From the NCBI RefSeq assembly GCF_047663525.1, contig NC_092603.1:413501-477500 (forward strand): a DNA stretch of 64,000 nt. Direction: 5' to 3'. Below, piece after piece: positions 1-64,000 of this stretch. Position 1 is the stretch's first letter, and every line of letters starts with the position of its first letter. The notes under the pieces are model-generated. The model saw only the letters and a list, made by a program, of their open reading frames with translations. It made no database searches and was not told the origin of the DNA. Source of the DNA: Anas platyrhynchos (taxonomy: Eukaryota > Chordata > Aves > Anseriformes > Anatidae). The position numbers were made by a program, and so were the translations under genes.

Positions 1-7811
<7,811 letters not shown>

Positions 7812-8330
7812 GACCCCCCCCCCAAAAAAAAAACACAAAAAAAATCCAAAAAAAAGGAAGTAAGGGAAAAAAAAAAAAAAGGGGGGGTGGGGGGGGGGCC
7901 ATGGACCTGGCCTTGTGCCCCCCCACCTTAATTACCCCTTTTAATTACCCCCCCTTAATTACCCCCCCTTAATTACCCCCCTTAATTACCCTCCCTTAAT
8001 TACCTCCTCAATTACCCCCCCTTTCTCCCCCCCTTAATTACTCCCCATTAATTACCCCCCCTTATTACCCCCCACTCCTAATTACCCCCCCTTTACCCCC
8101 CCTTTACCCTCTAATTACCCCCCCCCAATTACCCCCCCTTAATTACCCCCCCTTAATCCCTCCCCCTCCTCCCCCCCTTAATTAACCCTCCCTAATTACC
8201 CCCCCATCTACCCCCCCCCCCAATCACCCTCCCCATCACCCCCCCCTCATTAGCGCCCCCCCCCCCCAATTTGCCGTCCGGTTGAGTGGAACCAATAAAG
8301 AGCCAGAACTGGGGGAGGGCGTGGCTTAAT
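7812..8330. repeat. EHMT2 3'UTR with CCCCTTAATTA repeats
   Basis: After the EHMT2 stop comes an A-run-rich stretch (7,828-7,880), then degenerate CCCCCCTTAATTACC units to about 8,270, then the poly(A) signal. TTAATTA words are palindromic. Confidence 0.8.
8294..8299 (+). terminator. EHMT2: Poly(A) signal of EHMT2
   Basis: AATAAA in a non-repetitive patch (GAACCAATAAAGAGCC), about 480 bp after the EHMT2 stop. It is the first canonical signal on this strand. Confidence 0.8.
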
Positions 8331-8815
8331 GGGGGGTACTGGGAGGTACTGGGGGGTACTGGGAGGCAGCCCCGGTGCTGTCCTGGTGGGGGGTACTGGG
8401 AAACTGGGAGGACTGGGAGGGGCGGGGGGTGTACTGGTTTGTACTGGTGCATACTGGGCTGACTTGATCCTTACTGGGCTTGTACTGGTCCTTACTGGTT
8501 TGTATTGGGCCTTACTGGGCTCTACTGGTCCTGACTGGGTCTGTATTGGTCCATACTGGGTCATACTGGTCTGTACTGATCCTTACTGGTCCGTATTGGG
8601 TCATACCGGCCTGTACTGGTTCTTACTGGACTATACTGGGTCATACTGGTCTGTACTGGTCCATCCATACAGCTCTGAACTGATCTTACCGGCCTGTACC
8701 GGTCTGTGCTGGTCTGAACTGGGCCCTACTGGTTTGTACTGGCCCTTAGCGGTCTGCACTGGTTCCTATTGGTTCTTACTGGTCCATACTGGTCCATACT
8801 GGTCCATACTGGGCG
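8330..8815. repeat. TACTGG array between two facing poly(A) signals
   Basis: About 40 short units of TGTACTGGTCC / TTACTGG type, about 11-13 bp each. They lie between the EHMT2 signal (+, 8,294) and the PPT2 signal (-, 8,852), so this is the convergent intergenic region or overlapping 3' ends. Confidence 0.88.
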
Positions 8816-8851
8816 CGAAGCGATGGGAGGCAGGTGGGGGAGGGGGAAGCT

Positions 8852-8857
8852 TTTATT
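8852..8857 (-). terminator. PPT2: Poly(A) signal of PPT2
   Basis: TTTATT on the + strand (AATAAA on -), in AAGCTTTTATTGAC. It is the only canonical signal seen downstream of the PPT2 stop, which would give a 3'UTR of about 1.6-2 kb. Confidence 0.65.
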
Positions 8858-8984
8858 GACCCCCCCCTAGATAATTTTGGGGGGTGGGGGAGGGGGGTAT
8901 GCTCCCCCCAGCCCCCCCCCCCCCACGCGCTGCCCCCTCCCCCCGCCACCGCCCCCAGTCCCTGAGTCGGGGAGAGAGGGGGAC

Positions 8985-9990
8985 CCTATAGGCCCTATAG
9001 GGCCCCCCATAGAGCCCCCCAGTACTGCCCCATAGGGCCCCATAGGGTCCCCATAGGGCCCCCTATAGGGCCCTACAGCCCCTATAGGGCCCCCTATAGG
9101 GTCCCAGAGCCCCCCTATAGGGCCCCTGAGACTGCCCCTATAGGGCCCCGCAGCCCCTATAGAGCCCCATAAATACCCTATAGGGCCCCCGAGCCCCCTA
9201 TATGGCCCTATAGGGCCCCATAAATACTGACCCCATAAATACTGCCCCTTATAGGGCCCCCGCAGCCCCCTATATTGCCCTATAGCCCCTATAGGGCCCC
9301 ATAAATACCCTATAGAGCCCTGGAGCCCCCTATATGGCCTATAGGACCCCATAAATACTGCCCCTATAGGGCCCTACAGCCCCTATAGGGCCCCATAAAT
9401 ACCCTATAGGTCCCCCAGCCCCCTATATGGCCCTATAGGCCCTATAGGGCCCCATAAATACTGACCCTATAAATACTGCCCCTATAGGGCCCCCAGCTCC
9501 ATAGGGCCCCATAAATACCCTATAGAGCCCCAGAGCCCCCATATGGCCCTATAGGGCCCCGTAAATACTGCCCTATAAATACTGCCCCTATAGGGCCCTA
9601 CAGCCCCCTATAGAGCCCTACAACCCCTATAGGGCCCAGAGGACCCAGAGAGCCCCCGAGACCCATATATGGCCCTATAGGGCCCCGTAAATACTGCCCT
9701 ATAAATACTGCCCCATAGGGCCCTACAGCCCCCTATAGGGCCCCATAAATACCCTATAGGGCCCCCTAAGCCTCTATATGGCCCTATAGGGCCCCGTAAA
9801 TACTGCCCTATAAATACTGCCCCAGAAGCCTCACAGCCCCCTAGAGAGCCCCCGAGCCCCCTATATATGGCCCTACAGCCCCCTATAGGGCCCCACAGCC
9901 CCTATAGGGCCCGGTAAATACTGCCCCTATAAAGACTGCCCCTATATGGCCTGACAGCCCCTATAGGGTCCCAGAACCCCCCATAGGCCC
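8985..9990. repeat. CCCTATAGGG / CCCCATAAATACTG minisatellite (PPT2 3'UTR)
   Basis: Tandem units carrying the palindrome CCCTATAGGG with CCCCATAAATACTGCC. A higher-order unit of about 100-190 bp is visible. It lies between the PPT2 poly(A) signal and the last exon. Confidence 0.88.
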
Positions 9991-10089
9991 CCCCGTATGG
10001 CTCTCCAGCCCCCCCACGGGGCCCCTATAGGGCCCCTGAGGCCCCCTATAGAATGCCTGCCCCCCTATAGGGCCTCGCTGCCCCCGCCT

Positions 10090-10940
10090 CCTAAGTACCC
10101 TATATGCCCCACAACAGCCCAGAGATCCCCAACGCCCCCCCAGCCCCATAACGCCCCCTTCCCTGATAAACCCCCGACCCCATAACCCCCTCCCCATCCC
10201 CTATATCCCCCTCCCCTGACCCTGTAACCCGTACCCCTCTCAACCCCTAGAACCCCTATAGCTCCCCTATACACCCCCTATACGTCCCCCCACCCCAATT
10301 CCAAGCTCCTCCCTTCCCCCATACCCCCTTCCCTCAGCCCCATAACCCCCTCCCCTTCCCATATCCCCCCTCCCCCTGACCCCATATCCCCCCCCGTCCC
10401 CTATAGCCCCCCCCGTCCCCTAGGGGCTCCCAGAGGGTCCCCTAGGTGAGCCAGGGCCGGATGCAGCGCTCGTAGACCCCCCTATGGGAGTGCCCCAGAG
10501 CCCCCCCAGCCCCTATAACCCCCCTCCCCATCCCCATCCCCCCTCCCCTGACCCATATCCCCTCCCCATCCCCTAGAGACCCCCCCATCCCCTAGAGTCC
10601 CCTACAGGACCCCTATAGCTCCCCTATACATCCTCCCCGACCCCGTATCCTTCCCCAGCCCCATATCCCCCCTCCCCACTCCATATACCACCCCCCCAAC
10701 CCCATATCACCCCCCCGACCCCATATCCCCCTCCCCATCCCCTATAGACCCCCCCATCCCCTACAAAACCCACAGGACCCCATAGCTCCCCTAGGACCTC
10801 CCCCACCCCTATAACCCCCTCCCCAGCCCCATATCCCCCCTCCCCATCCCCTATAGCCCCCTCCCCGACCCTATATCCCCCCTGCCCATCCCCTATAGAC
10901 CCCCCCCGTCCCCTAGACCCCCCCCGTCCCCTATAGGGTC
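10090..10940. repeat. C-rich repeat block around the duplicated PPT2 terminal exon
   Basis: Units of the type CCCATATCCCCCTCCCC, CCCCTATAGACCCC and ACCCCTATAGCTCCCC repeat from about 10,180-10,440 and again from 10,500-10,940. The two halves share order, which is consistent with a duplication of about 500 bp that included the end of the PPT2 terminal exon. Confidence 0.75.
10442..10495 (-). pseudogene. PPT2: Partial copy of the PPT2 terminal exon
   Basis: On the minus strand it reads [16 protein letters not shown] then TAG, matching the end of PPT2. It lacks the upstream half with the exon acceptor, so it is a tandem fragment. Unlike the copy joined to the full exon, it keeps one frame to the stop. 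Confidence 0.8.
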
Positions 10941-10942
10941 CC

Positions 10943-11085
10943 CTATGTGAGCCAGGGCCGGATGCAGCGCCTGGGCTACCCCCATGGGAGTGCCACCCCG
11001 TGTGCCCCACCCCCGGCACCGCGCAGCCCCCCACGCCCCCCCGCCCGTCCAGGGTCTTCAGCCCAAACGTGTCCTGCAGGTACAC
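10943..11085 (-). CDS. PPT2: PPT2 exon 8: catalytic His and C-terminus
   Basis: Reads [32 protein letters not shown], then in another frame RCIRPWLT and TAG (10945-10943). The His of GHTGWHS is the catalytic base. A downstream tandem fragment (10,442-10,495) repeats the last 16 codons. Confidence 0.9.
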
Positions 11086-14000
11086 CTGGGGGGGGGGGAC
11101 ACAGGGTTCGGAACCTAAATAGGAGACCCTATAGGCGACCCCAAAGGGGGACAGCGCCCCCCAGGGGCGGGTCCTATAGGGGTGACCCCATAGGGACCCC
11201 CCCCATAAGGACACCCCCTATAGGCACCCCATACGGGACTCCCCTATAGGAGATGACCCCATAGGGACACCCTATAGGCGACCCTATAGGTGACCCCAAA
11301 GGAGGACAGCTCCCCGCAGGCAGGTTCTATAAGGGCGACCCCATAGGGACCCCCCCATAAGAGCACCCCATAGGGACACCCCCTATAGGCACCCCATAGG
11401 GACCCCCCCTATAGGGACCACCCCATAAGGGACACCCCCTATAGGGGTGACCCCATAGGATGCCCCCATATGGGCCCGACCCCATAAGGAGACCCCCCCA
11501 TATGGACCCACCCCCTATAGGGACGACCCCATAGGGACCCCCCCCATAGGAACACCCCTTATAGGGACACCCCCATAGGGTCACCCCCATAGGGACCCCC
11601 TTTAGGGCCACCCCCATAGGGACCCCCCCTATAGGGACACCCCCCTCAGGGACACCCCCATAGGGCCCCACCCCATAAAGCCCCCCTATAGGGACCCGAC
11701 CCCATAGGGACACCCCCACATGGACCCCCTTTATAGGGACACCCCCATAGGGACCCCCCTATAGGGACAATCCCCCTCAGGGACACCCCCCATAGGGCCC
11801 CCGACCCCATAAGGCCCCCCCTATAGGGCCCCCCCTATAGGGCCACCCCCTATAGGGCACTCACCGCCTGCGAGCGCATGCCCCGCATTGGTTGATGGCG
11901 TCGTAAAACCCAAAAAAGGCTGCGGGGAAAATGGGGCAAAACGGGGAAAATTGGGGCAAATTGGGACAAAAGGGGGGAAATAGGGGCAAAATGGGGGAAA
12001 TAGGGGCAAAATGGGGGAAATGGGGCAAAACGGGGAAATTGGGGCAAAATGGGGGAAAATGGGGCAAAAGGGGGAAAATGGGCAAAATGGGGGAAATTGG
12101 GGGAAAATGGGGAAATTGGGGCAAAATGGGGGAAATGGGGCAAAATGGGGGAAATTGGGCGAAATGGGGGAAATTGGGGCAAATTGGGCAAAATGGGCAA
12201 AATGGGGGAAATGGGGAAATTGGGTCAAAATGGGGCAAAATGGGGGAAATTGGGGCAAAAGGGGGAATGCGGGCAAAAGGGGGAAATGGGGTAAAATGGG
12301 GGAAATGGGGAAAATGGGGGAAATTGGGGCAAAATGGGGGAAATTGGGACAAAATGGGGGAAATTGGGGCAAAAGGGGGAAATTGGGGAAAAATGGGGGA
12401 AAAAATGGGGGAAATTGGGAAAAAATGGGGGAAATTGGGAAAAAATGGGGAAAATAGGGACAAAATGGGGGAAATTGGGCAAAATGGGGAAAATTGGGCA
12501 AAATGGGGGAAATTGGGGCAAAAGGGGGGAAATTGGAAAAAATGGGGGAAATTGGGCAAAAATGGGGGAAATTGGGCAAAAGGGGGAAATTGGGAAAAAT
12601 GGGGGAAATTGGGCAAAATGGGGGAAATTGTGGCAAAAGGGGGGAAATTGGGAAAAATGGGGGGAATTGGGCAAAATGGGGTAATTGGGCCAAAGGGGGG
12701 AAATGGGGACAAATTACGGGAAATGGGGGGCAAAAGGGGGGAAATGGGGGACGAGAAAAGGTGAGATATTGGGCAAATGGGGGAAATTGGGGAAACGGGG
12801 GAAATTGGGCAAAATGGGGGAAATGGGGGTAAATGGGGGTAATGGGGGCAAATGGGGGAAATTGGGGTAAATGGGGGAAATTGGGGCAAAAGGGGGAAAT
12901 GGGGAAAATGGGGGAAATTGGGGCAAAATGGGGGAAATGGGGGCAAAATGGGGAAAATGGGGACAAATGGGGAAATTGGGGCAAAAGGGGGAAATGGGAC
13001 AAATTACGGGAAAATGGGGTAAAAGGGGGGAAAATGGGGACGAAAAGGTGATATTGGGGCAAAATGGGGGAAATTGGGGAAAAAGGGGGAAATTGGGGGA
13101 AAAGGGGGAAAATGGGGCAAAATGGGGGAAATTGGCAAAAAATGGGGGAAATGGGGCAAAATGGGGGAAATTGGGGCAAAAGGGGGGAAATTGGGGACAA
13201 AGGGGGGAAATGGGGCAAAATGGGGGAAATTGGGGCAAAATGGGGGAAATTGGGGCAAAAGGGGGGAAATTGGGAAAAAATGGGGGAATTGGGGCAAAAT
13301 GGGGGAAATTGGGGCAAAAGGGGGGAAATGGGGGCAAAATGGGGACAAAAGGGGGGAAATGGGGGAAATGGGGGAAAATTGGGGTAAAATGGGGGAAATT
13401 GGGCAAAATGGGGGAAATTGGGAAAAATGGGGTAAATGGGGGAAAATGGGGCAAAATGGGGGAAATGGGGGGAAATGGGGGAAAAATGGGGGAAATGGGG
13501 TCAAAAGGGGGAAATTGGGGAAAAATGGGGGAAATTGGGCAAAATGGGGCAAAATGGGGGAAAATGGGACAAAATGGGGGAAATGGGGACACAATGGGTA
13601 CCTCATAGGGTCACCCTTATGGGACAACCTGAATGGGTACGCCTATAGGGCCATAATGGGGCCACCCCATAGGGTCACCCTATAGGCACCCCCTATAGGG
13701 CCATAGAGTGCCCTCAAACGGCACACCCCACAGGGTCCCCTATATGGCAACCCCCACCCTATAGGGCCCCCTATAGGCCACCCTAGAAGGCCCACCCTAT
13801 AGGGCCGCCCCACACACCTGGACTGCCAGATGGGGTGATGACGCCGTCGTCGGGGCCCCCGATGAGGGGACGAGGCGCTGCAGGCGCAGCAGGTTCTGTT
13901 CTTCCAGGCTGCACGGCCCCATAGACCCTATAGGGACCCTACAGGACCTATAGGGCCCCACAGAGCCCCCACAGCCCCTATAGGGCCCCACACAGAGCCC

Positions 14001-17000
14001 CTACAGCCCCCCACAGTCCCCATAGGGTCCCACAGCAGGTAGGGGATCTATAGGGGCTATAGGGGGCTATAGGATCAGCTATAGGGGCTATAGGGGGCTA
14101 TGGGGGGCTCTAGGGTCATCTATAGGGGGCTATAGGGTGGCCTATAGGGATATAGGGGAGCCATAGGGGGCTATAGGGTGGGCTATAGGGGATATAGGGG
14201 TGTTATAGGGGCTATAGGGTCAGCTCTAGGGGTTGTAGGGGGCTATAGGGGGGTTATAGGGGGCTATAGGGGCTATAGGGTCAGGAGGGTCAGCTATAGG
14301 GGGGCCATAGGGGAGCTATAGGGGGCTATAGGGGGGCTATAGGGTCAGCTCTAGGGGCTATAGGGGCCATAGGGGGCTATAGGGGCGCTATAGGGGTCTA
14401 TAGGGTCGGCTATAGGGGCATATAGGGGCTATAGAAGCACTGTAGGGACCTATAGGGGCTGTAGGGGGGCTATGGGCGGCTATAGGGTCTGTAGGGTGGG
14501 CTATAGGGGATATAGGGGGGCTATAGGGGGCTATAGGGGGCCATAGGAGCTATAAGGGGCTATAGGGTGGGCTATAGGGGATATAGGGTCAGCTATAGGG
14601 GGCTATAGGGGCTATAGGGTCGGCTATAGGGGGGCCATAGGGGGCTATAGGGTCAGCTATAGAGCCTATAGGGGGGCTATAGGGGGGCTATAGGGGGTCA
14701 TAGGGTCTATAGGGTCAGCTATAGGGGACTATAGGGGGTCTATAGGGTGGGCTATAGGGGGGCCATAGGAGTCTATAGGGGCTATATAGGGGGCTATAGG
14801 GGTCTATAGGGGCTATAGGGGGGCTATAGGGTCTATAGGGGGCTATAGGGGATATAGGGGGGCTATGGGGAGCTATAGGGGGGTTATGGGGGCTATAGGG
14901 TCTATAGGGGGCTATAGGGGGCTATGGGGGGCTATAGGGGATATAGGGGTCTATAGGGGGGCTATAGGGGGCTATGGGGTCTATAGGGGATCTATAGGGT
15001 CTATGGGGGGCTATGGGGTCTATAGGGGATCTATAGGGTCTATGGGGGGCTATGGGGTCTATAGGGGGCTATAGGGGGCTATGGGGTCTATAGGTGGGCT
15101 TATAGGGTCTATAGGGGGGCTATGGGGGCTATGGGGTCTATAGGGGATCTATAGGGTCTATAGGGGGGCTATGGGGGGTTATAAGGGGTCTATAGGGGAT
15201 CTATAGGGTCTATAGGGGGGCTATGGGGGGCTATGGGGTCTATAGGGGATCTATAGGTTCTATAGGGGGGCTATAGGGGTCTATAGGGGGCTATAGGGGG
15301 GCTATAGGGGATCTATAGGGTCTATAGGAGGGCTATGGGGGGCTATGGGGTCTATAGGGGATCTATAGGGTCTATAGGGGGGCTATGGGGGGGCTATGGG
15401 GTCTATAGGGGATCTATAGGGTCTATAGGGGGGCTATGGGGGGGCTATGGGGTCTATAGGGGATCTATAGGGTCTATAGGGGGGCTATGGGGGGCTATGG
15501 GGTCTATAGGGGATCTATAGGGTCTATAGGGGCTATGGGGGGCTATGGGGTCTATAGGGGATCTATAGGGTCTATAGGGGGGCTATAGGGGCTATGGGGT
15601 CTATAGGGGATCTATAGGGTCTATGGGGGGGCTATGGGGGTCTATGGGGTCTATAGGGGATCTATAGGGTCTATAGGGGGGCTATGGGGGGCTATGGGGT
15701 CTATAGGGGATCTATAGGGTCTATGGGGGGCTTATGGGGTCTATAGGGGATCTATAGGGTCTATAGGGGGCTATAGGGGGCTATGGGGTCTATAGGGGAT
15801 CTATAGGGTCTATAGGGGGCTATAGGGGGCTATAGGGTCTATGGGGGCTATAGGGTCTATAGGGGATCTATAGGGTCTATAGGGGGTCCTACCGGAGGCG
15901 TTGGGGTGCAGCCGCTCGTCGTTGAGCAGCGCCTAGGAGTCGCTGCTGTTCAGGTAGAGGTCCCGGTGGGGTGGGGGTCTGGGGGAAAAACCCACAACGG
16001 ACCCCAAAATACTACGGGGGGATTGGGGGGGGATTGGGGGGGATTTGGGGTCACCAAGGGGGGGTTGGGGGGGGATTGGGGGGTTTTGGGGGGATCTGGG
16101 GGGCAATTGGGGGGATTTGGGGTCTCCAAGAGGGGTTTGGGGGAGGAATTGGGGGGATTTGGGGGGAATTAGGGGAATTTGGGGTCCCCAGGGGGGTTTT
16201 TGGGTCCCCAGAGAGGGGTTGGGGGGAATTGGAGGATTTTGGGGGGAATTTGGGGAGCTTTGGGGTCCCCCAGGGGGCTTTTGGGGGGAATTTTGGGCTG
16301 TTAGGGAGCATTTTGGGGTGTTTGGGGGGCATTTTGGGTCATTTTGGGGTGGTTTTGGGGATGTTTATGGGGCATTATGGGGGGGTTGTGGGGTGTTTGG
16401 GTCATTTTGGGTCATTTCATGGCGTTTTCGGGCATTTTGGGGTGGTCTTGGGTCATTTTGGAGTGTTTTAGGGTCGTTTTGGGTCATTTTGTGGTGGTTT
16501 TGGGGCGTTTTGGGGTCATTTTGGCGTAACTTTAGGTCATTTTGGGGTATTTTGGGGTGTGTTGGGTCATTTTGGGGTGTTTTGGGTCATTTGGGGTCAT
16601 TTGGGGTCTTTTTGGGGTGATTTTGGAGTCATTTAGGGTCATTTTGGGCGTTTTGGTGTGTTTCGGGGTGTTTTGGGCCACTTTGGGGGTGTTTTGGGGT
16701 CTTTTGGGCATTTTGGCGTGGTTTGGGGTATTTAGGGTCATTTTGGGGTAATTTTGGGGGTATTTTGGGTCATTTTGGGGTTATTTTGGGTAATTTTGGG
16801 GTGATTTTGGGGTATTTTGGGACCATTCCAGTAGTTGCAGATGGAGATGCCCTGGCCCAGGGGGGTGTAGCAGAGGGCGAGAGGTTTTGGGGTCATTTTG
16901 GGGCATTTAGGGTCATTTAGGGTCATTTTGGGGTAATTTTGGGGCATTTTGGGTCATTTTGGGGTTATTTTGGGTAATTTTGGGGTCATTTTGGTGCTTT

Positions 17001-20000
17001 TTGGGGTATTTGGGGTGATTTTGGGCAGTTTAGGGCAGTTTTGGCGTGGTTTTGGGGTGTTTTGGGGCATTTTGGTGTGGTTTGGGGGTCATTTTGGTGT
17101 GGTTTTGGGTCATTTTTGGTTATTTTGGGGTATTTTGGGGTGATTTTGGGGTGATTTTGGGGTATTTTTGGGACCATTCCGAGCAAATGGATATGGATAT
17201 TGTGGTTCAGGGGGCGTAAGGGATAGGGTTGGTAGAGGTTTTGGGGTCATTTTGGGGTATTTAGGGTCATTTTGGGGTAATTTTGGGGTGATTTTGGGTC
17301 ATTTTGGGGTGATTTTGGGTAATTTTGGGGTCATTTTTTGTCTTTTTGGGGGTATTTAGGGTGATTTTGGGGCAGTTTAGGGCAGTTTTCGGGTACTTTT
17401 GGGGTGTTTTGGGGCATTTTGGGGTGGTTTTGGGGTCATTTTGGGTTATTTTGGGGTCATTTTGGATCATATTGGGGCATTTGGGGTGATTTTGGGGTAT
17501 TTTGGGTTGATTTGGGGGTATTTTGGACCATTTTGAGTAGTTGCAGATGGAGATGCCCTGGCCCAGGGGGGGTGAGGATAGGCGGTAGAGCTTTTGGGGT
17601 CATTTTGTGGCATTTTGGGTCATTTTGGGGTAATTTTGGGGGTATTTTGGGTCATTTTGGGGTTATTTTGGGTAATTTGGGGTAATTTTGGGGTCATTTT
17701 GTGTCTTTTTGGGGTATTTGGGGTGATTTTGGGCAGTTTAGGGCAGTTTTGGCGTGGTTTTGGGGTGTTTGGGGAATTTTGGTGTGGTTTGGGGTCATTT
17801 TGGGGTCATTTTGGATCATATTGGGGCATTTGGGGTGATTTTGGGCATTTTTGGGGTGATTTAGGGGTTTTTTGGGACCATTTTGAGTAGTTGCAGATGG
17901 AGACGCCCTGGCCCAGGGGGGTGTAGCAGAGGCGGTAGAGGTTTTGGGGTCATTTTGGGGCATTTAGGGTCATTTAGGGTCATTTTGGGGTAATTTTGGG
18001 GGTATTTTGGGTCATTTTGGGGTTATTTTGGGTAATTTTGGGGTGATTTGGGGGTTTTTTGGTACCATTCCAGTAGTTGCAGATGGAGACGCCCTGGCCC
18101 AGGGGGTGTAGCAGAGGCGGTAGAGGTTTTGGGGTCATTTAGGGTCATTTAGGGGTCATTTGGGGGTATTTTGGGTCATTTTGGGGTTATTTTGGGGTAT
18201 TTTGGAGGTTTCGGGGTCATTTTGTGTCTTTTTGGGGTATTTGGGGTGATTTTGGGGCAGTTTAGGGGAGTTTTGGCGTGGTTTTGGGGTGTTTTGGGGC
18301 ATTTTGGTGTGGTTTTGGGTCATTTTGGGTCATTTTGGGGTCATTTTGGGATCATATTGGGTCATTTGGGGTGATTTTGGGGGATTTTGGGGTGATTTTG
18401 GGTATTTTGGCACCATTTTGAGTAGTTGCAGATGGAGACGCCCTGGCCCAGGGGGGTGTAGTATAGGCGGGGAGAGGTTTTGGGGTCATTTTGTGGCATT
18501 TAGGTTCATTTTGGGGGTATTTTAGGTCATTTTGGGGATATTTTGGGGTACTTTGGGGTATTTGGGGTGATTTTGGGTCATTTTGGGGTATTTGGGGTGA
18601 TTTGGGGGTATTTTGGGTCACTTTGGGGCAGTTTTGGCGTGGTTTTGGGGTGTTTTGGGGCATTTTGGTGTGGTTTGGGGTCATTTTGGGGTCATTTTGG
18701 ATCATATTGGGTCATTTGGGGTGATTTTGGGCATTTTGGGGTGATTTTGGGGTATTTTGGTACCATTCCGAGCAGTCGCAGATGGAGACGCCCTGGCCCA
18801 GGGGGGTGTAGCAGAGGCGGTAGAGGTTTGACTTCATGTGGCGGGGGAACAGCCAGCGCAGGTACTCCGTGTCTGCCCCAAACGCCTCAATTCGCCCCAA
18901 ATCCACCGCCGGGTCCCGGGGGGCAGGGACCCCCCGGGGGTGCGCGGCTGGCCCCCCAAATCCACCCAGGAGCTCCCCAAGACCCCCCAAATCACCCTAA
19001 GACCTCCTCAAATCCCCCCAGGACCCCCCAAAGCCCCCCCAAATCCCCCCAAGACCCCCCCAACCTCCCCAATTCCCCCCCAAAACCCCCCCAAACCCCC
19101 CAGGACCCCCGCCAACCCCCCCCAAGACCCCCCAGCGCCCCCCAAAACCCCCAATCCCCCCCAATCCCCTCCGGGAGCCCCCAAATCCCCCCATATTCCC
19201 CCCAACTCCCCTAAGACCCCCCCAATCTCCCCCAAATCCCCCCCAAACCCCCCCAGGACCCTCCCAGTCCTCCCCCAGCCCCCCCCAAATCCCCCCAAAC
19301 CCCCCCCAGGACCCCCCAAATCCCCCCCAAACCCCCCAACCCCTCTCCCAATCCCCCCAAACCCCCCCAAACCCCCCCAAACCCCCCCAAATCCCCCCAG
19401 GACCCCCCCAGGACCCCCCAAATCACCCCCACATCCCCCCCAAACCCCCCAGGACCCCTCTCAGGACCCCCCCAAGACCCCCTAGGACCCCCCAACCCCC
19501 CTCCAATGCCTCCAAACCCCCCCATATCCCCCCAAATCCCCCCATACCCCCCCCAAGACCCCTCAACCCCCCCCAGGACCCCTCCCAGCCCCCCCCAAGA
19601 CCCCCAGGACCCCCCCAGCCCCCCCAGCTCCCCCCAAATCCCCCCACATCTCCTTCCAATCCCCCCAGGAGCCCCCAATCCCCTCCAAAACCTCCCCCAT
19701 ACCCCCCCCAAATCCCCCCGAAACCTCCCCAAATCCCCCCCAAATCCCCCCCAGTCCCCCCCCAACCCCCCCCCAAGACCCCCAGGACCCCCCCCAGCCC
19801 CCCCGGCCCCCCCTCACCGCCGGACTGCCCCATCTGGGGGCTGCGAGGGAGATGAAAGGTGCGCACGTTGTGCTGGGGATGGTGCACAGCAGCGCCCGGC
19901 AGATTAGGCCCCCTAAATTCGGGGGAGGGGGGGGCCCCAAATCACAAACGGGACCCCCCCACAAATTTAGGGATCCCCAAAAAACCCAGTGATGGGCCCC

Positions 20001-23000
20001 AAAAGGCAGCCAAAGACACCAAAAGGTACCCCAAGAAGCTCAAAATGCACCCAAAGACCCCAAAAGCCACCCAAGGACCCCCCCAGGACCCCCCCAGCAC
20101 CCCCATGAGGACTCCCCCCAGGACCCCCCAAATCCCCCCAAACCCCCCCCAGGACCCCCCCAGGACCCCCATAACCCCTCCCCAAGACCCCCAGGACCCC
20201 CCCCAGGACCCTATAACCCCCCCCATATCCCCCCAAATCTCCCCCAAACCCCCCCAACTCCCCCCATATCCCCCCCAAAGCCCTCCCAGGACCCCATAAA
20301 CCCCCCAAATCCCTCGATATCCCCCCAAATCCCCCCAAACCCCCCCAATTCCCCCCCAAACCCCTTCAGGACCCCCCCAAATCCCCCCCAGCCCCCCTAC
20401 CCTGGCTGTAGCAGAGCAGATGGCACCTCCCCGGCGGCGTTTATGATGGGGCCACAACCCCCCCAAATCCCCCCAAACCCCCCCAGGACCCCCATAACCC
20501 CCCAAAAACCCTTTATATCCCCCCATATCCCCCCCCAAACCCCTCCCAGGCCCCCATAAACCCCCCCAGGACCCCATAAACCCCCCCCATATCCCCCCCA
20601 GACCCCCCCAACCCCCCCCAACCTCCCCTAACCCCCCCATATACCCCCATATCCCCCCCCAACCCCCTCCCAGGACCCCATAACCCCCCATACCCCCCCC
20701 AACCCCCCCCCAAACCCCCTTTATATCCCCCCATATCGCCCCCAACTCCCCCCCCAGGACCCCGATAACCCCCCCAAATCCCCCCAGGACCCCCCAACTC
20801 CCCCCATATCCCCCCCAACCCCCCCCATATCCTCCCCAACCCCCCCCAGACCCCCCCAAATCCCCCCATATCCCCCCCATAACTCCCCCAAACCCCCCCA
20901 GGACCCCCTAATCCCCCCATAATCCCCTCAGGACCCCCCAAATGTCCCCATAACCCCCCCAAACCCCCCCATATCCCCCCAAAACCCCCCCAGGACCCTC
21001 TCAGAACCCCCCCAGGACCCCATAACCCCCCCCCAGAGCCCCCCAAATCCCCCCAAACCCCCCCTACCCTGGCTGTAGCAGAGCAGATGGACCCCCCCGG
21101 CGGTGTTGGCCATGATGGCTAACCCCCCCCAAATCCCCCCCAAACCCCCCCCAACTCCCCCCAAGCCCCCCTAATACCCCCTAAATCCCCCGCAAACGCC
21201 CCAAGGACCCCCTCATATCCCCCCATATCCCCCCCATATCCCCCCCAAGCCCCCCCAGGACCCCCATAACCCCCCCAACTCCCCCCATTTCCCCCCCAAA
21301 TGTCCCCCAAATCCCCCCTAATCCCCTCAACCCCCCCAAACCCCCTTTATATCCCCCCATATTCCCCCCAAACCCCCCCAACTCCCCCCATATCCCCCCC
21401 AAGACCCTATAACCCCCCCCCCAGGACCCCATAACCCCCCCAAACCCCCTTCATATCCCCCCATATCCCCCCCAAATGTCCCCCAACCCCCCCCAGGACC
21501 CCCCCATAGGCCCCCAAACCCCCCCATATCCCCCCCAAATCCCCCCAAAATCCCCCCCAAACCCCCCCCATAACCCCCTAATCCCCTTCATATCCCCCCA
21601 AATCCCTCCCATATCCCCCCAAATCCCCCCAAACCCCCCCAACTCCCCCCAGATCCCCCCCAGGACCCCCCAAATTTCCCCAAACCCCCCCAAATCCCCC
21701 CAAACCCCCCCCTACCCTGGCTGTAGCAGAGCAGATGGACCCCCCCGGCGGCGTTGGCCATGATGGGGGCTGCGGCGCGCCGGAACCCCTCCACCTGCAG
21801 CCAGAGCGGCCGCAGCGACTGCCCCCGGTCAAACAGGTCCAGGACGGTCACGTTGGTGCCCGGCTGCTCTGTAGGGTCGGGGGGGGGTTTGGGGTCAGCC
21901 CCCGGCCCCAAAAAGCCCCCACCCGCGGCCCTAAATCCCTGTGCACCTGTGGTCCTAAAACATACTCAACCCCCTGGGGGTCCTAAATTGCCCCCAAATC
22001 ATCCTGGCCCCATGACCCTAAATGACCCCGGCCCCGTGACCCTAAATCCTGCTGACCCCATGACCCCAAATAGCCCACCCCTGACCCTAAATCCCTGGAA
22101 ACCCCTGACCCTAAATACTCTCACCCCAATAACCCTAAACCGTCCTGGCCCCATGACCCTAAAATCACCCTGGCTCCATGGACCCAAATCCCCCTGTCCC
22201 CACCCCACAGCTCCGTGTCCCCAAAGCCACCCCAAACACCCAAAACCCACCCCAAAACCCGCCCCAAAACCCCAAAAACCCACCCTAAAACCCCCCAACA
22301 ACCCACCCCAAAACCCCAAAACCCGCCCCAAAACCCCAAAACCTGCCCCAAAACCCCCAAACCCACCCTGAACCCCTTCCAAAACCCCCAAACCCACCCC
22401 AAAACCCCCAAACCCACCCCAAACACCCCAAAACCTTCCCCCAAAAAACCCAAAACTCGCCCCAAAACCCCCAAAACCCACCCCAAAACCCCCAAACCCT
22501 CCCCAAACACCCCCAAAACCCACCCCAAAACCCCACAAACTTTCCCCAAAACCCCAAAAAAAACCAAATCCTCCCCAAAAAACCCCAAACCTGCCCCCAA
22601 ACCCCAAAACCCGCCCCAAAAAACCCCAAACCCACCCCAACCCCCCCAAACCCATCCCCCCAAAACCCCAAACCCACCCCACCCCCACCCCACACCCCCC
22701 AACCCCTCCCCCCCCACCCCAAACTGGTCCCAGCCCCTCCCGGACCGGCCCAACTGGGTCGGGGCTGACTCACGGGGAGGGGGCCGGGGTGGGACGTGCC
22801 CCCGCGTGCCCCAAATCCCAATTTGCCCCCCCAGCCACCCCCTTGTCCCCCCTTACCCCCCCCAGCCCCTAATTACCTCCTAATCCCCCCCCCATCCCCC
22901 AACTACTCCCCCAACCCCCCTTTTTGCCACCCCAGCCCCCAATTCCCCCCCCAGCCCCTAATTACCCCCCTCCAGGCTGGTACTACCCCCCCAACCTGCC

Positions 23001-24128
23001 CTTTTGCCACCCCCACCCCTTAATTCACCCCCCCCAGCCCCCCTTAATCCCCCCCAGCCCCTACTTACTCACCCCCTCTTCCCCCCCCTTTTTGCCCCCT
23101 CTCCCCCCCCCTTTTGCCCCCATCCCCTCAATCCCCCCAGCCCCTGTTACCCCCCCATCCCCCCGTCGTCCCCCACCCCCCCCCCCATCCCCAACTACCA
23201 CCCCCAGCCCCAAATCCCCCCCATCCCCCAAACTACCCCCCATCTCCCCCGCCCCCCCCATTCCCCAACTCCCTCCCCAGTACCCGAACCACCCCCCCAC
23301 CTCCCTTTTTTCCCCCCCATGCCCAAATTACCCCCCTCCAGCCCCTAATTACACTCTAAATCAGTCCCCCCAGCCCCCAATTTACCCCCCCAGCTCCCCC
23401 CTTCTCTTTGGCCCCCTCTCCCCCCCTTTTGCTCCTCATCCCCTTAGTCGCCCCCCCCAGCCCCCGATTTACCCCCCCTGCCCCGAATTCCCCCCCCACC
23501 CCCCTCTTTTGCTCCCCCAGCCCCTAATTACCCCCCCACCCCCCCTTTTACCTCCTCCAGCCCCTAGTTTATCCCCCCAGCCCCCCCTTTTGCCCCCCCC
23601 ACCCTCCCTTTCCCCCCCCCAGCCCCCAATCTGCCCCCCCCCTCCAACTCCCTCAGCCCCTAATTTACCCCCCCTTTTGCCCCCCATCCCCCAATTTACC
23701 CCCCCCACCCCCCTCTTCTTCCGCCCCCCCAGCCCCTAATTACCCCCTCCCGGCCCAATTTACCCCCCCCAGCCCCAAATTTACCCCCCCACCCCCCTCT
23801 TTTGCCCCCCCAGCCCCCCTTTTGCCCCCCCACCCCCCCTTTTTGCCCCCCCCAGCCCCCAATCTGCCCCCCCCTCCCCCAATTCCCCCCCCCACCCCCC
23901 AATTACCCCCCTCCCCCCCCCCCACCTCGTTGATGAAGGCCCTCAGGCGGTCGAAGTCCCGGGGGGCTGTCGAAGAGGCCGTGAACCACGATCACGGGGC
24001 GGGGGCTGCGGGGGGGGGCGCGGGACCCCCCCGAGCCCCAAAACGAGGAGGAGGAGGAGGAGGAGGAGGAGGGGGAGGGGGGGGGGGGTAGGGCAGGGCA
24101 GCCCCCGGCCGCCCCCCCCCGGCCCCAT
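10943..24128 (-). CDS. PPT2: PPT2 palmitoyl-protein thioesterase 2
   Basis: PPT2 is a soluble lysosomal thioesterase that hydrolyses palmitoyl-CoA and related S-thioesters. Eight exons are recognised on the minus strand: 24128-23926, 21868-21716, 19912-19818, 18872-18764, 15978-15893, 13908-13818, 11919-11865 and 11085-10943, all with GT/AG borders. Exon 1 has the signal peptide (nine-leucine core) and [10 protein letters not shown]. Exons 2/3 carry the nucleophile motif CYSQG-G. Exon 6 has [10 protein letters not shown] with the catalytic Asp, and exon 8 has [10 protein letters not shown] with the catalytic His, so the whole triad is kept. Start chosen: ATG at 24128. Oddities: exon 5 has an in-frame TAG (15935-15933), and exons 1, 3, 6, 7 and 8 need one-base shifts, several in C or G runs. 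Either the gene is decaying or the consensus has errors. The intact splice sites and triad favour the latter. Confidence 0.92.
11100..11860. repeat. CCCATAGGGAC / CCCTATAGGG minisatellite, PPT2 intron
   Basis: Units of about 20-30 bp such as ACCCCATAGGGACACCCC and CCCTATAGGGAC fill the intron between exons 8 and 7. An internal block near 11,130-11,240 recurs near 11,290-11,400. Confidence 0.87.
11865..11919 (-). CDS. PPT2: PPT2 exon 7: FFGFYDA segment
   Basis: Reads [11 protein letters not shown] and, after a one-base shift, RGMRSQAV. The family has SFFGFYDANETV..ME.Q. Acceptor CGCAG and donor GTGAGT are intact. Confidence 0.85.
11925..13605. repeat. GGGGCAAAATGGGGGAAATT minisatellite, PPT2 intron
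   Basis: About 85 units of 18-22 bp, GGCAAAATGGGGGAAATT. Very long frames on both strands (hundreds of codons of G/K/N/W or F/P/S/I) come from the lack of stops in the unit and are not genes. Confidence 0.92.
13606..15890. repeat. CTATAGGGG minisatellite around PPT2 exon 6
   Basis: 13,606-13,815 and 13,910-14,040 are CCTATAGGG-type. 14,040-15,885 is GGGGGCTATAGGGG turning into a regular higher-order unit of about 58 bp (GGTCTATAGGGGATCTATAG) between about 14,980 and 15,880. PPT2 exon 6 (13,818-13,908) interrupts it. Confidence 0.9.
13818..13908 (-). CDS. PPT2: PPT2 exon 6: catalytic Asp, frame disrupted
   Basis: Contains WKN, then NLLRLQRLV, then [12 protein letters not shown] and WQS in alternating frames, matching family W.KNFLR...[17 protein letters not shown]. 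The Asp of GPDDG is the catalytic acid. Two or three one-base shifts are needed. Confidence 0.88.
15893..15978 (-). CDS. PPT2: PPT2 exon 5: HRDLYLN...[13 protein letters not shown], with in-frame TAG
   Basis: Reads [12 protein letters not shown], then TAG, then [13 protein letters not shown]. The family has Leu at the stop position (...FLALINGER.HPNA), one base change from TAG. Splice borders are intact. Confidence 0.9.
15990..18760. repeat. GGGGTCATTTTGGGG minisatellite with captured exon fragments, PPT2 intron
   Basis: Short TTTTGGGGTCATTTTGGG units organised into higher-order units of about 350 bp, each ending in a fragment of PPT2 exon 4. The left end (15,990-16,300) uses a different G-rich unit. 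Confidence 0.9.
16820..18480 (-). pseudogene. PPT2: Six partial copies of PPT2 exon 4 in a ~350-bp repeat
   Basis: Fragments of about 70 bp at about 16,826-16,893, 17,170-17,240, 17,526-17,598, 17,873-17,942, 18,059-18,130 and 18,410-18,480 encode versions of [13 protein letters not shown] and SICNYWNG plus a donor-like GT. Spacing is about 350 bp, with one step of about 180. The fragment at 17,170 is the most diverged. None has the 5' half of the exon or an AG at its start. Confidence 0.92.
18764..18872 (-). CDS. PPT2: PPT2 exon 4: YLRWLFP...CYTPLGQG segment
   Basis: Reads [20 protein letters not shown] and [11 protein letters not shown]. Near its 3' end it carries one extra base relative to the six downstream partial copies, which keep the family-like CNYWNG. 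The donor GT is at 18763. This exon seeds the 350-bp repeat in the following intron. Confidence 0.93.
18950..19815. repeat. CCCCCCAAATCCCCCCAGGACC minisatellite, PPT2 intron
   Basis: Degenerate C-rich units of 10-20 bp (AAATCCCCCC, AGGACCCCCC). On the PPT2 sense strand it is G-rich. No exon is seen. Confidence 0.85.
19818..19912 (-). CDS. PPT2: PPT2 exon 3: LICRALL segment, frame disrupted
   Basis: Opens [12 protein letters not shown], then QHNVRTF and SPQMGQSGG in other frames. At least two one-base shifts are needed relative to the family (ICRALL...HNV.SFISL.SPQMGQ). Acceptor TTTAG and donor GTGAGG are intact. Confidence 0.88.
20397..20452 (-). pseudogene. PPT2: Copy of the 3' edge of PPT2 exon 2 (distal)
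   Basis: Contains the donor-bearing CCTACCCTGGCTGTAGCAGA (plus strand) and continues into a diverged version of the [11 protein letters not shown] codons. It lies about 1.3 kb downstream of the real exon in the transcript. Confidence 0.85.
21061..21118 (-). pseudogene. PPT2: Copy of the 3' edge of PPT2 exon 2 (proximal)
   Basis: Encodes [16 protein letters not shown] followed by the GTAGGG donor, one residue different from the real exon over this stretch. It has no acceptor of its own in view, so it is a decoy donor rather than an exon. Confidence 0.88.
21716..21868 (-). CDS. PPT2: PPT2 exon 2: nucleophile region
   Basis: Reads [40 protein letters not shown] and [10 protein letters not shown] in one open frame. 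Ser of CYSQG is the catalytic nucleophile. The 3' end of this exon with its donor is copied twice more in the next intron. Confidence 0.95.
21875..22725. repeat. CCCCAAAACCCACC minisatellite, PPT2 intron 1
   Basis: 21,890-22,200 has ACCCTAAAT / CCCCATGACCC units. 22,210-22,690 has CACCCCAAAACCCCCAAACC units. Confidence 0.85.
22726..22800. other. Non-repetitive island in PPT2 intron 1 with an AP-1-like site
   Basis: About 75 bp of unique sequence between two arrays, containing GCTGACTCA at 22764-22772 (TGAGTCAGC on the minus strand). It could be a small regulatory element. I see no PPT2 coding match. Confidence 0.45.
22801..23920. repeat. CCCCCCAGCCCCTAATTACC minisatellite, PPT2 intron 1
   Basis: Units of about 20-30 bp with AGCCCCTAATTACCCCCC and CCCCTTTTGCCCCCC. 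It runs up to the donor of PPT2 exon 1. Confidence 0.87.
23926..24128 (-). CDS. PPT2: PPT2 exon 1: signal peptide and [10 protein letters not shown]
   Basis: ATG at 24128-24126 starts [13 protein letters not shown], followed by a leucine-rich hydrophobic core, then [11 protein letters not shown], the first strand and turn of the alpha/beta hydrolase. The segment corresponding to family YINE reads [10 protein letters not shown] after a one-base shift near the CCCCCCGGG run. The donor follows at 23925. Confidence 0.9.
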
Positions 24129-24808
24129 CGCGCTCGCGGCCGCCGCTTCCCAGCCGGACCCTGCGGGCGGCGCACCGCGGCGTGACGTCACTTCCGGGGA
24201 GGGCTGGGGGGCCGTTGCTAAGGGGGCGTTGCTAAGGGGCGTGGCCTAGGGGGCGTGGCGTTGCTAGGGGCCTTCCTATAGGACGAGGCGTTGCTGAAGG
24301 CGTGGCTGAGGGGGCGTGGCGTTGCTAGGGGCCTTCCTATAGGACGAGGCGTTGCTAGGGGGCGTGGCTTAGGGGGACGTGGCGTTGCTAGGGGCGTGGC
24401 CAGGTCCCGAGCCGTTGCTAGGGGCCTTCCTATAGGACGAGGCGTTGCTAGGGGGCGTGGCTACCCCCGAGCCGTTGCTAGGGGGCGTGGCTTAGGGTAC
24501 GTGGCGTTGCTAGGGGCCTTCCTATAGGACGAGCCGTTGCTAGGGGGCGTGGCCATGTCCGAGCCGTTGCTAGGGGCCTTCCTATAGGACGTGGCGTTGC
24601 TAGGGGGCGTGGCCATGTCCGAGCCGTTGCTAGGGGGCGTGGCCTAGGGTACGTGGCGTTGCTAGGGGGCGTGGCTACCCCGAGCCGTTGCTAGGGGGCG
24701 TGGCCAGGGGACGTGGCGTTGCTAGGGGGCGTGGCCAGCCCGGAGGGGGCGCGGCCAGCCCGGAGGGGGCGCGGCCAGCCCGGAGGGGGCGCGGCCGGCT
24801 GCGGGGCC
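24129..24808. promoter_or_regulatory. Divergent promoter of PPT2 and the CRAT-like gene, with a GTTGCTAGG array
   Basis: About 680 bp separate the two start codons. Next to PPT2 is TGACGTCACTTCCGG (24183-24197), a CRE fused to an ETS site. From 24,210 to 24,760 there are about 20 copies of GTTGCTAGGGGGCGTGGC or GTTGCTAGGGGCCTTCC. GTTGCTAGG resembles an RFX half-site and GGGCGTGGC a GC/CACCC box. CpG-rich, no TATA box seen. Confidence 0.7.
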
Positions 24809-24870
24809 ATGCCGCGCGCGCCGTGGGTGTGGGGGCGGCGCCGAGCCCCCCCCCCCGCGCCCCCCCCCAG
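24809..24870 (+). CDS. CRAT-like exon 1 (tentative): Arg-rich N-terminus
   Basis: ATG at 24809 starts MPRAPWVWGRRRAPPP, a short basic leader that could target mitochondria, ending at a GT at 24871. Assignment rests on position next to the divergent promoter, not on homology. Confidence 0.5.
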
Positions 24871-27800
24871 GTAGTTTTGGGGGGGGGTCCCTAAAATTTT
24901 GGGGTGGGGGGGTAAGGGTGGTATTGGGGGTTTGGGGGGGTTAATTAGGGTGGGGGGACTAATTGGAGAGTGGGGGTCATAATTAAGGTGGGGGTCATCG
25001 GGTGGGGGGAGGTCTTATTGGGTCGGGGGGGTCATAATTGGGGTGGGGGGGTCATAATTGGGGTGTGGAGGGGGTTAATTGGGGTGGGGGGGCGTTAATT
25101 GGGGTTTGGGGGGGTAATTAGGGGGGTATTAAATGAGGGGGGTCCCCAGGGGGGTTTCCTGGGGTTTTGGGGGGGGTCTCATTAAGGGGGGGGGCTCCGT
25201 GGGTCTTGGGGGGGGCAATTAGCCGGGGGGGGGGTCCCAGTAATGGGGGGGGGGTCCCCATTACATGCGGGGGGGGTCCCCATCACTTGGGGGGGTCCCA
25301 ATTACTCGGTGGGGGGTCTCAATAATACGGGGGGGGTCCCAATTTCCCGGGGGGGGTCCCAATATAGGGGGGTCCCCATGTACAGGGGGGTCTTAATAAT
25401 ATGGGGGGGGTCTCAATCACTGGGGGGGGGGTCCCAATCACGGGGGGGGGGGCAAGAATACGGGGGGTCCCCATCACTTGGGGGGCTTCCCCTCACTTGG
25501 GGGGGTCCCCCTCACTTGGGGTGCCCCCCCCCTTGCCCCCTTGGGGATCCCCCCTTGCCCCCTTGACCCCCTGTCCCCCCCTTGACCCCGTGTCCCCCCC
25601 CCAGACCCCCCCGCCCCCCCCCTGGCCGGCTCTGGGGGCGACGCTGGGGCGCTACGCGGGGGCTCTGCGGGCGCTGCTGGGGGCGCGGGGGTGGCGCGGA
25701 GCCGGGGCTGCTCCAGGCCTTCGGAGCCCCCGGGGGTCGGGACCCGGCTGCAGGAGAGGCTGAGGGGGGGCTGACCCCCCCCCTCGGCACAGGGGGCGGT
25801 GAGTGAATGGGGGGGGGGGGGTTTGGGGGGTGTAATGGGGGGAAATGGGGGGGTGAGGGGGGGATTTGGGGGAGGTTTGGGGGGAATTGGGGGGGGTAAT
25901 GGGGGGGTTGGGGGGTGATGGGGGGGATTTGGGGGGGAATGGGGGGGCAATGGGGGGGTTTAGGGGGGTTGGAGGGGGTTTTGGGGGGGTTGGGGGGGTG
26001 ATGGGGGTTGGGGGGGATTTGGGGGGCTTATGGGGGGGTTGGGGGGGTTGGGGGCATTTGGGGGGGGAATTGGGGGGGTTGGGGGACTGGGGGAGGGGGA
26101 TTGGGGGGAATTGGGGGGTTAAATTTGGGGGGCATTTGGGGCCAGTTCCCGCCCCCCCCCCTTATGTTGCCCCCCCCCAGGCATGGCCGCGGGCCCCCGG
26201 GGGTCGCCTCCCCCTCCCCGTGCACGGCAGCGCGGGCTGTGCTGCCCCCCCAGCACTGGGAGCAGCCCGGGGGGCAGCTGCGGTGAGCGGGGGGCACTGG
26301 GAGGCACTGGGAGGGACTGGGAGGGAATTGGGAGGGACTGGGAGGCACTGGAAGGGACTGGGAGGGACTGGGAGGGAATTGGGGGGAACTGGGAGGCACT
26401 GGAGGGAATTGGAAGGGACTGGGGGGGACTGGGAGGCACTGGAAGGGACTGGGGGGCACTGGGTGATAAATGGGGGGCACTGGGAGCTAACTGGGAGCTA
26501 ACTGGCAGCATGGGGTTTCCCGCAGGTTCGCAGCCCAGTTTGTGGCCGGCATCCTGGATTACCGGGCCATGGTGGGAGCGGTGGGTGCGGGGCTGGGGGT
26601 CCCTATGCGGTCTTTATGGGGTCCCTGGGGGTCTCTGGGGTCTTTATGGGGTCCCTGGGGGTCCCTATGGGGCCTTTTGGGGTCTCTGGGGGTCCTTTTG
26701 GGGCCTTTGGGGTCCCTATGGGGTCTTTATGGGTCCCTGTGGGTCCCTGGTGGTCTCTATGGGGTCCCTGGGGGTCCCTATGGGGTCTCTATGGGGTTCT
26801 TGGGGGTCCCTATGGGGTCCCTACAGCTTCCCTGGGGGTCTCTGGGGGTCCCTATGGGGCCATGGGGGTCTTGGGGGGTCCCTGGGGGTCCCTATGGGGT
26901 CCCTATAGGTCTCTGGAGGGTCCCTGGGGGTCCTTGGGGGGTTCCTGGTGGTCACTGGGGGTCCCTGTGGGGTCTCTGGGGGCCTTTAGGGGTCCCTGGG
27001 GGTCCCGGGGGGTCTCTGGGGGTCCCTTGGGGGTCTCTGGGGTCCACAGGGTCCCTGGGGGTTCCTTATGGGTCCCTGGGGGTCTTGGGGGGTCCCTGGG
27101 GGTCTCGGGGTCTTTAGGGGTCTTTGGGGCTCCCTATGGGATCTCTGGGGGTCCTGGGGGGTCCCTGGGGGTCCTGGGGGGTCCCAGGGGGTTCCAGGGG
27201 GTCCCTGGGGGTCACTGGGGGTCCCTGTGGGGTCTCTGGGGGGCCTTTAGGGGTCCCGGGGGTCCCGGGGGGTCTCTGAGGGTCCCTGGGGGTCTCGGGG
27301 GTCCCTAGGGTCCCTGGGGGTCCCTGGGGGTCCTCATGGGGTCTCCACGTGTCCCCCCCCCAGGCGTGACCCCCCCGAGCCCTGGGTGCGGGCGGTGTTT
27401 GGGGGGTGCCGGGTGCCCGGCCCCCAGCAGGACGGGGCCCTGAGCGCCCCCCGGCGCCCCCCCCCCCCGCTTCATCACCGTCATCCGCATGGGTAGGGTG
27501 GGGGGGGGCTGGGGGGTCCTGGGGGGGATTTGGGGGGGTCCGGGGGTCCGGGGATTTGGGGGGGTCTGGGGAGGGTCCTGGGGGGGTCCAGGGGGGTCTG
27601 AGGGGGTCGGGGGGTTGGGGATTTGGGAAGGAAATGGGGGTGGGGGGGGATTTGGGGGGGTCTTGGGGGGATTTGGGGGGCTGGGGGGGAAATGGGGAGA
27701 AATGGGGGTCCTGGGGGGCACTTTTGGGGTTTTGGGGGGCAATTGGGGGGATTTGGGGGTCCTGAGGGGGCATTTTGGGGTTGTTGGGGGGATTTTGGGA

Positions 27801-30800
27801 GTCCTGGGGGGCACTTTCGGGGGTCCTGCCCCCCCCACACTCCCTTTCCCCCCCCTTTCTTCTCAGGGTCCTGGTGGGGGGCACTTTGGGGGACGTTGGG
27901 AGGGATTTGGGGGGAAATGGGGGGGTCCTGGGGGGGATTTTAGGGGGCTGGGGGAGATTTGGGGGGTCCGGGGGCCTTTTGGGGTCCCTGCCCCCCCCCA
28001 ACCCCCCCTTCCCCCCCCCAGTTCTTCTCGGTGAGGCGTGCGAGGCCTCGGGGTCCCCCCTGCCCGCGGCCGCCCTGGGGGCTCAGCTCGGGGCCCTGCG
28101 GGGGGGGCCCGGGGGGGGTCCTGGGCCTGGGGGCGCTGACGGGGCAGGGACCCCGGAGGGGCTGGGGAGGGCCTACGGGCTGCTCATGAGGGGTAGGGTG
28201 GAGCCTAAGGGGGAGGGGCCTAAAGGGGAGGGGCCTGAAGGGGGAGGGGCCTAAAGGGGGAGGGGCTGGGGGGAGGGGAGGGGCTGGGGGAGGTGGGGAG
28301 GGGGGAAAGGGGGGGAAAGGGGCACTTCCGGGTGTTGGGGTGGGACTTCCGGGGTTAAAAGTGGTACTTCCGGGTGTGGGGGTGGGACTTCCGGGGTTAT
28401 GGGTGGTACTTCCGGGTGTGGGGGTGGGACTTCCGGGGTTATGGGTGGGACTTCCGGGGTTAAGGGTGGGATTTCCTGAATTTGGGGTGGGACTTCCGGT
28501 GGTTGGGGGAGGTTCTTCCGGGGTTGTGGGTGGGATTTCCGGTTTAGGGTGGGACTTCCGGTATTGGGGGCGGGACTTCCGGGGTTATGGGTGGGACTTC
28601 CGGGGTGTTTGGGCTCGAGGGGGGGTTTGCTGTTTAGGGGGGCTGGACTTCCTGTTTGGGGTCTTTGGGGATGGCACTTCCTGTTTGGGGGAGGGAGTTT
28701 GGGGTCGGACTTCCTGTCTGGAAGGGGTGAGCTTCCGGGTTGTGGGGGGCGGGACTTCCTGTCTGTAGGCCTCTTGGGGGCGGGACTTCCTGTTTCTGGC
28801 CTGATGGGGTGGAGACTTCCTCTCAGGGGGGCGGGACTTCCTGGTTTTGGGCCAATGGGGCGGAGACTTTTTCTCAGGGGGGCGGGACTTCCTGGCGCAG
28901 ACCGCCTGAACCCTGGGCCTCGATTGGTCAGATCCAGCGCAGCCTCCTGGCCCTGGCGCGTCCGACGTCCTCTGTCATGGCCGCCGGGGGGCGGGGCCCT
29001 GGGGGCGGGGCCGGGCAGGTCCTGCACGGGGGCGGGGCCGGAGCCAACGGCTGCAACCGCTGGTTCGACAAGGCCCTGCAGGTGGGCGGGGCCTGAGGCC
29101 GGGAGGGGCGGGGCCTGGGCTGGAAGGGGGGAGGGCTCGGGAGGGGTCGGGCTAGGGGCTGGGTGGGGGGGGAGGGCTCGGCTGGGGTTAGGCCTGAGGG
29201 GGCGGGGCTTGGGAGGGGGCGGGGTTAGGCCCTGGGTGGGGGCGGGGCTTCCTAAGGGGGGCGGGGCTTCCTAGGGGCGGGGCTTTGTGAGGGGGTGGGG
29301 CTTCCTGGGGGGCGGGGCTTCGGGGGGGGGCGGGGTTTCCTGGGGGGCGGGGCTTCCTAAGGGGGTGGGGCTTCCTGGTGGGGCGGGGCTTGGTGAGGGG
29401 GGCAGGGTTAGGCCCTGGGTGGGGGCGGGGCTTACTAAGGGGGCGGGGCTTCCTGAGGGGGCGGGCTTCCTAGGGGGGAGGGGCTTCATAAATGGGCGGG
29501 GCTTCCTGAGGGGGCGGGGCTACCCCCGCGGACCCAGGAGTGGGCGGGGCATCAAATATTTGGCCAATGGAGGGGGCGGGCTTCCGGTTTAGGCCCTCTG
29601 AGGGGGCGTGGCTTGATGGGTGGGGGGCGTGGGTGAACCTCCCCCTGCCCGTCCCTCAGCGATCGTGGGGGCGGACGGGGCCTGCGGCCTCCTCTACGAC
29701 CCGGAAGTGATCGACGGCGCCGTGGCCGCCGAAATGGCCGACCACGCCCTGGCCTTCTGGTAACCATGGCAACCGCTGGGGGGAGGGGCTAGTGGAGCAG
29801 GGGCTTCTCAATCTGGCTCCGCCCCCTCCCAGCCTGATGCCCCGCCCCCAAGGAGGCCCCGGCTGCCTGCCCGTGCCCTCCCCCCAGCACCTGCGCTTCA
29901 GCCTCAGCCCCGAGATCGAGCCCGAGGTGCGGCGGGCGTAAACGGCACCTGGACAGGTGGGGGATGGGGGGGTCCTGGGGGTCTTGGGGGGTCCTGGGGG
30001 TCCTTTGGGGGGTCTTGGGGGGCCTGGGGGGTCTAGGAGGGGTCCTGGGGGGGTGCCGGGGTGGTCTGAATAGGGAAGGGGGAGTGATGGGGACCTTGGG
30101 GGTCCTGGGAGGGTTCTGGGGGGTTTGGGGGGGTCTTTTGGGGGGCTTGGGGGGGTTCCTGAGCATTTGGGGCCCCCCCAGCCTGGCGGCGGACGTGGAG
30201 GTTCACTGCTTCACCCACGAGGGCTTCGGTGACGTGGAGCCGGCGCAGGCGGAGGCGCTGGTGCAGGTGGCGCTGGAGGTGGCCTTCTACAGGTGGGGTG
30301 GGGGTACTCGGGGTGGGGGGCGCTGGGGAGGGGCGCCCAGGGGGAGGAGCGAGATTGGGGTGCTGTGGTGGGGACCAATTTGAGGGGGGAACCAAGGGGG
30401 TGGGAAGCTGGGGAGGGGGAGATGGGGGGGGGGAGTTGGGGGGGGGGGGAACCAAGGTGATGGGTGATGGGGTTCAGTTGGGGGGGGGGTAGAGAATGGG
30501 GGAGGGGTTGGGTGAGGTGGGGGGAACCAATTAGAGGGGAGCCATGGGGGGGGGGGTATAATTAGGGGGGGAACCAAGTATGGGGGGAACCAATGTGTAA
30601 GGTGCCAGTTGTGGGGGACACAAATGAGGTGGACTCGGGGGGAACCTATTAAAGGGGGGACATGGGGGGGTACCAATTCGGGGGGACACAATTAGAGGAG
30701 GAACCCATTAGGGGGGTACCAATTGGGGGGGAACCAATTAGGGGGAACCAATGTGTGGGTGCGAGTTTGGGGGGGACACAAATGCGGTGGACTCGGGGCG

Positions 30801-33800
30801 GGACCTATTAGAGGGGAGGACCCGGGGGGGGACCCAATTAGGGGGGATCCAATTAGGGGGGGACCCAATTAGGGGAGGAACCAATAATGGGGGGAACCAT
30901 TTATGTGCGGAACCAGCGGGCGGGGCCCCATTTCCGGTGGGACCCCCCTGCGGAGGGTCCCTTTTGGGTGCTGGGGGGCCCCAACGGGGGGTGGGACCAC
31001 CCGGAAGTGGGGGTGCTGAGTGCGGGGGGAGCCATTTTGGGGCGGAACCGGCGGGGGGAACCTTTTTGGGGGAACCGAGGTCGGGGCCTGGTTCCCGCAG
31101 GGTCCACGGGACGCTGAGCGCCTTGCGCCCGCAGGCCCCGCCCCTCCGGCCCCGCCCCCTGCCCCACCCCCACCTGGTGCTGCCCCCGGGGCCGCTCTGC
31201 CTGCGCCTGGCACGGGCCGCGCAGCGCCCCGGGACCAAGGTGGGCGGGGCTCTGGGGGAGGGGCGGGGCTTAAAGGGGGCGGGGCTTAAAGGGGGAGGGG
31301 CTTGGGGAGAGGGGCGGGGCCTAAGGGGGGCGGGGCTTCAAGGGGGCTCTCAGGGGGCGGGTCTGAGGGGCGGGGCTTAAAGGGGGTTTGAATAGGCGGG
31401 GCCTAAGGGAGGCGGGGCTTGGAATAGGGGGGCCGGGGCCTAGGGCGGGGATTAAGAGAAGGGGGCGGGGCTAGGGGGCGGGGCTTGGGGAGGGGAGGGG
31501 CCTGGGGGGCGGGGCTTGGGATATGGGGCCTAATGGGGCGGGGCTTACTAGATGGGCGGGGCCTAGGGGGGATTGGGAGAGGGGCGGGGCTCAGGGGGCG
31601 GGGCTTAGGAGGGGCGGGCCTAGGGAGCGGGGCTTGGGAGAGGGAGGGGGCTTTAGGGGGCGGGGCTTAGTAAGGGGGAGGGGCCTAAGGGGCGGGGCTT
31701 CTTGGTGGGGCTTCAGGGGGAGGGATTTGGAAGGGGAGGGGCTTAAGGGTGGGGTCTAGGGGGCGGGGCTTAGAAAGGGGAGGGGTTTGAAAGGGGCGGG
31801 GCCTAAGGGGGGCGGGGCTTGGGAGAGGGCGGGGCCTCAGGGGGGTGGGGCTTAGTAAGGGGAGGGGCCTGAAGGGTGGGGGCCTTGGGGTGGTCTTCAG
31901 GGGGAGGGGTTTGGAAGGGGAGGGCTTCAGGGGTGGGGGTCTAGGGGGCGGGGGCTGAGGGGGAGGGGATCTGGGGGGGGGGCTTCCGAGTTGGGGGGGT
32001 TGGGGGCGGGAGCTTCCTGTCTTATGGGGGCGGGACTTCCTGTTTATGCATATTTGGGGGGCGGGGCTTCCTGGGGGTGGGCGGGGTCCTGGTGACTAGA
32101 TCGGGGCAGCCCCAGGCCCTCCTCTCCCTGCTGGGGGCGGCGGCGGCGGCGAGCGGCAGCGGGCGGACGAGGTGAGCCCCCTCTCCCCCCCCCCCGTTGC
32201 CATGGCGACCGATGACGTCATCACCATGGCGACCGATGACGTCATCACCATGGCGACCGATGACATCATCACCATGGCGACCGATGACGTCATCGCCATG
32301 GCAACCGGTGACGTCATCGCCATGGCAACCCTATGGGGCCCCCATTATGAGCCCCTATGGGTTGCTATGGTCGCGGCCGCCATGGTGACCCCGTTGCCAT
32401 GGTGACCAATGACGTCATCGCCATGGCGACCGATGAAGTCATCACCATGGCAACCGTAACCGATGACATCATCGCCATGGCAACCGGTGACGTCATCGCC
32501 ATGGCAACCCTATGGGGGCCCTCATATAGGCCCCTATGGGTCGCTACTGGGGCCGCGGTTGCCATGGCTACCCCGTTGCCATGGCGACCGATGACGTCAT
32601 CGCCATGGCAACCGATGACGTCATCGCCATGGCAACCGATGACGTCATCCCCATGGCAACCACTGAGCCCCCCCCCCATGGGGTTCCCACAGGCCCTGAT
32701 GGGTCGCTATGGGGCCATGGTTGCTATGGGGCCACGGTTGCTATGGGGACACGGTCGCCATGGTGACCCCGTTGCCATGGTGACCCCGTTGCCATGGTGA
32801 CCCCGTTGCCATGGCGACAGGTGGCGGCGGGGACAGGGGGCCGAGTAGGCACCCTGAGGGCCCTGGGCCTGGCGGCCGTGGGGCTGGAGCCGCTGCCGGA
32901 GCTGTTCCGGGACCCCGGCTACGCCCGGGCGACGCACTTCCGCCTCTGCACCCTGCAGGTAGCCCAAAAGAAGGATTTCAACCCAAAAATCGCACGGGGG
33001 TGATGTGGAGGGAGGTGAAAGGAGAGGGATTTGGGGTTGTAACAGCGTTAAATGTGGCAACGTAGACAAGCACTAATGTGGCCCAAAGTGGCAGAAAATG
33101 ACACAAATGTGGCCCAAAGCGACACAAAGTGACAGAAAATTGGACCTAAATAGAACAAATGTGGCCCAAAGTGGCAGAAAATGACACAAATTTGGCCCTA
33201 AATAGCACAAATGTGGCCCAAAGTGACACAAAAAGACAGGAATTTGGATGTAAAAACGACCAAAATTTTACCCTGTATAGCACAAATGTGGCCCTAAAAA
33301 GCACCAATATGGCCCAAAGTAACACAAAATGACAGAAATTTGGCCCTAAATAGCACAAATGCAGCCCAAAGTGACACGAAATGACAGGAATTTGGTTCTA
33401 AATAGCACAAACGTGGCCCAGAGTGACACAAAATGACAGAAATTTGGACCTAAATGACAGAAATATGGCCCAAAGTGACACAAAATGACACAAATTTGGC
33501 CCTAAATAGCATAAATGTGGCCCAAAGTGACACAAAATGACAGGAATTTGGACCTAAGTAGCACAAATGTGGCCCAAAGTGACACAAAATGACAGGAATT
33601 TGGACCTAAGTAGCACAAATGTGGCCCAAAGTGGCAGAAAATGTCAGAAAATTGGACCTAAATGACACAAATGTGGCCCAAAGTGACACAAAATGACACA
33701 AATTTGGCCTTAAATAGGACAAACGTGGCCCAAAGTGACACAAAATGACAGGAATTTGGACCTAAGTAGCACAAATGTGGCCCAAAGAGACACAAAATGT

Positions 33801-35694
33801 CAGAAATTTGGACCTAAATGACAGAAATATGGCCCAAAGTGACACAAAATGACACAAATTTGGCCTTAAATAGCACAAATGTGGCCCAAAGTGACACAAA
33901 ATGACAGGAATTTGGTCTGAAATAGCATGAATGTGGCCTAAAGTGACACAAAGTGACAGAAATTTGGACCTAAATAGCACAAATGTGGCCTAAAGTGACA
34001 CAAAATTACACAAATTTGGCCCTAAATAGGACAAATGTGGCCCGAAGTGACACCAAATGACAGGAATTTGGTTCTAAATAGCATAAATGTAGCCCAATGT
34101 GACACAAAGTGACAGGAATTTGGACCTAAAATGACAGAAATGTGGCCCAAAGTGACTCAAAATGACAGGAATTCGAAATGAAATGACAAAAATTTGGCCC
34201 GAAGACCCAATGTGGCCCAAAGTGACACAAAGTGACAGAAATTTGGTTCAAATAGCACAAATGTGGCCCAAAGTAGCACAAATGTGGTCCAAAGTGACAC
34301 GAAATGACAGGAATTTGGTTCTCGGTGACAAAATTTTGTTCAGAAATATGGTTTATGGGTATTTGAGGTCAGTTTGGGGCTATTTGGGGGTCATTTTCTG
34401 GGGGTTTGGGGGGATACTTGGGCTCAGTTTAATGTTATTTGGGGTCAGTTTGGGGGTATTTGGGGTCAGTTTAGTGATATTTAGGGTCAATTTCTGGGTA
34501 TTTGGGGGCTTTTTGGTGATATTTGGGGCCTTTTGCTGATATTTGGGGTCAGTTTGGGGCTATTTGGGGCCACTTTGGGGCTATTTGGGGTCACTTTTCG
34601 TATATTTGGGGTCATTTTGGGGCTATTTGGGGTCAATTTATGGATATTTGGGGTCACTTTATGGATATTTGGGTCATTTTGGGGCCATTTGGGGTCATTT
34701 TGGGGCTATTTGGGGTCACTTTATGTATATTTGGGGTCATTTTGGGGCTATTTGGGATCACTTTGGGGCTATTTGGGGTCACTTTGGGGCTATTTAGAGT
34801 CATTTTGGGGCTATTTGGGGTCACTTTATGGATATTTGGGGTCATTTTGGGGCTATTTGGGGTCATTTTGGGGCTATTTGGGGTCACTTTATGTATATTT
34901 GGGATCACTTTGGGGCTATTTGGGGTCACTTTATGTATATTTGGGGTCATTTGGGGCTATTTGGGGTCACTTTATGGATATTTGGGGTCACTGGGGCTAT
35001 TTGGGGTCACTTTATGTATATTTGGGGTTATTTTGGGGCTATTTGGGGTCATTTGGGGCTATTTGGGGTCTCTTTATGTATATTTGGGGTCACTTTGGGG
35101 CTATTTGGGGCCACTTTGGGGCTATTTGGGGTCTTTTTGGGGCTATTTGGGGTCACTTTATGGATATTTGGGGTCATTTTGGGGCCATTTGGGGTCATTT
35201 TGGGGCTATTTAGGGCCACTTTGGGGCTATTTGGGGTCTTTTTGGGGCTATTTGGGGTCAGTTTATGGATATTTGGGATCACTTTGGGGCTATTTGGGGT
35301 CACTTTATGTATATTTGGGGTCATTTTGGGGCCATTTGGGGCCATTTCGGGGCTATTTGGGGTCACTTTGGCCATTCGGTGCCAGTGGGGGGGTTGCTGG
35401 TGTGGGGGGTCCATTTGGGGCGCATTCTCCCTTTTTGAGGATTTTTCCCCCCCCAGGTGCACTCCCGCGAGCCCTGCTGGCCGCTGCGGGGGCCGCTGGT
35501 GCCCGACGGCTACGGGGTGGGAGTGGTACTCGCCCTCCCCCGGGACCCCCCGGGGACCCCCCCGGCCCCTGTCATTGACCGCCTTCGCCTGCTGCGGCCA
35601 GACCGGGGCCGCGCTGCTGGGGGGGCCCTCAGGGGGGCCCTCGATACCCTGGGGGGCTCCTGCGCCGGACGGACCCCTGCCCGGCCCCCCCTGA
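24809..35694 (+). CDS. Carnitine O-acetyltransferase-like protein (CRAT family)
   Basis: CRAT-family enzymes move acyl groups between CoA and carnitine in mitochondria and peroxisomes. Thirteen exons with GT/AG borders are proposed: 24809-24870, 25605-25798, 26181-26282, 26526-26580, 27364-27492, 28022-28192, 28901-29081, 29660-29759, 29833-29956, 30182-30292, 31101-31239, 32116-32171, 32821-32958, with a final exon at 35457-35694 (the first is tentative). Landmarks in family order: GQLRFAAQFVAGILDYRAMV, CRVPGPQQD, FITVIRM, GQVLHGGG, NGCNRWFDKALQ, GADGACGLLY, HLRFSLSPEIEPEV, EALVQVALEVAFYR, LGLAAVGLEPLPELF, THFRLCTLQ and GPLVPDGYGV. Frame breaks occur in many exons, often in C/G runs. The catalytic YEH reads YDP, and the ATYESAS..R segment is not recognisable. 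So this is a diverged paralog, pseudoenzyme or decaying gene. A poly(A) signal lies at 36481. Confidence 0.82.
24871..25600. repeat. G-rich short repeats, CRAT-like intron 1
   Basis: Mixed units GGGGGTCATAATTGGGG, GGTTAATTGGGGTG and GGGGTCCCAATTACTCGG. No exon is seen. Confidence 0.8.
25605..25798 (+). CDS. CRAT-like exon 2: N-terminal choline/carnitine acyltransferase segment
   Basis: Reads WPALGATLGRYAGALRALLG, then in other frames LLQAFGAPGG and VGTRLQERLRGGLT. This follows the family pattern LP.LPVPPL..SL..YL..L, then ...F...GGVG.RLQ..L. At least two one-base shifts are needed. Confidence 0.75.
25805..26165. repeat. G-rich repeat (GGGGGGATTTGGGGG), CRAT-like intron
   Basis: Units of GGGGGATTTGGGGGG and GGGGTTGGGGGG. 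Nothing else is seen. Confidence 0.8.
26181..26282 (+). CDS. CRAT-like exon 3: PLPVHGSAG...LPPQHWEQPGGQLR
   Basis: RLPLPVHGSAG and VLPPQHWEQPGGQLR (frames differ) match family QPVVIYSSPGVMLP.Q.F....GQLR. It ends with CG, joined to the next exon to make Arg. Confidence 0.82.
26285..26515. repeat. GGGAGGCACTGG repeat, CRAT-like intron
   Basis: About 20 units of 11-14 bp (GGGAGGGACT, GGGAGGCACT). Confidence 0.85.
26526..26580 (+). CDS. CRAT-like exon 4: FAAQFVAGILDYRAMV
   Basis: A clean match to family FAAKLIEGVLDFKVMI. One open frame, good acceptor (TTTCCCGCAG) and donor. Confidence 0.88.
26585..27350. repeat. GGGTCCCTGGGGGTCTCTATG minisatellite, CRAT-like intron
   Basis: Units of about 20 bp built from GGGGTCCCTATGG and GGGTCTCTGGGG. 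A block near 26,950-27,030 recurs near 27,200-27,290. Confidence 0.87.
27364..27492 (+). CDS. CRAT-like exon 5: CRVPGPQQD ... FITVIRM
   Basis: EPWVRAVFGGCRVPGPQQDG matches family YYQILSSCRVPGPKQD. FITVIRM matches HITVVHN after a shift within a long C run. Confidence 0.85.
27493..28020. repeat. G-rich repeat with a decoy acceptor, CRAT-like intron
   Basis: GGGGGGATTTGGGGGTCCTG units. At 27,826-27,868 a pyrimidine tract ending CTTTCTTCTCAG resembles a rearranged copy of the real acceptor and exon start at 28,000-28,030 (CCCCCAGTTCTTCTCGG). Confidence 0.7.
28022..28192 (+). CDS. CRAT-like exon 6: variable middle, LGRAYGLLMR
   Basis: Contains FFSV, then SPLPAAALGAQLGALRG, LGLGALTGQG and EGLGRAYGLLMR in mixed frames, following family QFFELDVY...PLTADQI..QL..I..........VG.LT...R..WA.AY..LI. 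Confidence 0.72.
28193..28890. repeat. Array of ACTTCCGG (ETS) motifs, CRAT-like intron
   Basis: From 28,320 to 28,890 there are about 25 copies of GGGACTTCCGG or GGGACTTCCTG, about 25-35 bp apart. ACTTCCGG is the complement of the classical ETS site CCGGAAGT. 28,193-28,320 is GGGGAGGGGCCTAAAG repeats. Confidence 0.85.
28901..29081 (+). CDS. CRAT-like exon 7: GQVLHGGG...NRWFDKALQ
   Basis: Reads IQRSLLALARPTSSVMAAGG, then GAGQVLHGGGAGANGCNRWF and DKALQ. HGGG and NRWFDK are hallmarks of carnitine/choline acyltransferases. This is the strongest single piece of evidence for the family. Confidence 0.92.
29085..29640. repeat. GGGGCGGGGCTTCCT repeat, CRAT-like intron
   Basis: Units of about 20 bp with GGGGCGGGGCTT (GC box), CpG-containing. 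No exon is seen. Confidence 0.85.
29660..29759 (+). CDS. CRAT-like exon 8: GADGACGLLYDPEVIDG, catalytic region
   Basis: AIVGADGACGLLYDPEVIDG is followed by AVAAEMADHALAF. The family reads IVAEDGSCGLVYEHAAAEG, with the catalytic His in YEH. Here that place reads Pro. The junction with exon 7 is also one base out of phase. Confidence 0.88.
29833..29956 (+). CDS. CRAT-like exon 9: HLRFSLSPEIEPEVRRA
   Basis: GCLPVPSPQHLRFSLSPEIE matches family PMVPLPMPKKLRFNITPEI. A TAA appears at 29941 in the first frame. One base further on, KRHLDR continues the expected helix. Confidence 0.85.
30182..30292 (+). CDS. CRAT-like exon 10: EALVQVALEVAFYR
   Basis: SLAADVEVHCFTHEGFGDVE and PAQAEALVQVALEVAFYR match family LDITVMVFHHFGKDF and SPDAFIQMALQLAYYR. 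One open frame. Confidence 0.9.
30293..31095. repeat. GGGGGGAACCAATTAG repeat, CRAT-like intron
   Basis: Units of GGGGGGAACCAATTAGG / GGGGACACAAATG. An area near 30,590-30,660 recurs near 30,740-30,830. 30,900-31,095 is less repetitive but shows no family match. Confidence 0.82.
31101..31239 (+). CDS. CRAT-like exon 11 (weak): RVHGTLSALRPQ...
   Basis: Position and borders fit, and VHGTLSA loosely resembles family IYGQACATYES. The substrate-binding STS-type segment is not recognisable, so divergence or misassignment is possible. Confidence 0.5.
31240..32110. repeat. GGGGCGGGGCTTAGG repeat, CRAT-like intron
   Basis: About 45 GC-box units (GGGGCGGGGCTTA, GGGAGGGGCCTAAGG). It ends with a few GGGACTTCCTG units. 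Confidence 0.85.
32116..32171 (+). CDS. CRAT-like exon 12: short Ala/Gly-rich exon
   Basis: ALLSLLGAAAAASGSGRT or, in another frame, ERQRADE joining exon 13. Family here: LL..AV.AH..YT..A..GE. Supported mainly by borders and by continuity with exon 13. Confidence 0.6.
32190..32820. promoter_or_regulatory. Array of alternating CRE and X-box motifs, CRAT-like intron
   Basis: A 24-bp unit, GATGACGTCATC then GCCATGGCAACC, repeats through this intron. TGACGTCA occurs nine times (32213, 32237, 32285, 32309, 32410, 32488, 32592, 32616, 32640). Between them lie CCATGGCAACC or CCATGGCGACC, RFX-type half-sites. GTTGCCATGG runs fill 32,760-32,815. The composite GGCAACCGATGACGTCATC closely resembles the X1-X2 arrangement of MHC class II promoters (from memory). 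Binding is inferred, not shown. Confidence 0.8.
32821..32958 (+). CDS. CRAT-like exon 13: LGLAAVGLEPLPELF...THFRLCTLQ
   Basis: TLRALGLAAVGLEPLPELFR, then DPGYARATHFRLCTLQ, matches family HLLGLKLQAIEDLVSMPDIF...Y..AMHF.LSTSQ. Its acceptor AG is the end of the upstream CRE/X-box array (GTTGCCATGGCGACAG). Confidence 0.9.
32960..34345. repeat. GTGGCCCAAAGTGACACAAA minisatellite, CRAT-like intron
   Basis: About 25 units of 45-60 bp: ATGTGGCCCAAAGTGACAC, AAAATGACAGGAATTTGG, ACCTAAATAGCACAA. It is much less GC-rich than its surroundings. Confidence 0.9.
34346..35395. repeat. TATTTGGGGTCATTTTGGGG minisatellite, CRAT-like intron
   Basis: About 40 units of 25-30 bp: GGGGCTATTTGGGGTCACTT and TATGTATATTTGGGGTC. 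It ends shortly before the last exon. Confidence 0.9.
35457..35694 (+). CDS. CRAT-like last exon: GPLVPDGYGV and C-terminus
   Basis: VHSREPCWPLRGPLVPDGYG matches family VPAKTDCVMFFGPVVPDGYG. Later TAFACCGQTGAALL in another frame fits FSLSAYNSCAETNAARL. The likely stop is TGA at 35692-35694. Confidence 0.88.
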
Positions 35695-36480
35695 CCCCCC
35701 CAAAAAAATTCCTGGACACCCCCAAAAAATTCCTGGACACACCCAAAAAAAATTCCTGGACACCCCCAAAAACTTCCCGGAGCCCACCCAAATTCCTGGA
35801 AGCCCCCCCAAAAAATTCTGCCCCCCCCCCACAAAATTCTGGACCCCCCCCCAAAATTCCAGGAGCCCCCAAAAAATTCCAGACCCCCTCAAAAAAATCT
35901 GGAACCCCCCCAAAAATTCTGGCCCCCCCCACAAAATTCCAGGACCCCCCCAAAAATTCTCGACCCCCCATAAAAGATTCCTGGAACTCTCCCACAAATC
36001 CTGGAACCCTCTAAAATTCTGGAGCCCCCCAAAAATTCTGGAAGCCCCCCAAAAAATTCTGGAACCCCCCCCAACAATCCTGGACACCTCCAAATTTTTA
36101 AACACTCCCCCCCCAAAAAAATCTGGACACCCCCAAAAATTCTGGACACCCCCAAAAATACTGGAATTCCCCCCAAATTTCTGGACACCCCCCAAAAAAT
36201 CTGGCCTCTCCCCCACCTTTTCCGCCCCCCTCCCCATTTTCTGGACCCCCCCCCAAATTTCTTCCTGACCCCCCCTTAATTTCCAAGCCCCCCCCCGAAA
36301 ATTTCGGCCACCCCCAAAATTTTCCTGCCCCCCCCCTTTACCCCCCAAACTCCTGCTCCCCTCCCCATTCCCTGCCCCCCCCTTGCCCTTCAGCCCCCCC
36401 CCATCACGGGACCAGCCCCCCGGGGCCCCCCTAGTGCCTATTTTGGGCCCAGCCGCCCCTTTTTCGGGGTCACCGCCTTG
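35695..36480. repeat. CRAT-like 3'UTR, CCCCCAAAAATTCTGGA repeats
   Basis: About 25 units of 20-30 bp up to 36,330, then a C-rich unique tail with the poly(A) signal. Confidence 0.8.
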
Positions 36481-36486
36481 AATAAA
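36481..36486 (+). terminator. Poly(A) signal of the CRAT-like gene
   Basis: AATAAA in CTTGAATAAAAACTCC, about 790 bp after the proposed stop, at the right edge of the UTR repeat. Confidence 0.75.
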
Positions 36487-36539
36487 AACTCCACGAAGCG
36501 CCTCCCACCCCCCGGGTCAGTGCGGCGACGAATCCAGGC

Positions 36540-39500
36540 CGGGTTTTGCGCGGTGGGGCCGGTCCGTTCCGGTCCCTTTAATCCAGTCCGGGTTTTTCTT
36601 CCCGGCTCCATTCCACTGGATCCAGACCAGGCTTTGAGCTCCGGACCCGGCTCCAATCCATTCCCATTAATCCAGTCCGGGTTTTCCTCTCTGGCTCCAT
36701 TCCACTGGATCCAGACCAGGCTTTGAGCTCCGGACCTGGCTCCATTCCGGTCCCCTTTAATCCAGTCCGGGTTTTACTTTGTGGCTCCATCCCACTGGAT
36801 CCAGGCCGGGTCCTGAGCACCGGCTCCATTCCGGTCCCATTAATCCAGTCCGGGTCTTCCTTCTGGCTCCATTCCACTGGATCCAGGCTGGGCCTGAGTT
36901 CCGGCTCCATTCCAGTCCCTTTAATCCACTCCTGGTCTTCCCTCTCTGGCTCCATTCCACTGGATCCAGACCAGGCTTTGAGCTCCGGACCCGGCTCCAT
37001 TCCAGTCCCATTAATCCACTCCGGGTTTTCCCTCCGGCTCCATTCCACTGGATCCAGGCCAGGCTTTGAGCACTGGACCCGGCTCCATTCCAGTCCCTTT
37101 AATCCACTCCGGGTTTTCCTTCCTGGCTCCATTCCGTTGGATCCAGGCCGGGCTCTGAGCACTGGACCTGGCTGCATTCCAGTCCCATTAATCCACTCCG
37201 GGTTTTACTTTGTGGCTCCATTCCACTGGATCCAGGCCGGGCCCTGAGCTCTGGCTCCATTCCAGTCTCATTAATCCACTCCGGGTTTTTCTTTCTGGCT
37301 CCATTCCAGTCCCTTTAATCTACTCCCGGGTTTTATTTACTGGCTCCATTCCACTGGATCCAGGCCGGCCTCTGAGCACCGGCTCCATTCCAGTCCCATT
37401 AATCCAGTCCGGGTTTTCCTCCCCGGCTCCATTCCACTGGATCCAGACCAGGCTTTGAGCTCCGGACCTGGCTCCATTCCGTTCCCCATTAATCCAGTCC
37501 GGGTTTTTCTTCCCGGCTCCATTCCACTGGATCCAGGCCGGGCTCTGAGACTGGAACCGGCTCCATTCTGTTCCCCTTTGATCCACTCCGGGTTTTTCTT
37601 TCTGGCTCCATTCCAGTCCCTTTAATCCACTCCGGGTTTTCCTTACTGGCTCCATTCCAGTCCCATTAATCCACTCCAGGTTTTCCTCTCTGGCTCCATT
37701 CCAGTCCCATTAATCCACTCCAGGTTTTCCTCTCTGGCTCCATTCCGGTCCCTTTAATCCACTCCGGGTTTTTCTTTCTGGCTCCATTCCGGTCCCATTA
37801 ATCCACTCCAGCTTTTCCTTACTGGCTCCATTCCAGTCCCATTAATCCACTCCAGGTTTTCCTCTCCGGCTCCATTCCAGTCCCATTAATCCACTCCAGG
37901 TTTTCCTCTCTGGCTCCATTCCGGTCCCTTTAATCTACTCCGGGTTTTTCTTTCGGCTCCATTCCGGTCCCATTAATCCAGTCCGGGTTTTTCTTTCTGG
38001 CTCCATTCCGTTGGATCCAGACCAGGCTTTGAGCTCCAGACGTGACTCCATTCCGTTCCCTTAAATCCAGTCCGGGTTTTATTTGTGGCTCCATTCCACT
38101 GGATCCAGACCAGGCTTTGAGCTCCAGACCCGGCTCCATTCCATTCTCTTTAATCCACTCCGGGTTCTCCTTCCTGTCTCCATTCCACTGGATCCAGACC
38201 AGGATCTGAGCCCTGGACCCGGCTCCGTTCCGTTCCCCTTAAATCCAGTCCGGGTTTTCCTTTGTGGCTCCATTCCACTGGATCCAGACCAGGCTTTGAG
38301 CTCCAGACCTGGCTCCATTCCGTTCCCCTTTAATCCACTCCGGGTTTTACTTTGTGGCTCCATTCCACTGGATCCAGGCCGGGTCCTGAGCACCGGATCC
38401 ATTCCAGTCCCATTAATCCACTCCGGGTTTTACTTTGTGGCTCCATTCCACTGGATCCAGGCCGGGCCCTGAGCTCCGGCTCCATTCCAGTCCCATTAAT
38501 CCACTCCGGGTTTTTCTTACAGGCTCCGTTCCAGTCCCATTAATCCACTCCGGGTTTTCCTTACTGGCTCCATTCCAGTCCCATTAATCCACTCCGGGTT
38601 TCTTTAGCTCCGTTCCAGTCCCTTTAATCCACTCCGGGTTTTTCTTTCTGGCTCCATTCCACTGGATCCAGGCCGGGCTTTGAGCTCCGGACCTGGCTCC
38701 ATTCCGTTCCCCTTTAATCCAGTCCGGGTTTTCCTTCTGGCTCCATTCCACTGGATCCAGACCAGGATCTGAGCCCTGGACCCGGCTCCATTCCGTTCCC
38801 CTTTAATCCAGTCCGGGTTTTCCTTCCTGGCTCCATTCCACTGGATCCAGACCAGGCTTTGAGCTCCAGACCCGGCTCCATTCCGGTCCCTTTAATCCAC
38901 TCCGGGTTTTCCTTCCTGTCTCCATTCCACTGGATCCAGGCCGGGCTCTGAGCTCCGGCTCCTTCCGGTCCCATTAATCCAGTCCGGGTTTTCCTCTCTG
39001 GCTCCATTCCACTGGATCCAGGCCGGGCTTGAGCCCTGGACCCGGCTCCATTCCATTCCCCTTTAATCCAGTCCGGGTTTTCCTCCCCGGCTCCATTCCA
39101 CTTGATCCAGACCAGGCTTTCAGCCCCAGCCCCGGCTCCATTCCGCTCCCATTAATCTACTTCCGGGTTTTCCTCTCTGGCTCCATTCCACTGGATCCAG
39201 ACCAGGCTTTGAGCTCCGTACTCGGCTTGATCTCGTTGCATTAATCCAGTCCGGGTTTTCCTCTCTGGCTCCATTCCGCTGGATCCAGACCAGGCTTTGA
39301 GCTCCGGACCCGGCTCCATTCCGCTCCGGATCAATCCACTCCGGGTTTTCCTCTCTGGCTCCATTCCACTGGATCCAGACCAGGCTTTGAGCTCCGGACC
39401 CGGCTCCATTCCGGTCCCATTAATCCAGTCCGGGTTTTCCTCTCTGGCTCCATTCCGCTGGATCCAGACCAGGCTTTGAACTCCGGACCCGGCTCCATTC

Positions 39501-40240
39501 CGGTTCTATTTAATCCAGTCCGGGTTTTCTTTCCTGGCTCCATTCCACTGGATCCAGGCCGGGCTTTAGTCTCGGCTCCATTCCAGTCCCATTAATCCAC
39601 TCCGGGTTTTCCTCTCTGGCTCCATTCCACTGGATCCAGGCCGGGTCCTGAGCACCGGCTCCATTCCGGTCCCATTAATCCAGTCCGGGTTTTCCTCTCC
39701 GGCTCCATTCCACTGGATCCAGACCGGGCTTTGAGCTCCGGACCTGGCTCCATTCCGGTCCCTTTAATCCACTCCGGGTTTTCCTCTTTGGCTCCATTCC
39801 GTTGGATCCAGACCGGGTCCTGAGCACCGGCTCCATTCCGGTCCCATTAATCCAGTCCGGGTTTTCCTCTCTGTCATTCCACTGGATCCAGGCCGGGCTT
39901 TCAGCTCCAGACCCGGCTCCATTCCGGTCCCTTTAATCCACTCCGGGTTTTCCTCTCTGGCTCCATTCCGGTCCCTTTAATCCACTCCGGGTTTTCCTCT
40001 CTGGCTCCATTCCGGTCCCTTTAATCCAGTCCGGGTTTTCCTCTCTGGCTCCATTCCACTGGATCCAGGCCGGGCTTTGAGTCCTCAGTCCTGCTCCATT
40101 CCTTGTCCCTTGAATCCAGTCCTGGGTTTCCTCCCCGGCTCCATTCCACTGGATCCAGGCCCTGGGTCTTCTCCAGCCCCAGCCCCGGCTCCGTTCCCCT
40201 CCCTCTATCCACTCCGGGTTTTCCTCACCCGGCTCCGCTC
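36540..40240. repeat. 45/90-bp dimeric satellite between the CRAT-like gene and PRRT1
   Basis: Two alternating halves of about 45 bp. One is GGCTCCATTCCACTGGATCC plus CAGGCTTTGAGCTCCGG. The other is GGCTCCATTCCGGTCCCATT plus AATCCACTCCGGGTTTTCC. 37,560-37,980 has only the second half. GGATCC recurs in most dimers. Frames of 60-200 codons are open on both strands by composition. I see no homology. Confidence 0.92.
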
Positions 40241-40335
40241 CGCGCGATCCAGGCCGGGCCCGGAGGGAAAAAAAGGGGGCAAAAAAGGGGGGGAGGGGGG
40301 TCCCGCTGATTTTTGGTCTCCGTTTTGTCTAAACC

Positions 40336-44919
<4,584 letters not shown>

Positions 44920-45845
44920 CGACCGTCGCCATAGCAACCGTCGCCTAGCAACGCCCCCCCCCCCCCGCCGTCGCCTAGCAACGGCCGCCCGGTGCCTAGC
45001 AACGCCTGCCCGCCGCCCGGTGATGGTTTCCCGCCTCCTGCCGTCGCCTAGCAACCGTTTCCCGTCCCCACCGTTGCCTAGCAACGGTTTCCTGTCCCCC
45101 ACTGTTGCCTAGCAACGGCTCCCCACTGCCTAGCAACGGTTGTCAGCCTCCCACCGTCGCCTAGCAACGGCTCCCTGCCTCCTGCTGTTGCCTAGCAACG
45201 GTTTCTGGTCCCCCACTGTTGCCTAGCAACGGTTTTCCATCCCCACCGTCACCTAGCAACAGTTGTCAGCCTCCCGCCGTTGCCTAGCAACGGATTCCCA
45301 TCACCTAGCAACAGTTTCCCACCTCCCACCGTTGCCTAGCAACAGTTTCTTGCCTTTTGCCGTTGCCTAGCAACCGTTTCCCATCCCCACCGTTGCCTAG
45401 CAACGGTTTCCCACCTCCTGCTGTTGCCTAGCAACGGTTTCCTGCCCCCCCCGTCGCCTAGCAACGGTTTCCCGTCGCCTAGCAACGGTTTCCCACCTCC
45501 TGCCGTTGCCTAGCAACGGTTTCCCGCCTTCCTCCATCACCTAGCAACGGTTTCCCGTCCCCCCCCGTTGCCTAGCAACAGTTTCCTGTCCCCCACCATC
45601 ACCTAGCAACGGTTTCCCGCCTTCTCCGGTCGCCTAGCAACGATTTCCCGCCTCCCGCCATCACCTAGCAACGGTTTCCCGCCACCCGCCGTCGCCTAGC
45701 AACGGTTTCCCGCCACCTAGCAACGTTTTCCCGCCTCCTGCGGTCGCCTAGCAACGGTTTCCCGCCTTTCACCGCCGCCTAGCAACGCCCCCCGCCGTTG
45801 CCTAGCAACGCCCGCGGCGCCCAGCGGCGTCTCCATGGCAACGGC
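44920..45845. promoter_or_regulatory. Array of X-box palindromes plus E2F-like sites, PRRT1 3'UTR
   Basis: More than 30 copies of CCTAGCAAC, at least a dozen of them as the full palindrome GTTGCCTAGCAAC, spaced about 20-35 bp. Many are followed by GGTTTCCCGCC, which contains an E2F-like TTTCCCGCC. The array starts at the PRRT1 stop and ends about 130 bp before its poly(A) signal, so it should be transcribed. In RNA the palindromes would form small hairpins. Confidence 0.88.
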
Positions 45846-45971
45846 CGCTCCCTCCCCCCTCCCCTCCCCGCTCCGCGAGGCCCCGCCCCCTGGCCCCGCC
45901 CCCATCTCCATGGCAACGCCCGCATGCCGAAGCCCCGCCCCCTCCTTTGTGACGCGCCGCGCGGGCGGACC

Positions 45972-45977
45972 AATAAA
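45972..45977 (+). terminator. PRRT1: Poly(A) signal of PRRT1
   Basis: AATAAA in GACCAATAAAATTCCG, about 1.05 kb after the PRRT1 stop. It faces the FKBPL signal 150 bp away. Confidence 0.8.
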
Positions 45978-46123
45978 ATTCCGTCTTGAGCCGGGGGTGG
46001 GCGGGGCTTGCGGCTGTTGCTAGGCAGATTACGGGACAGGCGCAAAATGGCGGCCGCCCCCCCCCTTCCTTCCTCATTAACGCCCCCGTTAATTAACGGA
46101 GAGGCCCCCAATTAACGAAGTGG

Positions 46124-46129
46124 TTTATT
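46124..46129 (-). terminator. FKBPL: Poly(A) signal of FKBPL
   Basis: TTTATT on + (AATAAA on -) in GTGGTTTATTAGC, the first canonical signal after the FKBPL stop. It implies a 1.2-kb 3'UTR. Confidence 0.75.
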
Positions 46130-46199
46130 AGCAGCGGGGGGGGGCTGAGGCTGGGCCCCCCCACCCAAATTGGCGTTTCCATGGCAACGTGCCCCCCCC

Positions 46200-47365
46200 C
46201 GACCCCAAAATCCCCCCCAAAATGCCCCAAATCCCCCCAAATATCCCCAAAATCCCCCCAAAATTCCACAAAATCCCCTCGGAACTCTCCCAAAGCACCC
46301 AAATCCCCTCAAATCTCCCCAAAACTCCATCCAAAAGTGCCCCAGGCCTCCCTAAAGGCCCCAAACTCCACTAAATGCCCCCAAAACTGCCCCAAAACCT
46401 CCAAAATCCCTCCAAATCCCCTCAAAGACACACAAAATCTTCCTAAACATCCTCCAAAAGCCCTAAAATGACCCAAAATCTCCCCAAAATCCCCTCCTGG
46501 GCTTGGCCTCCATCATTAAGCAGCCTCCCAGCCCCCTGGCCAGCCTCACATCCCCTGAAACCTTCCCCAAAACCCCCCAAATCCTCCCCAAATTCCCCCA
46601 ACCTCCCCCTAGACCCCCAAAACTCCCTCAAATCCTCTAAAATGACTCCAAAAACCCCTAAACCGACCCCAAAACCCCCTCCCCCCTCACGCAAACAGCC
46701 TCCCCAGCCCCCTGGCCATCCTCATGCCCTCCCAAACCCCCCAAATCCTCCCCCAAATCCCCCCCAACACCCCCAAAACCCCCTCCAACACCCCCAAAAC
46801 TCCCCCCAAAAACCCCAAACTCCCCGAAAACCCCTAAACCGACCCCAAAACCCCCTCCCCCCTCATGCGAACAGCCTCCCCAGCCCCCTGTCCATCCTCA
46901 TGCCCTCCCGAACTCCCCAAATCCTCCCCAAAACCCCCCAAATTCTCCCCAAGACTTCCTCCAAAGCCCACAAATCCCCCCTAGACCCCCCCAACTCCCC
47001 CAAAACTCCCCGAAAACCCCTAAACCGACCCCAAAACCCCCTCCCCCCTCAGGTGAACAGCCTCCCCAGCCCCCTGGCCATCCTTGTGTCCTCCCAAACC
47101 CCCCCGAATCCTCCCCAAAACCCCCGAAATCCCCCCCAGCACTCCCCCAAATCCCCTAAAATCACCCCAAATGACCCAAAATGACCCCAAATCTCCCCAA
47201 AATCCCCCAAAACCCCCTCATGCGAACAGCCTCCCCAGCCCCCTGGCCATCCTCATGTCCTCCCAACCCCCCCAAAACCTCCTCCAACACCCCAAAAACT
47301 CCCCCAACACTCCCCCAAATCCCCTAAAATGACCCCAAATCTCCCCAAAATCCCCCAAAACCCCC
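46200..47365 (-). repeat. FKBPL: FKBPL 3'UTR: 150-185-bp repeat holding copies of the FKBPL C-terminus
   Basis: Background is CCCCAAAATCCCC-type. At about 46,511-46,560, 46,687-46,728, 46,863-46,905, 47,048-47,092 and 47,218-47,260 there are copies of the last FKBPL codons. On the minus strand the best read MARGLGRLFA and stop. Steps between the start points are about 176, 176, 186, 170 and 148 bp (the last to the real stop). The copies are noncoding and sit after the true stop at 47366. Confidence 0.9.
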
Positions 47366-49486
47366 TCACGCGAACAGCCTCCCCAGCCCCCTGGCCAGCC
47401 TCGCATCCCTCTCCCTGGCCTCCCCCCGGACCCTCCTCAGCTCCCTCCTGGCAGCGGCGTTGCCGGGCTCCTGCCGCAGGACCAGGGCCAGGTCGGCGGC
47501 CGCCCCCTCCAAATCCCTCATGGCCGCCTTGGCCAACGCCCGCCGGTACCGGGCCTTGACGTGGCCCGGCCTCAAAGCCAAAGCCTTCCCGGCGTTGGCC
47601 GCGGCCTCCGCCGGTAGCCCCAGCCTCAACTGGCACAGGGCCAGCCCGGCGTGGAGGTCGGCTTTGGGGTGGGCGCGGGCGGGGGGCAACGGCGGCGGCC
47701 CCCCGGCGGCGGCGGCGGCGCGGAGGGCGGTGGAGAAAGCTTTGGCGGCGGGGATGAGGGCGCCGGCGCCGTAGAGGGCTTTGGCGCGGGCTTTGCGGGC
47801 CAAAACGGAGGCCCAGCGGTCGCCCTCGGCCTCCCAAAAATCGGGGGGGGGCGTGAAGCCCCCCAAAGTGACCACCACGGCGGATTCGGCGCCGGTCGGG
47901 AGGAGGCGGGCGCGCTCGCCGCGGGTCATGGTCTCCAAGCAGGCGTCCAGCGCCACCGCCCAGCGCCCCTCGGCGGTGCCGAGGCGCAGGGTGAGCCAAC
48001 GGCCCCCCCCCGGCATGGGGTCGCCCCCCGGGGGGGGTTCCAGGAGGACCCGGCAGAGGGAACCCCAAGCGGGGCGGTCGAGGCCGCGGCCGGGGCGGAG
48101 GATTTGCTTGGAGAAGGAGGAGTCGGGGCTGAGCCACCACGGGGAGGGGGCTGGGGGGTCTTGGGGGGGCTCCGTGGGGTCTTGGGGGGACCCAGTTGGG
48201 TCTTGGGGGGGCCCAGTTGGGTTTTGGGGGGGCCCAGTTGGGTCTTGGGGGTCTTTGGTTGGGTTTTGGGGGGTCTCGGTTGACTTTTGAGGGGTCTTGG
48301 TTGGGTTTTGAGGGTCCTTGATGATGTCAGTTGGGTTCTGGTTGTAATCTGTGGGGTTTTTGGGGTCCTCCGTTGGGTTTTTGGGGTCCTCCGTTGGGTT
48401 TTTGGGGTCCCCTATTGGCTTTTTGGGGTCTTTGATGACGTCAGTTGGGTTCTGGTTGACATCAGTTGGGTTTCTGGGGTCCTCCGTTGGGTTTTTGGGG
48501 TCCTTTGTTAGGTTTTTGGGGTCCTGGATGATGTCACTTGGGTTCTCGTTGACATCTGTTGGGTTTTTGGGGTCATTTGTTGGGTTTTCGGGGTCCCCTG
48601 TTGAGTTTTTGGGGTCTTCAGTTGGCTTTTCGGGACTCTTGATGACGTCACTTGGGTTCCTGTTGATGTCAGTTGGGTTTTTGGGGTCCTCCATTGAGTT
48701 TTTGGGGTCCTTTTTTGGGTTTTTGGGGTCCTGGATGACGTCAGTTGGGTTTTTGGGGTCCCCCATTGGGTTTTTGGGGTCATTTGTTGGGTTTTTGGGG
48801 TCTCCAGTCGTCTTTTTGGGGTCCTTGATGACGTCAGTTGGGTTCTCGTTGACATCAGTTGGATTTTTGGGTTCATTTGTTGGGTTTTCGGGCCCCCTGA
48901 TGACGTCACTTGGGTTCTGGTTGACGTCATTCACCTCCTTGCGTTCTGCGCTCCCATTGGCTGGCTCCCAGCCTCCCGCCTTCTCATTGGCTGCCTCCCC
49001 CAGCTCCCATTGGTCGCCGTCCTCGTCCCCGCAGGGCTCCCGGAGCCACGCCTCCTCGCTGCGCCAATCCCACGCCTCATTGGCTGACGGCACCGGCGCC
49101 GCCGCCTGATTGGACGGCCCAGGGAGCGACGCGGCCTCCCCATTGGTCGGCTCCAAGCGTGCTGCGTTCTCATTGGCCGCTCCCCGTGGCCTCGCGCCCT
49201 CATTGGCTGGCTCCCGGCTCCTTGCGTCCTCATTGGCTGAATCCTCGCTGGCTCCCCGCCCTTCTAGCTGCTCATTGGCCGGCTGGCAGCTCCCTGCTCC
49301 CTCATTGGCCACACCCTGTGGTGCTGCTCTCCCATTGGCCGCCTCCTTCTCCGCCCGGCTCCCCTCATTGGCCGGCTCCGCACGCCCTCCCTTCCCATTG
49401 GACCAACCTGGGGGCGCTCGCTTCCCATTGGCCGCCTCCTCCGTGGCCGCCGCGCTCCCATTGGCTGCTGCTTCCCGCCCTTCCAT
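47366..49486 (-). CDS. FKBPL: FKBPL (FKBP-like, TPR protein) with expanded N-terminal repeats
   Basis: FKBPL (WISp39) is an HSP90 co-chaperone-like protein that stabilises p21 and acts in cell-cycle and steroid-receptor control. It has one coding exon of 706 codons from ATG 49486, with a single clean frame. The C-terminal ~285 residues match mammalian FKBPL (349 aa): WWLSPDSSFSKQILRPGRGL, SLCRVLLEP, then the TPR helices ARKARAKALYGAGALIPAAK, LHAGLALCQLRLGLPAEAAA and GHVKARYRRALAKAAMRDLE, ending ARGLGRLFA. The N-terminal ~420 residues are two repeats: about 190 residues of 10-aa units with AN(E/G), then about 230 of 7-aa units DPKNPT with NPTDVIKDP variants. The first lies over a CCAAT-box array, so translation may start further in. 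The gene runs divergently from AGPAT1. Confidence 0.93.
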   Translation of the reverse strand: MEGREAAANGSAAATEEAANGKRAPPGWSNGKGGRAEPANEGSRAEKEAANGRAAPQGVANEGAGSCQPANEQLEGRGASEDSANEDARSREPANEGARPRGAANENAARLEPTNGEAASLPGPSNQAAAPVPSANEAWDWRSEEAWLREPCGDEDGDQWELGEAANEKAGGWEPANGSAERKEVNDVNQNPSDVIRGPENPTNEPKNPTDVNENPTDVIKDPKKTTGDPKNPTNDPKNPMGDPKNPTDVIQDPKNPKKDPKNSMEDPKNPTDINRNPSDVIKSPEKPTEDPKNSTGDPENPTNDPKNPTDVNENPSDIIQDPKNLTKDPKNPTEDPRNPTDVNQNPTDVIKDPKKPIGDPKNPTEDPKNPTEDPKNPTDYNQNPTDIIKDPQNPTKTPQKSTETPQNPTKDPQDPTGPPQNPTGPPQDPTGSPQDPTEPPQDPPAPSPWWLSPDSSFSKQILRPGRGLDRPAWGSLCRVLLEPPPGGDPMPGGGRWLTLRLGTAEGRWAVALDACLETMTRGERARLLPTGAESAVVVTLGGFTPPPDFWEAEGDRWASVLARKARAKALYGAGALIPAAKAFSTALRAAAAAGGPPPLPPARAHPKADLHAGLALCQLRLGLPAEAAANAGKALALRPGHVKARYRRALAKAAMRDLEGAAADLALVLRQEPGNAAARRELRRVRGEARERDARLARGLGRLFA
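48150..48935 (-). repeat. FKBPL: Coding 21-bp repeat in FKBPL (DPKNPT units)
   Basis: GGGTTTTTGGGGTCCTCCGTT-like 21-bp units encode DPKNPT plus a variable residue. NPTDVIKDP variants place GATGACGTCA (a CRE) in the coding strand near 48,434, 48,642, 48,737, 48,828 and 48,900. The frame is preserved throughout. Confidence 0.9.
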
Positions 49487-49500
49487 CTCGGCCAATCACA
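48936..49500 (-). repeat. FKBPL: Coding 30-bp repeat in FKBPL with a CCAAT box in each unit
   Basis: About 16 copies of CTCATTGGC or CCCATTGGC (GCCAATGAG/GGG on the sense strand), mostly 30 bp apart between 48,956 and 49,465. Each encodes Ala-Asn-Glu/Gly within 10-residue units. Two further CCAAT words lie at about 49,062 and 49,492. ATTGG is the NF-Y site in inverted form. Confidence 0.88.
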
Positions 49501-50257
49501 GTGCTCCGCCGCCGGCCTGCAGCACACAGGGGGCGTGGCCAGGCCTGGGGGGCGTGGCCAACCCCAGGGGGGCGTGGCCAAGCTCAGGGGGCGTGGCCAG
49601 ACCCTAGGGGGCGTGGCCAGGCCTCAGGGGGCGTGGCCAGGCCCCCAGCCCCCCCCCCCCTCTCCCGCAGCTCCCGGCCCCGCACCTGGGCCCGCACCTG
49701 GGCGTCACTTCCGGCTTCCTGTTGAGGCCACGCCCCCTCTGCGTCACTTCCGCCCGAGCGGGGTGGGCGGGGCGAAAGGGAGCGGGAATCTGGGGGCACT
49801 TCCGGGTTTGGGGCAAGGGGCGGGGCTTGGAGGGTGATTGGCACGCGCCTCGTCCAATCACGGCTCGCTCCGCCCCCCTAAGCCACGCCCCTTCCATAGA
49901 ACCCAATGGGAGGGGGGGGAGAAACCATAGAGTCGCGCCCGGGGGCATAGAGCGTCGCCTCACTTCCGGCCTCCGAGGTGGGCGTGGCCTCGCGCCGCCA
50001 TTTTGCCGCCGTTTCCCGCCCGCCGCGCGGCGCAGCCAATCAGCGGCCGCGGGGGGCGTGGCCTGGCTGCGGTTGCCATGGAGACGCCCCAGGCCCCGCC
50101 CCCCGCATCCCCCCCGCGCCGTTGCCATGGGGACGGGGGGTGGGCGGGGCTCGGGGGGGCTCGGGGGAGGCGCTGATTGGCTGGCCGAGCTGTCAATCAG
50201 CCCCGGGGCCGCTTCCGCTGCCGCCGCCGCCACCGGGAAGGGCCCGGCCCGGGCACG
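49490..50257. promoter_or_regulatory. Divergent FKBPL/AGPAT1 promoter and AGPAT1 noncoding exon 1
   Basis: 49,525-49,640 has GGGGGCGTGGCCA repeats. Then comes unique CpG-rich sequence with several CACTTCCGG (ETS) sites, CGCCATTTTG (YY1-like), GTTTCCCGCC (E2F-like), GCCAATCAG and GATTGGCT (NF-Y), and GTTGCCATGGAGAC (RFX-like, about 50,070). The sequence before the strong donor CACG|GTGAGG (exon end 50257) is the likely 5'UTR exon of AGPAT1. Confidence 0.75.
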
Positions 50258-50259
50258 GT

Positions 50260-51115
50260 GAGGGGGGGGCACTGGGGCCATACTGGGGGGTACTGGGAGG
50301 TACTGGGGCCATACTGGGGGCGTATTGGGGGATACTGGGGCGATACTGGGGGATACTGGGATCCCGGGGGGGGATAACGGGGCCTAAGGGGGGGATACTG
50401 GGGGGATACTGGGGGGTACTGGGGCCATACTGGGGGATAATGGGGCCATACTGGGATCCTGTGGGGGAAAACGGGGCCTAAGGGGGGGTAACGGGGGGTA
50501 CTGGGGGATAATCGGGTGATACTGGGGGATACTGGGGCCATACTGGGCGATACTGGTGGATAATGGGGCCATACTGGGATCCGGGGGGGGATAACGGGGC
50601 TCTGGGGGGGGGAACTGGGGGTATTGGGGGGGTAATGGGGATTAATGGGAGGATACTGGGGGGTACTGGGGCGATATTGGGGGGTACTGGGGCCATACTG
50701 GAGCCATACTGGGGCATACTGGGATCCCGGGGGGGGATAATGGGGCTCTGGGCCTTAATGGGGCGATACTGGGGGTTAATGGGGGGATACTGGGGGGTAC
50801 TGGGGGATAATGGGGTGATACTGGGGCATAATGGGGGATACTGGGGCCATACTGGGGGATACTGGGACCCCAGGGGGAGATAACGGGGCTCTGGGGGGGG
50901 TAACGGGGAGTTATGGTGGGTAATGGGGGGATAACAGGGCCTAATGGGGGGGTACTGGGGGATACTGGGGCGATACTGGGGGTACTGGGGGATACTGGGA
51001 TCCCTGGGGGGATAACAGGGGGGTAATGGGGTCTTAATGGGGTTCTGGGGGGGGATAACGGGGCCTAATGGGGGGATACTGGGGCTTAATGGGGGTTACT
51101 GGGCCATACTGGGGC
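50260..51115. repeat. ATACTGGGGGATACTGGGG array, AGPAT1 intron 1
   Basis: Units GGGGCCATACTGGGGG, GGGATACTGG and GGGGATAACGGGGC, with a higher-order unit of about 110-190 bp that includes CTGGGATCCCGGGGG. Confidence 0.88.
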
Positions 51116-52310
51116 GACACTTGGGGGCGTGGCCAATCCCTTTAGGACCCGCCCCATTGGCTCTGTCCCCCGGGGGGGGGGGCGTGGCCTAAGTGGGCGT
51201 GACCTAAGTGGGCGTGGCTTACATGGGCGTGTCCTAAGTAGGCGTGGCTTTAAGTGGGCGTGGCCTATATGGACCCACCCCCTTAGGACCCATCCCTTAG
51301 GGTCGCCCCTCCCTGGGCGTGTCCTAAGTGGGCGTGTCCTAAATGGGCGTGGCCTACATGGACCCACCCCTTTAGGACCCATCCCATAGGGACGCCACCC
51401 ATTGGGTCTGTCCTAAGTGGGCGTGGCTTATAAGGGCGTGGCCTATATGGGCGTGGCCTAAATGGGCGTGTCCTAAGTAGGCATGGCTTAAGTGGGCGTG
51501 GCCTATATGGACCCACCCCTTTAGGACCCATCCCAATGGGATTGGGTTGCACCCAATCACCTCCGCCCCTCCCTGGGCGTGTCCCTTTGGGGGCGTGGCC
51601 TAAGTGGGCGTGGCCTAGGTGGGCATGGCCTATGGGGGCGTGGCCTAAATGGGCGTGGCCTAAATGGGCGTGGCCTACATGGACCCACCCCTTTAGGACC
51701 CACCCCATAGGGACGCCACCCATTGGGTCTGTCCTAAGTGGGCGTGGCCTAAGTGGGCGTGTCCCTTGGGGGCGTGGCTTATAAGGGCGTGGCCTAAGTG
51801 GGCGTGTCACTTGGGGGCGTGTCCTAAATGGGCGTGGCCTATATGGACCCACCCCTTTAGGACCCATCCCTTAGGGGTCACCTCCGCCCCTCCCTGGGTG
51901 TGCCCCCTTGGGGGCGTGGCCTAAGTGGGCGTGGTCCAAGTGGGCGTGGCCTAAGTGGGCGTGCCCCTTTTAAGCCCCGCCCCCTTGCCCCGTCCCCCCC
52001 AGGCCATGGGGGGATATCCCAATAGGGACACCACCCATTGGGTCTGTCTTAAGTGGGCGTGGCCTCTAAGTGGGCGTGGCTTATAGGGGCGTGTCCTATG
52101 TGGGCGTGGCTTATAAGGGCGTGGCCTAAATGGGCGTGGCCTACATGGACACACCCCTTTAGGACCCACCCCTTTAGGACCCACCCCATATGGACCCACC
52201 CCATTGGCTCCCTTGGGGGGCGTGTCCCTTGGGGGGCGTGGCCTAAGTGGGCGTGGCCCAGGTGGGCGTGGCCTAAGTGGGCGTGCCCCCCCGCTAAGCC
52301 CCGCCCCCTT
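51116..52310. repeat. GTGGGCGTGGCCTAA array, AGPAT1 intron 1
   Basis: About 55 copies of GTGGGCGTGGCCTAA / GTGGGCGTGTCC in clusters, separated by a spacer with CACCCCTTTAGGACCCA. The higher-order unit is about 170-200 bp. GGGCGTGGC is a GC/CACCC-type box. Confidence 0.9.
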
Positions 52311-52318
52311 TTCAGGCC

Positions 52319-52491
52319 ATGTGGCTGCCGCTGGCGGCGCTGGCGCTGGTGCTGGCGCGGGCGGTGCTGTGGCGGAGCCGCTCGGCGCGCTTCTTCCTCA
52401 AGATGTTCCTGTTCCACGGCTGGGTCCTGCTCCTCGCCCTCCTCGCCCTCCCCCTCTGCGCCCTGCGGGGCCGCGACGTCGAGAACATGCG
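52319..52491 (+). CDS. AGPAT1: AGPAT1 first coding exon: membrane anchor
   Basis: ATG at 52319, three bases after the acceptor. Reads [20 protein letters not shown], then [20 protein letters not shown] and [14 protein letters not shown]. Two hydrophobic segments. Donor at 52492. Confidence 0.96.
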
Positions 52492-55400
52492 GTGGGCGGG
52501 GCCTCCGGGGGGGTGGGCGGGGCCTAATGGGGGTGGGCGGGGCCTCCGGGGGGGTGGGCGGGGCCTAATGGGGGTGGGCGGGGTCTATGGGGTGGTGGGT
52601 GGGGTCTGGGGGGGTGGGAGGGGCCTATTGGGGGTGGGCGGGGCATAGGGGGAAAGGGGAGGGGTCTATGGGGTGGTGGGCGGGGTCTGAGAGGGGATGG
52701 GCGGGGTCTAAGGGGAGGGGGAAGGGTCTAAGGGGGAAGGGGAGGGGTCTAAGGGGTGGTGGGCGGGGCCTAAGGGGTGTGGGCGGGGCATAAGAGGTGG
52801 TGGGAGGGGCCTGTGGGAAAGGGGAGGGGCCTAGGGGAAAGGGGGCGGGGCCTAATGGGGGTGGGCGGGGTCTATGGGAGGTGGGCGGGGTCTAAGAGGG
52901 AGGGGGAGGGGTCTACAGGGGGTGGGAGGGGCCTGGGGGGAAAGGGGCGGGGTTTAAGGGGGGTGGGCGGGGCCTAAGAGGTGGTGGGCGTGGTCTCCGG
53001 GAAAGGGGGCGTGGTCTAGGGCCAAGGGGGCGTGGCCTGGGGCCAGGGGGCGTGGCCTGGGATGTGTCATTACCAATGGCATGGGGGGGGAAGTACCGGG
53101 GGGGCGGGGCCTCGGACAAAAGGGGCGTGGCCTAGGACAAAAGGGGCGTGGCCTATGACAAGGGGGCGTGGTCTGGGATAAAGGGGCGTGGCCTATGATG
53201 AAGGGGGCGTGGCTTAGGGCCAAGGGGGCGTGGCCTGGGGTGAACCATTACCAATGGCACGGGGGGGAAGCATTGGGGGGCGGAGCTTGTGGGCGTGGCC
53301 TAGGATAAAGGGGCGTGGTTTAGGGCCCAGGGGGCGTGGCCTGGCCCAGGGGGCGTGTCCCCAGCTGACCCCGCCCCCCAGCATCCTGCGGGGGCTGCTG
53401 CAGCACGTGAAGCATCTCTACGGCATCCGCATGGCCGTGCGCGGCGCGCAGCACTTCCCCCCCCGGCAGCCCTACGTCGTGGTCAGCAACCACCAGAGCT
53501 CGCTCGACCTGCTGGGTACGGCTGCCCCATAGCTGCCCCATAGCGGCCCCACAAGTGACCCATAGCGGCCCCATAACTGCCCCATAGATACCCCGTAACC
53601 ACTTCATAGTGGCCCCATAGATACCCCATAACTTCCCCATAAGTGACCCATAGCTGCCCCATAGCTGCCCCATAGCTGCCCCACAAGTGACCCATAACTG
53701 CCCCATAGCAGTCCCATAGATAGCCCATTGATATCTCTTGGCTGCCCCATAACTACCCCATAACAAGCCAATAAGTGCCCCATAGCTGCCCCATAGCTGC
53801 CCCATAAGTGACCCATAGCGGCCCCATAACTGCCCCATAGATAGCCCATAACCACCCCATAGATACCCCGTAACCACTTCATAGTGGCCCCATAGATACC
53901 CCATAACCACCCCATAGTGGCCCCATAACTGCCCCATAAGTGACCCACGGCTGCCCCATAGCGGCCCCATAACTGCCCCATAGATAGCCCATTGATACCT
54001 CATGGCTGTACCATAACAGTCCCATAACTGCCCCATAACCACCCCATAGCTGCCCCATAAGTGACCCATAACTGCCCCATAGCTGCCCCATAGCGGCCCC
54101 ATAACTGCCCCATAACCACCCTATAGCTGCCCCATAGATAGCCCATAGCGGTCCCATAGATATCCTATAACGACCCCATAGTGGCCTCATAGATACCCCA
54201 TAACCACCCCATAGTGGCCCCATAACTGCCCCATAAGTGACCCATAGTGGCCCCATAGCGGCCCCATAGCGGCCCCATAACTGCCCCATAGATAGCCCAT
54301 AACCACCCCATAGATACCCCGTAACCACTTCATAGTGGCCCCATAGATACCCCATAACTGCCCCATAACTGCCCCATAAGTGACCCATAGCGGCCCCATA
54401 GCTGCCCCATAGCGGCCCCATAACTGCCCCATAGATAGCCCACACATAGCCCATAGTGGCCTCATAGATACCCCATAACCACCCCATAGTGGCCCCATAA
54501 CTGCCCCATAAGTGACCCATAGCTGCCCCATAGCGGCCCCATAGCGACCCCATAACTGCCCCATAGATAGCCCATTGATACCTCATGGCTGCCCCATAAC
54601 TACCCCATAACAAGCCAATAAGTGCCCCATAGCCGCCTCATAGCGGCCCCATAACTGCCCCATAGCTGCCCCACAAGTGACCCAGAGCTGCCCCATAACC
54701 GCCCTATAGCTGCCCCATAGATAGCCCATAGCGGTCCCATAGATATCCTATAACGACCCCATAGTGACCTCATAGATACCCCATAACCACCCCATAGTGG
54801 CCCCATAACTGCCCCATAAGTGACCCATAGTGGCCCCATAGCGGCCCCATAACTGCCCCATAGATAGCCCATAACCACCCCATAGATACCCCGTAACCAC
54901 TTCATAGTGGCCCCATAGATACCCCATAACCACCCCATAATGGCCCCATAACTGCCCCATAAGTGACCCATAGCGGCCCCATAGCAGACCCATAGCGGCC
55001 CCATAGCAGCCCCATAACTGCCCCATAGATAGCCCATAACCACCCCATAGATATCCCATTGATACCTCATGGCTGCCCCATAACTACCCCATAACAACCC
55101 CATAAGTGACCCATAGCTGCCCCATAGCAACCCCATAGATGTCACATAGCTGCCCCATAAGTGACCCATAGCAGCCCCATAACTGCCCCATAGATAGCCC
55201 ATAACCACCCCATAGATACCCCGTAACCACTTCATAGTGGCCCCATAGATACCCCATAACTGCCCCATAACTGCCCCATAAGTGACCCATAGCGGCCCCA
55301 TAACTGTCCCATAGCGGCCCCATAACTGCCCCATAACCACCCTATAGCTGCCCCATAGATAGCCCATAGCGGTCCCATAGATATCCTATAACGACCCCAT

Positions 55401-58400
55401 AGTGGCCTCATAGATACCCCATAACCACCCCATAATGGCCCCATAACTGCCCCATAAGTGACCCATAGCGGCCCCATAGCAGACCCATAGCGGCCCCATA
55501 GCGGATCCATAACTGCCCCGTAGATAGCCCATAGCAGTCCCATAGATATCCCATTGATACCTCATGGCTGCCCCATAACTACCCCATAAGTGACCCATAG
55601 CTGCCCCATAGCAACCCCATAGATGTCACATAGCTGCCCCATAAGTGACCCATAGCGGCCCCATAGCTGCCCCATAGCAGCCCCATAACTGCCCCATAGA
55701 TAGCCCATAGCGGTCCTATAGATAGCCCATTGACACCTCATGGCTGCCCCATAACTACCCCATAACAAGCCAATAAGTGCCCCATAGGTGCCTCATAGCG
55801 GCCCCATAACTGCCCCATAGCTGCCCCACAAGTGACCCAGAGCTGCCCCATAACCACCCTATAGCTGCCCCATAGATAGCCCATAGCGGTCCCATAGATA
55901 TCCTATAACGACCCCATAGTGGCCTCATAGATACCCCATAACTGCCCCATAAGTGACCCATAGCGGCCCCATAGCAGCCCCATAGCTGCCCCATAGCTGC
56001 CCCATAGCTGCCCCACAAGTGACCCATAACTGACCCATAGAGAGCCCATTGGTATCTCGTGGCTGCCCCATAACAGTCCCATAACTGCCCCATAGCCACC
56101 CCATAGCAGCCCCATAGCTGCCCCACAAGTGACCCAGAGCGGACCCATAACCGCCCTATAGCTGCCCCATAGATAGCCCATAGCGGTCCCATAGATACCC
56201 CATAACCACCCCATAGTGGCCCCATAACTGCCCCATAGTGGCCCCATAAGTGACCCATAGCGGCCCCATAGCGGCCCCATAGCGGCCCCATAACTGCCCC
56301 ATAGATACCTCTTGGCTGCCCCATAGCGACCCCATAGCTGCCCCGTAGCTGCCCCATAGCAGCCCCATAGCAGCCCCATAGCTGCCCCATAGTGGCCCCA
56401 TAGCTGCCCCATAACCACCCCATAGCAGCCCCATAGATAGCCCATTGATATCTCATGGCTGCCCCATAAGTGCCCCATAGCTGCCCCATAGCAACCCCAT
56501 AACCACCTCTTGTCCCATGAGGCTGCTGTGTGCCCAGCCCCATAGCACGCCCCCAGCCCCATAACCCCTCTCCCAGCCCCATAACCAACCCCACAACCCC
56601 CTCCCCAACCCCATAACCCCTCCCCAGCCCCATAGCTGTGTCTCCCAGCCCCATAACCAACCCCATAACCCTGTTCTCAACCCCATAACCCCCCCTTCCA
56701 GCCCCCTAACTCAATTTCCCAGCCCCACAACCCCCTCCCCAGCCCCATAACCCCCCCTTCCAGCCCCATAACTCCCTCCCCAGCCCCACAACCCCCGTCC
56801 CAGACCCATACCCAACCCCACAACCCCCTCCCCAGCCCCATAACCCCCCCCTTCCAGCCCCCTAACTCAATTTCCCAGCCCCACAACCCCCTCCCAGCCC
56901 CATAACCAGCCCCCTAACCCCCTCCCCTGCCCCCCAGGGATGATGGAGGTGCTCCCCGACCGCTGCACACCCAGCCCCATAACCCCCCCCAGCCCCATAA
57001 CCAGCCCCATAACCCCCATCCCAGCCCCATAACCCCTCTCCCAGCCCCATAACCATGTCTCCTGGCCCCATAACCTGCTCCCCAGCCCCATACCCAACCC
57101 CACAACCCCATCTCCCAGCCCCATAACCCCATTCTCAGCCCCATAACTCAGTCTCCTGGCCCCATAACCCCCTCCCCAGCCCCATAACCAACCCCACAAT
57201 CCCCTCCCCAGCCCCATAACCCCCTCCCCAGCCCCATAACCAGCCCCATAACCCCTCTCCCAGCCCCATAACCCCATCTCCCAGCCCCACAACCACCTCC
57301 CCAGCCCCATAACCCCCCTCCCAGCCCCATAACCAGCCCCACAACCCCCTCCCCAGCCCCATAACCCCCCCTTCCAGCTCCCTAACTCAATTTCCCAGCC
57401 CCACAACCCCCTCCCCAGCCCCATAACCAACCCCACAACCCCCTTCCAGCCCCATAACCCCATCTCCCAGCCCCATAACCCCCCCAGACCCCTCCCCAGC
57501 CCCCTCCCCAGCCCCATAACCCCCCTCCCAGCCCCATAACCAGCCCCCTAACCCCCTCCCCTGCCCCCCCAGGGATGATGGAGGTGCTCCCCGACCGCTG
57601 CGTGCCCATCGCCAAGCGGGAGCTGCTCTACATGGGGGCGGTGGGGGCCGCGTGCTGGCTGGGGGGCATCATCTTCATCGACCGCAAGCGCACCCACGAC
57701 GCCATCAGCGTCATGGCCGAGGCCGCGCACACCATGCTCAGCCAGGACGTCAGTGGGGGGGGTCTGGGGGGGTGTGGGGTGGGTTTGGGGGGGGTGTGGG
57801 GGGGCTTGGGGGGGGTTTGGGGGGGATATGGGGGGGATATGGGGTAGGGATGGGGGGATATGGGAGGATATGGGGTGGTTATGGGGTGAAATGGGGGGTT
57901 ATGGGGGGGTGTGGGGTGGGTATGGGGGGATATGGGGTGGGTATGGGGTGGATATGGGGTGCTATGGGGGGGATATGGGGTGATATCTGGTGGTTGTGGG
58001 GTGATATGGGGTGCTATGGGGGGATATGGGAGGATATGGGGTGGTTATGGGGTGCTATGGGGGGATATGGGGTGGTTGTGGGGGGATATGGGGGATGTGG
58101 GGTGAGTATGGGGTGGTTATGGGGGGATATGGGGTGGTTATGGGGTGCTATGGGGGGATGTGGGGTGGTTATGGGGTGCTATGGGGGGATGTGGGGTGGT
58201 TATGGGGTGCTATGGGGGGGTTGTGGGGTGATGTGGGGTGGGGTTGGGGGGGTGTGGGGTCGGTATGGGGTGGGTATGGGGGATATGGGGTGGGTTTGGG
58301 GGGATTTGGGGTGGATATAGGGGGATATGGGGTGGTTATGGGGGGATATGGGGGGTTATGGGGGGATATGGGGTGGTGTGGGGGGTTATGGGGGGATATG

Positions 58401-61400
58401 GGGTGGTTGTGGGGTGCTATGGGGGGTTATAGGGGGATTATGGGGTGATATGGGGTGGTTATGGGGGGATATGGGGTGATGGGAGGGGGTTATGGGGGGA
58501 TATGGGGTGGGTATGGGGGGATATGGGGGGATATTGGGGAGTTATGGGGGGATATGGGGTGATGTGGGGTGGTTATGGGGCGATATGGGGGGATGTGGGG
58601 TGGCTATGGGGTGCTATGGGGTAGATAAAGGGGGATATGGGGTGATATCTGGTGGTTATGGGGTGATATGGGGGGGATGTGGGGTGGATATGGGTTGGTT
58701 ATGGGGGGATATGGGGCACTATGGGGCAGATATAGGGTGATTATGGGGCGCTATGGGGTGATATGGGGTAGATGTGGGGGGATATGGGGTGATGTGGGGT
58801 GGGTATGGGGGGATGTGGGGTGGATATGGCTCTCTATGGGGCTGACCCCTCTCTATGGGGCCGACCCCTTTCTATGGGGCTGACCCCTTTCCATGGGGCC
58901 GACCCCTTTCTATGGGGCCGACCCCTTTCTATGGGGCCGACCCCTCTCTATGGGGCCGACCCCTTTCTATGGGGCTGACCCCTCGCTATGGGGCCGAGCC
59001 CTCTCTATGGGGCTGACCCCTCTTCTATGGGGCCGACCCCTTTCTATGGGGCTGACCCCTCTTCTATGGGGCTGACCCCTTTCTATGGGGCTGACCCCTT
59101 TCTATGGGGCTGACCCCTCGCTATGGGGCCGCCCCCCAGGTCCGGGTTTGGGTTTTCCCCGAGGGGACGCGCAACCACGGGGGCTCCATGCTGCCCTTCA
59201 AGCGCGGAGCCTTCCACCTCGCCGTGCAGGCCCAGGTATGGGGCGCTATGGGGCAGCCGTGGGGCAGCTATGGGGCAGCCGTGGGGCAGCTGTGGGGCAG
59301 CTATGTGACATCTATGGGGCAGCTATGGGGTGCTATGGGGCAGCTATGGGGCAGTTATGGGGTGCTATGGGGCACTACGGGGCAGCTATGGGGCGCTATG
59401 GGGCAGTTATGGGGCGCTATGGGGCAGCTATGGGGCAGCTATGGGGCAACTATGGGGCCGCTATGGGGTGATATGGGGCTGCTATGGGGCAGCTATGGGA
59501 TGCTATGGGCCACTATGGGCCACTATAGGGTGCTATGGGGTGCTATGGGGCAGCCATGGGGCAGTTATGGGGTGCTATGGGGCAGCTATGGGGCAGCTGT
59601 GGGGCAGTTATGTGACATCTACGGGACAGCTATGGGGTGCTATGGGGCAGCTATGTGACATCTATGTGGCACTATGGGGCGCTATGGGGCAGCTATGGGG
59701 CGCTATGGGGCAGCTATGGGGCAGCCGTGGGGCAGTTATGTGACATCTATGGGGCAGCTATGGGGTGCTATGGGGCAGCTATGTGACATCTATGTGGCAC
59801 TATGGGGCGCTACAGCGCAGCTATGGGGCGCTATGGGGCAGTTATGGGGCAGCTATGGGGCAGCTGTGGGGCAGTTATGTGACATCTATGGGGCAGCTAT
59901 GGGGTGCTATGGGGCAGCTATGTGACATCTATGTGGCACTATGGGGCGCTACGGGGCAGCTATGGGGCGCTATGGGGCAGTTATGGGGCGCTATGGGGCA
60001 GCTGTGGGGCGCTATGGGGTGATATGGGGCCGCTATGTGGCAGCTATGAGGCGCTATGGGCCACTATGAGCCGCTATGGGGTGCTATGGGGCAGCCATGG
60101 GGCAGCTATGGGGCGCTATGGGGCAGCTATGGGGCAGCCCCACTGAGGGTCCCCCCCCGTGTGCCCCCCAGGTCCCCGTGGTCCCCATCGTCATCTCGTC
60201 CTACCAGCACTTCTACAGCAAGCAGGAGCGGCGCTTCACGCCCGGTGAGGGGGGGGATCTATGGGGCAGGAGCTATGGGGCAGGAGCTATGGGGCAGGGC
60301 TATGGGGCGCGGGTCTGTGGGGAGGGCTTGGGGGTGGATGGGGAGGATTTGGGGGGTGGAGGGGGTGCTCTGGGGGCTGCCTGGGTGTGGGGTGGGGTGT
60401 TGTGGGCTGTGGGGTGGGCTATGGGGCAGGGCTATGGGGCAGGGCTATGGGTCCAGCTATGGGGCTGGCTTTGGGGCAGGCTATGGGGTAGGGCTATGGG
60501 GCTGGGTTATGGGGTTGGATATGGGGCTGAGTGTTGGGCAGGCTATGGGGCTGGTTATGGGGCAGGCTATGGGGCAGGGCTATGGGGCTGGGCTATAGGG
60601 CTGGCTATGGGGCTGGCTATGGATCCAGCTATGGGTCCTGCTATGGGGCTGTGCTATTAGGTAGGCTATGGGTCTGGTTATGGGGCATGGTTATGGGTCT
60701 GGCTATGGGTCTGGGCTATGGGTCTGGCTATGGGGCAGGGCTATAGGGTGGGCTATGGGTCCGGCTATGGGTTGGGCTATGGGGCTGGGCTATTAGGCTA
60801 TGGGTCTGGCTATGGTTCTGGGCTATGGGGCAGGGCTATGGGGCAGGCTATAGGACTAGCTATAGGGTGGGCTATGGGGCTGGTTATGGGTCCAGCTATG
60901 GGCCCATCTATGGGTCTAGCTATGGGTCTGGGCTATGGGTCTGAGCTATGGGGCAGGACCATGGGGCAGGGCTCTGGGCCCATCTATGGGTCCAGCTGTG
61001 GGTCTGGGCTATGGGGCAGGATCCTGGCCCCATCTATGGGTCTGGGCTCTGGGTCTGAGCTATAGGGCAGGGCTCCGTCCCCATCTATGGGTCTGAGCTA
61101 TGGGTCTGAGCTATGGGGCAGGACCCTGACCCCATCTATGGGTCTGGGCTCTGGGTCTGAGCTATGGGGCAGGACCACGACCCCATCTATGGGTCTGAGC
61201 TATGGGTCTGAGCTATGGGGCAGGGCCACGACCCCATCTATGGGTCCGGGCTATGGGTCTGGCTATGGGGCAGGCTATAGAACTAGCTATAGGGTGGGCT
61301 ATGGGGCTGGTTATGGGTCCCGCTATGGGCCCATCTATGGGTCTGGGCTCTGGGTCTGAGCTATGGGGCAGGACCCTGACCCCATCTATGGGTCTGGCTA

Positions 61401-63282
61401 TGGGGCAGGCTATAGGACTAGCTATAGGGTGGGCTATGGGGCTGGTTATGGGTCCAGCTATGGGTCCGGCTATGGGTCTGAGCTATGGGGCAGGACCCTG
61501 GCCCCATCTATGGGTCTGAGCTATGGGTCTGAGCTATGGGGCAGGACCCTGGCCCCATCTATGGGTCTGGGCTCTGGGCCTGAGCTATGGGGCAGGACCA
61601 CGACCCCATCTATGGGTCTGGGCTCTGGGTCTGAGCTATGGGGCAGGGCTCCATCCCCATCTATGGGTCTGGGCTCTGAGTCTGAGCTATGGGGCAGGAC
61701 CACGACCCCATCTATGGGTCTGGGCTCTGGGTCTGAGCTATGGGGCAGGGCTATGGGTCTGGCTATGGGGCAGGCTATAGAACTAGCTATAGGGTGGGCT
61801 ATGGGGCTGGTTATGGGTCCAGCTATGGGTCTGGCTATGGGTCTGTGCTATGGGGCAGGACCACGACCCCATCTATGGGTCTGGGCTCTGGGTCTGAGCT
61901 ATAGGGCAGGGCTCCGTCCCTATCTATGGGTCTGAGCTATGGGTCTGAGCTATGGGGCAGGACCACGATCCCATCTATGGGTCTGGGCTCTGGGTCTGAG
62001 CTATGGGGCAGGACCCTGGCCCCATCTATGGGTCCGGCTATGGGTCTGAGCTATGGGGCAGGACCACGATCCCATCTATGGGTCTGGGCTCTGGGTCTAA
62101 GCTATGGGGCAGGGCCCTGGCCCCATCTATGGGTCTGGGCTCTGGGTCTGAGCTATGGGGCAGGCTATAGAACTAGCTATAGGGTGGGCTATGGGGCTGG
62201 TTATGGGTCCAGCTATGGGTCCAGCTGTGGGTCTGAGCTATGGGGCAGGACCCTGGCCCCATCTATGGGTCTGGGCTCTGGGTCTGAGCTATGGGGCAGG
62301 GCTCCGTCCCTATCTATGGGTCTGAGCTATGGGTCTGAGCTATGGGGCAGGACCCTGGCCCCATCTATGGGTCTGGGCTCTGGGTCTGAGCTATAGGGCA
62401 GGGCTCCGGCCCCATCTATGGGTCTGGTCTCTGGGTCTGAGCTATGGGGCAGGACCCCGGCCCCATCTATGGGTCTGGCTATGGGTCTGAGCTATGGGGC
62501 AGGACCCTGGCCCCATCTATGGGTCTGGCTATGGGTCTGAGCTATGGGGCAGGACCCTGGCCCCATCTATGGGTCTGAGCTATGGGTCTGAGCTATGGGG
62601 CAGGGCTATGGGTCTGGGTATGGGGCAGGCTATAGAACTAGCTATAGGGTGGGCTATGGGGCTGGTTATGGGTCCAGCTATGGGTCTGGCTATGGGTCTG
62701 AGCTATGGGGCAGGGCCACGACCCCATCTATGGGTCTGAGCTATGGGGCAGGACCCTGGCCCCATCTATGGGTCTGGCTATGGGGCAGGCTATAGAACTA
62801 GCTATAGGGTGGGCTATGGGGCTGGTTATGGGTCCAGCTATGGGTCCGGCTCTGGGTCTGAGCTATGGGGCAGGCCCCCGACCCCATCTATGGGTCTGCC
62901 CCCTATCTCTAGGGCAGTGCTCTGGGCCCATCTATGGGTCCAGCTATGGGTCTGGGCTCTGGGCCTGAGCTATGGGGCAGGACCACGATCCCATCTATGG
63001 GTCTGAGCTATGGGTCTGAGCTATGGGGCAGGACCCTGGCCCCATCTATGGGTCTGGTCTCTGGGTCTGAGCTATGGGTCAGGCCCCCGGCCCCATCTAT
63101 GGGTCTGCCCCCTATCTCTAGGGCAGTGCGTGATCCAGGTGCTGCCCCCGCTGCCCACGCAGGGGCTGGGCCCCGCGGACGTCCCGGCGCTGACGGAGCG
63201 GGTGCGCGGCGCCATGCTGCAGGCCTTCGACGCGCTCTCGGCCGAGCTCAGCCCCACGGCGCCGACCCCCGCCCCACAGTGA
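52319..63282 (+). CDS. AGPAT1: AGPAT1 1-acylglycerol-3-phosphate O-acyltransferase (LPAAT-alpha)
   Basis: AGPAT1 acylates lysophosphatidic acid to phosphatidic acid in the ER membrane, an early step of glycerolipid synthesis. Coding exons: 52319-52491 (acceptor at 52315), 53382-53515, 57573-57748, 59140-59235, 60172-60244 and 63122-63282. All join in phase with no stop. The N-terminus [18 protein letters not shown] is a membrane anchor. Motif I is NHQSSLD (HX4D catalytic pair), motif [11 protein letters not shown], motif [11 protein letters not shown] and motif IV VPVVPIV. The C-terminus ends [10 protein letters not shown]. Length is about 270 residues against 283 in human. A noncoding exon 1 probably ends at 50257. 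Exon edges of exons 3 and 6 are duplicated in the introns before them. Confidence 0.97.
52495..53370. repeat. GGTGGGCGGGGCCTAA minisatellite, AGPAT1 intron 2
   Basis: About 40 units of 18-25 bp. From 52,980 it shifts to AAGGGGGCGTGGCCTGGG units with two copies of a CATTACCAATGGCA spacer (53,068 and 53,246). Confidence 0.88.
53382..53515 (+). CDS. AGPAT1: AGPAT1 coding exon 2: HX4D motif
   Basis: [20 protein letters not shown], then [20 protein letters not shown] and LDLLG. NHQSSLD holds the catalytic His and Asp. Confidence 0.97.
53516..56500. repeat. CCCCATAGCTGCCCCATAA minisatellite, AGPAT1 intron (left arm)
   Basis: About 270 units of 10-12 bp (GCCCCATAACT, GACCCATAGCG), with higher-order blocks marked by GATACCTCATGGCTGCCCC and ACAAGCCAATAAGTGCCCC. 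Reverse complements of its units fill the intron at 59,236-60,165. W/Y/G-rich frames up to 300 codons on the minus strand are compositional. Confidence 0.92.
56501..57570. repeat. AGCCCCATAACCCCCTCCCC minisatellite, AGPAT1 intron
   Basis: About 50 units of 18-22 bp (CCAGCCCCATAACCCCC) in higher-order blocks. The block before 56,938 and the block before 57,573 share the exon 3 edge. Confidence 0.9.
56895..56966 (+). pseudogene. AGPAT1: Copy of the AGPAT1 exon 3 acceptor and first codons
   Basis: Identical or nearly so to the 40 bases before exon 3 and its first 29 bases (MMEVLPDRC). It then returns to satellite. It has a usable CCCCCAG acceptor but no donor of its own close by. Confidence 0.9.
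57573..57748 (+). CDS. AGPAT1: AGPAT1 coding exon 3: FIDRKR motif
   Basis: [20 protein letters not shown], then [20 protein letters not shown] and [18 protein letters not shown]. Its first 29 bases and the acceptor are copied at 56,900-56,966. Confidence 0.97.
57750..58830. repeat. GGGGGATATGGGGTGGTTAT minisatellite, AGPAT1 intron
   Basis: About 65 units of 14-18 bp (ATGGGGTGGTTATGGG, GATATGGGG), G-rich on the sense strand. Confidence 0.9.
58831..59130. repeat. GACCCCTTTCTATGGGGC array, AGPAT1 intron
   Basis: About 15 units of 18-19 bp, GGGGCCGACCCCTTTCTAT, ending at the exon 4 acceptor. Confidence 0.92.
59140..59235 (+). CDS. AGPAT1: AGPAT1 coding exon 4: EGTR motif
   Basis: [20 protein letters not shown] then [12 protein letters not shown], exactly 32 codons, phase 0 at both ends. 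EGTR binds the glycerol-3-phosphate moiety. Confidence 0.97.
59236..60165. repeat. GGGGCAGCTATGGGGCGCTA minisatellite, AGPAT1 intron (right arm)
   Basis: About 80 units of 10-12 bp including GGCAGCTATGTGACATCTAT (59,300; 59,647; 59,880; 59,917). It is the reverse complement of units in the intron at 53,516-56,500. Confidence 0.92.
60172..60244 (+). CDS. AGPAT1: AGPAT1 coding exon 5
   Basis: [20 protein letters not shown] then RFTP, with motif IV at its start. Donor GGTGAGG. Confidence 0.96.
60245..63115. repeat. GGTCTGAGCTATGGGGCAGG minisatellite, AGPAT1 last intron
   Basis: 60,245-60,800 is simple GGGGCAGGGCTAT. Beyond that, higher-order units combine CCCATCTATGGGTCTG, GAGCTATGGGGCAGGACC and TAGAACTAGCTATAGGG. 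The last is a block marker seen near 61,275, 61,780, 62,170, 62,632 and 62,792. Confidence 0.9.
62870..62920 (+). pseudogene. AGPAT1: Copy of the AGPAT1 last-exon acceptor
   Basis: GGGTCTGCCCCCTATCTCTAG followed by GGCAGTGC at 62,913-62,920 repeats the true acceptor and first exon bases 209 bp upstream. The surrounding satellite units are duplicated with it. Confidence 0.88.
63122..63282 (+). CDS. AGPAT1: AGPAT1 last coding exon
   Basis: [40 protein letters not shown] and a short Pro/Ala tail to TGA 63280-63282. The acceptor TATCTCTAG and the start of this exon recur at 62,885-62,920. Confidence 0.95.
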
Positions 63283-64000
63283 CCCACGGCTGCCCCACGG
63301 CTGCCCCACAGCAGCCCCACATCAGCCCCACGGCGGCCCCACGGCGGCCCCATGGTGGTCCCGTGGCGGTCCCGTGGCCCCCTCCTCGCCCCTCGGCTCC
63401 CTCCCGGCGCCCAGCCCCACGGCTGACCCATAAGTGGGGCTGGGGGCGACCCACGGAGGGAGCCGGGGGGTGAGGGCGGCCGGACCCATAGCGGGACCCA
63501 CGGCGGGGTTCAAGTGACAGCAGGGCCCGCGGACTGAGCAATGAGTGGGGCACGGCGGGACCCATAGCGAGACCCACGGTGAGACCCACAGCGAGACCCA
63601 CAGCGAGACCCACGGCGTGACCCACGGCGTGACCCATAGCGGGACCCACGGCGGGACCTCTGGCCAGCCCCATAACAAGACCCACAGAGAGACCCACAGC
63701 GGGACCCATGGCCAGCCCCACAGCGAGCCCCCCACCAAGACCCACAGTGGGACCCACGGCGAGCCCCATAGCGGGACCCACGGTGAGACCCACAGCGAGA
63801 CCCACGGCCAGCCCCACGGCGTGACCCAGAGCGAGACCCACGGCGAGACCGACAGCGGGACCCACGGCGGGACCCATAGCGAGACCCACAGAGGGACCCA
63901 CGGTGGGACCCACAGCCAGCCCCACAGCGAGCCCCACAGCGAGACCCACAACGGGACCCATGGCCAGCCCCACAGCGAGCCCCACAGCGGGACCCACGGC
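63283..64000. repeat. GACCCACGGCGAGACCCAC array after the AGPAT1 stop
   Basis: 63,283-63,370 is CAGCCCCACGGCGGCCCC. 63,500-64,000 is units of about 12-15 bp (GGGACCCACGGC, GAGACCCACAGC). No AATAAA is seen before the window ends, so the AGPAT1 3' end is not located. Confidence 0.88.

Follow-up and report, generated by a model that had tools for sequence, protein, structure and literature searches.

A second, MHC-linked CRAT-family locus in Anas platyrhynchos with a lost active site

A 64-kb stretch of the Anas platyrhynchos genome (C17:413501–477500, referred to here as the window) contains a second CRAT-family locus, named CRATL (CRAT-like gene) herein. CRATL is homologous to CRAT, occupies a locus distinct from the genome's own CRAT, and matches it in exon layout; catalytic residues have been lost and residues of the scaffold have been kept. 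It may well be a pseudoenzyme, that is, a non-catalytic protein of the CRAT fold, a case that we regard as evenly balanced. This explanation would have an old intron-bearing CRAT paralogue on the MHC chromosome lose its active site while its fold residues stayed under selection.

Neighboring genes were located by tblastn and frame-tolerant alignment with human proteins as queries, and the genome searched comprised 1.26 Gb in 42 contigs. The window holds EHMT2 (left flank to 7.8 kb, + strand), PPT2 (24.1 to 10.4 kb, − strand), CRATL (25605 to ~35698, + strand), PRRT1 (42.8 and 44.7 kb, + strand), and AGPAT1 (52.3–63.2 kb, + strand). CRATL lies between PPT2 and PRRT1, which are adjacent in human. 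Seven matches to MHC class II beta are listed for the genome, all of them on C17 at 2.155–2.183 Mb, 1.7 Mb from the window. With class II beta on the same contig and EHMT2, PPT2, PRRT1, and AGPAT1 as flanking genes, CRATL is linked to the MHC, and the first-pass annotation was correct in proposing a second CRAT-family locus there, separate from the CRAT on C18. Two other matches were set aside: a PRRT1 alignment at 40.3–40.9 kb (score 39, one break) as noise, and an RNF5 match on the opposite strand as low-complexity sequence.

CRATL was resolved into 13 exons on the + strand, all with AG acceptors and 12 with GT donors. Each exon was scored against its block of a CRAT/CHAT/CROT/CPT2 profile and compared with 60 shuffles of the profile columns. 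Eleven exons have z scores of 5.9 to 17.9. The N-terminal part is encoded by exon A (25605..25798; z 11.2, two frame breaks), followed by exon B (26181..26282; z 5.9, one break), exon C, which reads FAAQFVAGILDYRAMV (26526..26580; z 8.0), exon D with CRVPGPQQD (27364..27492; z 5.9, one break at a C run), and exon E (28022..28192; z 10.2, three breaks). Exon F (28901..29081; z 17.9) is open and carries LHGGG and NRWFDKALQ, and exon H (29833..29956; z 11.0) has two breaks. The last coding exon, M (35457..35698; z 11.6, two breaks), carries GPLVPDGYGV and has a provisional stop position. HGGG and NRWFDK (28901–29081) and VPDGYG (35457–35525) are thus found where they had been read before, on the + strand between PPT2 and PRRT1. 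For exons J and K the assignment depends solely on their place, length, and splice phase; J (31101..31239; z 0.8) has 139 nt against 136 in CRAT, and K (32116..32171; z 0.3) is listed by place only. Upstream on the same strand, a candidate first exon (24809..24870) extends from an ATG to a CAG/GTAG junction and is proposed from sequence only, without homology support. A candidate poly(A) signal, AATAAA, lies at 36481..36486 (+ strand). This motif occurs only three times on the + strand of the 64 kb, the others being at 8294 (behind EHMT2) and 45972 (behind PRRT1). CRAT also has 13 coding exons, and the exon boundaries of the two genes match, most clearly at B/C, the start of E, F/G, I/J, and L/M.

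Family membership was assessed with a protein made of in-frame CRATL pieces joined by X, with no frame repair. The joined pieces match PF00755 at 112.1 bits (E value 3.8e-32; curated cut-off 22.3) and have E values of 1.1e-40 for CRAT, 6e-34 for CHAT, 1e-10 for CPT2, and 5e-10 for CROT. None of the single pieces scored above the PF00755 cut-off (3 of 10 reached 10.7 to 14.6 bits and 7 of 10 were unmatched) because they are too short, and the window is absent among the matches listed for a PF00755 search of the whole genome. An alignment artefact is ruled out by the shuffled profiles (11 of 13 exons) and by the unrepaired matches to CRAT and PF00755. Exon F had no confirmed relatives among IMG/VR and GTDB contigs, as expected for an animal gene. 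CRATL and CRAT share the family and two-domain coverage, and CRAT is the best sequence match. CHAT (human 2fy2), the second-best match within the same family, is 29%–36% identical and differs in keeping its catalytic residues and in being located on neither C17 nor C18. CROT and CPT2 are members of the same Pfam family with only 22%–24% identity.

The active site of CRAT is not retained. In an ungapped in-frame stretch of exon G (29660..29759, + strand; z 10.5), the catalytic EH has become DP, replacing the catalytic histidine (CRAT His343) with proline. Exon I (30182..30292, + strand; z 11.0) is without any lysine, so that lysines 419 and 423, which contact the CoA 3'-phosphate, are gone, and Asp430 is replaced by Glu. 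Exon L (32821..32958, + strand; z 15.3), which has the 138 nt of CRAT exon L and carries PELFRDPGY, reads CTL in place of the STS motif at 552–554 (Ser552 to Cys and Ser554 to Leu). The TYES/GRT substrate region (452–465) is unrecognizable in exon J, the alignment of which is weak (z 0.8), and the Glu453 site falls within this same weakly aligned exon. His343, Lys419, Lys423, Asp430, and Glu453 are conserved residues that serve catalysis, CoA binding, or structure (PMC11852590). A retained Arg518 was considered and rejected, as the RHL motif came from a frame-shifted exon L and the in-frame reading, at the length of CRAT exon L, gives Val. With His343 replaced by Pro, both CoA lysines missing, and STS changed to CTL, CRATL is not an ordinary acyltransferase, and its earlier identification as a carnitine acetyltransferase is not supported. 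Judged by its sequence, CRATL belongs to PF00755 by homology, and filing it as an acyltransferase by function is inappropriate.

Residues outside the active site present a different pattern. Invariant positions were counted in 157 ungapped in-frame codons, from stretches picked because they are well aligned. In these selected stretches CRATL keeps 17 of 19 non-active invariants against 1 of 5 at the active site (Fisher P = 0.0065). Over the same stretches, none of the held-out family members exceeds CRATL in the number of non-active invariants retained (CROT 20/34 against 27/34, CPT2 19/26 against 23/26, and CHAT 20/23 against 20/23), which counts in favor of a pseudoenzyme. By a looser count, 52 of 74 invariants are kept, compared to 0.51 for shuffled profiles. 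If translated, CRATL would have the CRAT fold without the means for CoA binding or proton abstraction, which would make a role as a scaffold, binding, or regulatory partner likelier than transfer.

Exon-wise alignment of CRATL covers 530 codons and requires 13 frame breaks, spread over 7 of the 13 exons, and exon lengths are off frame relative to CRAT in 9 of 12 exons. The first-pass annotation was right about the CRAT-family landmarks and noticed neither the breaks nor the loss of the active site. One explanation is a unitary pseudogene, in which an old MHC-linked CRAT paralogue died in this lineage, the catalytic losses are decay, and PPT2, the head-to-head neighbor, perhaps died along with it. 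We consider this a serious possibility, if one we lean against. The number of breaks and the off-frame exons speak for it, as do the unrecognizable exons J and K and the broken state of PPT2. The breaks also do not gather at homopolymers (3 of 13 lie near runs of at least 5, against a background of 31%), leaving homopolymer error unsupported as their sole cause.

Decay of the gene does not readily account for the concentration of losses at the active site or for damage to EHMT2, an essential gene, within the same zone. PPT2, which is without a second copy in the genome, has seven breaks and a stop in 305 codons (13 breaks in 329 codons under looser penalties), and EHMT2, the only close relative of which elsewhere is EHMT1, shows one stop and one break, both in the final exon. 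Breaks are absent from AGPAT1 (265 codons) and from the end of PRRT1 (59 codons). Another stop, in an EHMT2 alignment at 3630–3750, was discounted since it lies past a splice donor. A similar density of breaks in single-copy PPT2, together with the stop in the last exon of EHMT2, counts for assembly error. The broken zone from 7.6 to 36 kb is most simply a region of poor consensus, though the breaks are not at homopolymers, and most CRATL breaks would then be consensus errors in a poorly assembled 28-kb stretch that takes in PPT2 as well as the final exon of EHMT2.

Base composition also bears on decay. Over 364 codons of CRATL the codon positions are coding-like (GC2 0.585, GC3 0.934). The residues G, A, R, and P have a combined share of 0.486 in CRATL, compared with 0.23 for human CRAT and 0.33 for AGPAT1 of the window, which indicates relaxed constraint on CRATL. 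Three securely aligned exons in which active residues are lost have a GC2 of 0.43 and a GC3 of 0.96, a contrast that decay under neutrality would have erased by 0.6 substitutions per site (best P values 2.4e-5, 7.2e-6, and 5e-9 under three assumed equilibria). When exon J was added, decay of 0.3 substitutions per site at an equilibrium GC of 0.85 was not excluded (P = 0.06–0.09).

Phylogenetic placement was tested in nine alignments, including unguided, profile-guided, variously guided, and frame-intact-exon versions. A CRAT duplication confined to birds was rejected by the AU test (P < 0.03) in eight of nine, the frame-intact exons alone giving P = 0.09, and was not rejected by the SH test in most. 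The AU rejections support an old age for the second locus. The three unguided alignments, built from unrepaired pieces, grouped human and bird CRAT to the exclusion of CRATL with 96%–97% bootstrap support, placed CRATL with CRAT at 65%–76%, and rejected the bird-only duplication at AU P values of 0.018–0.029. Neither a position as sister to CHAT (AU 0.16–0.21) nor one outside CRAT/CHAT (AU 0.32–0.44) was rejected in these three. The profile-guided alignment placed CRATL with CRAT at 96%–98%, and the AU test rejected the alternatives; the SH test rejected none of the bird-only, CHAT, and outside placements. Placement also followed the guide, with CRATL joining CHAT (94%) under a CHAT-only guide and CROT (75%) under a CROT/CPT2 guide.

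The unrejected placements and the effect of the guide speak for an alternative in which CRATL is not the twin of CRAT and is instead an old relative of CHAT, or a paralogue predating the CRAT/CHAT split. We consider this rather unlikely. CRATL scores higher in phmmer with CRAT (143 bits) than with CHAT (121 bits), CRAT is its sister in the best tree for seven of nine alignments, and members of the EHMT, AGPAT, and CRAT pairs are divided between C17 and C18 while CHAT is on C6. An early five-sequence tree favored CRAT as well, with CHAT unrejected (AU 0.062). The favored interpretation of these trees is that CRATL is a paralogue of old origin, with CRAT as its likeliest sister and its side insecure.

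Compared to CRAT (human 1nm8, mouse 1ndb), CRATL differs in lacking the catalytic His, the CoA lysines, and STS, in its position on the MHC contig, and in its frame breaks. The retained fold residues would suit an enzyme that still transfers acyl groups by way of an atypical active site, a very improbable reading when His343, Lys419, Lys423, Asp430, Ser552, and Ser554 are all altered or absent. The single open CRAT locus in the genome is at C18:10.80 Mb, where 13 exons match human CRAT at 60%–89% identity in 13 of 13 cases, and CRATL is not the CRAT orthologue. Additional family loci are on C6 (CHAT, 13.2 Mb), C2 (CROT), C8, C5, and C1, the last three presumably CPT genes by place and form. 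The C18 CRAT is only 32%–38% identical to CRATL, so CRATL is no recent copy of it, and the identity above 95% to a CRAT elsewhere that had been named as the mark of such a copy is not seen. The idea that CRATL was copied from the standard CRAT gene recently, or within birds alone, is therefore scarcely credible despite the shared exon layout, being refuted by identity (32%–38% against 60%–89% between bird and human CRAT) and having AU P values of 0.0005–0.029 in eight alignments and 0.09 in the ninth, with rejection under SH in one or two alignments only.

The surrounding genes suggest how the two loci are related. C18 carries EHMT1 (4.92 Mb), CRAT (10.80 Mb), and AGPAT2 (11.30 Mb), and the C17 window carries EHMT2, CRATL, and AGPAT1. 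The EHMT and AGPAT pairs define paralogous blocks on C17 and C18, an arrangement that genome duplication would produce were CRATL the twin of CRAT on the MHC side. PRRT1 and PPT2 are without a C18 partner, the genome search having found nothing for either outside C17, and AGPAT-like genes are also present on C20 and C28. Human CRAT is located at 9q34.1. Among EHMT1/EHMT2 and AGPAT1/AGPAT2, as with CRATL and CRAT, one copy is near the MHC and the other is on the chromosome of CRAT; in mammals both copies of each of these two pairs are working genes. Human 6p21.3 and 9q33–q34 are among four MHC-paralogous regions (PMC1309616), and 9q34.3 contains both EHMT1 and AGPAT2 (PMC3502809). As for the timing expected of a 2R ohnologue, eight of nine alignments place the CRATL split before that of birds and mammals, and a split after that of CRAT and CHAT is favored, if insecure. 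CRATL is probably the MHC-side copy of CRAT from the vertebrate genome duplication.

PPT2 and the candidate CRATL start are head to head, ~0.7 kb apart, and 15 tandem copies of an X1-box-like motif lie between them. The arrangement suggests a shared, putatively RFX-bound promoter for PPT2 and CRATL. A fuller version strikes us as improbable, namely that a non-catalytic genome-duplication twin of CRAT, linked to the MHC, was retained in birds and possibly in further non-mammals under an RFX-type promoter shared with PPT2, maybe with class II-like control.

Open-access literature on MHC regions names no CRAT-like gene among the matches listed, and a word search of open-access MHC papers on Anolis, axolotl, duck, and zebrafish found neither "CRAT" nor "carnitine". 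To our knowledge CRATL is missing or unknown in mammals, which may have lost it. We also know of no clear pseudoenzyme in this acyltransferase family. If CRATL is found in other species, it would represent a pseudoenzyme within the choline/carnitine acyltransferase family, the ancestral MHC class III region would have had a CRAT-type gene that mammals lack, and CRAT would join EHMT1/2 and AGPAT1/2 among the gene pairs linking the MHC with 9q34.

The exons of EHMT2 before the last are clean, and the last exon (7646–7805) has a TAG within the post-SET cysteine cluster together with one frame break. A search of the genome for a second EHMT2 gene returned none apart from EHMT1 on contig C18. Two extra AGPAT genes, at C28:6.49 Mb and C20:11.25 Mb, were identified in addition to AGPAT1 on C17 and AGPAT2 on C18, and both are nearer to AGPAT1 than to AGPAT2. 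Two neighbouring CPT2-like fragments with several stops occur at C35:84.505 Mb and are perhaps a dead retrocopy. Within PPT2, an 89-bp portion of the exon at 18741 recurs as five extra copies (86–93% identity) at 16801–18480, in the adjoining minisatellite intron.

The motif CCTAGCAAC, which is identical to the MHC class II X1 box core (RFX site), has 46 exact copies over the window versus 0.35 expected. Copies are spaced ~30 bp apart in two arrays, with 15 in the PPT2–CRATL intergenic stretch (24260–24726) and 30 behind PRRT1 (44944–45809), where full palindromes are also present; a lone copy lies at 46016.

The factors for X1–X2 boxes are RFX and CREB (PMC7922096). Motif counts identified a repeat array with a 24-bp step in a CRATL intron (32190–32820), composed of GCRACCGATGACRTCA (n = 7) and TGACGTCA (n = 9). 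A further group of TGACGTCA is present at 48436–48929, and a single copy at 24183. Compared with the X1–X2 consensus, the intron array resembles joined X1–X2 boxes, that is, candidate RFX and CREB sites.
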